In this document: piece after piece, positions 1-64,000 of the stretch
Layout of the letters: every line of letters starts with the position of its first letter
How positions within the stretch are numbered: the first letter of the stretch is position 1
Virus record (IMG/VR): IMGVR_UViG_3300030329_004314
Location: 1-64,000 of that record
DNA: 64,000 nt
Strand: one strand, 5' to 3'
DNA from: a virus
Made by a program: the position numbers and the translations under genes
Notes under the pieces: model-generated
The model's database searches: none
What the model was told of the DNA's origin: nothing
What the model saw: only the letters and a program-made list of their open reading frames with translations

Positions 1-3000
1 TTCTATAGTGCTGGACTTGTACGCCAAGAGCCTGTTTCCCAACCTCAAAACAGATCTAACTTTGATTATTGTGAACAAGCTGATGAAACAGCCGAGCATA
101 CTTTATTCTTGGGTGCTAGTATTTCTCAGTTCAGTTCTTCTGCTGGGTGGAACTCCTCTGTCAGTACACTAAATGTAACTCTTGTTGAAGACGATTGTTG
201 TGTCTCTCCTATAGTAGATTCTGTTACTGGCGCGCCAATTAGAGTAACTACTGCTTCTGGGGCAATAAATGTAGACTTAAATACCTTGAGTCTTGTTAGT
301 TCTACATTTAGAGCGGAAGAAAAAACTGATGATGGTAACAGGGTTACTGTGACTGACTCTGGTGGTGTCACCGTAACTGGTTATGTCGTAGATGGTCAAC
401 TATATCCAACAGTAAAAGTTTATTACAACAATATACAAGAGAAGATGCATTGGGTTGGAAAAGATAGGTTCAACCCTCCTCCTATTGGTAATCCAGTACA
501 CTTTAGATATCAAGATTTCATATTTAATGGAATCATAAAGAACTGGAGTCAAGAGAGAACAACAAGCGGCACAACTTATAAAGTAAAGATAGAAGACCCA
601 AGAGAAGTCTTAAAAGGATGCCAGCTTATCTTAGATAACTATGATGGCGGGGTGAAAGACTGTCCCAATCTAGTGAATCCTTATGGATTGTTAGAACATC
701 ATGGTGGACAGTGCATCGACCATGAACTATTTGGTCAAGTTTGTTTTCCGGGAATGTATTGTCCTAGTGGGGAATTTGAAGGAGATATAGATTGCGGAGT
801 AGATTATGCAGGAAGAACAGAGAATACTGGGTTTGGCGGTTCCGGTATTAATTCAGGAGGAGTCACATTTTTCTATCTTTGGCTTGCGATAGACTATCTT
901 TGTAATAATCCTTTGGAAACTAACTACTTTCCTCAGTTTGGAGGGCCTCCTGTTCTTAGGGAAGACCCGGACGGTAAGCCAATTGAATACTTAGTGGATT
1001 TGCTGGCTTTGACTGAGACTGAACTTTTCCAAGATTATTATAGAGTGGGTGGAGACACTAGAAGCTTAGACGATCTTATTAACAGGGTATGTAATGATGC
1101 AGCTTTGCAATATCTTGTGACTATGAGGTTTGTAGATTACTTTGAAGTAGATCCTGAAGACGATGGGAAAATATGGGGATGGCCAGATAAAAATTTATTC
1201 CCTCAAATTCAAGTCTGGACTTATGACATATTCACTCAGCCATCCGCTCCTATAAAGGTTGACGTATATGATCAGATAACTCATCCTCCAAAAGGATGTG
1301 CTGACGAAGACCTAGATCAAATAAAAACTATTGATGATAGATTGGCCGAAGGAGATATAGCTACAATACTTGGCCCTGATCCTGAAGTAGAGTCTTTGAG
1401 TCGTGGCTTGGAGTTAAGGAATGAACCTTGTAATTATTTTTTAGTTGGGGACAACTTCAATCCTGTCATACAATCTCCTCAGTATAGAACAGTTCCTTAT
1501 TGGGGAAGCTTTGACCAGACCATATATGTAGACGGTGCGCCAAAACAAACAAGAATGACTGCCGCTCCTTATTTTTCTATGCAAGGTGGAGCAGGCTCTG
1601 TATATTGGCCCACCATAGGTGATTTAAGTATTTTTGACGGGGTGATGCTTCCAGCAGATTCTTGGGGCATTCCCGGATTAAGTATGTGGTTTGCTACTGT
1701 TGGTGAAATTAGATCAGCTATGGCTGGATTTACTCAGTGGCAAACATGGCAATATTGGATTGGAGATGAAGCTAGACAGAAATCTATTTGTGGTTTCAAT
1801 ATGCCGATTGGTTATAGAAATGCTGCTCAGGTAGAAGCATGGAGGGTCGGATTCTTCCATCAATTTCCTTGGGGGCCATTTGGTCTATCTAGAGCAATGC
1901 ATTCTATTAACACAGGAAGCGCCGTTATGTCGGCTGTTGGTGGTTATCTCGCAGACATACGTGCCAATCCGCAATACGCACAGATGGTATTTGAGCAAAT
2001 ACAAAACTTAGGAAATGAAAATTATGGTAAAAAATGGCTCATTCGTCTTCCTGACATGTGTCTTACAGGAGAGCCAGAGACTCTTCATGTAAGAATGAAT
2101 TGGGAGGTCATGAGTACGGGCTGGCAAGACGACATGTGTATTGGTCTTTCTGAACCAGAACTCATGTTTTTTAGAGACGAGCAGAACAAGCTTGAATCAT
2201 TTGCTAGATTTAGCGAGATGCAAGCCATGCCAGATGGTTTTCCTGTAGGCTCTAGACGTGTTTTCAATCATGATTTTCAGCCGGGAGATTATCTGTATGA
2301 TAGTCTCACTCAACAACTTTGGTGTAGAGGAAGGGTTGATGCTGAACCAATCTATAATATGGAGCTTGGTCTTTGGTACGCATTATTTGAACTAGATTCA
2401 AGTGTTAGAAATGTCAGTATGGGGGTTTATTCCTTCTTAGACCATGTCTTCTTGAATCAAGCTATGTATCTTGGTAATCTTGATGCAACAGCAAAGCATC
2501 TTAGCTTTGCAATGCCTAATCCAGCTATCAAGCCTTTGGAAGTAGCCGTACCCGTAAAGAGCAACAAAATTTCATATGGGCCTTGGTACAGTCAACCATT
2601 TGTTAATGGTAAAACCAGATACGAAAGAGATACAAATTTCAACCCTTGGAACTACAATGATTGTGATGTAATGGTTCGTGCGGGTGACATTAAGGTAGCA
2701 ACTGCCGTTACCCAATTACAAGTTGATGAATTTGGAAGTACTTCTATTCCCGGCCCACCAAGATTAAACTTAGGTGATCGTGCTGGTGTCATAGCAAGCC
2801 TACAACAAAATGGCCCAGTTGTAACTAATATCTCTTTTAATGTATCTAACTCTGGAATAAAAACCTCATATTCATTTAAAACATACAGTCCTTCATGGGC
2901 AGGTATGGCAAAGCAATTTTTGGATGCACTCCAAAGAAGAGCAGAAGGTCAACAAAAATTAGCATCTCAATTTAGGTTTGAGATGAAGAGGGCGCTCAAA

Positions 3001-4518
3001 AAATTTGGACAATATATTCGTCCTGCTAATTGGGGCAAGTGGGGGATGAATCCTCAAGGAGTCGTTTTCGATCCCGGATCTCCTCATACACTGCTGATGG
3101 GATTCATTAAAAATAGTGGTGCGGGTGATGCTTTACCTTTAACTTCTGACGCTTGGTTTGTTGATACCGCCTCTGCCATGTTCAATGTTGGAAATCAAAG
3201 TCTTTATCCAAATCTTGCTGGATTTTCATTAGAAGGGATGTGGAGAGCAGCAGGTACCTCAGATGCAACTGGTGGCAGTTTTCCTAAGATGGAAGACACG
3301 CAGGCTGAGTTTCGAGGTAGTGCTGGACTAAAGTTTAAGAGTAGCGATCCATGTCCTAAATACTTCTCAAAAGCCCCTTCTCCTCCTGTTAGAGGCGAAG
3401 ACCATCATGCGATTACAAGTAAAACTTTGAATCCATTTATAGACAACCCACTAGCTTTAAGAGAGCCTTATGAACTAGCCGACAATGGTCTTGGCCATGA
3501 TATTTCGTATATTATTCGTGGAGAAGCACAACCTCAGAATCTTTCTGTTTTTATCCAGCCTACAGATGCTATGGGTGGTTGGAACGGAACGGCTCATACA
3601 ACAGGAGATTACTCAGACAATAATTACAGAATAATGGCACTTCGTGGCCCAATGGTGCTTGCTGGATGGGGTTTTGATACTTATGGAAAACCTGTTCCTT
3701 CAGATGATGGGTGCAAATTTATTGACAATTGGTTGAGAAAACCTGACAAATGGAAAGTTGGGCCAGTTGATCTTAGATGGGATGATGACAGGAAAGTATG
3801 GACATCTCCTCCTAGTTTCCAAATGATGTATGGTGTTATTGATGGTGGTGAAGGTGGTGACTGTAAGTGTTTTATCCTTCCTCCTTCCGAAGACTCGTCA
3901 TGTAAAGTACGGCTTTCCAACCCTGCACCCGATGATAAAAGAGTAGACAAGGATTGTAATGAGGCAGAAGACAGTGGTTGTGGTGCTGACGTGAACAATA
4001 AGATGATAGTTGCATACAACGCAACTAATAAGCCTATTACTAACGATTCACAAGTAGTAGTATATTTTGATCCTGCAAATTTAAGATACTATATCATTAG
4101 CGCACCAGAACCTATATTCTCAGCAAGCATAACCGAAGATGGTGTAGATGGTAAGAGTTGTGGAACCATCCCCGGTTCTTATAAAACCGAGGGTTTAGTA
4201 AAAATTGGAGGGCAAGAGTCTGTTGGGAATTGTGAAATTAACATGATGAATGACTTGGATCAACCTCTTTGTAATGGAACAACTTGCTATGTTTGGTTAG
4301 AAGACGAATCGACTTGCCGTATTCTTCAGGCACAATTTAAACCACTCGACGTTGTCACTTGTGTTGACTGTTACGATTACAATGGTGTTCCAACATTAGA
4401 GATATGTGACAGAAGAATTTATCTTGAATCAGCATGGTGTCAACAAGATTGTGATAATGATGATCCAACGGCGGCGGGTGACACTTGTGGATATGATGGA
4501 GGCTTGTTCGATTGTTAA
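1..4518 (+). CDS. Very large virion / tail-tip-like protein (5' end outside window)
   Basis: The frame is open from base 1, so the start lies upstream of the window; 1,505 residues are visible before the TAA. Residues ~130-205 hold a beta-rich stretch (FRYQDFIFNGIIKNW, then VKIEDPREVL) that resembles the D-protein/gp27-like barrel of baseplate hub proteins, but this is only a resemblance. The middle is rich in Trp, Tyr, Gly and Pro with no signal peptide or membrane segment. The last ~250 residues are Cys-rich and contain a short beta-domain around NKPITNDSQVVVYFDP. It leads a plus-strand block of surface-type genes. Best guess: baseplate/tail-tip or host-contact protein. The virion role is inferred from size, composition and context, not from a firm family match. 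Confidence 0.6.
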   Translation, partial: FYSAGLVRQEPVSQPQNRSNFDYCEQADETAEHTLFLGASISQFSSSAGWNSSVSTLNVTLVEDDCCVSPIVDSVTGAPIRVTTASGAINVDLNTLSLVSSTFRAEEKTDDGNRVTVTDSGGVTVTGYVVDGQLYPTVKVYYNNIQEKMHWVGKDRFNPPPIGNPVHFRYQDFIFNGIIKNWSQERTTSGTTYKVKIEDPREVLKGCQLILDNYDGGVKDCPNLVNPYGLLEHHGGQCIDHELFGQVCFPGMYCPSGEFEGDIDCGVDYAGRTENTGFGGSGINSGGVTFFYLWLAIDYLCNNPLETNYFPQFGGPPVLREDPDGKPIEYLVDLLALTETELFQDYYRVGGDTRSLDDLINRVCNDAALQYLVTMRFVDYFEVDPEDDGKIWGWPDKNLFPQIQVWTYDIFTQPSAPIKVDVYDQITHPPKGCADEDLDQIKTIDDRLAEGDIATILGPDPEVESLSRGLELRNEPCNYFLVGDNFNPVIQSPQYRTVPYWGSFDQTIYVDGAPKQTRMTAAPYFSMQGGAGSVYWPTIGDLSIFDGVMLPADSWGIPGLSMWFATVGEIRSAMAGFTQWQTWQYWIGDEARQKSICGFNMPIGYRNAAQVEAWRVGFFHQFPWGPFGLSRAMHSINTGSAVMSAVGGYLADIRANPQYAQMVFEQIQNLGNENYGKKWLIRLPDMCLTGEPETLHVRMNWEVMSTGWQDDMCIGLSEPELMFFRDEQNKLESFARFSEMQAMPDGFPVGSRRVFNHDFQPGDYLYDSLTQQLWCRGRVDAEPIYNMELGLWYALFELDSSVRNVSMGVYSFLDHVFLNQAMYLGNLDATAKHLSFAMPNPAIKPLEVAVPVKSNKISYGPWYSQPFVNGKTRYERDTNFNPWNYNDCDVMVRAGDIKVATAVTQLQVDEFGSTSIPGPPRLNLGDRAGVIASLQQNGPVVTNISFNVSNSGIKTSYSFKTYSPSWAGMAKQFLDALQRRAEGQQKLASQFRFEMKRALKKFGQYIRPANWGKWGMNPQGVVFDPGSPHTLLMGFIKNSGAGDALPLTSDAWFVDTASAMFNVGNQSLYPNLAGFSLEGMWRAAGTSDATGGSFPKMEDTQAEFRGSAGLKFKSSDPCPKYFSKAPSPPVRGEDHHAITSKTLNPFIDNPLALREPYELADNGLGHDISYIIRGEAQPQNLSVFIQPTDAMGGWNGTAHTTGDYSDNNYRIMALRGPMVLAGWGFDTYGKPVPSDDGCKFIDNWLRKPDKWKVGPVDLRWDDDRKVWTSPPSFQMMYGVIDGGEGGDCKCFILPPSEDSSCKVRLSNPAPDDKRVDKDCNEAEDSGCGADVNNKMIVAYNATNKPITNDSQVVVYFDPANLRYYIISAPEPIFSASITEDGVDGKSCGTIPGSYKTEGLVKIGGQESVGNCEINMMNDLDQPLCNGTTCYVWLEDESTCRILQAQFKPLDVVTCVDCYDYNGVPTLEICDRRIYLESAWCQQDCDNDDPTAAGDTCGYDGGLFDC

Positions 4519-4519
4519 T

Positions 4520-5302
4520 ATGGGAAAAAGAATAACAGGCCCTACAAAAGTTATTGCAACTCCAAAAGACAGGCCTTCTAAAGTTATATTAGGAAATAAG
4601 ATAAAAAAATGGGCGGTTGGAATTACCATAGCTCCAAGAAAAGAACAAACATATAATACAACTATTGATAGTTTCTTATCTTCTGGATGGGAAGAAATAC
4701 ATCTTTTTTGCGAACCAGATGTCATCGTCTCAGAAAAACATTCTTGTCTTCCAATTACTAGAAGATCAAAAAGACACGGTGCTTGGTCTAACTGGTTTAC
4801 TAGTTTGAAAGATTTGATTAATATATATCCAGATGCAGATTGCTACGGTTTAATACAAGATGATGTAGTTTTCTGTAAAGGTCTTAGAGTTTTTATGGAA
4901 GAAACTTTATGGCCTTCCGAAGACTGTGGACTATGTTCAGTTTTTGTCCCAAGTCATTACACAAGAAATGCTCCGGGTTGGTATAGGACTAATAAAGGAT
5001 TCAGATTATGGATGGCACAAACATTCTTTTTTAGGCCAGAATCAGCTAGAAGTTGCATTGACTATGACTTTTGTAAAAACTGGAATAAAGAAAAACAAAT
5101 TGACAATGTAGTTGGAAGATGGGCAAATGAGACAAAACAATACCCTTATTATTTTTCTCCTTCTTTATCACAACACATAGGAGACACTTCAACCATTTGG
5201 AGTGAAGGAAACAGGGCAGCAGGAAAAAGAGCAGCGTCTGATTTCGTTGGCGAAGATTATAATTTACAGGAAAAGATGAGACTAAAAAATGCCGGGATAT
5301 AA
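4520..5302 (+). CDS. Putative GT-A type glycosyltransferase
   Basis: 260 residues. The start is the ATG one base after the previous stop (TAAT-ATG); an upstream in-frame ATG at 4406 lies inside the preceding gene and adds sequence unrelated to the fold. The protein opens with a beta-strand (VGITIAPRKE), has an acidic DxD-like metal motif (LIQDDVVF, ~residue 110) and ends with PSLSQHIGDTST, an arrangement seen in GT-A sugar transferases of the MGAT4/LPS-glycosyltransferase kind. It sits between virion-like genes, so it may glycosylate a virion protein; donor and acceptor are unknown. Its last 14 bp overlap the next gene. Confidence 0.6.
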   Translation: MGKRITGPTKVIATPKDRPSKVILGNKIKKWAVGITIAPRKEQTYNTTIDSFLSSGWEEIHLFCEPDVIVSEKHSCLPITRRSKRHGAWSNWFTSLKDLINIYPDADCYGLIQDDVVFCKGLRVFMEETLWPSEDCGLCSVFVPSHYTRNAPGWYRTNKGFRLWMAQTFFFRPESARSCIDYDFCKNWNKEKQIDNVVGRWANETKQYPYYFSPSLSQHIGDTSTIWSEGNRAAGKRAASDFVGEDYNLQEKMRLKNAGI

Positions 5303-6245
5303 AAGATATGGATGCCCATGTTGCAGGCCTAGCTCTAGCTCTGCCTCTAGTAGCAGTTTGTCCTCAACAGAAGATTCATCAGAATCTAGCTTCTCATCCT
5401 CATCCTCTGCCTCAACTCAATGTTGTGATTTACTCTCAACAGAACTTTATGCTAACATTCAGGTTCAACTCTATCCAAATGCCGTTGCTTGCATAAGACC
5501 TCCAAATAGAGGTGTTAGATGTTTTGTTTTTAAGTTGAGCGAAATAACACAAGCGGAGTATGAAAGCATAACTGGGTATCAAGATTGCTGTGGATCTGCC
5601 ACATTTAATTATAAAAGAATTTGGCATGGAACTTTTGTTGGAAGCACAAGCCCCGTAGATGATCAGACATCTACATGTCTTGAATGTAATGATGGCTTAG
5701 GAATGATTGACAGTCATCAGAAGTGTTTGTTTGCTGGCGGTCTGGTATATACTTGTTGTTGCAATAATACGACAGATGTAGTGACTGGTGCATGTGATTC
5801 AGGAGCATTTCAGCATCTGGAGGTAATACCGGCTGCAACCCCTATCATTTCCGGTAGCACAGCCAATTGTTGTTTTGCCACGAATGAGCAATTCTGTTCT
5901 GATCAAATATGTTTCATTGGCCCTAATTGTGGTACTGGTGGACATTGTGGAAGTAGTAATATGTTTGAGTGTTATATCGACAATGACTGCTGCGGAGGCG
6001 TTGCTGGATGTAATTGCAACGGAATGTTAGGAACCTCTTGTGTTAGGGTTGGCATTTGGACAGACAGGCCAGTCTCGGCAGCGCCAGCCTTGGCCGCTCA
6101 ATGTGACGATGATACTGGGCAATGTGGTTGTTCAGGTAATGATGGCGGTGGTGGTGGAGCAGGCGCTCCTATTGCCGCCTCTGCAATTGACGCAAGAACA
6201 GGCAGACCTTTAATAGATATATTTAAGGAGATGGGGTATGTCTGA
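5289..6245 (+). CDS. Ser/Cys-rich protein, probable virion surface component
   Basis: 318 residues; the ATG lies inside the end of the upstream gene, with a GGAAAAGATGAG-like ribosome site before it. After a CPCC motif at residues ~10-13 comes a low-complexity serine tract of about 30 residues with some Ala, Glu and Asp. The rest has more than 25 cysteines, many in pairs (CC, CxC), and a Gly-rich run (GGGGGAGA) near the C-terminus. There is no signal peptide or membrane helix. This composition suits a disulfide- or metal-stabilised extracellular fibre or adhesin-like part with a flexible linker, but no family was recognised. Its stop overlaps the next start (ATG at 6238). Confidence 0.55.
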   Translation: MPGYKRYGCPCCRPSSSSASSSSLSSTEDSSESSFSSSSSASTQCCDLLSTELYANIQVQLYPNAVACIRPPNRGVRCFVFKLSEITQAEYESITGYQDCCGSATFNYKRIWHGTFVGSTSPVDDQTSTCLECNDGLGMIDSHQKCLFAGGLVYTCCCNNTTDVVTGACDSGAFQHLEVIPAATPIISGSTANCCFATNEQFCSDQICFIGPNCGTGGHCGSSNMFECYIDNDCCGGVAGCNCNGMLGTSCVRVGIWTDRPVSAAPALAAQCDDDTGQCGCSGNDGGGGGAGAPIAASAIDARTGRPLIDIFKEMGYV

Positions 6246-6657
6246 TTTTCCAGAATGTAGTCGTCGGGGGAAAATATTAGATGAGAATACATGCGAGTGT
6301 TTTTCTAATAGAATATACCATCCAATGATGGGGGTAGCCCATAAAAGCACTTGCTTAATTTGTCCATATAAAAGTATGGAAGATGATCCAGATTTGGCTA
6401 AAGTTGATCTTCCAGAAGGGCCAAGTTTAATAGACATGGCCAAAAACTTTACAAAAGCAATAACAAAACATGCAAGAAACAAGTTTGATAAAGTATCAGA
6501 TGAAGAGTATGATCAAAGAATGACCATTTGTCAATCTTGTGATTATTATGAAGACAAACGCTGTAAACAGAAAAACTGCGGATGTTTTATTACTAGAAAG
6601 GCTAGATGGGCTTCTGAAGAGTGTCCTATTAATAAATGGCCTGAATTAAATGAATAA
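6238..6657 (+). CDS. Small Cys-cluster (zinc-ribbon-like) phage protein
   Basis: 139 residues, starting 8 bp before the end of the upstream gene. Two cysteine clusters are visible: an N-terminal set (ECSRRG, CEC, CLIC within residues 7-41) and a C-terminal CQSCDYYEDKRCK / CGCFITRKARW / ECPINKW module. The second resembles a short Cys-motif domain common next to phage tail genes, where four or more Cys could bind zinc or a metal cluster. Residues 60-95 look helical and charged. The role is unknown; the position suggests a structural or assembly part. No catalytic motif was seen. Confidence 0.55.
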   Translation: MSDFPECSRRGKILDENTCECFSNRIYHPMMGVAHKSTCLICPYKSMEDDPDLAKVDLPEGPSLIDMAKNFTKAITKHARNKFDKVSDEEYDQRMTICQSCDYYEDKRCKQKNCGCFITRKARWASEECPINKWPELNE

Positions 6658-6659
6658 TG

Positions 6660-6671
6660 GTGTATATACAC
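6660..6671. repeat. 12-bp perfect palindrome upstream of the structural gene
   Basis: GTGTATATACAC reads the same on both strands. It lies just after the stop at 6657 and about 20 bp before the ATG at 6691. It could be an operator or part of a promoter (it contains a TATA core), but a chance AT-rich palindrome is possible. Confidence 0.3.
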
Positions 6672-6690
6672 ATAGATGGAGGGCTTTTAA

Positions 6691-7323
6691 ATGGCAACCT
6701 TAAAATTCTATGCTAACGAAGCTAATGAAATACCTACTGGTTCTGGTTTAGGCTTTTATGGAGCCGCTGGATTCGGTTCATCAGTTTCTGTGGGTTCATA
6801 TCAAGGTAGTACTTTTGTAACAAATTCAGCAGGTACAGTTCGTGGGCCACAGGCTGACAATATTACCTTTATGAATGCTGGAAGTGGAAAATACACATCC
6901 AGTCATTCGGGAATTGGTATAGATGCAATTCCAAACAATAGAGCAACATTAAATATAAGATTTACTCACACAAGTGCTGTCAAAGCTCAAAATGCACAAC
7001 TGAGAATATATGATAGATCTAATATTAATAATGCAGCATCTGGTGTGACTACTAAAGTAGCAGAAATAACTCATCCTTGGTCTACCGAATCTCCTCATAC
7101 AGCAGGTTCTGGAGTTAACGATGGAATATGGTACACACCTGCTGGAAGCGGCACAGTATTCAATCTATCGCCATCACCCGGTGAAGAGGGTAAATGGGCA
7201 GGAGATGGTGCTTCTGCAAGACCAGATGATCGGCATGATTGGTATGTTGCTATGAGCGCTTCACCAAATAGTATTGGATCAAAAAGTCAATACGGTTTGT
7301 ATGTTACTCTTGAGTATCTATAA
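6691..7323 (+). CDS. Small beta-rich, probable virion (decoration/tail) protein
   Basis: 210 residues with a strong GGAGG ribosome site 9 bp upstream. The sequence is rich in Gly, Ser, Thr and Asn and in short beta-strand patterns (TLNIRFTHTS, QLRIYDRS, WYVAMSAS, GLYVTLEYL) with no Cys, signal peptide or membrane helix. The composition is similar to the probable virion protein at 55151-55879, though no clear homology was traced. It closes the plus-strand block; its stop is interlocked with the stop of the convergent minus-strand gene. Likely a capsid decoration or tail-associated protein, judged from composition and strong ribosome site only. Confidence 0.55.
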   Translation: MATLKFYANEANEIPTGSGLGFYGAAGFGSSVSVGSYQGSTFVTNSAGTVRGPQADNITFMNAGSGKYTSSHSGIGIDAIPNNRATLNIRFTHTSAVKAQNAQLRIYDRSNINNAASGVTTKVAEITHPWSTESPHTAGSGVNDGIWYTPAGSGTVFNLSPSPGEEGKWAGDGASARPDDRHDWYVAMSASPNSIGSKSQYGLYVTLEYL

Positions 7324-7818
7324 CCAATCGTGGTATAGGGATATGTAATCCTGTAGTAATCGTTTAAGAATTTTGGAATCTGACATAGAAAAGTTATGCC
7401 TGACTTTTGTTAGATTGTCACCTTTTTTAGACGACATTTGAAACCCAAAAGCAGGCCCAGATTTTGTCTGGGCTTGCTTCATTTTTGCTACAGTATTTCC
7501 AGATCTGTTTTGGTGGAACAGGCTGATTTCTTCCTTATCTCCTTCTAACAAAGATAGTATTTCCCCAATATCTGGTAATCCCATCTTCATAGTTATTGAT
7601 TGTTTTGGGTCGCTCCATCCAAAAGAAGCATTCCCTGTAGATGAGTTTTGTCCAGTCTGGTTCGTGCAAACCCAAAATAGTTCGACAACCCTTTTCTTTC
7701 CCGGTGCTTCTTCACTATCGAGCGTTATCTTGACCTGAAAAGCAGATGCTGCTCCTTTAGATTCTCCGTATGGTTTATAGACTCTATATTCTTTAGGTCT
7801 GATTGTTTCTTTAGTCAT
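7318..7818 (-). CDS. Possible ssDNA-binding (Whirly/PC4-like) protein
   Basis: 166 residues; ATGA overlap with the upstream gene supports translational coupling. The N-terminal half has beta-strands (AFQVKITL, VVELFWVCTN), followed by a strand-helix pattern (ITMKMGLPDIGEILSLLEG, ISLFHQN, then AFGFQMSSKKG and NFSMSDSKILKRLLQDY). That order (sheet, acidic helix, Lys-rich hairpin, C-terminal helix) resembles Whirly- or PC4-type ssDNA-binding folds found in some phages. The match is by pattern, not by a diagnostic motif. Its place beside an annealing protein supports a DNA-binding role. Last gene of the minus-strand block. Confidence 0.45.
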   Translation of the reverse strand: MTKETIRPKEYRVYKPYGESKGAASAFQVKITLDSEEAPGKKRVVELFWVCTNQTGQNSSTGNASFGWSDPKQSITMKMGLPDIGEILSLLEGDKEEISLFHQNRSGNTVAKMKQAQTKSGPAFGFQMSSKKGDNLTKVRHNFSMSDSKILKRLLQDYISLYHDWL

Positions 7819-8714
7819 CTATTTTCTCTCCAATTAGCATCATATGTACCAACACCAACAGGCTTTTCTGACTTGCCTTGCTGTATCTTATTAAGATGTT
7901 GAATCATCTCAGATGCTTTCGTTTTACTAACTTCTTTAATGTTTTTATATTGCTTTTCTCCACTATTAACATAGTCAAGAACATTAACATCACATCGTTC
8001 AGAAACTACATCCAAAAGGGATATCTGTTCTTCGTCAATTTGGTCATCTGGTTTCCATATGTCACCATAGTCACTGATAACTCCATCATCAGCTAATTCC
8101 TCAGCGGCGATAACTGTTCTCAAACGAAGTATCTTCCTCAACGCCCTTGCTTCTGCTCTGGTTGTTGCTGTAGCTGTCGCATGCATATGATACGGCTCTT
8201 GTGTATTGTATTTATTTACATCTGCCGCATCTTCCTCGTGAATGATTTGCTGATACAATATATGGTTAGGCATATTATTCATAACAGTTACTATACAACA
8301 AACAGTTGAAGTACCATAGTTATTTTTACTTGGTGCTTGAATCACATTAACTTTCCTACCAACTATAGGCCCAATTAGAAGCTCAGTGACTCTCCTAAGA
8401 CCATCACAAGTTGGGTGTCCATTATCCATCTCATCATCTTGGAAATGAGTCATTACATAATCTGACCATTCAGGAGAGTCTATGTTAGGAATGACAACTG
8501 GCTCTTCTTCTGCCACATTCTGAATTTCTACATCTTCGTCTTTATTTTCGCCAACAATATCGTCTTCCATTTCTGCTTGGTCAAAGACTTCGCTTTGAGA
8601 CTCTGCCAAAGCTAGTTTAGCTTTAAGAATATTCTTCTTTACATTAACTTCTTCATCCGTAAATCCATGTTCTTCTTTTAGTTTCTTTCTAAGTTCTGCA
8701 ACAGTCATACTCAT
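7815..8714 (-). CDS. Rad52/Erf-type single-strand annealing protein
   Basis: 299 residues with a GAGG ribosome site 6 bp before the ATG. The N-terminal ~75 residues are acidic and likely flexible. The core begins near DGLRRVTELLIGPIVGRKV (residues ~104-122) and includes a strand-rich part and the helix ATTRAEARALRKILRL (~186-201) followed by VIAAEEL; this DGLRRV ... TRAEARALR arrangement is typical of phage ssDNA-annealing (Rad52/Erf/Sak superfamily) proteins. A separate C-terminal helical piece (KASEMIQHLNKI) may contact SSB or DNA. It would anneal complementary ssDNA in recombination and repair. The neighbours are a possible ssDNA-binding protein and a putative nuclease. Confidence 0.65.
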   Translation of the reverse strand: MSMTVAELRKKLKEEHGFTDEEVNVKKNILKAKLALAESQSEVFDQAEMEDDIVGENKDEDVEIQNVAEEEPVVIPNIDSPEWSDYVMTHFQDDEMDNGHPTCDGLRRVTELLIGPIVGRKVNVIQAPSKNNYGTSTVCCIVTVMNNMPNHILYQQIIHEEDAADVNKYNTQEPYHMHATATATTRAEARALRKILRLRTVIAAEELADDGVISDYGDIWKPDDQIDEEQISLLDVVSERCDVNVLDYVNSGEKQYKNIKEVSKTKASEMIQHLNKIQQGKSEKPVGVGTYDANWRENR

Positions 8715-8715
8715 C

Positions 8716-9492
8716 TTATACCTCTACCTCAATAAGTCTCTTATCTTCTTCAGGAAATTCTTTTTGTATATCAGATAACACGCCTAATACCTGAGAGAGC
8801 AGGTCTCTTTTATGTTTATTAGATACATGTTTGCTGATATGTCGAACTCTAACAATTACAAAACCATTAGTTGTTAGTAATCCAGACTTCTGTGCGTCTG
8901 CTCTCATATTTCTTTCTAGGCTCTCTTCTCCCCATATAGGAAAGAAGTGAGATGGGCCATCAACTTCAATTGCTGTTTTTAGTTCTGGCAGGAATAGGTC
9001 TACTTCTAGTCTTTCATTCATTATCAATCCTTTACGATGAAATTGGACTTGGAATCCATTCTCACGCAGGCTATTGACAAGAAACTTTTCTAATCTAGAA
9101 CCTTCCTTCGTGGTTCTTCTAACTGCCTCAGCAGCGGCTGATCTCAATTTGTCTTTCTGTTCTTGAGGCATATTCTCCCATTGTCTCTTGGCATTATCAA
9201 CCCTCTTCTGATATTCCTCGTCACTCATGTTGCTCCAAGTATCAGATAGGGTTTCAGAAATCTTTATTTTGACTTCTTCTGATCTTGATTGCCCTTTAGT
9301 AGGATGTTTATGTCTTCCACTTTTGAGAGCCGTCCTTTGTGCTTGACTCTTATTCCTTGGTTGAATCCCAAAGTTAATAGCTGCTCTTCTTATTTTGTTT
9401 GAGTATGTCCCTAGTTCGGCAGCAATATCACGGAAGCTTCTTTTCTTTTGTATGTATTCTTCGATAAGATATTCTTTTGTTAAAGCTGGCAT
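8716..9492 (-). CDS. HTH + NUMOD-like + PD-(D/E)XK endonuclease, possible homing enzyme
   Basis: 258 residues; GAGGAATAAA precedes the ATG. Three parts: an N-terminal resolvase-like helix-turn-helix (YIQKKRSFRDIAAELG, residues ~13-28); a middle basic piece (GQSRSEEVKIKISETLSDTW) resembling NUMOD3-type DNA-binding repeats of homing endonucleases; and a C-terminal Vsr/DUF559-like nuclease fold with LEVDLFLPELKTAIEVDG (~165-182), where D and ExD would bind metal. This modular build is that of free-standing homing endonucleases. It sits one base upstream of the annealing protein. It could instead be a phage recombination nuclease; no intron or intein was found nearby. Confidence 0.55.
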   Translation of the reverse strand: MPALTKEYLIEEYIQKKRSFRDIAAELGTYSNKIRRAAINFGIQPRNKSQAQRTALKSGRHKHPTKGQSRSEEVKIKISETLSDTWSNMSDEEYQKRVDNAKRQWENMPQEQKDKLRSAAAEAVRRTTKEGSRLEKFLVNSLRENGFQVQFHRKGLIMNERLEVDLFLPELKTAIEVDGPSHFFPIWGEESLERNMRADAQKSGLLTTNGFVIVRVRHISKHVSNKHKRDLLSQVLGVLSDIQKEFPEEDKRLIEVEV

Positions 9493-9493
9493 T

Positions 9494-9955
9494 TTATTCC
9501 TCGCATATTTTTAATATTGTATTTATGTCAAAATTTTCTAGAATATGATCTACTTTTCTGTTAAAAGAATTTTCTATCACAGAAGAATGATTATGACATC
9601 TAGATACTATTTTTATTTTATTATTAGAAAACAAATCAAGAACTGGATTATAGTTATGTGGCATACGCAGCCATTCTAAGTCCCAGACATAGTATATTTT
9701 TGTATTCGCTGAAGGATAAGATGCCATCTTCTTTGCTGTTGATAAAGAGGTAGCAATCATTATTCCTTCTTGACCCCAAGCCTCTGCCATTTGCATAGTT
9801 GGAAATCTAGCAAACATACAGTCTTTCTCTACATTTTCACAATAAACGGTTGGGTCTACGTTCCCTTTTCCAGCAACTTTGTTGAAATTATTTATCAAAT
9901 AGTATGATAGCTGACTTGACCCAAGACTTCTTACTAATGCTCCTATTTTTATCAT
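9494..9955 (-). CDS. Unknown protein in glycan locus (GT-B-like fragment?)
   Basis: 153 residues, ATGA overlap with the upstream aminotransferase gene. It begins with a strand and a loop (IGALVRSLGSSQLSYYLI) like the N-terminal Rossmann half of GT-B glycosyltransferases and contains strand-helix units (KIYYVWDLEWL, NKIKIVSRCHNHS), but no full donor-binding domain. It may be a shortened transferase or an accessory protein. Function not assigned; it is the last gene of the sugar locus before the recombination genes. Confidence 0.4.
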   Translation of the reverse strand: MIKIGALVRSLGSSQLSYYLINNFNKVAGKGNVDPTVYCENVEKDCMFARFPTMQMAEAWGQEGIMIATSLSTAKKMASYPSANTKIYYVWDLEWLRMPHNYNPVLDLFSNNKIKIVSRCHNHSSVIENSFNRKVDHILENFDINTILKICEE

Positions 9956-10890
9956 TTACTATATCCATTAACAAAATTGACAACTTTCTGAATTTCATTC
10001 TTAGTTAGTCTCTCATGATAGGGAAGACTCACTGTGCTATCAGACTCACTTATAGACTTCCGATAATCTCTGTTATATGGCATATGAATAGATATGTTTT
10101 TATAGAATGGCTTTTCATGACAATGTGTATAATGTATTCCACATATTATGCCAGATTTTTTTGCTTGTTGAATAAAGTCTTTATTGCTTTTTACTCTTAT
10201 TCTATATAGATGTCTACTTACATTTTGATAGCCAAACTCTTGGTTGTATGTGGCTCTTATGTTATCAAGTATTTCATACTTTTCATTTAGCTTATTTAAG
10301 TTCTCATTTGCTATATATGCAGATAAAGAATTCCAGTGCATCTTATGCCCAGCAGAGCTATGAACTCTTTCCCAATTATTTTCAGAGTAACTCATGCCAT
10401 TCAGCGTTTTTTCTCTGTAACTTTCTATTGCTTGTTTATTATCAGAAACGATTATTCCTCCGTCACAACCGCCTACCGGCTTAGTTGGATAGAAGCTAAA
10501 TATCATTTCTGCGTTTGGTTTTCCAAGGTCTCTAAATTGATTCCTCGTAACTTCTTGGGCAGAATCAATCAATACCTTTTTGCCATCATCAATAAGAGTA
10601 TATGCACTTCCTACCCAATCAACATCATCATAAAAAATATATTTTGAGCCTGCCATTTCAAGAGCGTTAGGAACAACAGGAGGTATGCAACTAGGCACTG
10701 AAATTATTTGGTCGTAATCTTTTGTTGCTAGATATATCAAGCTAGACGCACTGTTTGCAGAACAAGCATATTTAGCCCCGACATATTCCGCAAATTTTGT
10801 TTCAAATTCATTTACTATGTCGCCATGAAGCCAGTTTCCTAGATCACTGGTGTTTAGCTCATATTGGTTAATGTGAAACAAGTTTATCAT
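9952..10890 (-). CDS. DegT/DnrJ/EryC1-family PLP aminotransferase
   Basis: 312 residues, shorter than the usual ~370. It has the family's cofactor region (FAEYVGAKYACSANSASSLIYLA), the PLP-Lys motif in FSFYPTKPVGGCDGG (~residues 130-145) and the C-terminal HYTHCHEKPFY and SVSLPYHERLT motifs that shape the sugar site. Such enzymes transfer an amino group from glutamate to a keto-sugar nucleotide. With rfbA, rfbB and fdtA downstream of the same promoter direction it would fit the FdtB/QdtB step making a dTDP-3-amino-3,6-dideoxyhexose. It overlaps the upstream methyltransferase by 23 bp. Exact sugar product is an inference. Confidence 0.8.
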   Translation of the reverse strand: MINLFHINQYELNTSDLGNWLHGDIVNEFETKFAEYVGAKYACSANSASSLIYLATKDYDQIISVPSCIPPVVPNALEMAGSKYIFYDDVDWVGSAYTLIDDGKKVLIDSAQEVTRNQFRDLGKPNAEMIFSFYPTKPVGGCDGGIIVSDNKQAIESYREKTLNGMSYSENNWERVHSSAGHKMHWNSLSAYIANENLNKLNEKYEILDNIRATYNQEFGYQNVSRHLYRIRVKSNKDFIQQAKKSGIICGIHYTHCHEKPFYKNISIHMPYNRDYRKSISESDSTVSLPYHERLTKNEIQKVVNFVNGYSK

Positions 10891-12649
10891 TTTGGTATCT
10901 CATTGTTTCCGTTGTTGTAAAGATTGTTGTGTTATCCATATCCTGTATAAAGTCATATGGAATTCTAGAAACCATACTGTATCCTTCTAAAAAAGAATCA
11001 ATGTCATCTGGATTCATAAACCAGAAAGGTCTAAATTTTTTATTATCAAAATTTTCTAGACTTGCACATGTTTTGGTATCTGTACAAGTCATATCTTCTA
11101 TAATTATTTCTTTAGCAGAAGATTCTGTTATATCTTTTAGTATTTTTGAAGGTTCTTTTTCATATTGTACTTTTGATTTTATGTATACGACATCAGACTC
11201 CTGTAAATCAAACGTATACTCAACGTCTTCATATAGGGCATCCAATAGAGATGAAACCTCATCTTTTTCTTCTACAATGATTGAGTACCTCTTATGTTGG
11301 CCTTCTTCTATTGATGAAATTAGTCCATGATATTTTTTCTTGAAGTGTGGCAGGTCAATGCACACATCTTCTTCTTTCTGCCTAACTTCTGGCTGTTCTG
11401 TTTTTATACTAATTACTTGATCAAAAGAGTCATACATCCCTTTATATAGTCTGCTTGATTTCTGTCTTATTATTTTTGGGGATGGAATGTGAGTTATAAA
11501 CTTCCCTCCTCGGTTGGCAAAGTCAACTTCTTTGGCGAATATTTCTTCGGTAAAATTCCAAGCTCCAAGAAAGGCATAATCTACACTATCATCGAAGTGA
11601 GATGGGTCTAGTATTGGAATATGCATTCCCGGTGAAAATTTGTTTTGCTTTACCTCTGTATTATCTACAATGTAGTCGATTATTTCTGGGCCTATATTGC
11701 AATAGTTAAATATACATGTTGATTTTGATGTTGCTCCGTAGCTAACAATCTTGCTGCCGTTCTTCTTTATAGCCGTCAACATTTCTACTAGTTCATCTCT
11801 AGAACTCTGTACATTTCTGGCAAAGGCCTGATAGGTCTCCAGATTGTCTATTCCCATAGACTGTTCTTCTCTCAAAGAGGCTTCTACACATGGATCGACC
11901 TTTACATGAGAGTTTTCTTTGGTCTTTGCAAATACTCTATTAGAACCTCCATGAACACTGGTTCTTTGTACATCAAATATCTCCATACCTGCATTCTGAA
12001 GAAGATTATTCAAAGATGTTAAAGAGAAGAGGTGTGCGTGTTCATCATATATCTGGTCATAAGAATTTCTTATAAGCATGTCTACAACACAAGGGTCTTC
12101 AAAGATAAACACACCATTAGTATCATCCAGAACGTGTCTAACCGCATGAAATGCCTCTTGTATGTCTGGAATATGACACATACAGTTTGCAGAGTAAACT
12201 AAATCCACAAAATAAAGATCTTTGATCTTCTTTGCAGATTCCATGTTCCAGAACACATTGAATGTGTCGTAGCCCATTTCTCTGGTCATCTCAGCAAAAT
12301 TTCCACACGGCTCTACTGATATCGCTTTATTGGTATCAAAGTGTTTCAAAAATACTCCGTCATTGCTTCCTATTTCTAGTATTCTGCGATATGGATTAGA
12401 CTCAATCTCTTTAGCAACAGAAGCAAAGTGATCCCTCATTGTCTGCGAACCTGAAGAATGATACATGTAGCTATCATTAAACATTAGTGGTGGATCTACA
12501 AATTCCATCAGAGAAACTAGTTTAGTCTCATCATCAAATCCTACTTTCATGTCAAAGAAAAATTCTTCTTCATTGCTTTCTAGTTGTTCTTTTGTTAGGA
12601 AACCATTTGCTATTGGATGTCTTCCTAAGTCTAAAAATTCGGTCTGCAT
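10868..12649 (-). CDS. SAM-dependent sugar C-methyltransferase (TylCIII-like) with extra C-terminal domain
   Basis: 593 residues with an AAGGAG site 5 bp before the ATG. It starts at FLDLGRHPIANGFL, the point where this family normally follows a CxxC zinc ribbon; that ribbon is missing. Then come a class I SAM site (ILEIGSNDGVFL, ~90), the catalytic-type EDPCVV/YDQIYDEHAHLFS region (~170-190) and the second Rossmann half (SYGATSKSTCIFNY, ~290). About 190 further residues (~400-593) match nothing I recognise. Relatives C-methylate keto-deoxysugars bound to dTDP. The neighbours (HAD phosphatase, PhyH, rfbB) support modified-sugar synthesis. Confidence 0.75.
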   Translation of the reverse strand: MQTEFLDLGRHPIANGFLTKEQLESNEEEFFFDMKVGFDDETKLVSLMEFVDPPLMFNDSYMYHSSGSQTMRDHFASVAKEIESNPYRRILEIGSNDGVFLKHFDTNKAISVEPCGNFAEMTREMGYDTFNVFWNMESAKKIKDLYFVDLVYSANCMCHIPDIQEAFHAVRHVLDDTNGVFIFEDPCVVDMLIRNSYDQIYDEHAHLFSLTSLNNLLQNAGMEIFDVQRTSVHGGSNRVFAKTKENSHVKVDPCVEASLREEQSMGIDNLETYQAFARNVQSSRDELVEMLTAIKKNGSKIVSYGATSKSTCIFNYCNIGPEIIDYIVDNTEVKQNKFSPGMHIPILDPSHFDDSVDYAFLGAWNFTEEIFAKEVDFANRGGKFITHIPSPKIIRQKSSRLYKGMYDSFDQVISIKTEQPEVRQKEEDVCIDLPHFKKKYHGLISSIEEGQHKRYSIIVEEKDEVSSLLDALYEDVEYTFDLQESDVVYIKSKVQYEKEPSKILKDITESSAKEIIIEDMTCTDTKTCASLENFDNKKFRPFWFMNPDDIDSFLEGYSMVSRIPYDFIQDMDNTTIFTTTETMRYQNDKLVSH

Positions 12650-12975
12650 CTCAACTCCTTGTGCGGTTCTATCTTTTCTAAATCTAATGCCTCAAAAGAG
12701 TTGAAGCATCTGTCGCAAATCATTACATCGTATGCGGGTTTTTTGAATCTGAGTTCATGGTATTTGACTCCATATTTTTCAAATTGAGATTTCGTAAGTT
12801 CAGTCCAATCTTCACCGCTTACACTTCCTCTAGCTGTCCAATAAACTATGTGATGCCCTTCATCATATAATTTGTTTGCTTTTTCAATATTTTTAATTAT
12901 TGGCTTTGCTTTTTTATAGTTACAATTTTTACTTTGTGTAAATATGGTATTATCTATATCTATGTATATTTTCAT
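12631..12975 (-). CDS. Small HAD-family phosphatase
   Basis: 114 residues, ATGA overlap with the upstream dioxygenase gene. The HAD motifs are visible: DIDNTI at residues 6-11 (nucleophile and acid/base Asp), YWTARG (~45-50, motif II Thr) and a late YDVMICDR (~82-89) as the Asp motif; KKPAYD supplies the Lys. It resembles short phosphatases found in capsule and LPS clusters. It could dephosphorylate a sugar phosphate, for example the 8-phosphate made by the KdsA encoded further upstream, but substrate is not readable. Its last 19 bp overlap the methyltransferase gene. Confidence 0.7.
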   Translation of the reverse strand: MKIYIDIDNTIFTQSKNCNYKKAKPIIKNIEKANKLYDEGHHIVYWTARGSVSGEDWTELTKSQFEKYGVKYHELRFKKPAYDVMICDRCFNSFEALDLEKIEPHKELRCRPNF

Positions 12976-13625
12976 CGTGTCATGTAATGAGACCTCAAAA
13001 CTAGTCTCTCATTTCCTTCTCTAAGAACTCCTCCAAAGTGAAATATATCGCTATCAAATATCAATAAATCACCAGCTTTTCCGGTCATCGGTGTCGAATC
13101 TTTTTTAGATATATCAAGATGTGGATAGTCTATTTCTATTCTGTTTTTTACTTGACTATAATCTGATGAGTTAGACCAAGCTTTTTTTCTTAGCTGTGCG
13201 CCTAGATATCTACTTCCTTTTACGACACTAAAAGGGCCACAGTCCTCATCACAATCAGTTAGGTAAAGAAAAAATTTAAGAGTATGAAATCTATCAAAAT
13301 GGAGATATCCGTTTCTAGCAAGTTCTTCATTAGCTATATAATCATGAGTCGCTTGGATTGCGTGTAAGTAGTTATCACCTAAGTACTCTTGTTTTGTTGA
13401 CTTTATCAATTCATTATCGAATACTTTTCTTACTTCGCTTGAAGGAGGAGCCAGATTTTCCAATGGTATGAAGTTGAGTGCTTTTCCAAATTGATAGCCT
13501 CCTTCTGAAAAATTTTCTATTTTTTCCAACACTTCTTGCTTTATTGTTTCTATATCTTCTAAAGGAACAAACCCTTCTAGTTTGACTATGCCTTCTTTCA
13601 GTATTTCTCTAGGTAGATCTTGCAT
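12972..13625 (-). CDS. Phytanoyl-CoA dioxygenase (PhyH)-like Fe(II)/2-oxoglutarate oxygenase
   Basis: 217 residues. The facial triad is visible as HFD (HxD, ~residues 106-108) and a distal His in DSDIFHFGG (~195), followed by the 2-oxoglutarate-binding Arg region ERLVLRSHY near the C-terminus. PhyH-like enzymes hydroxylate or otherwise oxidise small substrates, and homologues recur in surface-polysaccharide clusters. In this locus it likely modifies a sugar, sugar lipid or glycan. It overlaps rfbB by 17 bp and is coupled to the HAD gene by an ATGA junction. The substrate is unknown. Confidence 0.75.
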   Translation of the reverse strand: MQDLPREILKEGIVKLEGFVPLEDIETIKQEVLEKIENFSEGGYQFGKALNFIPLENLAPPSSEVRKVFDNELIKSTKQEYLGDNYLHAIQATHDYIANEELARNGYLHFDRFHTLKFFLYLTDCDEDCGPFSVVKGSRYLGAQLRKKAWSNSSDYSQVKNRIEIDYPHLDISKKDSTPMTGKAGDLLIFDSDIFHFGGVLREGNERLVLRSHYMTR

Positions 13626-14544
13626 AATGTTTCACCGTCTTTTCTATATCTGAATGAAAATCGCCTTCATATTCAAAGCCTTCTGCTCTTAAAAATTGAG
13701 AACTTATAGAGTACCTTTGGTCATGACCAAGCCTATCTTCTACGAATTCAATATGCTCATCAGCTTCTTTGTTCATAACATCACAAATGAGCTTTATCAT
13801 TTCAATATTTTGTAGCTCAATTCCAGAGGATATATTGTATATATTGTTTTTTAGGCTATCTCTATTTTTTATTATGAATCCTATTGCTGAGGCAGTTTCA
13901 TACACAGAAGTCCATTCTCTTATTTGTTTTCCGTCTCCATAAAGAGGAACCTTCTTCCCTTCAGATATCCTAGTCACAGATTTAGGAAAAAGTTTCTCAG
14001 TATGTTGACGTGGGCCAAAATTATTAGATGGCCTAACAATAATACATTCAACACCATATGTATTCTCATAGGCTTTTATCATCATATCTGCCGAGGCTTT
14101 TGTTGCAGCATATGGATTTTTTGGGTTCAACCTTGCATATTCATGGAAAGAACCTTCTGCAATATCACCATATACTTCATCAGTAGAAACATGCAATAAT
14201 TTGACTGAATCTTCTTTGCAAACTTCTAACAATGATTTAACACCGAGAACATTAGACCAAAGAAAATCGTCGCAAGATTCAATTGATCTATCAACGTGCG
14301 TGTGAGCAGCTAGATTTATAATCCATTGAATATCGTGATTTTTACATATTGAGGATATATCCTGTTGTTGATTGATGTCTATTTTGTAGCCCGCTATCGC
14401 ATTAGGCTCAAAATCAATCGTATTAGCTGGATTAGCGGCATATGTAAACGAGTCTATGGCCACAACACCGAAGCCGTTATTTGTAAACCAATCTGCTACA
14501 TGGCTACCAATGAAACCGGCAGAACCTGTAATTGCTACATTCAT
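13609..14544 (-). CDS. rfbB: dTDP-glucose 4,6-dehydratase
   Basis: 311 residues, extended SDR fold. NAD site GSAGFIGSH (7-15); catalytic T121-D122-E123 in HVSTDEVYG; Y145-x3-K149 in NPYAATKAS; conserved RPSNNFGPRQ and the sugar-binding EKLFPK region. It converts dTDP-glucose to dTDP-4-keto-6-deoxyglucose. All catalytic residues are present, so it is probably active. The start overlaps the rfbA stop by one base (TAATG), which indicates coupled translation with the previous enzyme of the same pathway. The length is slightly below bacterial RfbB (~340-360). Confidence 0.92.
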   Translation of the reverse strand: MNVAITGSAGFIGSHVADWFTNNGFGVVAIDSFTYAANPANTIDFEPNAIAGYKIDINQQQDISSICKNHDIQWIINLAAHTHVDRSIESCDDFLWSNVLGVKSLLEVCKEDSVKLLHVSTDEVYGDIAEGSFHEYARLNPKNPYAATKASADMMIKAYENTYGVECIIVRPSNNFGPRQHTEKLFPKSVTRISEGKKVPLYGDGKQIREWTSVYETASAIGFIIKNRDSLKNNIYNISSGIELQNIEMIKLICDVMNKEADEHIEFVEDRLGHDQRYSISSQFLRAEGFEYEGDFHSDIEKTVKHYARST

Positions 14545-15410
14545 TAGACTATTCCGTAAAGATAATTACTGTATTCGTTCTTGCCTAGATTGCCCGCAAG
14601 ATGTAAGAGTTGCCTTTTGCTGATGTAGCCTAGATTATATGCTATCTCTTCCAAGCAGGCAATCTTCAAACCCTGTCTTTTTTCGATTGTCTGTATAAAG
14701 TTTGATGCCTCTAATAGAGAATCATGAGAACCAGCGTCGAACCAAGCATAACCTCGCCCAAATATCTCAAGCATCAACTTCTTGCTTTTCAAGTACACAT
14801 TATTGACATCGGTTATTTCAAGTTCGCCTCTTGAAGAAGGACTTATGGTTTTTGCAATTTTTACTACATCATTACTATACATATATAGCCCGACAGCCGC
14901 ACAATTTGATTTTGGATTTTCAGGCTTTTCCTCGATGCTTACGACACGTCTATTTCTGTTATATTCTATGACACCATATTCTCTTGCGTCATTAACATGA
15001 TAACCAAATATTACAGATTTGTTATTTTCAGTTATTTCTCTGCTAGTTCTAAGAATAGTTGGTAAAGCATCTCCATAAAATATATTATCGCCAAGTATCA
15101 AACAAACAGAGTCATCGCCAATAAATTCTTCGGCTATTATAAAGCATTCAGCTATTCCTTTTGGCGATTCTTGAATGTTATATTCAATATTTATTCCAAG
15201 ATGAGAACCGTCTTCAAAAAGAGACTTATATAAATTAATCTGGTCAGGCCTTGTAATAACCATGATATCTTTTATTCCTGCCAGCATTAATGTTGACATT
15301 GGATAATATATCATCGGCTTATTATATATAGTAAGTAGCTGCTTCGTTATTACATTAGTTGCTGGATAAAGTCTTGAGCCTGATCCACCAGAAAGCACTA
15401 TTCCCTTCAT
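14544..15410 (-). CDS. rfbA: Glucose-1-phosphate thymidylyltransferase
   Basis: 288 residues, the usual RmlA length. The nucleotide-binding loop SGGSGSRLYP lies at residues 7-16, followed by TKQLLTIYNKPMIYYP, the Mg-site LGDNIFYG (~107-114) and the EKPENPKSN motif (~160). It makes dTDP-glucose from dTTP and glucose-1-phosphate, feeding RfbB directly downstream. ATGA overlap with the upstream glycosyltransferase gene; TAATG junction with rfbB. Nothing in the active site looks damaged. Confidence 0.93.
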   Translation of the reverse strand: MKGIVLSGGSGSRLYPATNVITKQLLTIYNKPMIYYPMSTLMLAGIKDIMVITRPDQINLYKSLFEDGSHLGINIEYNIQESPKGIAECFIIAEEFIGDDSVCLILGDNIFYGDALPTILRTSREITENNKSVIFGYHVNDAREYGVIEYNRNRRVVSIEEKPENPKSNCAAVGLYMYSNDVVKIAKTISPSSRGELEITDVNNVYLKSKKLMLEIFGRGYAWFDAGSHDSLLEASNFIQTIEKRQGLKIACLEEIAYNLGYISKRQLLHLAGNLGKNEYSNYLYGIV

Positions 15411-16480
15411 GACATTGTTCTCAAAAAACCTTGTAAATTATCTATTTCTTGCTCACAAAGAGAGTAAGTATCTTCTAAAAAGTAGTACTGTTCTGGCAAA
15501 TCTATATTAAAAGGGTTTAGTGAACCCACTATTGTTTGTAAATCTATTAGCCTTGAATCATCACAATACTTTTTAGATTCATCTATCTTACTGACAAGAA
15601 GGTCAACATCATCGACTCTGGGGGTGTACATTTCTATATAGCATTTTCTAAAATGATCCCTGCATACATCAAAATCCTCGCCATCACACATAGACATCGC
15701 AAATGTGATGCCATCTGTCATTTTAGCAAAGTTCTCAGGCCATTCACCCTGTCTAATCCATGTATTTTGATCTGGAAAATGTATGTGTCTTTCTCCTCCT
15801 TCCACCCTTGGTGTACCATGCTCATGAATAATGTGACAGAAAGAATTGTCTCTCATACCGTCTCCCCAAATTATGCTTAGAAACCCTATCATTTGATCGC
15901 AGAATCTAAGGTTAGATGGGCTAAGATACCATAATATGCTCCAATTCATTTGTGCCGATTGAGTTCTTATAACATTATGCCAATTGCTGTGAAATCTTGT
16001 TGCTTGACTGTGAATTCTTTCTGCCGATGTGTCTCCTGTGATTGACTCAGGAAATTCGGTATACATAGGAGATCTTTCTTCGATTCCTCTCTCTCCAATA
16101 TGCACCCCTGTCTTTCCCCCTCTAGCCGAACAGAAATCTCTATTTTTGTTTAAGAAATCAATACAAGACTTTATTCCATTTATTGTAAAAAAATCATCAT
16201 TGTCTATAACCATACATAGGGGCGTTTCGACTGCTAGTAATGATCTAGCGACTTTTCCATAGAAATCCTGAACTGTTTTGTCATATGGAAATCTAAGATA
16301 TTCAATTTTCAATCCATCATAATAGTTTGATTCTATGCTTTTTTGTATTCTTGAGTCTATTTCTCCCCCATCAGCTATGACCAAAGGGAAAGGGCATTCT
16401 ATTTCATACAAATAAGCCAAGAGACGGCGAGAATAGAACTCTCTGCCTTTGATTGGTAATACTAGTGTTAGATCATTCAT
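15407..16480 (-). CDS. Family 2-like glycosyltransferase (TIGR00180-like)
   Basis: 357 residues. GT-A start LTLVLPIKGR (residues 4-13), then ADGGEIDSRI, and the metal motif VIDNDDFF (~95-102), a DxD variant. The remainder (FHSNWHNVIRTQS, DGMRDNSF) is typical of the TIGR00180 glycosyltransferase domain proteins from polysaccharide clusters. It likely transfers a nucleotide sugar made by this locus. The start overlaps the upstream reductase gene by 8 bp. Acceptor and donor unknown. Confidence 0.7.
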   Translation of the reverse strand: MNDLTLVLPIKGREFYSRRLLAYLYEIECPFPLVIADGGEIDSRIQKSIESNYYDGLKIEYLRFPYDKTVQDFYGKVARSLLAVETPLCMVIDNDDFFTINGIKSCIDFLNKNRDFCSARGGKTGVHIGERGIEERSPMYTEFPESITGDTSAERIHSQATRFHSNWHNVIRTQSAQMNWSILWYLSPSNLRFCDQMIGFLSIIWGDGMRDNSFCHIIHEHGTPRVEGGERHIHFPDQNTWIRQGEWPENFAKMTDGITFAMSMCDGEDFDVCRDHFRKCYIEMYTPRVDDVDLLVSKIDESKKYCDDSRLIDLQTIVGSLNPFNIDLPEQYYFLEDTYSLCEQEIDNLQGFLRTMS

Positions 16481-17183
16481 TTAATTCTCTTTTCATTTTA
16501 TCTAGATTCATAGAGGTATCTTTTGGCATTATTTCACTAATATCTTCTAGATATATTTTTCCAACATCTGGATTATCTTTTTTTGCGAATTCATATATGC
16601 TAGACGATTTTCCTCCTATGTTTATTGTTCCTTTCTTGTCTAAAAGCATAAGTATTATGTCTGCTACGTCATCATCATATATTAGACTTTTTTTAGAATC
16701 TGCTATCGCTGATTTATGAGGAAATGGCTTAGAACACATCGCTACTCTTAGGATGAGATGATTGTCGTGCATTCTTACAGCACATTCGCCTCCAAGTTTA
16801 GACCAAGCATACTTATTTATTGGTAATATCGGGTCTTCTTCTTTGTAGTCTCCAGTCAATCCGGGATAAACAAAGTCAGTTGATATATAAACAAGCTTTA
16901 TCCCCATCATTATGCAGGTCGCAGCGACATGAGATGTTCCAACAATATTAGTATGCAGGCTTTCCAAAGGGTTATTATCATGAATATTCATTGGCCGTGT
17001 CAATGCGGCGGTATGTATGATTACATCTGGCTTTACAGCACCAACCCAAAATGTAATGTCTGACATTGATTTGATATTCATCTCCCCTTTTGGAGGAGCG
17101 ACTATGTCATGATTACGACTACGGTTTGACTGAATTATTTTTTTTGCCAGCTTTCCTTCGCCGCCGGTAATTAATATCTTCAT
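16473..17183 (-). CDS. RmlD-like sugar nucleotide reductase (SDR)
   Basis: 236 residues from the ATG; a TTG two codons upstream is possible but less likely, and the ATG has GGAG 10 bp before it. NAD(P) site ITGGEGKLAKK (residues 4-14), RmlD-like HTAALTRP (~59-66), STDFVYPG (~98-105) and YAWSKLGGE (catalytic Y-x3-K, ~121-129). This order matches dTDP-4-dehydrorhamnose reductases and related SDRs. It is shorter than RmlD (~290) in the C-terminal substrate domain, so the substrate may differ. It overlaps the upstream epimerase gene by 65 bp, an unusually long overlap. Confidence 0.7.
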   Translation of the reverse strand: MKILITGGEGKLAKKIIQSNRSRNHDIVAPPKGEMNIKSMSDITFWVGAVKPDVIIHTAALTRPMNIHDNNPLESLHTNIVGTSHVAATCIMMGIKLVYISTDFVYPGLTGDYKEEDPILPINKYAWSKLGGECAVRMHDNHLILRVAMCSKPFPHKSAIADSKKSLIYDDDVADIILMLLDKKGTINIGGKSSSIYEFAKKDNPDVGKIYLEDISEIMPKDTSMNLDKMKRELNE

Positions 17184-18081
17184 ACCCAAGTAACTCCAGA
17201 GTTTCAGCTATTGCATTTTCAACTTTTCCGCAAGGTCGCCATTCAGTTAACTCTAATAGCTTTTTATTACTGACCTTATAACTATGTTGATTTAATAATG
17301 GGGTATCAACAAATTCTACATCAAGATGACTGACATACTTCTTTATTTCTTCTACAATTTCTGAAAGCTTGTGATTGTCTGTCAAGACATTGTATGTCTG
17401 ATTATATACAAGCTCTTCGTCTAGTATATGTCTCATTAATGAACATAGATCTGACAGGCACAAATATGGCCTATAATGATGATAATTTTGTTTCCAAACA
17501 CTAAGAGGCTTGTTAAAAGCTGCTTGATAACAGAATTTATTTATTGCAGTATGGAATCTCATTCCATTGCTAATTCCGTATATAGTACCAAGCCTTAAAA
17601 TTATATATTTAGTTTCTTGTAGGTTTTCATTAATCCAGTCTTCTACCCATACCTTCGTCTCAGCGTAAGGGCTTTGTGCATTTACATATTTTTTATCTTC
17701 ATTTACTAATTTATCTGAAGTTCCGTAGACACTGGTCGAAGATGGAAATATTACTGTCTTTACTTTTGAATGTTCTACCTTAGTTAAAAATTTACAAGTC
17801 TGTTCTACATTAACTTTCCAAACCCATTTTGGATCTCTAAAGCTAGATGCAGCATCAGTTATAGCTGCCAAATGAATAACAGCATCAAATTTATCTAAAA
17901 AAGATTTGTCTAAATCAATAAATGAATGGTCAACAAACCTAATATTTTTTTCTAGATTGAATAATGAGCAGTACCTCTGAGTACTTAAATTGTCACATAC
18001 AGTTAGATCGTAATCAGATAAAAACCTAATCAAGCCCGATCCTATATGTCCAAGACCGCCTGTTATTAAGATTCTTTCCAT
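17119..18081 (-). CDS. NAD-dependent sugar epimerase/dehydratase
   Basis: 320 residues, extended SDR. NAD motif ITGGLGHIGSGL (5-16), HLAAITDAASS (~70-80), the Ser-containing PSSTSVYG (~112-119) and catalytic Y-x3-K in SPYAETK (~136-142). The C-terminal half (YRPYLCLSDLCSLMRHIL) forms the usual sugar-binding lobe. It belongs with UDP-glucose-4-epimerase-like enzymes, but the substrate cannot be read. A basic tail (RRRRKAGKK) is encoded in the stretch that overlaps the downstream reductase gene. The stop of the 3,4-ketoisomerase reading frame lies inside its start region (16-bp overlap). Confidence 0.78.
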   Translation of the reverse strand: MERILITGGLGHIGSGLIRFLSDYDLTVCDNLSTQRYCSLFNLEKNIRFVDHSFIDLDKSFLDKFDAVIHLAAITDAASSFRDPKWVWKVNVEQTCKFLTKVEHSKVKTVIFPSSTSVYGTSDKLVNEDKKYVNAQSPYAETKVWVEDWINENLQETKYIILRLGTIYGISNGMRFHTAINKFCYQAAFNKPLSVWKQNYHHYRPYLCLSDLCSLMRHILDEELVYNQTYNVLTDNHKLSEIVEEIKKYVSHLDVEFVDTPLLNQHSYKVSNKKLLELTEWRPCGKVENAIAETLELLGYEDINYRRRRKAGKKNNSVKP

Positions 18082-18464
18082 TCTAAAAATTCCTCATAAT
18101 TTCTTATGTAATCTTCTTCCATATAAAGATGGCTACACAAAACTAAAAGTACAGAGTTATTTGTAGTGTAAACTTGCTCTGCCCAAACCCCAGCGGGTAT
18201 GATAATTCCTTTACTTGCAGAGTTTATATGTATCGTTTGCTGTTCTTTTCCGTCTTTTAGTATTACAGTAATTCCACCATTTATACATACTAAGAGTTGT
18301 TCAGTCATTACATGTGCATGACCACCACGCTTTTCCCCTGCACTAACTCCATAAACATAGAATACTCTTTGGAAGTCAAAAGGTGCTTCTTTCAAGTTTT
18401 CTATTACTGTTAGGTTTCCTCTTTCGTCAGAGAATGTAGGCAAGTCAATTCTTTGAATATTCAT
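18066..18464 (-). CDS. fdtA: dTDP-4-oxo-6-deoxyglucose 3,4-ketoisomerase (FdtA/QdtA-like)
   Basis: 132 residues from the ATG that forms an ATGA overlap with the upstream stop; an in-frame ATG 18 bp earlier is less likely. Single cupin domain with FSDERGNLTVIE (11-22), the catalytic HAH (H49, H51 in KRGGHAHVMTEQ) and PAGVWAEQVY. This signature marks the FdtA/QdtA/WxcM-type ketoisomerases that convert dTDP-4-keto-6-deoxyglucose to the 3-keto form. Together with RfbA, RfbB and the DegT aminotransferase it forms a plausible path to a 3-amino-3,6-dideoxyhexose. Confidence 0.85.
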   Translation of the reverse strand: MNIQRIDLPTFSDERGNLTVIENLKEAPFDFQRVFYVYGVSAGEKRGGHAHVMTEQLLVCINGGITVILKDGKEQQTIHINSASKGIIIPAGVWAEQVYTTNNSVLLVLCSHLYMEEDYIRNYEEFLEWKES

Positions 18465-18910
18465 TTGTTTTCTGTTTCCCATTCTTCACCAAAGTCACCA
18501 ACCTTGGCTCTGAATTCATCTGAAGGATCATATTTTTCTGATAGATAGTATAGCATTATTGAGTTTGGCTCCAACGCTTGGTATCCATGATAAACTCCCG
18601 GTGGTATTTTTATTACTCTTTGTTCTCTTTCAGTAATATATAAGAACTCTGTTTTCTCTCCAGTTGACAAGCCAACTTTAAAAGAGCCTTTTATGCATAC
18701 CCAAAAGTCAGTCTGTTTTTCATGCTTGTGCCAAGCAACTATATGTTTAGTTGAATTAACATAAGAAATATTGATTTGCCCTTTCATAGAATCCTTCCCT
18801 GTAAATGAATCGTCAAATACATCTAAGTATCTTTCAGCACGATCATCTATATGGAAAGGAATCTTTTTGGCGTAATAGTTTTTTTTAGGAGATTTATCTG
18901 ACTTTTTCAA
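18461..18910 (-). CDS. RmlC/FdtA-like cupin sugar epimerase or isomerase
   Basis: 149 residues. The start is TTG, overlapping the upstream neuA-like stop as TTGA, with AGGGG 9 bp upstream; no in-frame ATG occurs before residue 42. A cupin barrel is suggested by AWHKHEKQTDFWVCIKGSFKVGL (split by strands) and KIPPGVYHGYQAL. The HxHxxQ pattern recalls dTDP-4-dehydrorhamnose 3,5-epimerase relatives, though the canonical RmlC length (~180) and His-Asp dyad are not fully clear. It probably acts on a nucleotide-activated keto-sugar. Substrate uncertain. Confidence 0.65.
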   Translation of the reverse strand: MKKSDKSPKKNYYAKKIPFHIDDRAERYLDVFDDSFTGKDSMKGQINISYVNSTKHIVAWHKHEKQTDFWVCIKGSFKVGLSTGEKTEFLYITEREQRVIKIPPGVYHGYQALEPNSIMLYYLSEKYDPSDEFRAKVGDFGEEWETENK

Positions 18911-19584
18911 AACAATATCCCCTGACTTATCATTTCTTCTGCTTTTTCTAAATCTTCAGCGGTATCAATGTCTACATACATTGATCTTGGTATTTCGACA
19001 CCTTTGACATTTCCGACAAAAAAGTTTTTGTGTTCTCTAATATGAGACCAGTGAGACATATAGAACGAACCATTTGGCTTGTAGTATTTTTGGATGAATT
19101 TGCTGTTTGTCAATCCAGAAGTTAGGTTGTCAAAAACTGGAAAAACGCTGTCATTCCTCTTAATCATAGCGAGTTGTATTGGTTCAGAATATTCACTAAT
19201 ACTAACTACAGAGTCACATTCTCGGAGAATCTCAATCGCTTTCGATATATCTTCTGTCTTCCTAAAAGGACATGTTGGCAAAAAGTAAGAAAAGACATCG
19301 TGTCTTTCCACATCTTGCATCATAGCAATTAACGCAGAAAGAACCGTTGCTTTCTCTGTAGCATACTCAGCAGGCCTATCATATATTTCTACGTCGTAAT
19401 CCTTCGCTACATCTTTTATTTCTTGTGAGTCAGTAGATACAATAATAGTATCAAATTCTCCAGAGTCTATTACTGTCTCTATTGTATGAACAATGAGTGG
19501 TCTGCCTCCTAAAAGACGAATGTTCTTATCTTTTAGTCTAGTCGATCCACCTCTCGCCGGTATAACAGCTAGTCTTGTGATCAT
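18907..19584 (-). CDS. neuA: CMP-sugar synthetase (CMP-N-acylneuraminate cytidylyltransferase-like)
   Basis: 225 residues, the standard length. CTP-binding loop IPARGGSTRLKDKNI (residues 8-22), GRPLIVHTIE, ST-D in IIVSTDSQE (~48-56), RP-E in DRPAEYAT and the C-terminal metal Asp pair in MYVDIDTAEDL (~203-213). It activates a nonulosonic or ulosonic acid with CTP to give a CMP-sugar. NeuA, PseF and KdsB-type specificity cannot be separated by eye, but the motif form is closest to NeuA/PseF. AAGGAG lies 6 bp before the ATG. It is two genes from kdsA and four from the GT29-like transferase, which would use its product. Confidence 0.82.
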   Translation of the reverse strand: MITRLAVIPARGGSTRLKDKNIRLLGGRPLIVHTIETVIDSGEFDTIIVSTDSQEIKDVAKDYDVEIYDRPAEYATEKATVLSALIAMMQDVERHDVFSYFLPTCPFRKTEDISKAIEILRECDSVVSISEYSEPIQLAMIKRNDSVFPVFDNLTSGLTNSKFIQKYYKPNGSFYMSHWSHIREHKNFFVGNVKGVEIPRSMYVDIDTAEDLEKAEEMISQGILF

Positions 19585-20303
19585 CCTTTTCTCCTTAGAT
19601 AGCCATCTGGATGACAGGAGAACAATAGTTTGTTGCGAATCCTTTCATCTCTCTCAAAATTTTCATTAGAATCCAGAAACTCATTCAAAGCGGTTCGTGG
19701 GTTATTTCCTTTACCCCATTCTTTATCTCTGTGAAGTTTTGGCATGTCTTCAATAACAGTGTCTGCACAAATCAAGTAGCATCCTTCACTTACCAGTTCA
19801 CTATATATATTAAGTTCTTTTAGTACATGTTCATGTGTATGGTGAGAGTCGAGTATTACCATGCATTTACCATCTACCTTGTTTTTTATTTGATCTAATG
19901 TTTCTTTGTGTAAAGAAGAGCCTTCTAGAAATATCAACTCTACTCCAATATTTTTTTTAGTTACTCTATCTAACATGTCTTCTGGCATGTAGATGTCGAT
20001 ACCTATTAATGATTTGCCACCATACATAGCCATTAATGTCGAGTAAAATAGTGATGATCCTCCCCAAGCTACTCCTACCTCAATAATATGGTCTGGCTTA
20101 GTATCAAGAATTATTTCTTGTATTGCAAACATATCTTGCGGTAACTGAAGGACTGGTTCTCCTTGCCAATTAGTTTGGTTAATCCAGTGATAACTGTCAG
20201 CATGACACAAAGTGCTTATTGCCTTATTCTTCAAAGATTTGTCTTCCCACATATCTTTTGCTTCAGACAGTCGTAGTTCCTCAAATTCTTCCCTAGTGTA
20301 CAC
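19581..20303 (-). CDS. CmcI-like SAM-dependent methyltransferase
   Basis: 240 residues with a GTG start, supported by AGGAG ~9 bp upstream. SAM-binding motif IIEVGVAWGGSSLFYSTL (~73-90), acidic LIGIDIYM and LDSHHTHEHVLKEL (~150-163) are features of the cephalosporin hydroxylase (CmcI)/rhamnosyl O-methyltransferase family, whose LDSxHxxxHV motif holds a Mg ion. Members in polysaccharide clusters O-methylate sugars. It overlaps kdsA by 11 bp and is coupled to neuA by an ATGA junction. Confidence 0.75.
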   Translation of the reverse strand: MYTREEFEELRLSEAKDMWEDKSLKNKAISTLCHADSYHWINQTNWQGEPVLQLPQDMFAIQEIILDTKPDHIIEVGVAWGGSSLFYSTLMAMYGGKSLIGIDIYMPEDMLDRVTKKNIGVELIFLEGSSLHKETLDQIKNKVDGKCMVILDSHHTHEHVLKELNIYSELVSEGCYLICADTVIEDMPKLHRDKEWGKGNNPRTALNEFLDSNENFERDERIRNKLLFSCHPDGYLRRKG

Positions 20304-21060
20304 AGGCTTTGATCTCCTCTTGTTTTGTAATCAAATAATCGACTCTAGAAAGATCTATTTGGCAGTCGGCATCTGAAGTAGACGAAGGAGGATGAGGATG
20401 AACCTCGGCAAATACAGCGTCATAGCCAAACACGCCAGATGATAGAAGATATTTTTCTGCTAATGACCTATCTCCTTGAGTACCATACACATGCCTGCTT
20501 CTTTGTGTAGAGTGAGTACAGTCAATTACAACTTTGTCATAACACTTTTTCAATTCTTCTATAATAGTAAAATCGACAATCAACTTGTCGTAACCATAGT
20601 TAGAACCCCTGTCGCATACCCATGCCTCTGTACTAGGGTCTGTATCTTTAATTTTATCTAAAGACTTAATCAGGTTGTTAGGCCCGATCCACTGACCCTT
20701 CTTTATGTTTACTTTGTCAAATGACTGAGCAGAAGCAACTATTAGGTCTGTTTGACGACATAGAAAAGCAGGGATTTGCACCAAGTCAATCACACCAGCA
20801 AGCTTTTCTACCTGCCACACTTCATGAATATCTGTGGTTAATTTTATAGTAGGGTGCTTTTCTTTTACCTCACGAAAAAGTTCAATCCCTTCTTCCAAAC
20901 CAACACCACGTCCTCCGTATAAAGAAGTACGATTAGCTTTATCAAAAGAGGCTTTATAATACCAGTCACGATCACCCATTATTTCTACTAAGTGATCAGC
21001 CGTATTTAGGTACATCTCCCTGTTGTCAATAGTACAAGGCCCTAGTATCCAAGTGGTCAT
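20293..21060 (-). CDS. kdsA: 3-deoxy-D-manno-octulosonate 8-phosphate (Kdo8P) synthase
   Basis: 255 residues, slightly below the usual ~275-280. ILGPCTID (metal-type Cys at residue 8), YKASFDKANRTS (~35-46), TDIHEV (~76-81), QIPAFLCRQTDL (~95-106) and the CTHSTQ and late ASTSDAD-like (PSSTSDADC) motifs match KdsA, which condenses PEP with arabinose-5-phosphate. The Cys in GPC suggests the metal-dependent class. Kdo is a core LPS sugar, so a phage copy implies synthesis of an ulosonic acid in the infected cell. ATGA overlap with the upstream aldolase gene. Confidence 0.88.
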   Translation of the reverse strand: MTTWILGPCTIDNREMYLNTADHLVEIMGDRDWYYKASFDKANRTSLYGGRGVGLEEGIELFREVKEKHPTIKLTTDIHEVWQVEKLAGVIDLVQIPAFLCRQTDLIVASAQSFDKVNIKKGQWIGPNNLIKSLDKIKDTDPSTEAWVCDRGSNYGYDKLIVDFTIIEELKKCYDKVVIDCTHSTQRSRHVYGTQGDRSLAEKYLLSSGVFGYDAVFAEVHPHPPSSTSDADCQIDLSRVDYLITKQEEIKACVH

Positions 21061-21944
21061 TTAACAATCTCCAAAATTTTAGCAATTCTCTTTTTCTCTG
21101 TAGGTGTGACAGAAGGAAAGGGATGCCTATTGTAATCACAAAATCCTAGCTGACGAAGAGCCTCCCTCATCGCCTTGTGCCATCCAATTGACATAAACAC
21201 ATCGAATAACTGTGTCTCTTTATGGATGTAGAACATACTTTTTGTCTTAAAGTATTCTATTTCTTGCTTTGGAAACATACTTCCAATGCCAGAGACGAAG
21301 GATTGTACACCGGTGGGTTGTAGCGCATTGAAGCGACGAATACTCCCGCCAGCAACTATAACACAGAAATTCTTCTTGTCAATATCTTTGCATACATTAA
21401 ATGCCAATCCGAGGTCAGAAGTTTCTTCTTTCATGCCAAATATGTTTTTATGAGAAGAAATCTTATTAATTAATTCTGCTGTATAATCATAAGACCCTCC
21501 AGTTCCCTTACGCATGAACATACCATGAAATATTACGGGTAACTTACTTCTATCTGCTATCTTATGAAAGTAGCTAACAATGGTCTTATCGTCATAATAT
21601 CTATCAGGATAAAGAGCCATTAAAAAAGTTTTATTACTTTTCTTCATCTTTTCGTTATAAAAGTCAACATCATCAAGTACAGACCGTAAATCTTTTCCCT
21701 GAAGACCAATTATCTTTGTATTTACGAAAGAGTCATAGAGAGTAAAGTTGAGAGAAAATATTTCTTCCTTACTTAGAAGATTATATTGAGAAGTCCCTGC
21801 TGTAGTCATAACGCATTTTGCGCCATTTGATTGCAAGTATGATATGTACTTTTTTGTCTTTGCTAGATCTAGGTCTCCGTTTCTTTTATAAGAAGGAGGC
21901 AACGCAAAAGATGGTGTGTCGCATAACATTTTTGACTTATTCAT
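21057..21944 (-). CDS. DapA/NanA-family Schiff-base aldolase
   Basis: 295 residues, TIM-barrel DHDPS/N-acetylneuraminate lyase family. Seen: TTAGTSQYNLLSKEE (~47-61), corresponding to the GTTGE...S loop, and the Schiff-base Lys in FGMKEETSD (~165-173). The conserved Tyr of the family is probably in ALYPDRYY. Members use pyruvate as a donor or product, so this enzyme could form or cleave a keto-acid sugar. Between kdsA and a GT29-like transferase, a role in ulosonic-acid metabolism is likely. It should not be called dihydrodipicolinate synthase on this evidence. Confidence 0.78.
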   Translation of the reverse strand: MNKSKMLCDTPSFALPPSYKRNGDLDLAKTKKYISYLQSNGAKCVMTTAGTSQYNLLSKEEIFSLNFTLYDSFVNTKIIGLQGKDLRSVLDDVDFYNEKMKKSNKTFLMALYPDRYYDDKTIVSYFHKIADRSKLPVIFHGMFMRKGTGGSYDYTAELINKISSHKNIFGMKEETSDLGLAFNVCKDIDKKNFCVIVAGGSIRRFNALQPTGVQSFVSGIGSMFPKQEIEYFKTKSMFYIHKETQLFDVFMSIGWHKAMREALRQLGFCDYNRHPFPSVTPTEKKRIAKILEIVK

Positions 21945-22578
21945 AAGATATAATTAATCCTTTGTCTATCAATTCTTTTATTTTAGATCTTTCATATTTG
22001 TAGTGATGGGTCATATGAGTCCCTTTGTCTTCCCAGTAATGCTGCGCGAACTCGTCATTCAACCCAAAACCGAATATATGAGGTATGACACCAACACGAA
22101 TACATAGGTGTATTATCGCAAAACCTATGCTTGGTCTTCTATGGCCCGTGTTAACTTGACATATGTGTTGTATTGAAGAGTAGTCTCCTAGATAAGGATC
22201 GCAAGACGAATGTATGTTCTCATGTCTTGACCTCCATTCATCACCCCTGCCGTTATGTTCATTAGTCTGTGGGCCAATCATTAATATTTTCATATTTCTA
22301 AGATCTTTGACGAAGTTTGCTGGTTGACCTTTGTTCGTCCAGTTGCCGACTCTTGGGTGCGGCACATTTGAAAATACATGTTGATTAGCAACACGAATAG
22401 TGGTTCTAGAACCTACATGGGTTTCATAGCTTTCTGTTGGCGCTCTGTTAAATCTAACTATGTCGTCGAATTCGTCAATGAATTCACCGTATGTTCTATT
22501 AAGTATAGATGGACTAGAAGCAATTATTGCTATGTTGTTACTTACATCTAGGTCTGGAGTTACATATTGAAGTATCAT
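21937..22578 (-). CDS. GT29-type sialyltransferase-like glycosyltransferase
   Basis: 213 residues. The ATG at 22578 gives an ATGA overlap with the upstream stop and has a perfect AGGAGG 9 bp before it; the ATG at 22587 abuts that site and is disfavoured. All four sialylmotifs are recognisable: L (NIAIIASSPSILN ... FDDIVRFNRAP ... HVGSRTTIR, ~14-62), S (RRPSIGFAIIHL ... HIFGFG, ~148-173), motif III (HYWE, ~181) and VS (H-x4-E in HHYKYE). The disulfide cysteines of animal enzymes are absent. GT29 enzymes transfer sialic acid, and plant members probably Kdo-like sugars, from CMP donors. The adjacent CMP-sugar synthetase and kdsA fit that chemistry. Confidence 0.82.
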   Translation of the reverse strand: MILQYVTPDLDVSNNIAIIASSPSILNRTYGEFIDEFDDIVRFNRAPTESYETHVGSRTTIRVANQHVFSNVPHPRVGNWTNKGQPANFVKDLRNMKILMIGPQTNEHNGRGDEWRSRHENIHSSCDPYLGDYSSIQHICQVNTGHRRPSIGFAIIHLCIRVGVIPHIFGFGLNDEFAQHYWEDKGTHMTHHYKYERSKIKELIDKGLIISYE

Positions 22579-23258
22579 CCACAACATCCTCCTGAACTTA
22601 CATTTTCAATAGCACCTAAGTCTTTTAAGAGAAGAACGTCTACTGAGTCTTCTTCTCCGTTTGGATTTGTGCCAAATGTATCCCATTTGAATATCGTATA
22701 CCCATTTTTCTTTATTGTTTGCAAAAACTCTGACTTGTTATATGAAAATTTATATGTCTTTATTCCGTATGGTGTTTGATAAACTTCGCTATTACTTTTT
22801 TCTTTTGTTATTGGTATTCTCTGCAAAATTATCATATTTGCGCATATGCTAAGTATGTGTTCTAGGCATTCATTTCCATTTGGTAGTATGTCTATCAGCC
22901 CATTAACAACAATAAGGTCATTATCAAAAATATCATCCCACTTGATATCTTGATAAGATTTGTTATAAAAACTACCAATCTCTCCAAATGATTCACTTGC
23001 TAGGTCAACTGCCTCTTTTGAATAGTCATACCCTATGTATTGAACATCCTCAAACTCTTGCGCTACTATCATTGAGTAGGCACCACACCCACAACCAATG
23101 TCAATAACTCTAGAAATTCTCTTCCTTACCATCGTTGCCTGATCAACAAAATGGTGCCAATGTGCAGGCCATTCATTTTGAAACTGGCTTATGTTAAGTC
23201 TTAATTGCTGTACAAATACATCTCTGTTTTTCCATGAGTCAATGTGTTCGGAATTCAT
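22575..23258 (-). CDS. Class I SAM-dependent methyltransferase
   Basis: 227 residues. SAM motif I is VIDIGCGCGAYSMIVA (~51-66), motif II YIGYDYSKEAVDLA (~74-87), and LIVVNGLIDILPNG is the post-motif acidic strand. The N-terminal ~45 residues are helical. It probably methylates a sugar or nucleotide sugar, given its position; the acceptor cannot be told. The C-terminus ends in a Cys pair (SSGGCCG). It overlaps the upstream family 2 transferase by 20 bp. Confidence 0.75.
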   Translation of the reverse strand: MNSEHIDSWKNRDVFVQQLRLNISQFQNEWPAHWHHFVDQATMVRKRISRVIDIGCGCGAYSMIVAQEFEDVQYIGYDYSKEAVDLASESFGEIGSFYNKSYQDIKWDDIFDNDLIVVNGLIDILPNGNECLEHILSICANMIILQRIPITKEKSNSEVYQTPYGIKTYKFSYNKSEFLQTIKKNGYTIFKWDTFGTNPNGEEDSVDVLLLKDLGAIENVSSGGCCG

Positions 23259-24132
23259 TTAGCTGATCCTCAAACCTTTTTTTCAACTTGTCCATATTCT
23301 GTAGAATTATCTCTGGGTGTTCTTCTTCAAAAGGCTTTGTTCTACAAGAGCCTCTTACACTAGGTTTGAACTCATGAACACCGTCATACTCTTCTTCTAT
23401 TCGACTTCTGGTTGATTGACTTCCAGTAACCCAAGGAAGGTATACATTTTCAAAATAATCATCAATACAATTTTGTTTACTTACCGCTGCTTTATAGTAG
23501 CTTACTTTTTGTTTTACTTGTTGAGGGAAGACGTAGCTGTAGTGATACATTCTGACACCAAGTTTTTCATCCAGCGTATTATGGTCTAGGTGTCTTTTTG
23601 GCAATCTTTCGTGTATAGGTATCGTGTGAGCTATAGTAGGAGGTCTATGTGTTGCCCAATAAGAACCCGGATATACCTTTCGGATTCTCATAAATTCTGC
23701 TCCTTCTTCAAATCCTCCTAATACATTATCAAATCCCCCATAGAAACTTCTGCTTCTGAAACCTACTGAAGTGATTTTGAACTCTTCCAATACCTCCATG
23801 ATCGTTTCAATATCTCTTGACTTGAATACTTCATCACAATCTAAGTTCCATATGTAATCATTGTCTTCATCCAAAAGTTTCATATATGTATTGCACTGAT
23901 GATCCTTTTCCTGATATTGGCTACTTACGATCTGTATTTTATTTTCAGGGTCTGGAATAGAATTCAATACTTCTATGGTTCCATCTGTAGACTTGGATAG
24001 TCCTTGTTGTTGCCAGTATGTTACTGGGCCTTCAGCAATCAAAATTTGATTTGCATATGGGTAAACAGATTTTATGCACTCTTCAAGTACATAGTTTCCA
24101 TTAAGAACAATCATTCCAAAGGCTATCTTCAT
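23239..24132 (-). CDS. Family 2 glycosyltransferase
   Basis: 297 residues. GT-A start IAFGMIVLNGNYVLEECIKSV (~3-23, split by a loop), ILIAEGP, KSTDGTIEVL (~46-55), and the DxD-like metal motif WNLDCDEVF (~93-101). The C-terminal half has many Tyr and basic residues and a HYSYVFPQQV stretch common in GT2 proteins with the DCDE motif. Likely adds a hexose to a glycan. It shares an ATGA overlap with the upstream family 8-like transferase. Confidence 0.78.
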   Translation of the reverse strand: MKIAFGMIVLNGNYVLEECIKSVYPYANQILIAEGPVTYWQQQGLSKSTDGTIEVLNSIPDPENKIQIVSSQYQEKDHQCNTYMKLLDEDNDYIWNLDCDEVFKSRDIETIMEVLEEFKITSVGFRSRSFYGGFDNVLGGFEEGAEFMRIRKVYPGSYWATHRPPTIAHTIPIHERLPKRHLDHNTLDEKLGVRMYHYSYVFPQQVKQKVSYYKAAVSKQNCIDDYFENVYLPWVTGSQSTRSRIEEEYDGVHEFKPSVRGSCRTKPFEEEHPEIILQNMDKLKKRFEDQLNEFRTH

Positions 24133-25037
24133 AGTTTATATGTACTCTTTATCATGTATGTGCAGTCATAGTAATTGTCGTAAACATCTTTTATTCCTAA
24201 GTTAGGCAATATATTTCCCCATTCTCCATGCCTGTCTACTCTATATAAACCCTCATCATAGTTAGGATTGAAATGGGAGAAGTGATTGAAAACTAAATCT
24301 TGAGTCACTTTCCCCTGCTTCATTACAAATTGAGAGTCCCACATTATTTTCTTATCTTGTATTTCAGCATGAGGAAAATTCCAAGGCGCACCATGCCCTA
24401 TGTCTTCGTCTATAATTTTTACATTGTTCTGACCAAATATCTCCCCAAACAACTCTAGGTACTTTTGATCTCCGCATGTGCCATGTGTGACAGAAAACCT
24501 ATTATTAGTATCAACAACCACATCCTTCCAAAAACTTGAGCAGGGCAGACCTACCTCATCGTTACGGAAGTACACAATACCTACATTGTAATAACCAGTA
24601 CGGCTATTAGACTCAAGCGATTGGTGCTTATGGGTAATTAATCCAATAGAGTAATTATCTACACAGTCAAATATGACTCGTGGGTCTTTATAAAATAGAA
24701 TATCGGAGTCCACATAGAGACACTCACTACATTTTTTCAATACAAAGTTTGTAAAGAAGGCCGACAAAGCCCAATGAAATTCACAATGACCATCAGGATG
24801 TGTTCCATCGTCCCTAGCGTTATTCTTCTTTAGTAGTTCAAAGTCGTCACTAGCTAAATCATCCAACCTATACGGAATAATCTCTCTGAAGTTTATATCG
24901 TTTAACTTGTGATAGGCAGTATCATCTGTACAAAGATAATGTAATTCAAATGGTTCTGATGCGTACTGCCTTATCGAATGATACATCGTAAGACCATATG
25001 TAAGATATTTACTGTCTGAAAGAGTTGCGAATATCAT
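24129..25037 (-). CDS. Family 8-like (GT-A) glycosyltransferase
   Basis: 302 residues. MIFATLSDSKYLTYGLTMYHS opening is split into the nucleotide-binding strand and helix of GT8-like enzymes; the metal motif is YVDSDILFYKDP (~108-119), followed by YYNVGIVYFRND (~148-159) and the late HFSHFNP His motif (~265). These are the usual GT8 landmarks. It would transfer a hexose (often Gal or Glc) with retention. A 32-bp gap separates it from the upstream gene. Confidence 0.75.
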   Translation of the reverse strand: MIFATLSDSKYLTYGLTMYHSIRQYASEPFELHYLCTDDTAYHKLNDINFREIIPYRLDDLASDDFELLKKNNARDDGTHPDGHCEFHWALSAFFTNFVLKKCSECLYVDSDILFYKDPRVIFDCVDNYSIGLITHKHQSLESNSRTGYYNVGIVYFRNDEVGLPCSSFWKDVVVDTNNRFSVTHGTCGDQKYLELFGEIFGQNNVKIIDEDIGHGAPWNFPHAEIQDKKIMWDSQFVMKQGKVTQDLVFNHFSHFNPNYDEGLYRVDRHGEWGNILPNLGIKDVYDNYYDCTYMIKSTYKL

Positions 25038-25069
25038 TTTATGTAAAACCTAATTTTTATCTTAATATG

Positions 25070-25855
25070 TCATTTTAATTTGATGTAGGATATCCATGTA
25101 TAATCTGACGCTTCATTTGCGTATATGTCAAAATCTTTCTTGCGATCTGTTAATAAAGGGTCTGCCGTAATGTCTAGGTACTGCTGCCTGCTGATTTTAG
25201 CCCATTTATAGCCACGATCAGAATCTACGGCAGAATAAATAGGAGGAAACTCATAGTATATCTCTATGTTGTCTTTCAGCCATTGTGCATCTTTTGTATT
25301 CAATAATAAGGACGACTTAGGAGAATATGACCTTTCGCCTTCACTCAAAGGCTCCATGTTGGCAACATTTCCATAAACCGGATGATAGCTATTACCTCTT
25401 CCATCGTGGTAGTTATCTTCGTACAGTATGTGTGTAAACCCATGATGTGCGGCTTGTTTTACTCTATCAAGACCATAGTGGTCATCAAAAAAGCATAGTG
25501 TCTTGCTTTTATCAACTGAGTCCCAATTGATATTGTTAAAATCTGTAGTTGTGTATTTTATGCGTGGCGATATATATTGTCGAACAAGAAGGTTTGGATC
25601 AATAGATATAATTTTTGCATTTGGACATGTAGTTTCTAGTAGCCAAGAACTTTGGCCTTTCCATATACCACTTTCAATAATGTATTCAGGTTGAAGCTGT
25701 CTACACAAGAACCATGTAGCAAACATATGGGAGGAAGACATTCCTCCTCCGTTATTACGAATCGGACGAGACGCATATACTCTCAAAAAATCTTCTAGGG
25801 AATCAATTAGGTTTTTGTTTTCCCACTGTACTTTTCCTATAGTCTCATACTTCAT
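25070..25855 (-). CDS. Rossmann-like protein, possible SAM-dependent methyltransferase
   Basis: 261 residues; AAGGGA precedes the ATG. YIIESGIWKGQSSWLLE (~56-72) and KIISIDPNL (~79-87) resemble SAM motifs I and II, and TLCFFDDHYGLDRV (~112-125) has the Asp-rich strand seen in CmcI-like enzymes. The C-terminal third, rich in Tyr and Asp, is not recognised. Similar proteins occur in surface-glycan clusters. Methyltransferase activity is plausible, but some residues of the standard motif are replaced. Confidence 0.5.
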   Translation of the reverse strand: MKYETIGKVQWENKNLIDSLEDFLRVYASRPIRNNGGGMSSSHMFATWFLCRQLQPEYIIESGIWKGQSSWLLETTCPNAKIISIDPNLLVRQYISPRIKYTTTDFNNINWDSVDKSKTLCFFDDHYGLDRVKQAAHHGFTHILYEDNYHDGRGNSYHPVYGNVANMEPLSEGERSYSPKSSLLLNTKDAQWLKDNIEIYYEFPPIYSAVDSDRGYKWAKISRQQYLDITADPLLTDRKKDFDIYANEASDYTWISYIKLK

Positions 25856-25879
25856 AGGATAATCCCTTACTTGATAGCA

Positions 25880-26710
25880 TTATTCAAAAACCAACTCAAC
25901 TTCTTGATGACACCCAACGATATTGCTAAAGTCCATCTTGTCTATATTTATTCTTTTTCCATCAATGTATTTATCATTTAGTTCTTTTAGTGATATTCCA
26001 TAAAATTCACCGCTTTGGTTTTCAGATGATCCAACAATGTTAATTGGCGTATTTACCAATACACTCTCCTTAAAGGAACACATTAGTGGAAAAAGCTGAG
26101 TTCCGACTGGAAACCTGCCTTCTAAAGAATTTGGAGTGTCATAACCATAAGAATCCAGTATTTCTATCATGTCAGACTTTCTGTAAACATGACCATCTAC
26201 AGAAAAAGGATACCCGAAGTTAGAAGAGGAGGGCAGCAAGTACCATTCCCAGCCCATAAATCTATCATGTATCCAAGCACAATTTTTGGGTGTCTCTGAT
26301 ATTGTCTTCTTATAGGGATTTTGAATATATGTGTTTTCTCCTAATCTAAGAGATAGACACATAGCTTGATCTATATTGAACAAATTTTCTATTTCTTCAT
26401 AGGAAGCCTCCATCTTCCTGTAGAGTATACTGTCATCTGTAAAGAAACAGAACAATTCATCCTGCTTTGTATGCTCCTTTAATATATACATAAGACTTTC
26501 TTTGAAACCGTATTCTGGCTTTTGTTCTTTGAACATCGTTGCCTGCGGCTTTTCTGACCTAAGAAGATTATATCCTCTTTGGAAAGAGTTATCGCTGGCA
26601 GTGAATAGAACATTTAAGTCAAATATGCCCGGAGCATTCTTATGTATACTCTCAATACAAGCCTGTAATTGGGCAGGCCTATCTTTAGAAAAGATTATTC
26701 CTGTTATCAT
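25880..26710 (-). CDS. GT-A glycosyltransferase-like protein
   Basis: 276 residues. ITGIIFSKDRPAQLQACIES opens a GT2-like fold and CFFTDDSILYRK (~86-97) holds a DD metal motif in the right place. Later parts (WIHDRFMGWEWYLLP, YPFSVDGHVYRK) are typical of a small group of GT-like proteins in LPS islands that recognise a long acceptor. Its first bases overlap the end of fcl by 26 bp. Probably a glycosyltransferase, donor unknown. Confidence 0.6.
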   Translation of the reverse strand: MITGIIFSKDRPAQLQACIESIHKNAPGIFDLNVLFTASDNSFQRGYNLLRSEKPQATMFKEQKPEYGFKESLMYILKEHTKQDELFCFFTDDSILYRKMEASYEEIENLFNIDQAMCLSLRLGENTYIQNPYKKTISETPKNCAWIHDRFMGWEWYLLPSSSNFGYPFSVDGHVYRKSDMIEILDSYGYDTPNSLEGRFPVGTQLFPLMCSFKESVLVNTPINIVGSSENQSGEFYGISLKELNDKYIDGKRINIDKMDFSNIVGCHQEVELVFE

Positions 26711-27626
26711 TAAACCACTCTATTGTGTCTTCCAGTCCTTCAGACAGTGAGGTCTCTGCCTCGAATCCAAATTCCTTAGCTCTACTAGTATCTAAACATC
26801 TTCTAGGCTGGCCATCTGGTTTGGATGTATCCCAGACAATCTCACCAGTGTAACCCATTTTTTCAGATATAAGGGCAACTAAATCTCTTATAGTTATCTC
26901 TTTTCCTGTACCAATATTAACAGGCTGTGGATCATTGTGTTGTTCCATAGCAGCAACTATAGCTTCCGCACAGTCTTCAACAAACAAAAACTCTCTACTT
27001 GCAGATCCACTTCCCCATACAACAACTTCTTTTTTGTTGCTCTTTATGGCTTCGTCAAACTTTAAAATTAAAGCAGGAATAACATGACTAATTGCTGGAT
27101 CAAAGTTATCATTTGGCCCATACATATTTACTGGTATTAAGTTTACTCCATTAAAACCATATTGTTCTTTGTAGGAAATTATCATTTGCATCAATGCTTT
27201 TTTTGCTATTCCATAAGGAGCATTTGTTTCCTCTGGATAACCATTCCATATTTCTTCTTCTTTAAACGGCACAGGAGTAAACTTTGGATAAGCACAGACC
27301 GTTCCAATCATCACGAATTTTTTTAGATCATAATGCCTTGCTGTTTCGATAACATTCATTCCCATAGCCAAGTTGTCATGAATGAATTTTCCGGGATTTT
27401 CTTTATTTGCCCCAATCCCTCCGACCTTAGCTGCTAGATGAAGTACAACTTTTGGATTAAACATATCAAAAACTCCCGCACACAAGACTGGATCAGTCAA
27501 ATCATAGACAGAACCTACGGGAAATATTTTTTTGTATCCTTTAAACTTGAGTTCTTGAAGAACTGACTTTCCTAAAAATCCAGTTGCTCCAGTTAGCAAG
27601 ATGCTATCGTCTTTATTTATTTCCAT
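26685..27626 (-). CDS. fcl: GDP-L-fucose synthase
   Basis: 313 residues, the normal length. NADP site LTGATGFLGKSV (11-22), HLAAKVGGIGANKENP (~63-78), the GTVCAYPKFTPVPFKEEE region (~108-125) and catalytic Y138-x3-K142 in APYGIAKK are the Fcl/WcaG landmarks. The usual GSSCIYP is here GTVCAYP: the reactive Cys is kept but the Ser position is changed. It turns GDP-4-keto-6-deoxymannose into GDP-fucose. No GDP-mannose 4,6-dehydratase is seen in the window, so that precursor must come from the host or another phage region. Confidence 0.88.
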   Translation of the reverse strand: MEINKDDSILLTGATGFLGKSVLQELKFKGYKKIFPVGSVYDLTDPVLCAGVFDMFNPKVVLHLAAKVGGIGANKENPGKFIHDNLAMGMNVIETARHYDLKKFVMIGTVCAYPKFTPVPFKEEEIWNGYPEETNAPYGIAKKALMQMIISYKEQYGFNGVNLIPVNMYGPNDNFDPAISHVIPALILKFDEAIKSNKKEVVVWGSGSASREFLFVEDCAEAIVAAMEQHNDPQPVNIGTGKEITIRDLVALISEKMGYTGEIVWDTSKPDGQPRRCLDTSRAKEFGFEAETSLSEGLEDTIEWFNDNRNNLF

Positions 27627-28641
27627 TTAAAATCTCCAAACATTTTTCCGCTTCTTCTTTGTATTGTAAGTGACGTAGCAGACTATTTATCCTGTGGCAA
27701 TATGTATGTTCTTTCATGACAGTCTCATAACAAGCCTCTGCATGAGACTTTCTTAAATTAGGACTATCAATAAAATATTCTATCATCTTGATAAATTCAT
27801 TTTCGTCTCTTGCGACTGGCATCTCATTCTTTGTGAATACATCTTCTACAAGAGAGTCTATATGATCGGAGATACAAAAAGACTTGCAAGCAGAAATTTT
27901 GAAAACTCTTTCATTAACTTCAAATCCAAACTTATTTGCGTGAGGCTCGCTTACATTTGGGCATATCTTAGAAGAACAGAATAATTTTCTTACGGTGTCA
28001 TCATCTGTTACACCGCAATATTGTGGTATTCCCCATCCAGTACCAAATACTTTCATTCTATATTTACCAACCGGATTAGTAAGTGGGAATAGATACTTAG
28101 ATAAATTTTGACCTTTATAAGACCAGTAGCCACCAACAAATGAAATATCACACTCAAGTTTTTCATCAGGATAGTCTGGGTAGTACACAAAGTGATCTGC
28201 TGCTGGCTGCATAGGAATAACATTTATTCCACTATCAATCCAAGAAAGCATAGTGTCATGTATTCTTTTAGGATGATAAAAATTGAACAGGGAGAGCCTG
28301 TCGCCTATTAGTTGAGAAAGCTTGTAAGCACTTTCTTTTTCTTTCTGATCAGCAATACCAATTGGGTATTTTTTAATATCTATTATGTCGTCGTAAGGCC
28401 CCCAATTATTTGCTTTCAATACTGCCTTAGTATTATTTATAGCTAAACATTTCGCTGTAGCCCTATCTAAATCATAGGTCGTACCTATAAAAATATCTGG
28501 CTTAAACTCATCGAAACAATCAAAGATAGGCTTTGTACCATCCCACCATGCCCAGTCCCATCCAATAGACGTAAATACATTCTTCCACCCAGAAATAATG
28601 TGGTGTAAAGCAGATGGAAATGTTTTAGACAATACTCTCAT
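27613..28641 (-). CDS. GT-B glycosyltransferase (CgeB/Glyco_trans_1_2-like)
   Basis: 342 residues. The N-terminal Rossmann half carries DEFKPDIFIGTTYDL (~46-60); the C-terminal half has the CgeB-like DISFVGGYW (~165-173), FGTGWG, PNVSEPHANKFGFEVNERVFKI region split over a helix (~228-250) and SACKSFCISDH. It resembles spore-coat CgeB-type transferases seen in LPS clusters. Likely a GT-B enzyme with an NDP-sugar donor. It overlaps fcl by 14 bp and is ATGA-coupled to the nucleotidyltransferase gene upstream. Confidence 0.7.
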   Translation of the reverse strand: MRVLSKTFPSALHHIISGWKNVFTSIGWDWAWWDGTKPIFDCFDEFKPDIFIGTTYDLDRATAKCLAINNTKAVLKANNWGPYDDIIDIKKYPIGIADQKEKESAYKLSQLIGDRLSLFNFYHPKRIHDTMLSWIDSGINVIPMQPAADHFVYYPDYPDEKLECDISFVGGYWSYKGQNLSKYLFPLTNPVGKYRMKVFGTGWGIPQYCGVTDDDTVRKLFCSSKICPNVSEPHANKFGFEVNERVFKISACKSFCISDHIDSLVEDVFTKNEMPVARDENEFIKMIEYFIDSPNLRKSHAEACYETVMKEHTYCHRINSLLRHLQYKEEAEKCLEILNGNK

Positions 28642-29384
28642 ATTAACTTTATATTCATATTTAGTGTCTGTAAGTCTTTAGGAGAATCTATTTCAAAAAT
28701 TCTCATACCATTGGGTTCAGATCCAGCAAACCTTCCCCCTTCTTCTATTACTTTATTTATTGCTTCGTATCCAAACCATTTTTCATGATTGTCTTGTATA
28801 GTTATATCTTCTAGATATGTCAATTCCCTGCCATGAAGATATGCTATCTGACACCATTTGTGTTTTAATCCAAAGGACAGGTTCGTCACCACGTTGTCAT
28901 CAGACAAGAGAAGCCCAACCTCCTCATCTTTAAAAAAACCTTTTGTATCGACGACTAACTTTGATACTCCATCGTGAATACCTTTGATAGCTTTGTAATT
29001 AAAGACTAAGTCTCCATACATCAACAACACATTTTTTCTGTTGCAAACTTGTAAGCCAATGCCAATGCTTCGGCATACATTGTTATTTTCATAATCAAAG
29101 TTGTATACAAGTTTTACCGGATATCTTCTTCTTATCTTTTCTCTTACTAGGTTTGCACCAAATCCCACTACGACAATTATTTCACTTTGAGGATAATATT
29201 TATGTATTAGCTTTATTTGTCTCTCAATTATTGAGCTATCTTTAATATGTATCAAAGACTTTGGCCCATGAGACTTCATCCTTCTTCCTATTCCAGCAGC
29301 AGGTATAACGACAGACAGATCTTCTCCCTTTTGATCTACCTGTTGCTCTTTTGCTTTGACTACATTTCTAGACGCTGCTGACAT
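28638..29384 (-). CDS. Sugar/choline-phosphate nucleotidyltransferase (LicC-like)
   Basis: 248 residues. After ~22 flexible residues comes the NTP-transferase loop VVIPAAGIGRRMKSHGPKSL (~25-44), then NVCRSIGIGL, the metal motif LMYGDLVF (~117-124) and the late YLEDITIQDNHEKW and FEIDSPKDL (second Mg Asp). This arrangement matches LicC/choline-phosphate cytidylyltransferase and N-acetylmuramate-1-P-type uridylyltransferases. It could activate phosphocholine, phosphoethanolamine or a sugar-1-phosphate to decorate the glycan. Substrate open. Confidence 0.75.
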   Translation of the reverse strand: MSAASRNVVKAKEQQVDQKGEDLSVVIPAAGIGRRMKSHGPKSLIHIKDSSIIERQIKLIHKYYPQSEIIVVVGFGANLVREKIRRRYPVKLVYNFDYENNNVCRSIGIGLQVCNRKNVLLMYGDLVFNYKAIKGIHDGVSKLVVDTKGFFKDEEVGLLLSDDNVVTNLSFGLKHKWCQIAYLHGRELTYLEDITIQDNHEKWFGYEAINKVIEEGGRFAGSEPNGMRIFEIDSPKDLQTLNMNIKLI

Positions 29385-29396
29385 TACGATTCCGCA

Positions 29397-30143
29397 TTAA
29401 GTTGATTGAGAGGATTCCTTTTGCAATCTAATTCTATCCCTTATCTTTTCCCAGTTTTTGTGCCATATTTCTGAAGGCACTGTATCTGATGCATTGAATC
29501 CTGTTACAGAATATGTTGACAACGGAACAGGTATATGTATAGCAACAAATTTACTTGTAATTCTTAGCCACAAGTCCCAGTCTTCGGCTGTCCTCATAGA
29601 CTCATCATAAAGACCAACTTGATCTAATGCCTTTTTATTTATAAGAGGAGTATTGGAGATGATGCACTCCTTCTCTATTTCCTCTCTACTGTATGGTCTT
29701 CTTAGTTCGAGCATCTGCGTATTATTCTCTATGTTTTGAATTAATACATCAGCATATACAAGACCTATGTTAGAAATGTCTTCTTTAATTATTTCTACAG
29801 ACATACTAATCTTATTTGGAAGATAAGTGTCATCTGCATCCAGCATGCAAAAGAAGTCAGTTTCATTCCAAAATTTTTGTATTGCTACATTCCTTGCGGC
29901 AGATGGGCCTGTAGGAAATGTATTGTATATAGCGTCTATACCTATCTCTTCAGACATTGATTCTATTTTTTGTTTAGAACCATCAGTAGATCCATCATCT
30001 ACTACGACAACACGTTTATTTCCATAGTCTTGATCTAGAACACTTTGAACTGCACGCTCAACATACATTTCGTGATTGTGACATGGAATTACAACTGTTA
30101 CGCTTGGAGTACTTGTTCCAGATTTCTTACCAAGTGTTTGCAT
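29397..30143 (-). CDS. Family 2 glycosyltransferase
   Basis: 248 residues; GGAG lies 8 bp before the ATG. Canonical GT2: VTVVIPCHNHEMYVERAVQS (15-34), VVVDDGSTDGSKQKI (~46-60), PSAARNVAIQ (~80-89) and the DxD motif FCMLDADDTYLP (~98-109); AEDWDLWLRI (~185-194) supplies the catalytic-base ED. All expected motifs are present, so it is probably active with inverting chemistry. Its first 46 bp overlap the end of the upstream gene in another frame. Confidence 0.87.
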   Translation of the reverse strand: MQTLGKKSGTSTPSVTVVIPCHNHEMYVERAVQSVLDQDYGNKRVVVVDDGSTDGSKQKIESMSEEIGIDAIYNTFPTGPSAARNVAIQKFWNETDFFCMLDADDTYLPNKISMSVEIIKEDISNIGLVYADVLIQNIENNTQMLELRRPYSREEIEKECIISNTPLINKKALDQVGLYDESMRTAEDWDLWLRITSKFVAIHIPVPLSTYSVTGFNASDTVPSEIWHKNWEKIRDRIRLQKESSQST

Positions 30144-30985
30144 CCTTGACTCTCCGAAATTCTCTTTATTTTGTCAATAAATAATTCTTCTCTTTCCTCT
30201 TCCGTGTCCAAATTTCCACCAGTCATTTTGTAGGCTTTCGTCTGGTACACGTCTCCATTTCCCTCATCTCCTTCTATGGCTAATATCTGTTCAAGATCAT
30301 CAACTATCGCTGTGTTTATTTTTGAGTAGAAATCTTTTATTGGTATATGTCCAGCATCAAATACGCTTATATAACCAAAGAAATTAGCATTAACCTTATT
30401 AGCGGCAATATTAACGCAAAGTCCTCTTGTTAGTGATTTATCATTTATATGTTCGATTGAAAAACTTATGTTAAATCTATTACAAAGTCTTTTTAATCCT
30501 ATTGGCTGTATAGAAGAATTGTTGTTGATAAATGTTACATGTTTAGGTTGAAGGTCTTGTTCTAATACAGATATCAATGTTTCTTCAACATCTTCCATAT
30601 CATTACTTTCGCTGATATAAATTATGCATTTGAATTTTATTTTTGACTCTCTTCTTACTGCGAAGACTGGGTCTTTATGTACGTTGGCCCAGTCCTCGTT
30701 TCTCCAAAAAACACAATATCTGTCACGAATGACAAAGAACTCATTTCCTTGGTCATCATAGCAGTCATCAACAACGACACCCTTATCTTTGAACTTTTGT
30801 ATTCTTCCTAACTCACAAGAAGTTTGTGTGTTTTCCTCATAAACTGCGAAAATGCAATTTCTGCACACCGTCTCTGGCGTTTCGGCTTCAGGTGAGAGAT
30901 GAGATTCTTGCTTTAATGTTTTGTCTAAGAAAGCATCGGGCGGCTCTGCAAATTCATTGGAAAGACGATCATTATCTTCTGACAT
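30098..30985 (-). CDS. Cys-motif module fused to a degenerate GT-A-like domain
   Basis: 295 residues. Residues ~40-95 carry a Cys module: CRNCIFAVYE, SCELGRI, DDCYDD and IRDRYCVFWR, likely metal-binding or disulfide-bonded. From ~115 a GT2-like fold follows (FKCIIYISESNDMEDVEETLISV, split by a turn; GLCVNIAANKVNANFFGYISVFDAG), but the DxD is weak, so catalysis is doubtful. The start shares one base with the preceding stop (TAATG). It may act as a recognition or scaffolding partner for the GT2 encoded next to it. Function inferred from fold only. Confidence 0.5.
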   Translation of the reverse strand: MSEDNDRLSNEFAEPPDAFLDKTLKQESHLSPEAETPETVCRNCIFAVYEENTQTSCELGRIQKFKDKGVVVDDCYDDQGNEFFVIRDRYCVFWRNEDWANVHKDPVFAVRRESKIKFKCIIYISESNDMEDVEETLISVLEQDLQPKHVTFINNNSSIQPIGLKRLCNRFNISFSIEHINDKSLTRGLCVNIAANKVNANFFGYISVFDAGHIPIKDFYSKINTAIVDDLEQILAIEGDEGNGDVYQTKAYKMTGGNLDTEEEREELFIDKIKRISESQGCKHLVRNLEQVLQA

Positions 30986-31446
30986 TATGGTCTTTGTCCC
31001 TCTACTAATAACTTATGTTCAAAAGTCTGTTTTTTAATTATCTTTAACCCATGTGTTGACTCTAGATAATGAGCTAAACTAATTACAGTGATAGCGTTTT
31101 TTCTGATAAACGGTTCTTCTTCACCATATAGCATAGAATTTATGTCTGCTATACTAATGTCGTGTTCATAAAAAGACTTGCATATAGAATGTGAGTCAGC
31201 AGCACCAATAATTATTTTTCCACCATGTCTAAGTTTGCTGACCCAATGGTCTATTATACCTAACACTTCATTTTTACAGAAAAAATTTATAACATCTAAT
31301 GCTAATATTTCAGAAGCTTCTGCGTCGTCAATGAATTCTGTCAAGTCTGTCATGTTTCCATGATGACAACCTTCAGAAGCACCTAAATGGTTTACATTCA
31401 AATATCCACTGAGTGGTGCGCCTCCATATAATAAGTTAACCTTCAT
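30985..31446 (-). CDS. Small methyltransferase-like protein
   Basis: 153 residues. It lacks the N-terminal glycine-rich SAM loop of full methyltransferases but has the later core: ASEILALDVINFFCKNEVLG (~44-63) and VSKLRHGGKIIIGAADSHS (~69-87), then a Tyr-rich helix and KIIKKQTFEHKLLVEG. This matches short predicted SAM-dependent methyltransferases found beside GT4 genes in glycan clusters. It may be inactive or a partner protein. Overlaps the upstream transferase by 11 bp. Confidence 0.5.
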   Translation of the reverse strand: MKVNLLYGGAPLSGYLNVNHLGASEGCHHGNMTDLTEFIDDAEASEILALDVINFFCKNEVLGIIDHWVSKLRHGGKIIIGAADSHSICKSFYEHDISIADINSMLYGEEEPFIRKNAITVISLAHYLESTHGLKIIKKQTFEHKLLVEGQRP

Positions 31447-32461
31447 CTGATGCTTCCTCGAATAGTATATTCCAATTTGTTAAAAATTTGTCTAAAGAAA
31501 ATCTTTCTTCTATTGTTTTTCTCGCCGCTTCACCCATTTTTTTTGCTAAAGAATCATTTAAAAGAAGTTCTTGTGTGTACTGACGAAGATCCATTGGGTC
31601 ATTAGACAGAAATCCATTCACTCCATGTTCTATAATTTCTGGAATCATACAATTATTTGTAGAGACTATAGCACATCCGCAAGACATCGCCTCTAACATA
31701 GATGTAGGTATTGGTGATGCTGTAGACGTATTTAGATAAACTCTTGAGTTATCGTAAACAGAAGCCAGTTCTTTAGTATCAGTAGCAGGTTTTGATATTC
31801 CGGGATTGTCACCAATAACTTTGACGGGAACGACTTGATTATGAGGAAAGCCAGTAGCGGTTCTCCATAGCGTAAACCCACAGCACCAGTCTCTGTTAGC
31901 CCAATCATTAACAACTGACAGGGCAACCTTTTCCCTGTCTAATATATCTGTAGAGCATTTAAAAACATCCATATCAATTCCATGATGGATAACATGATAT
32001 GGGTTTTCCCACTCCCATGCTTGCCTATTGTATTCTGAAATATACACATTGTAGTCAGCAATCATCTTTTTGCTCTCTGTCAATGCATCTTGATGCAAGG
32101 GGTTTGCTGTAGTCGTAGTGGTATGTTCTATATTGATAAGAGAACAGCCTATCTGTCTGGCTAGATCTTGTCCTACCCAAAATTGTCCATACTTATTCTG
32201 ACTAAGGACAAGGTCTATATCTATGTACGAAGGAACTTCTATATTATCTGGATTAGAATATATGATATGGTAGTTGCTTGGAATTTCCGCATACTGTTCA
32301 TTCCAGTTTCCTTTTGTAAAGTCTTTTATTGCGAGAGAATAGAAGTTATGGCCTGTCTTACATAAGTTGCTTTCATATCTCTCATGAGTAGGAAAAGTTA
32401 TTATGTTTAGAGGTTCGCCTTTTTCTCTAGTCGCTTTTCTAAGTAATGTTCTTAATAGCAT
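31436..32461 (-). CDS. GT-B family 4 glycosyltransferase
   Basis: 341 residues. The acceptor half has LINIEHTTTTTANP (~108-121) and VYISEYNRQAWEW; VIHHGIDMDVFK (~157-168) is the hinge motif; the donor half carries STASPIPTSMLEAMSCGCAIVS (~245-266), the E-x7-E-type donor signature, and ENG-like EHGVNGFLS. These are the standard GT4 landmarks, so it likely uses a nucleotide sugar with retention. It overlaps the next transferase upstream by 23 bp. Confidence 0.82.
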   Translation of the reverse strand: MLLRTLLRKATREKGEPLNIITFPTHERYESNLCKTGHNFYSLAIKDFTKGNWNEQYAEIPSNYHIIYSNPDNIEVPSYIDIDLVLSQNKYGQFWVGQDLARQIGCSLINIEHTTTTTANPLHQDALTESKKMIADYNVYISEYNRQAWEWENPYHVIHHGIDMDVFKCSTDILDREKVALSVVNDWANRDWCCGFTLWRTATGFPHNQVVPVKVIGDNPGISKPATDTKELASVYDNSRVYLNTSTASPIPTSMLEAMSCGCAIVSTNNCMIPEIIEHGVNGFLSNDPMDLRQYTQELLLNDSLAKKMGEAARKTIEERFSLDKFLTNWNILFEEASDEG

Positions 32462-33566
32462 CTTTCATTTCTTTCCCAACATTGCTCAACGAAAAATCAT
32501 AAGCCCTATTAATTCCAGAATCAGACTTGCTTTTCCTTTTTTCATGATCTTTGTATGCTTCTCTCATGCATCTCATCAAGTCAAGAACATCAATGTTCCA
32601 CCAGTTCTCTCTGGCAGAAAACATTGAAGGAAGAGAGCTATTACTCATTCCAAAAACAGGTTCTTGATTATTCTTGACAAGCCATCCATTACTGTCGTCG
32701 ATAAATTCAGTCATCCCGCCTACATTATTAACGATAGGTGTATTTCCCATAGCCATTGCATCAAAAGCAGGCATGCACCATCCTTCACCAAAAGACGGCA
32801 TTACAAAACAGTCACATGTCTGATGAACAACCATCATCATTTCCTGACTAAGATTTTGACAGAGAATGAGTTCTTGCTTATAGTCATTTTTGTTTTTATA
32901 TATTTTAAGTTCTGTTTTAACTGTGTCACACATTTCCTGTACTTTTTGCGAGCATTCAGCGTCTGACATTCCCGAAAGATTCGCCTTTATTAACAGGTGT
33001 ACATTTTCAGAAGGAGCAAACTCTAAATGAAAAGCCTTGAGCAAAGCTACTAGATTTTTTCTTCGTGTTACTTCACCAACAAAGTAGAAAACAAAATTGT
33101 CTTTTAGTTCTGGTAACTGTTGATATAAGTTGTCATATTCTTTTTCATAAACAGAAGTGTCTACTGGAACATGAAACTTTCTAATTGGAATATTAACTCC
33201 ACTGGATTCAGAAACTTTTCTTGATTGAAAGTTTGCTACCCAAGCTTCATCTAAGAGATTTATCTTTTCTACCCATCCAGATCTTTTTATGCTACTAGTC
33301 TCAGTAAAATACAATCCGACGTTCTTCAACTTGCCGTGATATTCCATCTGGTAAGGAAGTATATTTTGAATTACTAATTCACATCCACTGATATCTTTCT
33401 TCTCAAGCTCAAGTATTCTTTCTGGAACATCTGCTTGGTTGTTATTCAGTTTTATATGTCTAGGAACAACATCAACATTTGCAGCATCCAAAGCTAGTAT
33501 GTAATTTTGGGCTGCGTTTCCCCACCCTGTTCCGTCTCTATAGACTCCAACAAATAAAGTTTTCAT
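32439..33566 (-). CDS. GT-B family 4 glycosyltransferase
   Basis: 375 residues. Starts with MKTLFVGVYRDGTGWGNAA (flexible G-rich acceptor loop); middle VYFTETSS-like (LYFTETSSIKRSGW), NFVFYFVGEVTRRKNLVALL (~133-152, donor Rossmann start) and CDCFVMPSFGEGWCMPAFDAMAMG (~240-263), the E-x7-E donor motif, followed by NNVGGMTEFID. It is a complete GT4. Coupled to the upstream 562-residue transferase by ATGA. Donor and acceptor unknown. Confidence 0.85.
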   Translation of the reverse strand: MKTLFVGVYRDGTGWGNAAQNYILALDAANVDVVPRHIKLNNNQADVPERILELEKKDISGCELVIQNILPYQMEYHGKLKNVGLYFTETSSIKRSGWVEKINLLDEAWVANFQSRKVSESSGVNIPIRKFHVPVDTSVYEKEYDNLYQQLPELKDNFVFYFVGEVTRRKNLVALLKAFHLEFAPSENVHLLIKANLSGMSDAECSQKVQEMCDTVKTELKIYKNKNDYKQELILCQNLSQEMMMVVHQTCDCFVMPSFGEGWCMPAFDAMAMGNTPIVNNVGGMTEFIDDSNGWLVKNNQEPVFGMSNSSLPSMFSARENWWNIDVLDLMRCMREAYKDHEKRKSKSDSGINRAYDFSLSNVGKEMKDAIKNIT

Positions 33567-35251
33567 TTTGGATCAGCGGCCTTTATAAATTCTGGAACAT
33601 AATCACTAGGATTTGTTCTGATATGCTCCCAATAGTTATTTACTTCACACATTTCTTGGCAGAATTCAATCACCTCTTTAGATGTATAAGGAACTTGCGA
33701 CCTTCTTCTCTCAGCAAATGCCGAAGATTCATCTAAATTGTATGCACCATTGATTGGAGAAACAGAGAATCCTATGTTGAGGTCTCTAAGCATCCTTTGA
33801 CATAGATAGCTATCTTTCTTACCTACGTCTCCCCATATATTGCATATGCACCATTCAACAAAGTCTTTCTTAGACAAGTTAGTAGGAATTTCTTGCTGTG
33901 GATTATGTGTTCTTGCAGGAGAGTCCCAAGTCTGGTCATGAGGAACTATCTCTACAGTATCAAAGTGGTCTTCCCATTTTTTTGCTGTTTTGTCCCAGTC
34001 GTATCTATCTGTTGCGCATTTGTAAGTATTCTTGGAAATACTATCTCTTTCTTCTTTACTTTTTGAAAGTAGAGAATACAACTTTGTAATGAAATCTTCT
34101 TCTATTGGGTATGCTCTGTATGTGTGGGTCTCATATTCTCTGAACATAGTGCAGTCGATAGGCACGCCTCCTACATTTCTTACCACAGATGACATTGCAG
34201 AATAATCAACAGACATAACTGGCACGCCACAAAAAGCAGCTTCAACTTGTGGCATACCAAAGCCTTCACATATGCTGTACTGAACATAGACATCAAAACA
34301 GTTAATAATGTTTGCTAACTGCGAAGATGATATTCCTCCTTGAGTAGAAGGCATAAAAGCTGAAATATTACCCGTTGGAGGACAGACGGTTCTTCCTCCT
34401 TTAAAGAATGAAGGGAATGTATACTCACAATCTTTACAGTCGTAAGTCACAAGCACTTTACTACCAACTCCTGATTCCCTTATTAATCTAGGAATGTCCC
34501 ATCCTAAGTCTGGATAGGTTGTGTGCATGTAAAGATAAGTCTTCTCTCCAATCTCAGGGTATCGTTTCACAAACTCTGCAAATGCCTGAAGAAGCTCTGG
34601 GTATAGTTTTCTTTTTTGATTCCTCATGACGGTTCCAATGATGAAAATATCATCTTCAAAACCCATTTCTTTACGAAATTTTTTCCTATCTTGTGGCGGC
34701 TTAAATATTTTTCTATCTGCCGCTGGAGAGCATATGTCTAATACCTCAATTAGGCCATTGGTCTCTTCCTCTAAAACTTCTTTTCCATATTCAGAATATG
34801 TGAACACGGCATCAGCATCCATATAGGTAGCAAGCCATTCTTCTTGGTTTGGCGCTGAGTCTATAGTAGGCATAATTACCCAATGATAAAAAGGTCTAAA
34901 AGGAGACCTTTGCTCAAACTCCATCATCCACCAGTCACGAATATCGCAAACTATGTCTGGCTTAAAGTTCAGACAGACATCTTCAAACCTCCAAGCCCCA
35001 AATTGATTCAATGCATTAGACATGTACTGTTGGTGTGCGACAGTATCATTTTCATGAGGAGCATTCCCATAAAACTTCCAAGGAATACCTGCTCTTCTTT
35101 TGTCGTCATAAGTTGAATAACAGGCGAACTCAGCAAGTTCGTATTTTCCAGTAGCATACAGTCTGGACATAACCTCCTTCGTATAGATGGAGTATCCAGT
35201 ATGCATGAAAGATGCTTCTGTACAAAAAAGAATTCTAGGTTTTCTATTCAT
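33563..35251 (-). CDS. Large GT-B family 4 glycosyltransferase with C-terminal extension
   Basis: 562 residues from the ATG overlapping ssb by 8 bp; a TTG nine codons earlier is weaker. GT4 fold: PRILFCTEASFMHTGYSIY (5-23), DIVCDIRDWW, ADAVFTYSEYG (~150), FIIGTVMRNQKRKLYPELL (~200) and donor motif YSICEGFGMPQVEAAFCG (~320-337). After ~residue 425 there are ~135 extra residues with no glycosyltransferase match, ending in a helical piece (VIEFCQEMCEVNNYWEHI). The extension may bind a partner or acceptor. It is the first gene of the glycan locus in transcription order, directly after ssb. Confidence 0.82.
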   Translation of the reverse strand: MNRKPRILFCTEASFMHTGYSIYTKEVMSRLYATGKYELAEFACYSTYDDKRRAGIPWKFYGNAPHENDTVAHQQYMSNALNQFGAWRFEDVCLNFKPDIVCDIRDWWMMEFEQRSPFRPFYHWVIMPTIDSAPNQEEWLATYMDADAVFTYSEYGKEVLEEETNGLIEVLDICSPAADRKIFKPPQDRKKFRKEMGFEDDIFIIGTVMRNQKRKLYPELLQAFAEFVKRYPEIGEKTYLYMHTTYPDLGWDIPRLIRESGVGSKVLVTYDCKDCEYTFPSFFKGGRTVCPPTGNISAFMPSTQGGISSSQLANIINCFDVYVQYSICEGFGMPQVEAAFCGVPVMSVDYSAMSSVVRNVGGVPIDCTMFREYETHTYRAYPIEEDFITKLYSLLSKSKEERDSISKNTYKCATDRYDWDKTAKKWEDHFDTVEIVPHDQTWDSPARTHNPQQEIPTNLSKKDFVEWCICNIWGDVGKKDSYLCQRMLRDLNIGFSVSPINGAYNLDESSAFAERRRSQVPYTSKEVIEFCQEMCEVNNYWEHIRTNPSDYVPEFIKAADPK

Positions 35252-35591
35252 TAAGATCTTGCCACTGAGGGTATTCAAATTCGTTTACTCTAAATCTGAC
35301 TTTTTGTGTTTTGTGTCCATCGTCATCAGTATAAGTATCTACTTTTGCAGAACTATGGACAGCAATCCAGTCTCCAACATCAAAGCTGTCAAAGATTCTT
35401 TGGCCACCAGAATCCCAAGCCTCAAAGTCTAAATAACTTTTGCGTGTGCCTGCTTCTCCGTTTTTCTTTTCAAATTTTCTCCCAACTTCGAGAGTAAAAT
35501 TAATTACTGGAACACTTCTTCCGTCTTTTCTTTCAACAACTTTGCGAAGTATTGGCCTAGCAATTTTTCCAACAAAATGACATTTGTTCAT
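35244..35591 (-). CDS. ssb: Single-stranded DNA-binding protein
   Basis: 115 residues. Classic bacterial-type OB fold: NKCHFVGKIARPIL (2-15), INFTLEVGRKF (~30-40), SYLDFEAWDSGGQRI (~52-66), DWIAVHSSAKVD (~74-85) and KVRFRVNEFEYP (~98-109). It ends at QDLNE and lacks the long flexible linker and DDDIPF-type acidic tail, so protein recruitment may differ from host SSB. AAGGGTG lies 7 bp before the ATG and an extended -10 promoter is seen ~40 bp upstream. It would coat ssDNA during replication and recombination. Confidence 0.88.
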   Translation of the reverse strand: MNKCHFVGKIARPILRKVVERKDGRSVPVINFTLEVGRKFEKKNGEAGTRKSYLDFEAWDSGGQRIFDSFDVGDWIAVHSSAKVDTYTDDDGHKTQKVRFRVNEFEYPQWQDLNE

Positions 35592-35628
35592 GAATACACC
35601 CTTACCTAAAATAAAACTAAATACTCAA

Positions 35629-35637
35629 ATTATAACA
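35629..35637 (-). promoter_or_regulatory. Extended -10 promoter upstream of ssb
   Basis: On the minus strand TGT-TATAAT, a perfect TGnTATAAT extended -10, lies 38-46 bp before the ssb ATG in the only gap (62 bp) between ssb and the polymerase fragment. No good -35 was found, as is usual for extended -10 sites. It would start a transcript through ssb into the glycan locus. Confidence 0.5.
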
Positions 35638-35653
35638 AGACATAAAGAATGTC

Positions 35654-37240
35654 CTAGATTTGCGTAACCTCTTTTACAACAAGGCCGTTTCTTTTCTTGT
35701 CTCTCTCGCCTTGAATTAAAACCGTATTTCCTTCTTGCAGTAGGCCTTGATATTCAGACCATTCTTCAGGAAAGCATACTACACTGTCAACAACGCATGA
35801 ACCATCAGAAATAGACATAAATGCCATCTTAGATCCGGGATTCTTGCCGTTTTTTGTGGTTATCTCATTTGATCTAACAATTTCTACGCCCATAACAATG
35901 TAACCAGACTTGCCATCCAAAAATTCTTTGCAGGTAGTATTAGACTCTACAGATTTTTCGCAAGCATCAACCTTGTTGCAAGTAATAGATATTCCGAGAT
36001 GCTTCTTTTCATTCCAAGCAATCTGTCCTGCGCTATCATCAAGACTATGTGGAGGATTGTCTAAAACTTTAATCAAGTCATTCAGAACATCTACACGCTT
36101 GTAATTGCTACATCCCCCACCCTGCTTCTTTGGAAAGGCACATGCACCAAGAGCATCTTTCAGAGTGTCCCATTTTTCTCCCTGCATCCATTCTCTTTCC
36201 TTGTCCGTCAACTTACCCCAAATCTCAATCTCATAAAGCATTCTGTTTCTTGACACACCAAAACAATCCATAGCACCAGAGCAAATCATTGCCTGATTTG
36301 CCATAGAGTTTATTTTTTTTGAGTGATGAATTAAGAATGTTATCCAATCCAAATTTTCTAAGTTATCTACAGATGAGAAATTTTCTATTATCTTTTCAAC
36401 GGCTGATTCGCCTACGCCTTTTATGTCAGATAAACCAAAATATATATGGTTGTCTTTTATGTAAAATGTTTTCTTCTGATGTTTGATGTTAGGTGTTCTA
36501 ACTTCTATTTCGCTTATTTTTGCATCAGATACAAGTTCATATATTTCTTCATGACTATTTTGCTTCCAAGCAGAACCTATAAGGTATGAACAAAAGAATT
36601 CGACAGGAAAATGTGCTTTGCAGTATGCAGACCAATAGGCATTTTTTGCATAACTAACAGCATGAGACTTGTTGAAAGAATATCTTTGAGATTCTCTAAT
36701 CCAGCCGAATATTTCCTTTGCTTCTTCTTTAGATACTAATCCTTTGCTATCGCATCCCTTTAGAAATTGCCCTTCTACTTTGGACATAACATCGGCTTTT
36801 TTCTTTCCAATCGCTTTCCTTAAAACATCTGCCTCTTGAAGGCTGAACCCTGCTAAAGATTGTGCTATCTGCATGGCCTGTTCTTGATATACCAAAACGC
36901 CATAGGTTTTATTCAATATTGGTTCTAACGACTCATGAAAATACTCTATGCTCTCAAGACCAGCTTTACGATCAACATAACGCTGAGTCATGCTTTTAGG
37001 TGGATTTCCACTTACTGCCCTGAGACATCCCGGTCTAATAAGGCTTACGAGTGCCGCTAAATCTTCAATGCTGTTTGGCTTTAACCTTTTTGACCATTCT
37101 TTTCCAAGCTGGCTTTCTAGCTGAAAGACACCTTTTGTTGCGCCTTCATGAAAAAGCTTCCAAGTAGCAGGGCATTCCAAATTTATCTTATAGAAGTCAA
37201 TAGTGCCTTCTAAAACACAACCGCAATCAAAATTAATCAT
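35654..37240 (-). CDS. dnaE: DNA polymerase III alpha subunit, C-terminal fragment
   Basis: 528 residues from the ATG overlapping the exonuclease stop by 8 bp, with GGAAGG upstream; ATGs at 37282-37285 would add 14-15 residues. It begins just before the fingers: GVFQLESQLG (~35), DLAALVSLIRPG (~58), YGVLVYQEQAMQIAQ (~105), ADVLRKAIGKKK (~128), SFNKSHAVSYA (~187), HhH motif IKGVGESAVEKI (~277) and a C-terminal OB domain (~425-525). The palm with the catalytic Asp residues is on the other fragment, so it must assemble with that product. No beta-clamp motif was identified with certainty. Confidence 0.9.
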   Translation of the reverse strand: MINFDCGCVLEGTIDFYKINLECPATWKLFHEGATKGVFQLESQLGKEWSKRLKPNSIEDLAALVSLIRPGCLRAVSGNPPKSMTQRYVDRKAGLESIEYFHESLEPILNKTYGVLVYQEQAMQIAQSLAGFSLQEADVLRKAIGKKKADVMSKVEGQFLKGCDSKGLVSKEEAKEIFGWIRESQRYSFNKSHAVSYAKNAYWSAYCKAHFPVEFFCSYLIGSAWKQNSHEEIYELVSDAKISEIEVRTPNIKHQKKTFYIKDNHIYFGLSDIKGVGESAVEKIIENFSSVDNLENLDWITFLIHHSKKINSMANQAMICSGAMDCFGVSRNRMLYEIEIWGKLTDKEREWMQGEKWDTLKDALGACAFPKKQGGGCSNYKRVDVLNDLIKVLDNPPHSLDDSAGQIAWNEKKHLGISITCNKVDACEKSVESNTTCKEFLDGKSGYIVMGVEIVRSNEITTKNGKNPGSKMAFMSISDGSCVVDSVVCFPEEWSEYQGLLQEGNTVLIQGERDKKRNGLVVKEVTQI

Positions 37241-37910
37241 CTGAAAAAGAGCCTTCCATTTTAAGACGAGCTTCTTTTCCATCACTACCAGTCAAGTTTC
37301 TCTGCATTTGAAGAAGCCTGATGATTATTCTTGCTGTATTCATTACGTCTTGTAATGCGTCATGTGCATTCTCAATATCTGCTTTTGCAAATCCCAGCCA
37401 CTCACAAACTGAAGTTAACTTCAATGATTTAAGATTCGGATTGTTTTCAGTCCAAAACCACATATGGTGCATAAGATCAAATTTGTGTATAGGATTAAAT
37501 AATTTTTGTTGTCCTCTGTTATCATTATACGGGCCGTATTTTTTGCAGTATCTATCTACAATTATCATGTCGTATCCAAGAATATTATATCCAGCAGGAA
37601 TAGGTGCCATATAAGTACCTATATTTCCTTTAGATTTGTTATGCTTGTTTACCCAGTCTACAAATTGGCCCCATACAATTTTTATATCTGGCGCTTGCTC
37701 AAGCTGTTCTAATGTAAAGCCCGTAACCTCCAATGCTCCTTGTTCTACCCTATCTAAATTTTCTGGTCTCGCCATAGATTCAAATGTGTCTATTATTTTC
37801 AGATCCCACCTATTGATAATGCAAGCTCCGATTTGTGTTATTTCACATTCGTTAGGGTTTGCGCCTCCCGTTTCAAAGTCAAAGACGCAAATTTGGTTAT
37901 AGGTTCCCAT
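37233..37910 (-). CDS. dnaQ: DnaQ-like 3'-5' exonuclease (DEDDh)
   Basis: 225 residues. Exo I is VFDFETGGANP (9-19: D10, E12), Exo II is AGYNILGYDMIIVD (~113-126, with the Asp in GYD), and Exo III is ENAHDALQDVMNTARII (~185-201, H and D for the DEDDh class). It would proofread for the split polymerase or process DNA ends. The gene lies between the two polymerase fragments, overlapping the first by 14 bp and the second by 8 bp, so the three are co-translated. The C-terminal ~20 residues are charged and may bind the polymerase. Confidence 0.88.
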   Translation of the reverse strand: MGTYNQICVFDFETGGANPNECEITQIGACIINRWDLKIIDTFESMARPENLDRVEQGALEVTGFTLEQLEQAPDIKIVWGQFVDWVNKHNKSKGNIGTYMAPIPAGYNILGYDMIIVDRYCKKYGPYNDNRGQQKLFNPIHKFDLMHHMWFWTENNPNLKSLKLTSVCEWLGFAKADIENAHDALQDVMNTARIIIRLLQMQRNLTGSDGKEARLKMEGSFSDD

Positions 37911-39852
37911 TATATTTCTCCAATATCATATTTTGAACGCCATGAACCTTATCTAGTAAAGCAATACCAAGTATGTCAAACTTTACATGACCCATAGCCT
38001 CTAAGTCGTTCATTTCCATTCCGGCAATATTTTGTCCTGTTCTCTTATCGTATAAGATGGGACATATCTCATTTAATGGCTCTTGTGCTATTACAATTCC
38101 GGCTGCATGTTTAGACTGAGATCTATTTGTGCCTTCAAGCCTAATTGCTTGCTCGAATCTTTTTGCCATACTTCCTTGCAATTTTCCGTTTGCATCTTTA
38201 TAACACCAATTCTCAAGTTCTTTAGAATTATTTTCTAATGCCCATCTTATGATACTAGCCTCTCCATCTTCTCTCATCTCTTCTAGCTGATCTGATATTT
38301 CTGCTTCATCTGGAATCCATTTGGTTATTCGATTCATTTCTTCAAAACCACATGCTGAGTGAACACGAAGAACATCTTTAAGAACACTTCTGCCTTGCAT
38401 TCTTGTGTAAGTTAATATTTGAGCTACTCTGTCAGAGCCAAATCTATCTTTGATGTATTGTATTGTGTCGTCTCTTTTTTGAATTTCAAAATCCATGTCA
38501 ACATCAGGCAAACTAACACGGTCTTTTGTATTTCTTCCGGCGTTATAGAACCTCTCAAAATAGAGATCGTACTCTATTGGATCTACATCAGTAACTCCTA
38601 GTAGATAAAGAACAAGACTACCAGCAGCAGATCCTCTTCCTGCACCAACTATTTCTCCTCTGTCTCTTGCTGCATTAATGATGTCATGAACAATAAGAAA
38701 ATAGTCATTTAAATCAGCACCTGTAAGAACTTCTAATTCTTTCTTAAACCTATCGCCATATTGTTTTTTTCTTTTCTTGTACTGTTCTTCAGTGATATAT
38801 CCGCATCGCTTTATAGAATCTTCGATCTGTTCTTCTCTTTTCTTCCATCCATCACGACACAGCTTTGTAAGATAATCTTCCGATGTCATACCATCGGGAC
38901 AAGGGAATTTGGGCAACCTTGGTTTTCCAGTGATATCATATTCTTCACACATGTCAGCTATGACGCACGTGTTGTTTATCTCCTCGTCAGTGTGTATCTC
39001 TTTCATTTCTTCAAGGCTAGGTATGTGGTAGTTAGATGACTTAAAAAATATTGATAATGCAAAGTCCTTGTCTCCCCTCATCTTATTATCTACATCTTGA
39101 AGCGTTGTCTCTAACTTATTGCATAAAAGAACACGTTGGTCATATGCGTCTTCACGTCTAGCATAATGTGCGTCTGGAGTTGCCACAGGAGGTATTCCAG
39201 TTTTTTTGCTAACGTACCTCAACGCCTCTGCTACTACTTTAGCTGCTGGAAAAGAATTTTGATCAATAAGCTGAATCTCAATAAAAAAGTTTTCTTCTCC
39301 AAAAATGTTTTGATATTTGGTTGCAAGACTGCAAGACAACTCATACCAGTTGTCTCTGACTAAAGACTTTGCTTCTTCGTATGTTGAGCAATTGTAAGCT
39401 TGATATGGGTCAGAGAAGATGATGTTGGCTAAGTCACTTCCTGCGTGTCCACTAAAGGCTATAAGATTGCCATCAGCAAAATTAGACAATCTTTCTAAAT
39501 CAAGTCTGGGTTTATAATGAAAATTTTCTGGCTTATTGGACTCAGAAGTTGCCTGTAGTAATCTTTTCCATCCTATTTCATTTTTAGCCAAAACAACTAG
39601 ATGGGTAAGTTTTTCTCTAGGTGGCTTTTCAGATATGTCTTTAGATAGATAAAATTCGCAACCAAGTATGGCTTTCTTTCCTTTTGACTTCATTGCATTG
39701 ATGAAAGATACGGCACCTCCAACATTTCCATGATCTGTTAGTGCAGAACCTTCAAGACCAAGTTCTTCACACCTTTTTGCAATGTCTTTTGGCTTACTAA
39801 GTCCATCTAAAAGCGAATAATGACTATGTACATGAAGAGGAAAAAACCTCAT
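37897..39852 (-). CDS. dnaE: DNA polymerase III alpha subunit, N-terminal fragment (PHP + palm)
   Basis: 651 residues. PHP domain: HVHSHYSLLDG (7-17), ALTDHGNVGG (37-46), GCEFYL, SGHAGSD and TPDAHYAR, with most metal-binding His/Asp/Glu kept. Then the palm: GRGSAAGSLVLYLLGVTDVD (~404), catalytic pair in LPDVDMDFE (~449) and third Asp in HVKFDILGIAL (~624). The ORF stops ~20 residues later, before the GVFQLES fingers motif that opens the C-terminal fragment. Both fragments together make one near-complete DnaE. ATGA overlap with the small gene upstream. Confidence 0.92.
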   Translation of the reverse strand: MRFFPLHVHSHYSLLDGLSKPKDIAKRCEELGLEGSALTDHGNVGGAVSFINAMKSKGKKAILGCEFYLSKDISEKPPREKLTHLVVLAKNEIGWKRLLQATSESNKPENFHYKPRLDLERLSNFADGNLIAFSGHAGSDLANIIFSDPYQAYNCSTYEEAKSLVRDNWYELSCSLATKYQNIFGEENFFIEIQLIDQNSFPAAKVVAEALRYVSKKTGIPPVATPDAHYARREDAYDQRVLLCNKLETTLQDVDNKMRGDKDFALSIFFKSSNYHIPSLEEMKEIHTDEEINNTCVIADMCEEYDITGKPRLPKFPCPDGMTSEDYLTKLCRDGWKKREEQIEDSIKRCGYITEEQYKKRKKQYGDRFKKELEVLTGADLNDYFLIVHDIINAARDRGEIVGAGRGSAAGSLVLYLLGVTDVDPIEYDLYFERFYNAGRNTKDRVSLPDVDMDFEIQKRDDTIQYIKDRFGSDRVAQILTYTRMQGRSVLKDVLRVHSACGFEEMNRITKWIPDEAEISDQLEEMREDGEASIIRWALENNSKELENWCYKDANGKLQGSMAKRFEQAIRLEGTNRSQSKHAAGIVIAQEPLNEICPILYDKRTGQNIAGMEMNDLEAMGHVKFDILGIALLDKVHGVQNMILEKYNGNL

Positions 39853-40073
39853 ACCAACCTCTTAATTTCTTCAATAATTTTGTCAATTTGTCTTTGTCTT
39901 TTATAGTTCCCGAATAGACCTTTGTCTTCTTCGGTATCAACAAGTCTTCTCAATATCAATCTTAAATTTTTAAGATCATAGCACATTTTAAAAATAGCAG
40001 TACCCATTATGGGCTTACCTTCTCTGCTTAATTCTAAAATTTGGTCTAGTTGCTCATCGCTTAATAACTTCAT
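39849..40073 (-). CDS. Small helical protein of unknown function
   Basis: 74 residues, mostly amphipathic helices (DEQLDQILELSREG, DLKNLRLILRRLVD, RQIDKIIEEIKRL), with a central FGNYKRQ turn. It contains no enzyme motif. It is coupled by ATGA to the dnaE fragment and by TAATG to the RecB-like nuclease gene, so it may be a small replisome or nuclease accessory. The function is not known. Confidence 0.5.
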   Translation of the reverse strand: MKLLSDEQLDQILELSREGKPIMGTAIFKMCYDLKNLRLILRRLVDTEEDKGLFGNYKRQRQIDKIIEEIKRLV

Positions 40074-41095
40074 TAGCCCGGAGCCTCATAATAATCAAAA
40101 TGATGATTTGGATTGATGTCTTCTACCAAAGAGGCATTCATTCCCTTTTTTCTAATTTTGTTTGCAACATATGAACATATTGTGTGTGGATTACCAGTCT
40201 TTGGGTTTATCTCCCCACTAGGATGTTCGTTTTTGCCGAAATGACAAATTCTAGTACATTTCCAAGATTTCTTTAATGATGGAACTTTCGTTCTTTTTAT
40301 TTCTTGGAACCTTTTCTTTATCATTTTTTTTGTGTCTTCCATATCATCTTTTGTGAAAGAAAGAGTATATGGGCCACCATCTTTTATAAAAAATATAGTC
40401 ATTATAAACTGTTCTATATCAGGATATATTTTTGACAGAGCGTAATGATAAATTCTTAGCTGTGGGTCAGTTGTAAGCTTCTTATAAGTCTTCTCTTTGC
40501 CAGTCGCCCAGTCTAGTCTCCTTCCTGTTTTCCAATCTATTACTTCATAAATCCCCGGTCTTACTTCAGTAATTAAGTCAATTGTCCCTTTCATAGATAA
40601 TTTACCAGAAAGAGCCTCACCACTCGGCAGTTCATATTCATAGTTAGACCAATCTTCATCTATTTCAAAATTAAACGCTCCTTCAGGTTCAACTATATTT
40701 CTTTTTCGTGGATCAAATGCTCCATTGCAATATTCAATAGCGTCCCAACTCCATTTTCTACATTCTTTAAAATGTCTAGGTTGCCAATGATGAAGTGAAG
40801 ACTTAGTGTAATGATCTATGCTTCTTTCAATAAGCTCTTTGATATATTCATCTGTATACATATATTCATAATCAACCGTCATCTCTCCGAAAGCGTCATC
40901 AACGAAAGTATTTGTTTGGTCTTGATGGCATTTTTTTGCCGCCGCAAGACATTCCATCACTTTGTGGACTATTGTTCCTTGTTCTGCCTTCTGACCTGAA
41001 GGTGAAGAGTGACCAAGGACATAGGTTAAGTAGTAGGCATGTGGACACATGCTGTATTGATTGTATGAGCTTGATCTGAAATATGTGATTATCAT
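40073..41095 (-). CDS. RecB/AddB-like PD-(D/E)XK nuclease with probable Fe-S cluster
   Basis: 340 residues. N-terminal SSYNQYSMCPHAYYLTYV (C17) and GTIVHKVME are the RecB-family QRCP/H motifs; the nuclease core is GTIDLITEVRPGIYEVIDWK (~170-189, D and D-x-K), then QLRIYHYAL. A late cluster CTRIC (~284-288) and TICSY (~313) could join C17 to bind an iron-sulfur cluster, as in AddB and Cas4. It would trim DNA ends during replication or recombination. Cas4 is an alternative family name, but no cas genes or repeats are present. Confidence 0.75.
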   Translation of the reverse strand: MIITYFRSSSYNQYSMCPHAYYLTYVLGHSSPSGQKAEQGTIVHKVMECLAAAKKCHQDQTNTFVDDAFGEMTVDYEYMYTDEYIKELIERSIDHYTKSSLHHWQPRHFKECRKWSWDAIEYCNGAFDPRKRNIVEPEGAFNFEIDEDWSNYEYELPSGEALSGKLSMKGTIDLITEVRPGIYEVIDWKTGRRLDWATGKEKTYKKLTTDPQLRIYHYALSKIYPDIEQFIMTIFFIKDGGPYTLSFTKDDMEDTKKMIKKRFQEIKRTKVPSLKKSWKCTRICHFGKNEHPSGEINPKTGNPHTICSYVANKIRKKGMNASLVEDINPNHHFDYYEAPG

Positions 41096-41959
41096 TTATT
41101 TTCTTGCCCTTGCAACATATCCATCTTGTGCAGTAGGAGCAGGAACTTTCATTGGCTTTGGTATATCGACGTTATTTACAATAAAATCTTTTTCTACCCA
41201 CCCCCATTCAGCGAGTGCGTCATAAACTATCTTATTCGTCTCTTTGACAGCTAAATTTTCATTGTTTATTACCAAATCAAAGTTATTCCAATCGTAGTTT
41301 TCTTTTTCTAAAGCAAGCTCACTCTCATGTTTGTCTTCAGGACTTTTCACTCTTGTCAGCCTTATTACTTTACCTCCATTTTTCTGTATTGCCTCTACTT
41401 CATTAGGAAATCTAACATCAGTAAATATTGCAAGTTGAGACCCATGAGATAATGCCATTTTTATTCCACAGTCAGCCCAAACGTCAGGGTAAATTCTTCT
41501 AAAGAAGTCTGTCCCTACATATTGCATGACCTCCCTAGCCGTCATCTTCTTGCTTTTGAGATTTGTATTGGGCGTAGGAAGGTCGCGCCAATAAATATGA
41601 GTCTCTGTGTTCTTTTCTTCATCAGTTCCGTAGCATTGTTCATGCGTTAGGCCAAGTATGTCAATGCATACATTTCGTTTCAAAACATCTGCAAATGAGT
41701 AGTCTTTTATAAATGGCCACAACTGATCAATAGCCCATCCTACAAATTCATCATCTGTTCTTGTAACATCGAACTCTCCCCATACTATCTTCTCTTCGCC
41801 TTTCTCGACGATAAGAGAAGGAACAACAAGATTTCCATTATCTCCCATTTGGAATTTTTCAATCATTTTAAGAGAGATCATTTCCATTCCATAGAGAAAG
41901 TTACAGGTGGTATTTTTGCCGCTCTGCTTCCTGCCAGATATCCCAAGTATTTTTGTCAT
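41096..41959 (-). CDS. Deoxynucleoside monophosphate kinase (T4 gp1-like)
   Basis: 287 residues. P-loop GISGRKQSGKNT (6-17), VMQYVGTDFFRRIYPDVW (~141-158), DVRFPNEVEAIQ (~178-189) and RLTR (~197) are the landmarks of the T4-type dNMP kinase group. It phosphorylates dGMP, dTMP and modified dCMP to the diphosphates, serving dNTP supply with the ribonucleotide reductase encoded upstream. The C-terminal ~40 residues (Pro-rich, PKPMKVPAP) are an extension. Adjacent to the RecB-like gene with no gap. Confidence 0.78.
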   Translation of the reverse strand: MTKILGISGRKQSGKNTTCNFLYGMEMISLKMIEKFQMGDNGNLVVPSLIVEKGEEKIVWGEFDVTRTDDEFVGWAIDQLWPFIKDYSFADVLKRNVCIDILGLTHEQCYGTDEEKNTETHIYWRDLPTPNTNLKSKKMTAREVMQYVGTDFFRRIYPDVWADCGIKMALSHGSQLAIFTDVRFPNEVEAIQKNGGKVIRLTRVKSPEDKHESELALEKENYDWNNFDLVINNENLAVKETNKIVYDALAEWGWVEKDFIVNNVDIPKPMKVPAPTAQDGYVARARK

Positions 41960-43017
41960 ATTACACTCACAGCCTTGTTTAATATTGGTTCAATATCTTT
42001 TGTAATGTCATCAGTATTCATGTCGCCAACGTCTGTCTTGATCTTAGGAAAGTATAATCTAAATATACGCCCGCACTTTTCTTTAATTTTTTGAGCAGAC
42101 AAAATTCCCGCCTTATCGTTATCGGTCATTACGATTATGTTCAATGCTCCAGATCTCTCCAGTATTACCATCTGCTCTTCAGATAATTCAGTTCCGAACA
42201 TTGCTACAGAATTATGTATACCGTTTTCCTCTAACTTCCACACATCTCCCGGCCCTTCGACCAAAATCACTTGCTTGCTTTTGTAAATATCTTCTTTCGC
42301 AAACCAAAAATTATATAAGCAATGATTTGCTCTAAACCCAGAGGTGTGAATCCATTTGTTCTTAGGATCTTGCCAAGTTGCTCTGCCGGTTAAACCTATT
42401 GCGTGCGTATATTCATCATTATAAATTGGAACAACAGCCCTGCCTTTGAATCTTCCATTACTACTAAGTCCAACATCATACTTGTCTAGTATGGATTTAC
42501 TGTATCCCCTGTCTATATAGTAGTTGCATGGTATTTTCAATCTTTGTCTTATTAATGATCTAGGGAATATGCCTTCTTGCTTCTGAGGTTCTCGATCTAA
42601 ATATGCATCTACAGACCAATCCTTTTTAATTACGACAATACTATCATCATTTTTTATCTGTTCAATTGGTATTCCTAGAAACTCTGTTGCCCAGTCTACT
42701 GTTTTGAACCAATTTTTGCCAAATTGTTTAACTCCCCTAATCAAACCTAACAAGTTATCTTTGCATTCTTTTTCACAATGCTGCGATCTACAAATCCAAT
42801 TGCCTTTTAGTCCATTCTCAAGCTCTTCTATATACAAGTTCCATGCGGTACTATTGTCTCCTTCGTGAACAGGGCAATTTCCAACAATCATCTTGCCTGA
42901 GTATCTAAATTCTATATTCAATGCTAACAGCATATCGTTCAAATTTTGAAACAAAAGCTCCTGTATTTTTCTTAATACCTCTTGATCAAAATATAAGTCT
43001 TTATTTTGTTTCTTCAT
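41956..43017 (-). CDS. dnaG: DNA primase (CHC2 zinc finger + TOPRIM)
   Basis: 353 residues from the ATG at 43017, which overlaps the helicase stop by 17 bp and follows GGGAAAA; ATGs at 43047 and 43053 would add 10-12 residues. Zinc site: NCPVHEG (~48) with WICRSQHC (~75-82). The core (GLSSNGRFKGRAVVPIYN, AIGLTGRAT) and TOPRIM site LVEGPGDVWKL (~251-261), with VMTDNDKAG (~297-305, DxD), match bacterial/phage DnaG. It makes RNA primers. It is shorter than DnaG (~600) and lacks the C-terminal DnaB-interacting domain, which suggests phage-type coupling to the helicase next to it. Confidence 0.88.
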   Translation of the reverse strand: MKKQNKDLYFDQEVLRKIQELLFQNLNDMLLALNIEFRYSGKMIVGNCPVHEGDNSTAWNLYIEELENGLKGNWICRSQHCEKECKDNLLGLIRGVKQFGKNWFKTVDWATEFLGIPIEQIKNDDSIVVIKKDWSVDAYLDREPQKQEGIFPRSLIRQRLKIPCNYYIDRGYSKSILDKYDVGLSSNGRFKGRAVVPIYNDEYTHAIGLTGRATWQDPKNKWIHTSGFRANHCLYNFWFAKEDIYKSKQVILVEGPGDVWKLEENGIHNSVAMFGTELSEEQMVILERSGALNIIVMTDNDKAGILSAQKIKEKCGRIFRLYFPKIKTDVGDMNTDDITKDIEPILNKAVSVI

Positions 43018-44491
43018 TAGACGGTTTTCCCATAGATACTTGCTCATCCCCATCGACGCTCATCTTCGGAGGATTAGATCTAGCAGACTGTGTACTCTGT
43101 CTAAGATTATCTCTAGTATCTTTCTCAATTACTCTTGCAAACTTACCAACCATATACATATTAATGTAGTTACCTCCTGATAACCCTCCTCCATGTCGAG
43201 CTTTAATTACTACAAGCTTTCTGTTCCCATTTTCTTCTCCGTCATCTTGAACAATTTCTTCTTCTGTTTTTGGTTTAAATATTGTTAGATTAGACGTAAG
43301 CCATACAACACGATCAGAACCAGAGACAGCGGCAGTGCTTTCCTTGTCAATTCCATCTCTATTCAATTGGATAAATGTTACGATAGGGAGATTATTCCTA
43401 ACAGCAAAATTGTGGAAAGTAGTGGCCATGAATCCAAGTATCTGGTACTCCTGCATTGAGGAAGTAATTCCTTCTCCAGACATCATCTTTAAGTAGTCAT
43501 AAATTATTAAGCAATCATTTGTATTTCCGTTCTCGTCATAACCGACAACCTTATGAACCCATCGTCTCATGATGGATATAGTTTCTTCAAAAGGTCTTCC
43601 AGATATATTTAGGTAGTGTAAAGGTATTTCAAGAGTTTTTGCTGAATCTCTTACGGACTGTTTTTTCATTGTATTAGTAACATATGTACCAGTCTCAATC
43701 TCATTGATCGGCACACTAGCTTTATTTGCTAAAATTCTTACCCAATGGTCTTCAGTCGTCATTTCCGTATCCAGATACAATACTGGTATACCAAGCTTTT
43801 CAGCGACATGAACACCGATGTTGTCGGCAAGCATACTCTTCCCTATGCCAGTTCTAGCCCCAATCATATTGACAGATTTTCTTCTAAACCCTCCACCAAT
43901 GGCAGAGTCATAATGAGTAAATCCACTACTAATACCTACAGTGTCGGTTGGATTCTCTTCGATTGTATCTAAGAATGTATCAATTCCATCGTGTATCAGA
44001 GTCGGATCGTTTTGTCCATCATCAGAAACTAAGCTCGCAAAATCAAAAATCCTTTGCTCTGCCAAACCAATAATGTGGGCTATTGGTTCTTCTCCCTTTA
44101 GTTCGGATATTTCTTTTTGGCAATCGCTAAGTTGTTGATTAAGAAGTCGTATAACATGTAGCTTCCTTATTTTCGCTGCCCATCCCCTAACATTCTCAAG
44201 ATTAACCGGAGTATTTAGTGCTGCTCTAACGATTCTCCAATCATCTTTTGCAAAATGTTTATCGACATTTAACTCATTTGCTATAGCTAACAATGAAGGC
44301 TTATCAATGTTTGACATCTTCTTAACTTGAAAGCCGTGGAAAAAACACTTAAATAAACACTGGTGCGTTAAGTCAGTGAAAGTGTCTTCCTGTAAGAAAT
44401 CTACTACATCTATATATGCGTCTTGTCCGTGTTGAAAAAGACCTGCTAAAACTACCCTTTCAGCCGATACATCTGTGTGTATTTCCATCAT
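43001..44491 (-). CDS. dnaB: Replicative DNA helicase (DnaB family)
   Basis: 496 residues; ATGA overlap upstream and GAAGGG before the start. N-terminal DnaB-like helical domain (VVLAGLFQHGQDAYIDVVDF, ~13-32), then the RecA-type motor: Walker A GARTGIGKSML (~211-221), Walker B CLIIYDYLKMMSG (~325-337), VTFIQLNRD motif 3 (~368-376) and arginine-finger region KARHGGGLSG (~440). It unwinds the fork as a hexamer. The last ~40 residues are polar and probably flexible. With the primase immediately downstream it makes a primosome pair. Confidence 0.9.
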   Translation of the reverse strand: MMEIHTDVSAERVVLAGLFQHGQDAYIDVVDFLQEDTFTDLTHQCLFKCFFHGFQVKKMSNIDKPSLLAIANELNVDKHFAKDDWRIVRAALNTPVNLENVRGWAAKIRKLHVIRLLNQQLSDCQKEISELKGEEPIAHIIGLAEQRIFDFASLVSDDGQNDPTLIHDGIDTFLDTIEENPTDTVGISSGFTHYDSAIGGGFRRKSVNMIGARTGIGKSMLADNIGVHVAEKLGIPVLYLDTEMTTEDHWVRILANKASVPINEIETGTYVTNTMKKQSVRDSAKTLEIPLHYLNISGRPFEETISIMRRWVHKVVGYDENGNTNDCLIIYDYLKMMSGEGITSSMQEYQILGFMATTFHNFAVRNNLPIVTFIQLNRDGIDKESTAAVSGSDRVVWLTSNLTIFKPKTEEEIVQDDGEENGNRKLVVIKARHGGGLSGGNYINMYMVGKFARVIEKDTRDNLRQSTQSARSNPPKMSVDGDEQVSMGKPSNEETK

Positions 44492-44865
44492 TTATCCCTT
44501 CTTTCAAACACTCTCTTAGGCGTAGTGCCTAAGTGCGGATTATTTTTGACTGAATCCTCTTTAGCTATTGTCCCGTCATCTGTCCATCCCAATTCACGAT
44601 TGCCTTCACTTGGTATTTGCATTGGCTCTCTTTTTGCGATTCTACCGACATCGCCTTTAATAGGCTCGTCTCTATCTCTCATCTTAAACTTTTCATATTT
44701 TTGTGGAGGAGTATCAACATCCTTAAAGCTAATTTCACTATCGCTATCTTCGGAAACAATATTTTCGTCAGTCAGATTTTCACCAGTTAACATTTGGTGA
44801 GCCTGTGAGACTAAAGACCAGTCGTTCTCTTCGTAAGCTCGCTTCAAAATATCTGGAATAGACAT
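44488..44865 (-). CDS. Unknown charged protein upstream of dnaB
   Basis: 125 residues. The first 30 form a helix (DILKRAYEENDWSLVSQAHQML, interrupted), and the rest is highly charged and low in order (SEDSDSEIS, KMRDRDEPIKG, GRIAKREPMQIP). There are no Cys or enzyme motifs. The N-terminal helix suggests a short protein-protein contact; as a dnaB neighbour with ATGA coupling it may be a helicase loader-like or scaffolding factor, but nothing proves this. Function unassigned. Confidence 0.5.
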   Translation of the reverse strand: MSIPDILKRAYEENDWSLVSQAHQMLTGENLTDENIVSEDSDSEISFKDVDTPPQKYEKFKMRDRDEPIKGDVGRIAKREPMQIPSEGNRELGWTDDGTIAKEDSVKNNPHLGTTPKRVFERRDK

Positions 44866-44866
44866 G

Positions 44867-45367
44867 TTAATTCCTTTTCGTTTGTTGAAGTTCTAAAAGT
44901 GTTTTGCACATGTAATTTATCCTTGCCGGTATATACTCCAGCCTATCTATTACTTGCTTTGCCTTATTTTTTATTTCAAGCAATTTCTTTGCGTAACCGT
45001 TGTCCTTTATTGCCATCATTTTCTTCTCAGCAAAAGGCGTATATTGCCCACCATAATTATTAACTTGTCCACAAATAATAGCATCAATATTGCTGTCAGC
45101 CCAACTAATACGCTGATTATTTCTATTAATCTGATGCTGAATATATAAAGTTTGTTGAGAAAGGATGAAAGCGTATTCACCACACTGCTCCGCACTAAGC
45201 TTTCTTAGCTGCTCAGATTTCATACTAAAGATATGTGTTGTCTCTTCAGTATTAGTTGTCGGTATAATTCCGAGTGATTTTTCAAAATCATCAAGAATTT
45301 TTTCTACTTCAGCAAGCCTGTTATCTACCTTTAACTCGCTGTTTCCATTCGTCGTCTGATTCGTCAT
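44867..45367 (-). CDS. Unknown helical protein in replication block
   Basis: 166 residues from the ATG at 45367; longer in-frame starts lie inside the upstream nuclease gene. It is almost all helix: RLAEVEKILDDFEKSLG, AEQCGEYAFILSQQTLYIQ and YAKKLLEIKNKAKQVIDRL. Tyr-Cys (GEYAF, NYMCKTLLEL) and an NNYGGQYTP loop break the helices. No fold assigned. It lies between nuclease and dnaB-associated genes, so a replication or recombination accessory role is possible. The overlap with the nuclease gene is 47 bp. Confidence 0.5.
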   Translation of the reverse strand: MTNQTTNGNSELKVDNRLAEVEKILDDFEKSLGIIPTTNTEETTHIFSMKSEQLRKLSAEQCGEYAFILSQQTLYIQHQINRNNQRISWADSNIDAIICGQVNNYGGQYTPFAEKKMMAIKDNGYAKKLLEIKNKAKQVIDRLEYIPARINYMCKTLLELQQTKRN

Positions 45368-45719
45368 ATGGAAGTTCCACAATTCTAATATTGTTAATTT
45401 CACACCACTCAACCTTCTTGCGGTCATTGTGTGTGTATTCAAAAAATCCTAATTTGCTACCATGAAAATGTGCAACAAATTCATAATGTTGTCTTCCGTG
45501 ACATTCTATGATTAATTTTCTATCTGGAAGATAAAAATCTGCTCTGAGATTTCCTGTTCCCGGAAGAACCACTTCTTCTAGAAGAATGTCTAGTGGATAT
45601 ATTTTTTTAAGAAGTGATCTAGTTCTTTTATGTAATTTTGAAGCATTCTTCTGTTCTTTCTTCAGCTTATGTTTTTTGGGGAATTTGTATTCCCTTCCAT
45701 CAAAACCTGTAACTTTCAA
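45321..45719 (-). CDS. Vsr/DUF559-like PD-(D/E)XK endonuclease
   Basis: 132 residues with a TTG start that overlaps the upstream stop as TTGA and has GAGG 9 bp upstream; no ATG is available. The N-terminal ~40 residues are Lys-rich (KFPKKHKLKKEQK). The nuclease core is GTGNLRADFYLPDRKLIIECHG (split at residues ~54-74): D and ExH-type metal ligands, then RQHYEF. The fold resembles Vsr and the recombination-type endonucleases in phages. Acts on DNA; nicking or cleavage at special structures is a guess. It sits between a second restriction-like protein and an unknown helical protein. Confidence 0.6.
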   Translation of the reverse strand: MKVTGFDGREYKFPKKHKLKKEQKNASKLHKRTRSLLKKIYPLDILLEEVVLPGTGNLRADFYLPDRKLIIECHGRQHYEFVAHFHGSKLGFFEYTHNDRKKVEWCEINNIRIVELPYDESDDEWKQRVKGR

Positions 45720-46210
45720 AGTAATACATCCTCAAGTTGATCTATTCTCAAGTTGTAGCAATCAGCCTTTACAACGAACTTATTAGACCCATCGAGTTGT
45801 CCTTTAAGAAGCTTTCTTCCTTTTCTAAAGTATTCATTTCTATCAATTCTTCCACAGATCCAAGCTCTCTTCCAATCATTTGGTTTAGACTTATTCCATT
45901 CTATCCTAACAAATATGTACTCAGTACATTTTTGATGTGTGCTAGTGCTTGCGATTGAACAATCATAGAACCCTTTAGGTCTTGAAGTGCATCGTTTTGT
46001 CTTTACGTCTATCAATCTGTGACCAACTATGATGTCATAATCGTAATGATCTACAATTTTTCCACCAATATATTCATTGACTACTTCTTCTCCTATAAAT
46101 CCAGCTATGTTACCCTGACCAGAAGTGATTGAGTTTCTGATGCTACCCATCTTTCTTGATCGCAGTATTGCACGATTGATCATGTCTTGTTTTATTTTGA
46201 CTTCTATCAT
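45716..46210 (-). CDS. Restriction-endonuclease-like protein
   Basis: 164 residues from the ATG at 46210, which shares ATGA with the recA stop; a start 42 bp earlier is possible but would lie inside recA. N-terminal helices (MINRAILRSRKMGSI) lead to GFIGEEVVNEYIGGKIVD (~38-55) and HRLIDVKTKRCTSRP (~64-78), an E...D-x-K pattern of PD-(D/E)XK nucleases. Two Cys and several Trp follow, then an acidic end. It probably cuts or binds DNA in recombination. Specificity unknown; the assignment rests on the DVKTK motif and secondary structure. Confidence 0.5.
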   Translation of the reverse strand: MIEVKIKQDMINRAILRSRKMGSIRNSITSGQGNIAGFIGEEVVNEYIGGKIVDHYDYDIIVGHRLIDVKTKRCTSRPKGFYDCSIASTSTHQKCTEYIFVRIEWNKSKPNDWKRAWICGRIDRNEYFRKGRKLLKGQLDGSNKFVVKADCYNLRIDQLEDVLL

Positions 46211-47280
46211 GTCAACATGCTCTTTATTTCTTTCTCTAGTATCGAAAGCCATTCAGGATTTTCTCTCAGAAGATTAGACAACTTTTCTTGACCTTGAGCT
46301 TTGCATCTTTTTTGAGTTTCTTCATCCCATTCCTTAGCATCTAACACATCTAAATGTTCTTGCATGAAGTTACATGTGTACCAGCCTTTTCCTGTTATGA
46401 AACCCAACTTTTGCCCAAGTGTTACCAGTTCCGTAATTTCATCAATACCTTTACCATATCTTAAATATGAAGTGATTTTTCTTCCCGGAGGTACTATGGC
46501 TGTTGATTCTGTAATCCAAGTGATTATTTGTCCTACAGGTGCCTCTTTTAAATCGTCTATTTTTTTTGACGAAGAAGCAAACCATTTTTCTACCTTTGAC
46601 GCATGCATTTTTATGTCTACTGCATATGCAATTTTTCTTCCACCACTTTCAACCTTTGTCTTTCCATAACCGCTGATATTTGCTATGAGGTGAGTAATGG
46701 CAATGACTATGTTTCCATTTACCGGAAGCAGATTGGCAACCCTCCTGCAAAATTGTGATACTACTTTCGCACCCGGCGCTCTGTGTGCTTCTCCCATTTC
46801 TCCTTCAAGTTCTTTTTGAGTTATTAGTTGAGAAACAGAATCAATAATAACTAAACATCCCGGATCATCTTTTAGAATTTTTTCTGCATAACTCAAATAT
46901 TCTTCTGCTGTTAGTATTCTCCCTTCTCCGGTTTTCTTGTCGTAGTAAGATTGGACAGAGAAAAACTTGTCCATCTTCAAGTTTGGTATGCCTTCTAGGT
47001 CTCTCTGTTTTAGTCTGCCCTCAATATTTAAGTAGTATACATTTCGTTCTCCGTGTTCCTTACTTTGACATTTAGCAGCGAAGTGCAATGCGCTAGTTGT
47101 CTTTCCACACTTAGGCTCTCCTGTAAGAGTGACCCAGCTACCTTCAGGGACTCCTCCTCCGAGTATAATGTCAACACATGGACTCCAAGGAATGATTTGC
47201 TTTTCTTCTTCAAGAATAGCGTCACCAGATATCAAAACGTCTTTGCCAATGATATCTGCTATTTCTTTTGTTTTACTCAT
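46207..47280 (-). CDS. recA: RecA-family recombinase
   Basis: 357 residues. RecA core with Walker A GEPKCGKTTSAL (~53-64), Walker B CLVIIDSVSQL (~141-151), EMGEAHRAPGAKVVSQF region (~160-176, L1-like), IAITHLIANISG (~191-202), the L2-like ESGGRKIAYAVDIKM and the late TYLRYGKGID-like motif. The Walker A Cys (PKCGKT) is unusual but occurs in phage RecA/UvsX-type proteins. It would drive strand exchange with ssb and the annealing protein. It lacks the long acidic C-terminal tail of bacterial RecA. Overlaps upstream gene by 8 bp. Confidence 0.88.
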   Translation of the reverse strand: MSKTKEIADIIGKDVLISGDAILEEEKQIIPWSPCVDIILGGGVPEGSWVTLTGEPKCGKTTSALHFAAKCQSKEHGERNVYYLNIEGRLKQRDLEGIPNLKMDKFFSVQSYYDKKTGEGRILTAEEYLSYAEKILKDDPGCLVIIDSVSQLITQKELEGEMGEAHRAPGAKVVSQFCRRVANLLPVNGNIVIAITHLIANISGYGKTKVESGGRKIAYAVDIKMHASKVEKWFASSSKKIDDLKEAPVGQIITWITESTAIVPPGRKITSYLRYGKGIDEITELVTLGQKLGFITGKGWYTCNFMQEHLDVLDAKEWDEETQKRCKAQGQEKLSNLLRENPEWLSILEKEIKSMLT

Positions 47281-47722
47281 TTTCTGTTTCTTCCAATAGA
47301 GCTAATATGTTTTTACTGCCCGTTGGTTTTCTTGGTTTATCTGTTACTGACTTTCTAGGGCTTATTTGAACTTCTTTTGACTCTTGATACTGAATATGTT
47401 TCTGATTAGTATCTAATATTTTTTTCAAATTACCAGACTTTTTAAAAATACCAAAAGAGTAAACGCTCCGACATCTTTTGTCTCGGAGCGTCTTTAATAT
47501 AGCGTGTGGGCTATATTCTTTAAGTAATCGGTTTACAAGAACAACCTGATACTGAAAGTCTTTCTTCCAGTCTTCGTGATTCCAAAAGTTCTCTGGTAAA
47601 TCTATATTCTTAGATTTTGCTATAAGATAGAACAACGCTTCAGTAATATATTGTGCGGCAGTTACATAACTATTACTATATATTGACCGAAACTTACTCT
47701 TATCTGACTTTTGCCTTGCCAT
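47273..47722 (-). CDS. Unknown protein upstream of recA
   Basis: 149 residues. Helical and basic: YVTAAQYITEALFYLIAKS (~19-37), LPENFWNHEDWKKDFQYQ and VVLVNRLLKEYSPHAILKTLRD. The C-terminal 50 residues are Lys/Arg/Pro-rich and look disordered. Such YVTAAQYI...FW...W proteins are seen next to recombination genes in other phages, but I know no assigned role. The ATG overlaps the preceding gene by 23 bp. No enzyme motif. Confidence 0.5.
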   Translation of the reverse strand: MARQKSDKSKFRSIYSNSYVTAAQYITEALFYLIAKSKNIDLPENFWNHEDWKKDFQYQVVLVNRLLKEYSPHAILKTLRDKRCRSVYSFGIFKKSGNLKKILDTNQKHIQYQESKEVQISPRKSVTDKPRKPTGSKNILALLEETENE

Positions 47723-48161
47723 GAATTAACTTATCCAAATTATCCAAATCATCAATAGTCAAGCGGTCATTTCGGAATCTAGTTACCTCTGGCACTCTCC
47801 ACCAAGATTTCATAACCGTTCCACCGTAGACTTTTCCAATAATAATATAGTTGTCTTGGCTCTGATCTTCTCCAAACATTAAGCCAACGCCACGAGTGAA
47901 CACATACTGATCTGCATCGTGGCCTACAACTTCCGTGTGATCTCTAAACCTAATTCTTAATTCTTCTATACAAGCTTCATTTTCACAGCAATACTTTTGA
48001 AGACTTAGCCATCCCTCAGTATCATTCAGGTAAGCTGTCTCATCATTATCTAAAGCGATCTCAGCCCATGTATCATTTTCCATCTTTTCTGGACTGTAAA
48101 AGTTCTTCAAACCATATTCTGTTAAGCAAGACTTGCTCTCTTTATTTGCATCCTCAGTCAT
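47700..48161 (-). CDS. Unknown protein
   Basis: 153 residues, acidic. Notable: LQKYCCENEACIEEL (~54-68) with three Cys, DQYVFTRGVGLMFGEDQSQDNY (~84-104, split) and KSWWRVPEVTRFRND (~119-133). The Trp/Arg and Tyr-rich second half looks like a compact alpha/beta domain. No fold assigned. It lies between the putative HTH protein and the recA-upstream gene in a run of small replication-block ORFs. Confidence 0.45.
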   Translation of the reverse strand: MTEDANKESKSCLTEYGLKNFYSPEKMENDTWAEIALDNDETAYLNDTEGWLSLQKYCCENEACIEELRIRFRDHTEVVGHDADQYVFTRGVGLMFGEDQSQDNYIIIGKVYGGTVMKSWWRVPEVTRFRNDRLTIDDLDNLDKLIHGKAKVR

Positions 48162-48504
48162 TTCTTATCCTATGAATTCTGTCGCTTGTATTAGATCGTG
48201 CCTCTTCTGTATTAACTGCACTTCTGTGTTCGTCTGCTAATTCGCTTGCTTCTTGTGTCATTACCACAACGCCATACTCTTCATTGCGAGATAACAGATT
48301 ACCAGCCTTATGCCCACCAGAGTCCTCTGATTTTGCCGTGGCAATATTCTCTTGACCCTGTTCCCCCTCGTCAAGTGTATCTAGATAAGATTCGACAGTC
48401 TTAGGGCCAATGCCATCAAGTTTACTAGCGATTTCTTGACTTGTCAAGTGTTTGTGTTCACGAATGTAAAATTTTTCTATGTCACCTAGTGTTTTTTTAG
48501 GCAT
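48154..48504 (-). CDS. HTH-type putative DNA-binding protein
   Basis: 116 residues from the ATG at 48504, which has GGGAG 7 bp upstream and overlaps the previous stop by 8 bp; longer forms would read through the upstream gene. Residues 5-40 are a helix-turn-helix: LGDIEKFYIREHKHLTSQEI, then ASKLDGIGPKTVESYLDTL, in which the T-S-Q-E-I-A turn is typical of sigma-like or MarR-like HTHs. The rest (KSEDSGGHKAGN ...) is low-complexity and acidic. Possibly a small transcription regulator of the phage. Function inferred from the HTH only. Confidence 0.5.
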   Translation of the reverse strand: MPKKTLGDIEKFYIREHKHLTSQEIASKLDGIGPKTVESYLDTLDEGEQGQENIATAKSEDSGGHKAGNLLSRNEEYGVVVMTQEASELADEHRSAVNTEEARSNTSDRIHRIRND

Positions 48505-48889
48505 TTCTGGACTCCCGTTGAGCATTGTGTAGCCAAGCAGGATTCCTGCTAGACAAAAACTGTTTATAAAAATTGAACGACTTAAAAGAAACTTCAACTA
48601 AATTCCAAACATATTTACCCCTATGTTTTGCAAACTTGTTTGAGCTTCCTTCTGAATACATTCCCCAAGGATTGAAAAGCTCGCCGGTACTGCCAACCTT
48701 TACATAATACTTGTGTCTTTCACCCGCCTCACTAACTATCACTACTGATTTAGCAAGACATTCTTGGCTATCAGCGTCTACTTCAGTAAGACCTTCTGCA
48801 TATCCTATTACGGAAGAGGTAGTTCCAGCAGAATCTAGAACCTCTCCTTTTTGTTCTTTTGAAGAATTGATTTTATGTATATGTTCCAT
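48497..48889 (-). CDS. Unknown protein
   Basis: 130 residues. Contains a strand-rich part (LAKSVVIVSEAGERHKYYVKVG, split over a turn) followed by GELFNPWGMYSEG and a Trp/Tyr region (KYVWNLVEVSFKSFNFYKQFL). There is no Cys cluster and no known motif. It reads like a small beta-domain with an adjacent helix. Position, between a zinc-ribbon gene and an HTH gene, gives no clear hint. Function unassigned. Confidence 0.45.
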   Translation of the reverse strand: MEHIHKINSSKEQKGEVLDSAGTTSSVIGYAEGLTEVDADSQECLAKSVVIVSEAGERHKYYVKVGSTGELFNPWGMYSEGSSNKFAKHRGKYVWNLVEVSFKSFNFYKQFLSSRNPAWLHNAQRESRNA

Positions 48890-48895
48890 GTTATT

Positions 48896-49135
48896 CTATT
48901 CCGTTCTTTTGGCTATTACATTGACAGCGCCTTCTTCATACTCAATGTCTTGCACTTCTACCATGCCCTCTAGTTGACCAACTGCAAAGTCACCAACTAC
49001 ACCAACAGAATGTGTTTCATTACAGCAAGATAAAGATATATCAGTTTTTTTGAAAGTGCTTGGGTCATGAACCCAAATGTCAACTACTGGAGATTTACAC
49101 TTTTTGCAGGACAATACTATGTGGTGGTCTTCCAT
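48896..49135 (-). CDS. Small zinc-ribbon-like protein
   Basis: 79 residues. CKKCKSPVVDIWVHD (10-24) and LSCCNETHSVGVVGDFAVG (~35-53) supply CxxC and a CC pair, so one zinc ribbon is likely. The remainder is beta-rich and ends with AVNVIAKRTE. It may be a DNA- or protein-binding accessory. The last 19 bp overlap the next gene upstream. Exact role unknown. Confidence 0.5.
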   Translation of the reverse strand: MEDHHIVLSCKKCKSPVVDIWVHDPSTFKKTDISLSCCNETHSVGVVGDFAVGQLEGMVEVQDIEYEEGAVNVIAKRTE

Positions 49136-49317
49136 AATGCTTTACATTCCTTTAAAAATTTATCCATCTTTTTTTCCGATTCTTCTTCAGTCATTCCATC
49201 AAAGTACAAAACTAGATGTCTGACATTAGACTCTGTTTGTTTTTGAGTTCCGTCTGGATTGATCTTATACACAAATCCGTTTATTGAAAGCCGGGCTTGA
49301 TGCGGTATTCTATCCAT
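49117..49317 (-). CDS. Small unknown protein
   Basis: 66 residues. Two halves: a beta-rich start (PHQARLSINGFVYKINPDG) and an amphipathic helix (TEEESEKKMDKFLKECKALWK). There is no catalytic motif. It overlaps the zinc-ribbon gene downstream by 19 bp and the FmdB-like gene upstream by 8 bp, so it belongs to one translated series. Function unassigned. Confidence 0.45.
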   Translation of the reverse strand: MDRIPHQARLSINGFVYKINPDGTQKQTESNVRHLVLYFDGMTEEESEKKMDKFLKECKALWKTTT

Positions 49318-49765
49318 CTTTAATCCATTTTGCCTTTTCTTTATCTGTCATCTTGTGTATTTTCTTCATAGACAATTCTTTTTCTCTTTGTTCATTTGCC
49401 TTGTCTACGATGTCGTCATAACTCATTGGCTTGTCTGTCTTCACTCTTACCATACCATCTGGAAGATCCTTAGAGCTTGGAATTCTTTTCGTTTTATTCT
49501 TTGCATGAATAGCCATCTTGTGGTCATTAGAAAGCGTTTCAGAGTTACGTTCTGCAAGATGACCTAGATTTTTTATTTCTGAAGAGGCTGCTCTGACAGA
49601 AAAATGAGGAGCCTGCAAAATTACCTGTTTGACTTCAGGGTTTCCTTCACAACACGGTTCGTCAAGTTCAAGATCAGAAACAGTGTCTGGTTTTGCCTCA
49701 TTGAATCGTTTGTAGACTTCGTGAACCTCTCCACATTTTTGGCACTCAAAATCGTATGTAGGCAT
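49310..49765 (-). CDS. FmdB-family zinc-ribbon protein
   Basis: 151 residues. The ATG at 49765 is chosen because AAGGA lies 6 bp before it and FmdB-like proteins begin MPTYDFEC; another ATG six bases upstream abuts the site. FECQKCGEVHEVYKR (~6-20) and EPCCEGNPEV (~38-47) form the CxxC...CC zinc ribbon. The rest is Lys/Glu-rich helix (KANEQREKELSMKKIHK). FmdB-type ribbons occur as regulators or small DNA-binding parts in phages. Exact function unclear. Confidence 0.65.
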   Translation of the reverse strand: MPTYDFECQKCGEVHEVYKRFNEAKPDTVSDLELDEPCCEGNPEVKQVILQAPHFSVRAASSEIKNLGHLAERNSETLSNDHKMAIHAKNKTKRIPSSKDLPDGMVRVKTDKPMSYDDIVDKANEQREKELSMKKIHKMTDKEKAKWIKDG

Positions 49766-49767
49766 CT

Positions 49768-50169
49768 TCATTCCTTTATGTAGACTGGAGAAACATAAAT
49801 TGTTCCGTCCTCTAGCTTCTGTAAGTTGTACAGATTCTTGGAGCCAGTATATTCTTCTTTGGGCTTGCTATAGACATAGTATATTAAGAAAGTTTGAAAA
49901 ATTACTATGCCAGTTATGACTGACCAAGCCAACTTCTTATTTTTATTATAAAGAGCAGAAAGTATCATGACCACAAATATTGTGCCTAAAAACTTAAAAG
50001 ACATAAACAAGGCAACGCTATCGTCATTTTTTTCTATCAAGAACACACCAATAGGATTCTGTTCTATATCTAATAAAACTTCATGTATTTTTATAGACCA
50101 GTACATATCAATAGAAGATACTACTGCTATATAAATAATCATAATGTAATAAAAGATCTTAGAAATCAT
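49768..50169 (-). CDS. Predicted three-helix membrane protein
   Basis: 133 residues. Three hydrophobic segments: residues ~5-21 (IFYYIMIIYIAVVSSID), ~54-72 (ALFMSFKFLGTIFVVMIL) and ~81-100 (AWSVITGIVIFQTFLIYYV). The last ~30 residues are soluble (SKNLYNLQKLEDGTIYVSPV). It sits beside nrdB and is likely inserted in the host inner membrane. It may serve in lysis, superinfection exclusion or host takeover, but none of these can be shown. Overlap with nrdB is 11 bp. Confidence 0.55.
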   Translation of the reverse strand: MISKIFYYIMIIYIAVVSSIDMYWSIKIHEVLLDIEQNPIGVFLIEKNDDSVALFMSFKFLGTIFVVMILSALYNKNKKLAWSVITGIVIFQTFLIYYVYSKPKEEYTGSKNLYNLQKLEDGTIYVSPVYIKE

Positions 50170-51166
50170 CTTCTATGTTTCCACTAGAGTACTCAGTCAC
50201 CCTTGTCTCAAAAAAGTTTTTGCATTTTTCTAGATCAATTATTTCGCTCATCCAAGGAAAAGGATTCTTTGCATCTTTGTATGGAGAATCCATATTGAGA
50301 TTGACTAGCCTTCTATTCGCTATGTATTTTACATAGTCTATAAACATATCAGAGTTTAGTCCGAGTATTCCGTTTGGCAAAACATCTTTTGCGTATTGAA
50401 CTTCAAGCTCGATTGCTTTTTCAATGTGAGACATAGTCTCTTGCTCAAAAGACTTGCTCCACACTTTTGGGTTGTCCTCTCTAATTCTGTTGATTAGGTT
50501 GGTTCCGAATTTGATGTGTAAACTTTCATCTCGTAATGTGTATTGAATTTGCTCTCCAATTCCCGGCATCTTGTTTTGTCTATTAAGAGAAAGAAGCATA
50601 GCAAAACCTGAAAAGAAGAATATTCCTTCACAAATTACATAGTAAGTAATTATGTTTCTTAGGAACTCTTTCTTTCCTTCAATAGTATTTATGTTGAAGT
50701 TAGGCCTATTTATGTCTGTACTAATTTCCATAAGAAAGTCATCTTTGACTTTGATGCTAGGTATAGATAGATAAGCCTGATAGACTTCATCAATATCTAA
50801 ACCCAAAGAATCGCACACATAAACAACGGTAAGGTTATGCAGGCTTTCTTCATAAGCCTGTCGCAATATATATTGTCTACACTCAGCATCAGTAACAAAC
50901 TTAAATATGCTTAGTAGTAAGTTATTAGCCACTAAAGACTCTGATCCAGCAAAAAACCCAAGACACCTTTTGACCATCAGTCTCTCATCATCAGACAGTT
51001 GGGAAGATCTCCACTGTTCAATATCCTTTGACATTGGTACTTCTGTTGGCATCCAGTTATTTGCTGCTCCATCTAAGAACAGTTGCCAAGCCCACTTGTT
51101 TGTGTGCGGAAGAATCTGATTTACAACTGAAACCTTGTCTGAAATTATTTCTTTACTTTTTTTCAT
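50159..51166 (-). CDS. nrdB: Ribonucleotide reductase beta subunit, Chlamydia-like class Ic type
   Basis: 335 residues from the ATG at 51166 (a TTG lies 15 bp earlier). Ferritin-like R2. Metal ligands by motif: E76 (FFAGSESLVA), E107 and H110 (YEESLH), E180 (ICEGIFFFSGF), E214 and H217 (LRDESLH). The first ligand is Glu, not Asp, and the position of the radical Tyr (H110+4) is V114. All this matches the Chlamydia trachomatis class Ic pattern, where that residue is Phe and the cofactor is Mn/Fe. Works with NrdA to make dNDPs. Separated from nrdA by the 44-residue gene. Confidence 0.9.
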   Translation of the reverse strand: MKKSKEIISDKVSVVNQILPHTNKWAWQLFLDGAANNWMPTEVPMSKDIEQWRSSQLSDDERLMVKRCLGFFAGSESLVANNLLLSIFKFVTDAECRQYILRQAYEESLHNLTVVYVCDSLGLDIDEVYQAYLSIPSIKVKDDFLMEISTDINRPNFNINTIEGKKEFLRNIITYYVICEGIFFFSGFAMLLSLNRQNKMPGIGEQIQYTLRDESLHIKFGTNLINRIREDNPKVWSKSFEQETMSHIEKAIELEVQYAKDVLPNGILGLNSDMFIDYVKYIANRRLVNLNMDSPYKDAKNPFPWMSEIIDLEKCKNFFETRVTEYSSGNIEDDF

Positions 51167-51287
51167 CCTGCAATCTCTCAATAATTTTTTGTAGAAGGTC
51201 TTTTACTTTTTCTGCTTCTTCTGGTTTAAGTTCTAATATGTATCTCAATGGAGAAGTTCTAGATTGTCTATGCTCACTGAACTTCAT
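51153..51287 (-). CDS. 44-residue protein between nrdA and nrdB
   Basis: Short gene. It starts with ATG forming ATGA with the nrdA stop (GAGAG precedes), runs 44 residues and ends with TAA 13 bp inside nrdB. The product begins MKFSEHRQSRTS, has a strand (PLRYILELK) and ends in a charged helix (EEAEKVKDLLQKIIERLQ). No Cys, so it is not a glutaredoxin or NrdH. The overlap on both sides suggests real coupled translation. It may be an RNR-associated or regulatory peptide. Function unknown. Confidence 0.55.
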   Translation of the reverse strand: MKFSEHRQSRTSPLRYILELKPEEAEKVKDLLQKIIERLQDEKK

Positions 51288-53734
51288 TGGCAACTCTCAC
51301 AGTCTGGATCAAGTATTGAACATGCTTTGACGTTTCTTAGATCCTCTTCAGGCACTTCTTCTTCTACAATGTTTTGCACGGTTGACTTTTCTACTCTGGT
51401 CGCCGCTTTGCTTCTCAAATAATACGTTGTCTTTAATCCTTTTTCCCAACAATACATATACATATCATTAAGAAATTTAAGACTACTGGCCTTGTTGTAT
51501 AAATTCAATGATTGACCCATATCAATCCATTTTTGTCTTGCTGAAGCAGCATCTATTAATACATTATAATCAATATCAAACGCAGTCAAGAATTCTTCTT
51601 TAATATTTTTTTCAATAGATAGTAAAGAAATATCTCCATCTACTTCTTTAAGTGCATCAACAAGTTGATTGCACCATATTCCTTTCTTTTTGGCTATTTC
51701 AACAAAGTGTTCATTCACCATAGTAAACTCCCCACTTAATGTTGAATAAACATAAAGCACAGAGTAGTCAGGTTCAATAGACTGAGAGCATCCTTGTATG
51801 TAAGATATAGTCGCTGTAGGAGCGATTGCCATGACATTAGAGTTTCTGACACCATGATCTTCGACATGGCTTCTCACTTTATCCCATTCGAGATTCTCAA
51901 GCGTAGATGCTTGATAAGTATCGGTAGATTCTCTTTCGTTCATCATTGAACAGTAGGTATCAATCGGAAGGTTTCCTTTGTACCATTCTGATCCTACATA
52001 AGAAGGGTACTGGCCTCTTTCTTTTGCCAGCTTCGATGAGGTAAGGATTGCGTGAAAAGATATAAACTCTTGTATAGAATCGCAAAGAGATACGGCCTCC
52101 TGAGAGTTGTATGGGATTCCTAATTTATGAAGGACATCGTGTGTACCCATCACCCCTAAACCAACAGGCCTGTTTCTTAGATTAGAATTTTTAGCCTCTT
52201 CTGTAGGGTAAAAGTTCAAGTCAATAACATTGTCGAGTCCTCTAATCGCAACATTAACTGTTTCCTCAAGCTTTTTCCAATCAACAGTCCTTACCTTCAA
52301 ATGATTTGAAAGATTGATACTGGCTAAGTTGCAGACTGCTGTTTCTCCTCTTTGCTTGACGTTACCGTTTTCATATGTTGTAGGCTTGGTATGTAACAAA
52401 ATTTCTGTGCAAAGATTTGAAGAATGAACAACACCTTCATGCTTGTTGCTATACCTAATATTAGAAGCATCTTTGAAGGTAATCCAAGGATGGCCAGTTT
52501 CATATAAAGACGTGAGTATCTTTTTCCACAGGTCTTTGGCATTGATGATCCTGAAGTTGTGAACTTCCCCATCGTCTGCCATCTTTTTGTACTTCTCGTA
52601 GTATTTTGTGAATTCTTTTCCATATGTTTCATGCAACTCTGGACATTCTTTAGGATCAAACAAATACCAATCTGACTCTTTTTTGGCGGCGATAATAAAA
52701 TCATCACATACCCAAAGAGCAGTATTCATGTCATGACATCTTCTTCTGTCATCTCCAGTATTTTTTCTGAGATCGAGAAACTCTTCAACATCCATATGCC
52801 AGACTTCTAAGTAAGCACAGCCAGCACCTTTCCTCTTTCCTCCTTGATTAACACCAACAAGAGTATCGTTGAATATTTTTAACCAAGGAATAAGTCCAGA
52901 AGATATTCCATTTGTTCCTTGAATATGAGAACCAGTAGATCTTACAGGAGTCCAATCAACTCCTAAGCCGCCAGCGTATTTAGACAATCTCGCTTGACCA
53001 TGAATAGTACCAAATATTCCGTCGATAGAATCATCGACTGTACTTAGATAACAAGAAGAAAGCTGAGACCTAGCAGTGCCACTGTTAAACAATGTTGGTG
53101 TAGAAGGGCAGTATCTGAAAGAAGATATCATTTCATATATCTCTATCGCTCTTTCTTCCTTGTTTTCCTCATTAATGCACAGCCCCATAGCCACTCTCAT
53201 CCAAAATGACTGAGGTGCCTCCATCCTTCTACCTTCAATATGAATGAAGTATCGGTCATATAGAGTCTGTATTCCTAAATACTTGAATTGAGAGTCTCTT
53301 TTTGTATCAAGTTTTTCAGCCAGAAGTTTCAAATTAAAGCTTAGAAGTTTCTCACTAAGCCTTTTTTCTCTGACTAATTTTTTTATGTTTTGTATAAAAG
53401 ACTTCTTATGTTGAAGATCGAATGTGTCTGAGTCAACAGTTTCGCCAAATACCTCTTTGTATATATTATTCAGAAGCATCCTAGCTGCGATTTTTGAGTA
53501 GTTAGGCTCTTTTTCTATCTTAGACCTTGCAGACATAATAAGAGCTTTGTCAATTTCAGCCGTGGTAATTTTGTCATATAATTGAAGGCTTGCATCTAGT
53601 ACAACTTCACTTACAGACACATTCTCAAGATTAGATGATGCTCTCTCAACGCATTCGTTAATTTTGTCTAAGTTTACTTCTTGTAGTCTTCCGTTTCTTT
53701 TCTTTACTCTAATCTCTCTCTGAGTCACAGCCAT
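51284..53734 (-). CDS. nrdA: Class I ribonucleoside-diphosphate reductase alpha subunit
   Basis: 816 residues from the ATG (GAGG just before; a TTG 15 bp earlier is weaker). N-terminal ATP-cone (VTQREIRVKKRNGRL, ~3-17), barrel with SQLSSCYLST (~226, first redox Cys), NLCTEI (~440: N, C, E), ETAVCNLASINL (~463, second Cys), radical-path tyrosines in KTTYYLRSKAA (~775) and the C-terminal CESC pair. All class I catalytic residues are present. It reduces NDPs with NrdB. Chlamydia-type NrdA carries extra ATP cones; only one is seen here. Confidence 0.93.
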   Translation of the reverse strand: MAVTQREIRVKKRNGRLQEVNLDKINECVERASSNLENVSVSEVVLDASLQLYDKITTAEIDKALIMSARSKIEKEPNYSKIAARMLLNNIYKEVFGETVDSDTFDLQHKKSFIQNIKKLVREKRLSEKLLSFNLKLLAEKLDTKRDSQFKYLGIQTLYDRYFIHIEGRRMEAPQSFWMRVAMGLCINEENKEERAIEIYEMISSFRYCPSTPTLFNSGTARSQLSSCYLSTVDDSIDGIFGTIHGQARLSKYAGGLGVDWTPVRSTGSHIQGTNGISSGLIPWLKIFNDTLVGVNQGGKRKGAGCAYLEVWHMDVEEFLDLRKNTGDDRRRCHDMNTALWVCDDFIIAAKKESDWYLFDPKECPELHETYGKEFTKYYEKYKKMADDGEVHNFRIINAKDLWKKILTSLYETGHPWITFKDASNIRYSNKHEGVVHSSNLCTEILLHTKPTTYENGNVKQRGETAVCNLASINLSNHLKVRTVDWKKLEETVNVAIRGLDNVIDLNFYPTEEAKNSNLRNRPVGLGVMGTHDVLHKLGIPYNSQEAVSLCDSIQEFISFHAILTSSKLAKERGQYPSYVGSEWYKGNLPIDTYCSMMNERESTDTYQASTLENLEWDKVRSHVEDHGVRNSNVMAIAPTATISYIQGCSQSIEPDYSVLYVYSTLSGEFTMVNEHFVEIAKKKGIWCNQLVDALKEVDGDISLLSIEKNIKEEFLTAFDIDYNVLIDAASARQKWIDMGQSLNLYNKASSLKFLNDMYMYCWEKGLKTTYYLRSKAATRVEKSTVQNIVEEEVPEEDLRNVKACSILDPDCESCQ

Positions 53735-53774
53735 TTCCTCATAGTGCAATTTTTATGTAAATAATTTTTAATTT

Positions 53775-54446
53775 TTATAAATCATTGGGATCAACTGAAA
53801 CCGAATTAATATCAACAGATGATAGTTTATGAATGTAATTCAGGTATTCGGGATTGATTATACTATCATATGTCTTTCGGTCTATATTTGGTGCTTTCCG
53901 ATCTATGTTTACAGTTTGCCCATTACATTGTATTACAAGTACCGAAAACCCATAAAATTTTTTATCTGGCTCCCAACCCGGTGGATTGTAAGGCATGGAT
54001 ACAATATCACCGCCGTAAATGCTCTGTATCTCTCTTGCCGTACCAAGTTGCATTCCATATTCATAATCAGTATTTATACCACACATGATTACTGGATTGG
54101 TTGTTCCACGCAATTCTAGAATTTTCTCCACCCACCATTGCATCCCACTCGTTTTTTTTCTATAGTTTGTCCAAAAGTAAAACACGTCTGGATTTATGTG
54201 CGTGTTTTCTTTTAAAAAATTATAAGCGTCAGCATGTACTATGCTTGTTTCACACTTATAATCCCTTGCGTTCGCTGAATCTATAAACGGTAAATCTACT
54301 TCTATGCCGATTGCTTTCTTAGCATATTTTGACATCTCGTATAATACCGCTCCATCTGCACAACCAATTTCACAGACAAATTTATTAGAGATGAATTTAT
54401 TTAGCCGATCTGATATAGCCAATCCTCTTTCCGTCCCATCTTCCAT
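53775..54446 (-). CDS. SAM-dependent methyltransferase-like protein
   Basis: 223 residues; AGGAAG lies 8 bp before the ATG. The SAM loop FVCEIGCADGAVLYEM (~23-38) and acidic IGIEVDLPFIDSA (~46-58) fit class I Rossmann methyltransferases; SIVHADAYNFL (~68-78) and DVFYFWTNYRKKT follow. The C-terminal third (WEPDKKFYGFSV, VDINSVSVDPNDL) is unique. It may modify a sugar, protein or nucleic acid. It lies between nrdA and a terminator, with only ~25 bp in front, so it probably depends on readthrough. Confidence 0.6.
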   Translation of the reverse strand: MEDGTERGLAISDRLNKFISNKFVCEIGCADGAVLYEMSKYAKKAIGIEVDLPFIDSANARDYKCETSIVHADAYNFLKENTHINPDVFYFWTNYRKKTSGMQWWVEKILELRGTTNPVIMCGINTDYEYGMQLGTAREIQSIYGGDIVSMPYNPPGWEPDKKFYGFSVLVIQCNGQTVNIDRKAPNIDRKTYDSIINPEYLNYIHKLSSVDINSVSVDPNDL

Positions 54447-54470
54447 TTTTGATCTTCCTTAACAATTTTG

Positions 54471-54501
54471 AAAAAAAAAGCCCGTAGCCAAAGCTACGGA
54501 C
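54471..54501 (-). terminator. Rho-independent terminator
   Basis: On the minus strand a 9-bp stem (GTCCGTAGC / GCTACGGGC, one G-T pair) closes a 4-base TTTG loop and is followed by nine T residues. It ends the transcript carrying the holin-like, spanin-like and virion-like genes before the methyltransferase at 53775. On the plus strand only four T follow, so activity there should be weak. Confidence 0.85.
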
Positions 54502-54528
54502 TTTTATGAATCCTAAGCATTTGTTTTG

Positions 54529-54702
54529 CTATTCAGTGATTCTCAAACTGTCACCTACGATCCAAGCTACACCTAATGCAACAATGCTGTTGGCTGTATT
54601 TTCTGGAAGCCCAATAAGATCTTGCAAACAAACTACAGCGACACCGCCTACGGCAGTCCAAAATCGTCTAGAATTGATAAGTGATTTGAATTTTTCTTTC
54701 AT
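54529..54702 (-). CDS. Small holin-like membrane protein
   Basis: 57 residues, a short gene just upstream of the terminator; GGAG lies 8 bp before the ATG. A short charged start (MKEKFKSLINSRRFW) is followed by one hydrophobic segment (TAVGGVAVVCLQDLIGL, ~16-32) and a second (NSIVALGVAWIVGDSL, ~38-53), ending LRITE. The shape (small, two hydrophobic segments, charged N-terminus) fits phage holin-like or other small membrane proteins. No family was recognised with certainty. It lies next to a spanin-like gene. Confidence 0.5.
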   Translation of the reverse strand: MKEKFKSLINSRRFWTAVGGVAVVCLQDLIGLPENTANSIVALGVAWIVGDSLRITE

Positions 54703-54736
54703 CAGAATTACTCCAAAGATAAATAGTTTGTGATTA

Positions 54737-54764
54737 ATTTAACACCGAAATCCGTGTCAGTCAA
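54737..54764 (-). promoter_or_regulatory. Possible sigma-70-type promoter before the holin-like gene
   Basis: On the minus strand TTGACT (5 of 6 with TTGACA) and TTAAAT (4 of 6 with TATAAT) are 16 bp apart, about 35 bp before the start of the 57-residue gene. It lies in the 87-bp gap after the spanin-like gene. The sequence score is moderate; it may drive a short lysis transcript ending at the terminator. Confidence 0.4.
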
Positions 54765-54789
54765 GCTTCTTTTTATAAATTCTGATACG

Positions 54790-55083
54790 TTATTGTCTTT
54801 CTATAGAATCTAATTTTTCCCTGAGCTTCGCTATCTCAACATTCAATTCGTTCAACACTGCTGTATTAGCACTAAGATTCAATCTTACTTCGTTCAATGT
54901 TGCGCGAACTAGCTCTTTATCAATAACGTAAGGAGATTCCTTTTGAATCATTTCCGATACTTTATTTTCCGTAACGTATGCCTTTGCCTCAACCAGCCAA
55001 AACCCAACCATTAGGACGATACAGCTTATCGCAGTCACAGTTGTTGTTTTCCAAATGGTTTCTTTATCAGACTTATCACCCAT
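54790..55083 (-). CDS. Membrane-anchored coiled-coil protein (spanin-like)
   Basis: 97 residues; GAGGGG before the ATG. One membrane helix follows a short cytoplasmic start (TTTVTAISCIVLMVGFWLVEA, split; ~13-33), then a soluble helical and coiled-coil region (TLNEVRLNLSANTAVLNEL, EIAKLREKLDSIERQ). This N-in, single-helix, coiled-coil form is that of inner-membrane spanins (Rz) or other small envelope proteins. No lipoprotein partner was seen. Lysis role inferred from form and the holin-like neighbour. Confidence 0.5.
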   Translation of the reverse strand: MGDKSDKETIWKTTTVTAISCIVLMVGFWLVEAKAYVTENKVSEMIQKESPYVIDKELVRATLNEVRLNLSANTAVLNELNVEIAKLREKLDSIERQ

Positions 55084-55103
55084 GTCGATCCCCTCTGTGA
55101 GAA

Positions 55104-55141
55104 GAATACCGCCGCACCCTTTCGGGTGCGACGGATTATTC
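55104..55141 (-). terminator. Long hairpin, probable terminator or processing site
   Basis: A 7-bp GC-rich stem (CGCACCC / GGGTGCG) with a TTTC loop is extended by CCG/CGG and GAATA/TATTC pairs. On the minus strand it is followed by TTCTTC rather than a full T run. It lies directly after the stop of the virion-like gene. It may act as a weak terminator, attenuator or transcript-stabilising structure. Confidence 0.5.
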
Positions 55142-55150
55142 TAATTCAAA

Positions 55151-55879
55151 CTAACCTACCAAGCTGGAGCTTGCTTTGCTGCGATCAGTACCTTCGTACT
55201 CATCTCTGGTCGCACCAGTGGTGTTACCAACAACTGCACCTGATTCGCTACCAGTTGGGAATGCTTTACCTTCGTGATAGGTAAGCTGACCCGGAATAGC
55301 GTAAACAGAAGTATCTCCAACTTGAACTGCGTAGTCATAAATACTTCCAGCAATTTTGTGGAAGGAACTACCCAGAGCAGCAGGGGCTTCTGCGGCGTTT
55401 GAAGCATCAACCCAGTTATGTCTTGAACCAGATGTACCAGTCCAAGAGAACTGATTTGCTCTCCATTTAGTAAGAGTCTTAGCACCAACAGGAGTTGGGT
55501 TTCTTTCCGTAGTACCATCAGCTACAGCATAAGTTGCCGAAGCCATATACATGGCACTGTTTGCAGATCCACCACTTACTCCAGCGAGAATAGTTGGTAA
55601 TCTCAACATAACGAATCCAGTGTCTGTCTTTGAACGAGACGTAGTCACATGTGGATTGTGAGCGAAATTACCACCACTCACAGCCTTAGAAGCGGTAGCA
55701 GCAGTTGCTCCTTCTCTTGGGCTGTTACTGTGAGAAGTATCTATTGTTCTACCCGGAGTAATAGACTTAGTAATCTGATTTGTGCTGTCAATGTTTCCTG
55801 CGTGGAAAATTGTTCCACCATTATTAACATCGTTAGCTGGTGTATTAGCAAGATGGTTATTGCCTACTGGGACTGCCAT
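55151..55879 (-). CDS. Probable virion (decoration or fibre-associated) protein
   Basis: 242 residues from the ATG at 55879, which has a strong GGAGG 8 bp upstream; an ATG 15 bp earlier would put that site inside the gene. Composition is rich in Ala, Gly, Ser, Thr and Asn with beta-strand patterns (GFVMLRLPTILAG, SVYAIPGQLTY, YAVQVGD) and few Lys. No signal peptide. Flanking gaps carry a hairpin and a possible promoter, and the ribosome site is strong, which fits a highly made structural protein. Exact part not known; the plus-strand protein at 6691 has a similar look. Confidence 0.55.
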   Translation of the reverse strand: MAVPVGNNHLANTPANDVNNGGTIFHAGNIDSTNQITKSITPGRTIDTSHSNSPREGATAATASKAVSGGNFAHNPHVTTSRSKTDTGFVMLRLPTILAGVSGGSANSAMYMASATYAVADGTTERNPTPVGAKTLTKWRANQFSWTGTSGSRHNWVDASNAAEAPAALGSSFHKIAGSIYDYAVQVGDTSVYAIPGQLTYHEGKAFPTGSESGAVVGNTTGATRDEYEGTDRSKASSSLVG

Positions 55880-55976
55880 AATTAAAACCTCCATAAATGG
55901 AACGTGTACATCCTAGCAAGATCCTAAAATAAATTCCTATGTCCCGGCAACATATAATACACCAGAAAAATGCCGA

Positions 55977-56468
55977 TTAATTTTCAGAATTAAAATTTAT
56001 CATTTTGTCTAATATCGTGTTTGACGCTTCATTCTCATGCTTCTTGACTTTATCATTTATCTCTTTTCTGACTTTAGAAGCTTCAAATAATCCAGTCATA
56101 GGTATACCTATTCGTAACCGATACCTAGAATACACGTCTAATGTTTCTACGCCAGAAATTTTACTGATTATATCGACTATTTTTTCTGTAATGTCAAAAT
56201 TAGTATGCATTAGCCAAAAGTTAAACTTTTCGCATAACAATGCCTCATCTGATATAGAGTATAGTCCAAGTGGAGTGTGAATTAGTTTTGAAGAGCCAAT
56301 ATCAAACTCATCACTAATTTCAGAAAACAAGTCTTCTCCAAATTGTTCCTCTTCATCAGACGAAGAATTTACAACTTTGGTTACATTTCCAAAAAGAGGA
56401 TCGTTCCACTTCTCCCATATTATCTCTTTAGCCACCGATATCACCAGCTTTTCTAAACTCAAATACAT
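55977..56468 (-). CDS. Unknown protein of a three-gene set
   Basis: 163 residues from the ATG, 41 bp inside the previous gene; a GTG at 56435 would give a shorter overlap. Acidic; contains SSSDEEEQFGEDLFSE (~35-50), helical KFNFWLMHTNFDITEKIVD and VYSRYRLRIGIPMTGLFEASKV (split). No Cys and no motif. It reads like a small structural or assembly protein, for example a tail connector, judged only from position next to virion-like genes. The function is unassigned. About 100 bp without genes lies between it and the virion-like gene. Confidence 0.45.
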   Translation of the reverse strand: MYLSLEKLVISVAKEIIWEKWNDPLFGNVTKVVNSSSDEEEQFGEDLFSEISDEFDIGSSKLIHTPLGLYSISDEALLCEKFNFWLMHTNFDITEKIVDIISKISGVETLDVYSRYRLRIGIPMTGLFEASKVRKEINDKVKKHENEASNTILDKMINFNSEN

Positions 56469-56769
56469 TGATAGGAGAGACGTATGGGTCTTTTTCTTTG
56501 TCTGAGATTATACGTCGCTTCCATTTAGTCATAATTTTTTTAACTGTAGTTTCTGTATTGTTGGTAATTCCATATGAAATCATGGACTTAGCTGTATCTT
56601 CAATAAATGAACCATTGGAAATAGAATGAAGCATATTAGAAATGTCTTCACATACTTTTTCATCTCCAAAGTATGGACTTATATTAGTTTTTACATATAT
56701 ACAATCTTCATCATGGTCATATTCGTATTTTACATATGATCTCATGCTAGTTTCAAATTCGTCAATCAT
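56428..56769 (-). CDS. Unknown protein of a three-gene set
   Basis: 113 residues from the ATG at 56769 (ATGA overlap with the upstream gene; the start at 56781 is less likely). Acidic N-terminal half with Tyr (YVKYEYDHDEDCIYVKT), then SISNGSFIEDTAKSMISYG and a basic helical end (KKIMTKWKRRIISDKEKD). No family recognised. Co-translated with its neighbours, so the three products may work together. The function is unassigned. Confidence 0.45.
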   Translation of the reverse strand: MIDEFETSMRSYVKYEYDHDEDCIYVKTNISPYFGDEKVCEDISNMLHSISNGSFIEDTAKSMISYGITNNTETTVKKIMTKWKRRIISDKEKDPYVSPINVFEFRKAGDIGG

Positions 56770-57146
56770 GATACAAAACAAGCCTTTCTACAAACAGTGA
56801 GGTGGGGAACAGAGGTGTCTGCCTCTAATTCTCTAATATTTTTCCAAACCATTCCCTCCTCAAGATTATTCATTATTGGAGGAAGTTTAACTCTAAAGGT
56901 TAGATAGACAGTCTTTTCTTCTGCCACGATCATTTCTACAAAACCTATGTTTTCAACAGACAGCCATCTTATTTCACAAAGTGTATACTTTCTTGCAATT
57001 GATAATGCTAATTGTTCAGATTCTTTCTCGTTATCAACATCGCAAGTGGGTATTAAAAACACACCATCTTCTTCTACAAATCCGCATTCTTCTGGTTGTT
57101 TCTCTGCTGACCATTTTACAAAGACAACTGCTATTTTAACTTTCAC
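56766..57146 (-). CDS. Unknown protein of a three-gene set
   Basis: 126 residues with a GTG start overlapping the upstream gene by 11 bp; GGGGAAA precedes it. Alternating beta-strands: IAVVFVKWS, VFLIPTCDVD, EIRWLSVENIGFVEMIVAEE and VYLTFRVKLPP, ending CRKACFVS. It looks like a compact beta-sandwich or alpha/beta fold but matched nothing known. Possibly a virion or tail-accessory protein. The function is unassigned. Confidence 0.45.
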   Translation of the reverse strand: MKVKIAVVFVKWSAEKQPEECGFVEEDGVFLIPTCDVDNEKESEQLALSIARKYTLCEIRWLSVENIGFVEMIVAEEKTVYLTFRVKLPPIMNNLEEGMVWKNIRELEADTSVPHLTVCRKACFVS

Positions 57147-58098
57147 TAAACACTTTCCCCCAATAGCTCAATTTTAATTTTTCTATAGTAGACCAGTCTG
57201 GAAATCCATTCATTATCAATTCATATTGTTCATCAAGAAAATCTTTTGTAATACAATACATGTTCTCAACTATTAGAATTGGAAGATCAGAAAAAGACTC
57301 TGAAACATAACTTCTTTCAACAATAGGAATAGTACCAAGGGCTAATGCTTCCCAAGTTCTAAAGCAATCTATCCCGTTTCCATTTGGACAGAGGACAAAC
57401 TTGTGAGAAGATAATTCATTCAAATAAGTTTCGTTATCTTTAGCTTCATCTACATATGTACAAAACGAAAAGTTTGAGTCTCTGTAAAAACTTTTTATAT
57501 TCAGTCTTTCTACAGTATATGTTTGAAAGTTTACATACAGAGACTTATCTTGTCTCTTTTCTGTAAGATTAATATTGTCCAGTATTTCATATGACCAGCT
57601 AGGTATTCCAAAAGGTATGCACTCAATCTTAGGATGCTTGCACATCATATTGACAGTAAACCATTTTCTGATGTTACTAGGAATATCTGAAAACGTAGAC
57701 TTTGTATAACTATCACATTTGACTGAGAAAAGATCTGATTGATTACAGTTCTCTACATCGCATCTTGGGGGAACAATAAAGTGTCTATAGCCTAACTGAG
57801 ACAAGTCTACAGTATGATCATACGGAATACTTTTGATCGCTTTGTGCATGTCCATCCATACCGAATGTTCATGTTGGTAAGCAATACCAAAGTCGCTTCT
57901 AGGACTAACAATTACATATTCTCTTCCATTGTCGCCACATCTGTTAAAAAATTCAGATATTTCATCATTGTGGACTTGTACAATTCCAGAATCAGGAACA
58001 TGTTTTAGGTTGTCGTACTTGTATTCATCATCACAATATTTGATATATGATTGTGATTCAAGACAATCAGACGATGGAATTATCAGTTTCTTTTCCAT
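57136..58098 (-). CDS. Exostosin/GT47-like glycosyltransferase
   Basis: 320 residues. The C-terminal half has YLNELSSHKFVLCPNGNGID (~229-248) and CFRTWEALALGTIPIVER (~249-266), a donor-site signature seen in exostosin-like and related GT-B transferases (the KF.LCP.G.G.D.FR.WEAL.lG..PIV pattern). The N-terminal half has several DxD and HxH stretches (EHSVWMDMHKAI) without a clear motif. It likely adds a sugar in the second glycan block. Starts 32 bp inside the end of the next upstream gene. Confidence 0.65.
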   Translation of the reverse strand: MEKKLIIPSSDCLESQSYIKYCDDEYKYDNLKHVPDSGIVQVHNDEISEFFNRCGDNGREYVIVSPRSDFGIAYQHEHSVWMDMHKAIKSIPYDHTVDLSQLGYRHFIVPPRCDVENCNQSDLFSVKCDSYTKSTFSDIPSNIRKWFTVNMMCKHPKIECIPFGIPSWSYEILDNINLTEKRQDKSLYVNFQTYTVERLNIKSFYRDSNFSFCTYVDEAKDNETYLNELSSHKFVLCPNGNGIDCFRTWEALALGTIPIVERSYVSESFSDLPILIVENMYCITKDFLDEQYELIMNGFPDWSTIEKLKLSYWGKVFSES

Positions 58099-58303
58099 AA
58101 TGTTTTTTCAACACCTCTATCCTGTCCGTTGCGTCTACCAACATGTCTAAAGCTTGGTCTAGGTTTTCGTGATAGTCTACAGTAGAGTGATCACCAATGC
58201 CAACTCCATTATTCAATAAAAGCTCAAAAGAAAGATGTGCCTTATTTTTATCTGAAATAGCCTTATTCCATAGGTAGTCTAAAGAATGTTTTCTAATTGA
58301 CAT
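58067..58303 (-). CDS. Small helical protein, unknown
   Basis: 78 residues. Helical: SLDYLWNKAISDKNKAHLSF, ELLLNNGVGIGDHSTVDYHE (loop) and NLDQALDMLVDATDRIEVL. The GVGIGDHSTVD loop separates two helices. Similar short proteins occur in tailed phages, but I do not know their function. It is co-translated with the exostosin-like transferase downstream and with the 41-residue gene upstream (10-bp overlap). Confidence 0.5.
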   Translation of the reverse strand: MSIRKHSLDYLWNKAISDKNKAHLSFELLLNNGVGIGDHSTVDYHENLDQALDMLVDATDRIEVLKKHYGKETDNSIV

Positions 58304-58418
58304 TTTTATTCCTTCTATTTATCACTTTTTTTTCCTCTCTTTTTAGTAGAAACATAGCAGACAAAGCCACAAAAATTTCTATAGACCAAGCTAAAAGTCC
58401 AGCTAGTATGGCTTCCAC
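58293..58418 (-). CDS. 41-residue membrane peptide
   Basis: Short gene. It begins with GTG, sharing one base with the glycosyltransferase stop (TAGTG), and has GGAGG 7 bp upstream. The product is a single membrane helix (AILAGLLAWSIEIFVALSAM, residues 3-22) followed by a very basic tail (LLKREEKKVINRRNKN). It ends 10 bp inside the following gene. Single-helix basic peptides of this type could be holins, toxins or membrane anchors for the neighbouring transferase. The function is unknown. Confidence 0.5.
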   Translation of the reverse strand: MEAILAGLLAWSIEIFVALSAMFLLKREEKKVINRRNKNVN

Positions 58419-59473
58419 TACAGCCCCTCCATAACTTTTTGTGCAGAATTAGTCCATGAAAAATTTTCTGCTGTCAAACGGCCTTCTTCATTATATGTCT
58501 TGCCTGATTGAACCTTGTCATGAACAGTTCTCATTATATCAACCATTTCATCAATATGTCTATCTTCTATTTTTGCCCAGTTTCCTTGTCCATTGAACCA
58601 TATTCCATCAAATGCCTTTTCTGTTTTTTGTATATCAACTAGATGGCAATTGTCTTGATTGCAAAATTCTGTGTGGGCAGAGTAGTTAGTAGATATTACA
58701 TGCTTTCCACAAGACATCATCTCTAGAAGCTCAAGATTCCAGCCCTCTGCTCTTGAAGGGAATAAGCCACAATGCGAGTCACCCATTATTCTTGATAGTT
58801 CTTCATGAGTTTCTACACGAGGAATAATTTTTACTTTGTCTCCTAGTTTTGAACCTCTATAAAATCTCTGCCAGTTATGTGTTTGTTCATCACTAAGAAA
58901 TGGGTTGCTGTTCATCATCCATAATTGAACATTATCTTTTTTGGTAAAGGCTTTATTAAATATCTTAGCAATAATATCGTGTCCTTTTCTCTTTTCCCAC
59001 TTACCAATATTTATAAACACAGTATCTGACTGATTAGACTCTTGAACAGAGAATACGTTTGAGTCAACGCCAAGAGGGGCGACACTAACATCCATGTCTG
59101 GGATGTGGTTTAATATTATTGACTTCGCCCATTCTGAGCAAACGATTATAGAATCTAACTGTGACAGGTGATGCATCTCTTGTGTTGAGAACTTATCTAA
59201 CTCAAATATAGGAAAGCCTACACGTTTTCCTCTTCCGACATGCATTGCCATATCATGCTGATGCCAAAGTCTCAAGCTAACAGCATCAGGATTAAAAAGC
59301 TTTTGATTTTCTATGTAATGAGCAACAGATTCAGCATCTGCCTTACTATCTACTTCAGGACTTCCTATTGGAAAATAACAAACATCTGCCATTACTCCCA
59401 ACTTTTTTAATATATTCCATCCTGCTACTCCATATCCCAAACTATTAACGGGGGAAATGTAATTGATATCCAT
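58418..59473 (-). CDS. GT-B family 4 glycosyltransferase
   Basis: 351 residues from the ATG at 59473, which has AGGAAT 5 bp upstream. Acceptor half: NSLGYGVAGWNILKKLG (~10-26) and LRLWHQHDMAMHVGRG. SIIVCSEWAKSIILNH (~112-127), VAPLGVDSNVFS hinge (~131-142), VFINIGKWEKRKGHDIIAKI (~151-170) and donor signature PSRAEGWNLELLEMMSCGK (~240-258) are the GT4 landmarks. It probably uses a nucleotide sugar with retention. The adjacent 41-residue membrane peptide could anchor it. Confidence 0.82.
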   Translation of the reverse strand: MDINYISPVNSLGYGVAGWNILKKLGVMADVCYFPIGSPEVDSKADAESVAHYIENQKLFNPDAVSLRLWHQHDMAMHVGRGKRVGFPIFELDKFSTQEMHHLSQLDSIIVCSEWAKSIILNHIPDMDVSVAPLGVDSNVFSVQESNQSDTVFINIGKWEKRKGHDIIAKIFNKAFTKKDNVQLWMMNSNPFLSDEQTHNWQRFYRGSKLGDKVKIIPRVETHEELSRIMGDSHCGLFPSRAEGWNLELLEMMSCGKHVISTNYSAHTEFCNQDNCHLVDIQKTEKAFDGIWFNGQGNWAKIEDRHIDEMVDIMRTVHDKVQSGKTYNEEGRLTAENFSWTNSAQKVMEGL

Positions 59474-59487
59474 CCTTATTCCTAAAT

Positions 59488-59763
59488 CTACATTCTTTGA
59501 TTCCATCTATTTTTGGCATCATCAAAGCTACTACAGTCCTCAGTCATGCACCCACAGTCTTCACACTCATACCAATAGTAAGGATTAACACCCCATGTGC
59601 TTGCCTGCGCCATCGCTGATCCTCCACAAAAAGGACACGGCAAGAGGGATTCCCCCGTAAACTTTGACACTTGGATGTCATGCCTGCCACACTTTATGCA
59701 CCATATTGGTTTGTTGTCTGCATTTACGATTCTACTGCAACAACTAAGTATATATCTGTCCAT
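59488..59763 (-). CDS. Lar-like zinc-ribbon protein with extra ribbon
   Basis: 91 residues. The C-terminal part LPCPFCGGSAMAQ (~41-53) ... YYWYECEDCGCMTE (~62-75) ... DDAKNRWNQR is the restriction-alleviation Lar/zinc-ribbon pattern. The N-terminal CCSRIV and IWCIKCGRHD form a second Cys pair, making it longer than the usual ~65-residue Lar. Lar-type proteins of some phages reduce host type I restriction; whether this one does cannot be told. Sits upstream of a GT4 gene with a 14-bp gap. Confidence 0.65.
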   Translation of the reverse strand: MDRYILSCCSRIVNADNKPIWCIKCGRHDIQVSKFTGESLLPCPFCGGSAMAQASTWGVNPYYWYECEDCGCMTEDCSSFDDAKNRWNQRM

Positions 59764-59775
59764 AGTCTAGCGTCT

Positions 59776-60786
59776 TTACCACATTTTGCATGACCAATAT
59801 CTTGGCGTTGTTTTGTCCTTAGCCGTATCGCATTTGTGTCTGGCACGAAAACTTTTTCTTCTAGCGGGGTTATCTCTTTTTATTTCCATGTTTGGATCGC
59901 CAAAGTTGACTTTAATAACATTGCCTTTTTGGTTTTTAACATACACAGAAAACTTTTTTGGCCCATCTGGAGTTCTAAAAGGTTTATTAAGAGTTACTTT
60001 TCTTCCTTGATATTCAGCGGCTTTGCCTTTGTATCGCAAGGTAACTCCGTCTTTCTTATAAACGCCTCTTCTTACATATGTAAATATTTCTCCAGTTTTA
60101 GGATGCTCATACTTGTAGTCGCCTTTTGCTTCTTTAGACTTTTTAGGAGAGTGCTTTTCATACCAATCTTTAAATTCTTTCATGTTTTTTCCGGGCATAT
60201 AAATTGTTTTGCCGTCTCCAGTTTTATGTGGATGAGCAAAAGGCTTTAGACCTATTTCTTTAGCCATCTTGATTGCTTTTTCTTCGGAATCAAAAGCATA
60301 CTTTTCCATTGGGCCAGCATCATGAGACATGTCTTTATACATGTAGCCTTTACCTGTTGGTTTTTGTGCCTTCTTCCAAGACTCAGGGTCTGGTCTATCA
60401 GGATCTCCCGGCTTTGCGGGCTTATATTTTTTGCCTTCTCTTTCTTTCTTCTTTCTTATATTGTCCCAGAGTCCGGGCTTTGCTTCTGCAATATCCCATT
60501 CTTCTGTTTCTTCTCCGAAGTCTACATAATCTGAATCTTCTGGAACAACAAAATTTTCAGCAGTAATATCTTCTGTGTAACCAATTGTATTGCAGAACTG
60601 ATCCGCTGCCTGCATATACTTATCTTTATTATCAAACATATATTCACCGTCTCCGTCACTATTAAATTGGCTGTAGCAAAAAGCTAATCTTTGTTCGTTT
60701 TCTGGAAAAGTTTCCTTAGACTTAGGATCTGACATACATCTTGAAACAAAATCCCTTTGACTTTCCCCTGATTTTGGTGAAGGCAT
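59776..60786 (-). CDS. Virion-associated-like protein with Cys-rich C-terminal domain
   Basis: 336 residues from the ATG at 60786 (AGGGGT 8 bp upstream; a TTG 60 bp earlier is possible). The N-terminal PSPKSGESQRDFVSRCMSD and ENEQRLAFCYSQ (~2-44) is a small domain often found in phage head or maturation proteins. A charged middle (Lys/Asp/Pro-rich, EREGKKYKPAKPGD) leads to a basic C-terminal domain with FSVYVKNQKGNVIKVNFGD and SFRARHKCDT / RYWSCKMW, again common in tailed phages. It may be part of the head or an injected DNA-binding protein. Confidence 0.5.
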   Translation of the reverse strand: MPSPKSGESQRDFVSRCMSDPKSKETFPENEQRLAFCYSQFNSDGDGEYMFDNKDKYMQAADQFCNTIGYTEDITAENFVVPEDSDYVDFGEETEEWDIAEAKPGLWDNIRKKKEREGKKYKPAKPGDPDRPDPESWKKAQKPTGKGYMYKDMSHDAGPMEKYAFDSEEKAIKMAKEIGLKPFAHPHKTGDGKTIYMPGKNMKEFKDWYEKHSPKKSKEAKGDYKYEHPKTGEIFTYVRRGVYKKDGVTLRYKGKAAEYQGRKVTLNKPFRTPDGPKKFSVYVKNQKGNVIKVNFGDPNMEIKRDNPARRKSFRARHKCDTAKDKTTPRYWSCKMW

Positions 60787-60842
60787 TTCAGTTACCCCTT
60801 TTTTTTTACTAATGTATTTATTTTTGGATTTTTGAAGAGATA

Positions 60843-61241
60843 TCAATAGTCCCTATATATTAACAATGTAATATGATAATAATCTAGCTCGACTTTTACT
60901 TGGATCTTGTTTATCGCTGATTTTGCTGCGGAAACATACTTTTCATCAGTTTTATCTCTTACTATTAATAATACACCGGGAGGCCTATTAGTTAGCCTAG
61001 AATAATGTGCTGCTTGTCCTACAGCTTCATACCATTTTTTAGCGAAGTCAACTTCGATAGCTAGGCAATCAGTAAGTATATCTACCCTTGTCCCATCAGG
61101 AAGCCTATACTCAACTTCTCCCTGCAATATTTGGTTGCAATGTAATTGATACTCTCTCTCTGTACGAAGCCCTTCATGAACAATCTTTTCTATTTGAGGG
61201 TGCTTTCTACCCCATAAGAAGCTGATGACTTTGTTTAACAT
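60843..61241 (-). CDS. PD-(D/E)XK nuclease-like protein
   Basis: 132 residues. After EGLRTEREYQLHCNQIL come GEVEYRLPDGTRVDILTD (~41-58) and CLAIEVDFAKKWYEAVGQ (~59-76), the E...D...ExD pattern of PD-(D/E)XK nucleases; AHYSRLTNRPPGVLLIV (~78-94) is a strand next to it. The active site is reasonably complete. It overlaps the upstream glycosyltransferase by 35 bp. It could cut host DNA or serve in repair; the assignment is by fold only. Confidence 0.5.
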   Translation of the reverse strand: MLNKVISFLWGRKHPQIEKIVHEGLRTEREYQLHCNQILQGEVEYRLPDGTRVDILTDCLAIEVDFAKKWYEAVGQAAHYSRLTNRPPGVLLIVRDKTDEKYVSAAKSAINKIQVKVELDYYHITLLIYRDY

Positions 61242-62511
61242 TTATCTTATCTCTCACTAGATTCATACACTTTATCTTGTTTTCTACGCCAACAGTCCAA
61301 TTTCCATGATGCAATATCGCTTTTTTTTCTGGAGATATATCTTCTCCAGACCATGCTTTTCGATTATTGGAATATCCAATTGTATAGTATCTCTTTGGGC
61401 ATAAGGAGACACTTGTTATATATTCATCTTTAAGTTGATTAAATGCTTCCTGATCATGCATATATTTATCAACATCTGAAAGCATATGCTTAAATAGTCT
61501 CATATTTTTATCATTATTCTTAAATATAAAAAACCCTAAACATATCGTGTCTGGTTCACAGTCTAGTTGTCCTGCAAAATCATTGTCTCCCAGACAACAG
61601 TAAAGATCTTTGATGAATGGAGAAAAGTATTGCACATCTGGGTCAGACCATATGATGTAGTCTGAATCATCATTCTCCATAGTCTTTATAGTCCATTCCC
61701 ATTTGTCCTTCATTGTTTGGTTGAATCCAGTAGAAGGCGGTTTTCTAGCGTCTCCCCAGCTTCCTTCTGGGTCTCTTTGAGGAGTTACTGTCACCACTAT
61801 GTCATCACAACTCCACCCACAGTCTGTAACAGATGGAAAAAAGTATTCATCATAAAATCTTTTGTGAGTACCCGTATAAAACGTGTACATGGTAATTTTT
61901 TTACTTTTTAAATCATGAATTGGCTTGAGGTGACACGGCTCTGGAAACTTTCTCTTTCCATCAACGGTAGAATGCTGTGAGGAAGTCCTGAAAGGGGTAG
62001 TATGTAAATGATTGGCGATAATATCTAAACATGGATTGCTTACGTTATAACCTGAGCTTTCAAGTTCTTGCGCAAATACGTTATCGCATCCTCGCTGACC
62101 AAGACAAAATGCTCCATTGATTCCTTTTTTTACTGCACCTTTGACTATCCATGTGTCCTGAGATCTAGATTGACTTTTAACTACATGAGCATCTAAAAAC
62201 TTTGACTCTAATGTGCCTTTAGGTAGATCCCATCTACTCAACGCATAAGCATCGTCGTCTCCCATATGACGACACAAATCAATTGACTCATCAAAAAAAA
62301 TATCTGCATTAGATAGAATATTAATATCATCAGGAAAAATTTTTGTAAATTCGATGAATCTTCCATAAGTCAGCATCCCATTTTCAGTATTTATAATAAA
62401 TATGTTATCTATATATCTATTATAAGTGTTGAGGAGAAGGCACTTTTCATACTCTTTGTTTCTTACAGAATTATTTGTCTTTACATTTTGTACAAACAGG
62501 TTAATATTCAT
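61207..62511 (-). CDS. Two-domain glycosyltransferase
   Basis: 434 residues with two GT-A-like halves. N-terminal half: NIFIINTENGMLTY (~36-49), INILSNADIFFDE (~63-75, metal-type Asp) and YALSRWDLPKG. C-terminal half from ~205: KITMYTFYTGTHKRFYDEYF, DSDYIIWSDPDVQYF (~289-303, DPD metal motif) and the late HHGNW (~410). The C-terminal half resembles nucleotide-diphospho-sugar transferases. The protein may add two sugars in turn, or one half may be non-catalytic. ATGA overlap with the next gene upstream. Confidence 0.6.
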   Translation of the reverse strand: MNINLFVQNVKTNNSVRNKEYEKCLLLNTYNRYIDNIFIINTENGMLTYGRFIEFTKIFPDDINILSNADIFFDESIDLCRHMGDDDAYALSRWDLPKGTLESKFLDAHVVKSQSRSQDTWIVKGAVKKGINGAFCLGQRGCDNVFAQELESSGYNVSNPCLDIIANHLHTTPFRTSSQHSTVDGKRKFPEPCHLKPIHDLKSKKITMYTFYTGTHKRFYDEYFFPSVTDCGWSCDDIVVTVTPQRDPEGSWGDARKPPSTGFNQTMKDKWEWTIKTMENDDSDYIIWSDPDVQYFSPFIKDLYCCLGDNDFAGQLDCEPDTICLGFFIFKNNDKNMRLFKHMLSDVDKYMHDQEAFNQLKDEYITSVSLCPKRYYTIGYSNNRKAWSGEDISPEKKAILHHGNWTVGVENKIKCMNLVRDKINVKQSHQLLMG

Positions 62512-63281
62512 TTGCTTATATCCTTCAAGTGATCCACATACGCTTGAATATAGTGGTCTGGAAAAACCTCTCTTGGGTTTTCTAATATTCTGTAGTCCTT
62601 GTCTATTTCCCCCAGTAGATGACTTGGCAACCTAGATGTTTTGTGACCATAAAAGTCATGAAGATGAATATGGCAAATTTTAGGCTCATAGAACCTTCTC
62701 TTTGTTGGGTTTACAGAGCAGTCTTGAGTCTTGTTTGTTTTATGCTTGCTTCTCCATCCCTGTTTGTACCTCATTTTTTCTGATGACCTCCAAACTCTAA
62801 TATGTGGATCGTGCATGACGAAAGTGCTTCCGTATGCAGAATTTCTGTCCCATATATAAATAGACGGAGATATAAAAGGAAAACAACTAAGATCAACTAC
62901 TTTGTCTATTTTTTCGTCAGTCATATATGTCAATATATCTTTCAGAAGCGGAGTGAAAAACTCATCAGGATCACAGCAGATAATCCACTCATTGCCCTTT
63001 TCTTCTGCCAAACTAACTCCATAGTCACGACAAGCTATCTCATTAAAGCCTCCGTTTATAACTGACTTATCAAATCCAGACCCAAAGTCTTTCCAGTGTT
63101 CAGTAACTTTAAAATACTCTCCTTCTAATTCACCAAAGTAATCTGGCCTTTTTGGATCTGTATGCAAGACAACTATATCAGTAACCCACCAGTAAGAACT
63201 CATTGTTTTTACAGAGTCCTTGATGTAAAACCAGTCAGGTAAGCTGTTAATGTAATAAACTGTAGAAGTTACGTTTTTCAT
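62508..63281 (-). CDS. GT-A glycosyltransferase-like protein
   Basis: 257 residues. Starts with VTSTVYYINSLPDWFYIKDS, then FNEIACRDYGVSLAEEKGNE (~79-98), the metal motif WIICCDPDEFFTPLL (~99-113) and later HIHLHDFYGHKT (~210-221). The CDPDEFF motif matches DxDE-type family 2 enzymes. It likely transfers a sugar in the second glycan block. No gap to the next gene upstream. Confidence 0.62.
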   Translation of the reverse strand: MKNVTSTVYYINSLPDWFYIKDSVKTMSSYWWVTDIVVLHTDPKRPDYFGELEGEYFKVTEHWKDFGSGFDKSVINGGFNEIACRDYGVSLAEEKGNEWIICCDPDEFFTPLLKDILTYMTDEKIDKVVDLSCFPFISPSIYIWDRNSAYGSTFVMHDPHIRVWRSSEKMRYKQGWRSKHKTNKTQDCSVNPTKRRFYEPKICHIHLHDFYGHKTSRLPSHLLGEIDKDYRILENPREVFPDHYIQAYVDHLKDISK

Positions 63282-64000
63282 TTATATTCTGAATGAGTCT
63301 CCATTATGATCTTCGCACCAGTTCATATAGTTGTACAGTAAAATTTGGCTAGGGTTTACGAATATTTTTCCACCATTATCTTTGATAGCTTTATTAAACA
63401 CTACATGCTCTGATGTTTCTCCTGAATATCTAGCACCAGAGTCAATGATATCTTTTAACTTATAAACTGCCATTCCTCCAAAACAAGAATTTACTTCTAA
63501 AAGAGGATCTCCTCTCTGAAGTGACGCATATCGAGAACCATATCTCATCATCTGTGTTCTTGATATTCTTAGTTCAGTGTGTTCTAAATCTCTATGAGGA
63601 AACGTATCCCAATACCTAATTGATTTCCTCAAAGTATTCTTTCCATTTGAACCCATTACTGACCAATCATCATGAGAGATGCTGTGTGCTATTCCGTCAT
63701 AGCTGAATCCTCCTATCAAATCTAAATCTACAGGTATATAGTAATCAAAGTCAGGAGCAATCTCTATTATCTTGTCTAGACATATATTTCTACAGTGAGC
63801 AAGTCTTTCTGTTCTTTCTTTAAGTCTTCCTCCTATTCTTTCTAAGCTCAAACTTTCAGACATACATATTCTTTTGTCAGGGTCTCTCTTCGACCAATCA
63901 TTTAGATATAATCCTGTTGCATCTCTAGAGTCATTTTCATATGTCACAAACACACAGTCCTTAAAAAGACTAGACAAATGCTCAAGTCTAGGGATACCAG
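63282..64000 (-). CDS. GT-A glycosyltransferase-like protein (5' end outside window)
   Basis: The frame is still open at base 64000, so the gene starts beyond the right edge; 238 whole residues are seen. Residues ~8-20 form a strand (FKDCVFVTYENDS), then RICMSESLSL and ERLAHCRNICLDKII, the metal-type Asp stretch DYYIPVDLDLIGGF (~93-106), and NSCFGGMAVYKL (~170-181). This layout is GT-A-like, resembling small transferases of LPS clusters. A TTG at 63977 is unlikely to be the start since the open frame continues upstream. Donor and acceptor unknown. Confidence 0.55.
   Translation of the reverse strand, partial: GIPRLEHLSSLFKDCVFVTYENDSRDATGLYLNDWSKRDPDKRICMSESLSLERIGGRLKERTERLAHCRNICLDKIIEIAPDFDYYIPVDLDLIGGFSYDGIAHSISHDDWSVMGSNGKNTLRKSIRYWDTFPHRDLEHTELRISRTQMMRYGSRYASLQRGDPLLEVNSCFGGMAVYKLKDIIDSGARYSGETSEHVVFNKAIKDNGGKIFVNPSQILLYNYMNWCEDHNGDSFRI

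Follow-up and report, generated by a model that had tools for sequence, protein, structure and literature searches.

The GT29 gene and its setting

The window, by which we mean the whole stretch of 64,000 nucleotides that was analysed, carries on its minus strand a cluster of sugar genes that includes a small glycosyltransferase gene of family GT29 (Table 1). The genes surrounding it lie on the same strand, with ends that overlap or almost touch: ATGA at 22578-22575 joins the stop of the upstream methyltransferase gene to the GT29 start, and the GT29 stop has an 8-base overlap with the next gene, which encodes a DHDPS/NAL-like protein. A second in-frame ATG, at 22587, directly abuts the AGGAGG and is for this reason unlikely to be the start; the protein used in our analyses was read from it and carries 3 extra N-terminal residues. 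The first-pass annotation had concluded from the AGGAGG and the ATGA overlap that this is a functional phage gene, and we concur: the open frame, the intact motifs, these start signals and the identical GT29 protein carried by a second contig rule out a remnant or decayed gene. Its further point that donor supply and transfer share one operon is borne out by the layout: three genes separate GT29 from the CMP-sugar synthetase, and the whole row shares one strand and has overlapping ends.

Table 1. Features of the sugar gene cluster in the window
Feature	Position	Strand	Basis or remark
GT8-like glycosyltransferase	24129..25037	-	Pfam GT8 E 0.004, below cut-off; syntenic
GT2-like glycosyltransferase	23239..24132	-	Pfam Glycos_transf_2 23.9 bits (cut-off 23.3); syntenic, independent anchor
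SAM methyltransferase	22575..23258	-	Pfam Methyltransf_31 E 4.3e-10; syntenic GT29 neighbour
AGGAGG ribosome-binding site	22588..22593	-	9 nt 5' of the GT29 ATG; read directly from the sequence
GT29 glycosyltransferase (sialylmotifs L, S, III, VS)	21937..22578	-	213 aa plus stop
DHDPS/NAL-family pyruvate lyase-like protein	21057..21944	-	Pfam DHDPS 38 bits (cut-off 22.1); PDB DHDPS E 3e-8
KdsA-like 3-deoxy-8-phosphooctulonate synthase, metal-dependent type	20293..21060	-	NCBI equivalogs; match to Aquifex Kdo8P synthase
CmcI/rhamnosyl O-methyltransferase-type methyltransferase	19581..20303	-	Pfam RMNT_CmcI E 2.5e-61
CMP-sugar synthetase, nearer NeuA/PseF than KdsB	18907..19584	-	CTP_transf_3 E 5.7e-27
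Downstream sugar genes: RmlA, 357-aa protein, two SDR dehydratase/reductase-like proteins, FdtA, cupin	14544..18910	-	Same cluster

The KdsA-like protein scored 247 bits against NF003543 (cut-off 242) and 238 against TIGR01362, whose stricter cut-off is 314; it matched the Aquifex Kdo8P synthase (E 1.9e-53), and its metal residues C9, H183, E219 and D230, together with the KANR and FLCRQ motifs, were invariant among the eight sequences compared. In the DHDPS-like protein K172 (the Schiff-base Lys), E173 and H140 were invariant in 10 relatives, and we take His140, which we placed with the help of an alignment to PDB DHDPS, to occupy the family's usual Tyr position. This branch of DHDPS-like proteins has subtypes, one of which pairs with KdsA and another (20-23% identical) with NeuB. 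The CMP-sugar synthetase fell below both equivalog cut-offs (PseF, 140 bits against 206; kdsB, 39 against 155), and its PDB matches were NeuA (E 1.7e-23) and KdsB (1.4e-12). Further downstream, RmlA scored 415 bits, over its cut-off, and FdtA matched with E 4.3e-47. Among the cluster proteins searched, we recognised no KdsC phosphatase and no arabinose-5-phosphate isomerase. Searches of the 86-kb contig and its 143-kb twin gave no NeuB; both may lack part of their genome, and the donor could come from the host.

Elsewhere on the contig, a minus-strand DnaE-type DNA polymerase is split into two ORFs (37897-39852 and 35654-37285), which match neighbouring portions of a single PHROG, and an RNase_T (DnaQ-like) exonuclease gene (37233-37910) lies between them in the region 35654-39852. 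Since the intervening ORF is this exonuclease, an intein or homing endonuclease is ruled out. A 1469-aa ORF (109-4518), among the few genes on the plus strand, had no PHROG or Pfam match, and a search of the contig for terminase PF03237 gave no match.

Family membership and fold

The protein belongs to GT29 because: (i), its sole match in a Pfam search was Glyco_transf_29 (PF00777), at 76.4 bits and E 3.1e-21, above the cut-off of 23 that all 11 GT29-bearing contigs checked also passed, (ii), alone it matched ST6Gal1 (E 7e-8) and ST3Gal1 (E 1e-7) in the PDB, and a profile of 16 viral sequences matched ST3Gal1 over nearly its full length (E 1.1e-28), an alignment that takes in motifs L, S, III and VS in that order and, (iii) a predicted structure has the family's fold (see below). 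The four motifs that the first-pass annotation had read within the 213 residues are indeed present, at 33-59 (L core), 147-172 (S), 180-183 (HYWE) and 191-196 (HHYKYE), and the profile search it had proposed gave the significant Pfam match just cited; motifs III and VS recur in all 18 clade members examined. Given the Pfam score and the ST3Gal1 profile match, this ordered occurrence is well beyond chance. Neither PHROGs nor NCBIfam holds a family for the phage protein.

An AlphaFold model built on the 16-sequence viral alignment (pLDDT 88.3, pTM 0.89) is confident and has the modified GT-A fold of sialyltransferases. In a Foldseek search of the PDB the top 30 matches were all GT29 structures, led by ST8Sia3, ST3Gal1, ST6GalNAc2 and ST6Gal1 (probability 1.00, TM up to 0.69 of the query), followed by CstII of GT42 and then a sharp drop. 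The RMSDs of 4 to 10 A indicate that much peripheral structure differs from that of the sialyltransferases. The structural comparison suggested by the first-pass annotation supports the sialyltransferase fold, and the arrangement of the four motifs around one cleft, which it had also expected, would follow from that predicted fold. Membership of GT42 was considered and is ruled out, the CstII match (E 7e-5 to 2e-4) being weaker than that of every GT29 structure.

The protein has cysteines at 126, 140 and 159, none of which aligns with an animal motif-L or motif-S cysteine in the profile alignment to ST3Gal1. The animal disulfide pair is thus absent, as had been noticed from the sequence; bacterial GT29 proteins also lack it (PMC5811610), so the pair is not a defining feature of the family. 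The highest 19-residue hydropathy falls within motif S and not at the N-terminus, so no membrane anchor is visible.

Distribution in viruses and cells

The view that GT29 is rare in viruses proved overstated. While a search of 50,697 phage records gave a single match, an uncultured phage of 484 kb (LR756508.1), two IMG/VR scans yielded more than 100 loci, or about 80 distinct viral sequences once duplicates and cellular sequences had been dropped. Viral GT29 annotations moreover already exist for an uncultured Caudovirales phage, mimivirus, coccolithovirus, herpesviruses and a poxvirus, so a phage GT29 as such is not new; our literature search for phage GT29 found no dedicated study among the papers available to it. 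The match in LR756508.1 (L003:5138-9959) consists of four divergent GT29 paralogues with a NeuB relative within 5 kb.

Among cellular genomes GT29 is sparse, being present in 3 of 297 genomes in the order of Pelagibacteraceae AG-911-K15 and in 9 of 398 in its phylum, and passing the cut-off in 4 of the 289 genomes from the phylum to which an Opitutales genome belongs. The 16-sequence viral alignment was too heterogeneous to serve as the seed for scanning genomes; a narrower alignment, used in its place, found only two cellular relatives.

Linkage to, and exchange of, the sugar synthase

In the clade around the window, the GT8, GT2, methyltransferase and GT29 genes often keep the same order and the cassette that follows GT29 varies. 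KdsA or NeuB lies within 6 kb of GT29 in 16 of the 19 sequences of this clade; of the other three, one comes from a contig that breaks off 4 kb downstream, one has its KdsA about 9 kb off and one belongs to a cellular genome. When 16 related contigs were searched over their whole length, seven had KdsA only (including L213, a contig without GT29), nine had NeuB only (including the near duplicates L006 and L007) and none had both, so that each of the 15 that bear GT29 has one synthase type (KdsA in 6, NeuB in 9). On the GT29 tree, at least five switches between KdsA and NeuB are needed for the 23 labelled sequences. The pair L012 and L006, grouped on this tree with support 98/96, illustrates such an exchange most clearly: the two are 97% identical in GT2, 89% in GT29 and 86% in the CMP-synthetase, and L012 has a DHDPS-like gene with KdsA where L006 has NeuB with a distant DHDPS-like protein. 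Other GT29 branches likewise pair with KdsA, and at their KdsA loci GT29 is about 0.3-1.6 kb away.

The conserved GT2 gene served as an anchor that avoids picking loci by GT29. The 42 distinct loci that extend 5 kb to either side of it comprised 12 with GT29 and a synthase, 24 with neither, 4 with GT29 only and 2 with a synthase only (Fisher p 1.1e-5, a statistic that ignores shared ancestry). KdsA itself is common in viral contigs (more than 500 matches), often with no GT29 nearby, which indicates that it has other uses. The exchange of a donor cassette beside a retained phage GT29 appears to be new.

Two further observations concern these contigs. In L006 and L016, NeuB is fused to isomerase-like domains (L006:10621-12474 and L016:10603-12105; an AP_endonuc_2 TIM barrel and a cupin/lyxose-isomerase-like domain), a hint from domain content that the fused phage enzymes may take unusual aldose substrates. 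L213 and L216 have the cluster of GT2, KdsA and CMP-synthetase with no GT29 on the contig, which may reflect another transferase or a loss.

Proposed function and donor

We propose, with a probability of about 0.6, that the phage GT29 is an inverting transferase of CMP-ulosonic acids whose donor in this phage is probably of the Kdo type and which decorates a glycan of the host surface. The donor, acceptor, cell-surface target and benefit are what we infer beyond the family, fold, intact motifs, operon, linkage and synthase exchange described above. The KdsA-like enzyme would condense phosphoenolpyruvate with a phosphorylated aldose, a phosphatase that we assume the host supplies would strip the phosphate from the product, and the NeuA/PseF-like enzyme would activate the resulting sugar with CTP. 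The small soluble GT29 would then move this acidic 3-deoxy-2-keto sugar from its CMP form, with inversion, onto a glycan built by the phage cluster. By inference from the gene content the final sugar would be a Kdo-type acid, in the window phage probably Kdo or a Kdo-like octulosonic acid. The product would most likely modify a host surface polysaccharide during infection, so altering phage receptors; in an earlier report, phage LPS genes were proposed to change the host surface and thereby to block other phages (PMC5332604).

The first-pass label of sialyltransferase probably names the wrong donor, because a DHDPS-type protein and a KdsA-type synthase are encoded in the operon, and neither the contig nor its twin yielded a NeuB. 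A Kdo-type donor is favoured by the tight overlap of the KdsA-like, DHDPS-like and CMP-synthetase genes and by the invariant metal and substrate motifs of KdsA, and a Kdo-using GT29 has a precedent, since loss of plant MGP2/RCKT1 removes Kdo from RG-II (PMC11288761). The proposal as a whole draws further on the nearness of KdsA or NeuB to GT29 in its clade, on the single synthase type of each GT29-bearing contig, on the pair L012 and L006 and on the GT2-anchored association. Several points count against the proposal: the CMP-synthetase is nearer NeuA/PseF than KdsB, KdsA is below the TIGR01362 cut-off, neither KdsC nor arabinose-5-phosphate isomerase was recognised in the cluster proteins searched, L213 and L216 have KdsA without GT29, and four of the GT2-anchored loci have GT29 with no synthase nearby.

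It is also possible, at rather less than even odds, that one GT29 and one CMP-synthetase tolerate any ulosonic acid delivered by an exchangeable synthase cassette. The five or more switches on the GT29 tree and the closeness of L012 and L006 in both enzymes, despite their different synthases, speak for such tolerance; however, the 10% difference between these two GT29s could include specificity residues, and the isomerase-like domain carried by the L006 NeuB means that the two sugars may differ less than the synthase names imply. We offer only tentatively, as rather doubtful, the wider idea that phages keep a fixed GT29, tolerant of its ulosonic-acid donor, while the KdsA or NeuB cassette is exchanged, and that GT29 is by origin a general family of CMP-ulosonic-acid transferases, of which the animal sialyltransferases would be one branch.

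We regard as unlikely a sialyltransferase-type enzyme in the strict sense, with a nine-carbon CMP-nonulosonic acid (Neu, Leg, Pse or Kdn type) as its donor, provided either by the host or by phage genes that lie beyond the contig. The NeuA/PseF-like character of the CMP-synthetase would fit it, as would the NeuB genes that adjoin GT29 in close relatives and at SAR11 loci, but no NeuB was found on either the 86-kb contig or its twin and the two synthases were mutually exclusive in the contigs tested. We consider it quite improbable that the glycan decorates the phage particle and not the host surface, as RmlA, FdtA, many glycosyltransferases and methyltransferases are the content of a surface polysaccharide cluster and a SAR11 genome with GT29 and NeuB shares parts of this content. 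GALT29A, the third Arabidopsis GT29, is described as a galactosyltransferase, and a similar use of the fold for an unrelated donor, the CMP-sugar genes then serving one of the many other transferases of the cluster, seems very improbable given that GT29 and a synthase co-occur on the GT2-anchored loci and lie close together at the KdsA loci of other GT29 branches.

If the Kdo-type reading is true, GT29 enzymes would transfer Kdo in phages as well as in plants, and phages would change the acidic sugar on a surface glycan through replacement of one or two genes; under donor tolerance, a single cassette change would alter the terminal acidic sugar that the host surface displays. The phage operons offer a concrete donor hypothesis for bacterial GT29, whose function a 2018 survey could not predict (PMC5811610), and they supply both a ready enzyme set (synthase, CMP-synthetase and transferase) and natural swap pairs for testing. 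Bacterial expression may also prove simpler for small, cysteine-poor GT29 proteins than for the animal enzymes.

Comparison with known systems

Other phages have the sugar supply: S-SCSM2R encodes KdsA and KdsB, that is, a Kdo-type synthase and a CMP-sugar synthetase as in the window phage, with no GT29 found in the 31-kb stretch of it, and a marine virus with NeuA and KdsA has the same two enzyme types, GT29 going unmentioned in the passage that describes it (PMC5332604). CstII of Campylobacter, a weaker fold neighbour, belongs to a separate CAZy family, GT42. The locus of Pelagibacteraceae AG-911-K15 (L077) has a GT29 32% identical to that of the phage and relatives of the DHDPS-like, CMP-synthetase, CmcI-type methyltransferase and SDR genes nearby; it differs in having NeuB in place of KdsA and in being part of a cellular genome. 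The bacterial GT29 proteins of Alteromonas, Idiomarina and Loktanella, by their description, keep the motifs and lack the cysteines and the transmembrane domain, as the phage protein does; the survey that describes them names no viruses (PMC5811610). The animal enzymes ST3Gal1, ST6Gal1, ST8Sia3 and ST6GalNAc2 share with it the four ordered sialylmotifs and the GT29 fold, but the phage enzyme has 213 aa, no visible membrane anchor, no motif L/S cysteine pair and a contig without NeuB. Plant MGP2/RCKT1, a GT29 member like GALT29A and the proposed CMP-Kdo transferase of RG-II (PMC11288761), differs in being a Golgi enzyme whose donor was deduced from mutant glycan analysis, that of the phage enzyme being deduced from genomic context; by its description, however, it resembles the phage enzyme as we read it, a GT29 tied to Kdo rather than to sialic acid.
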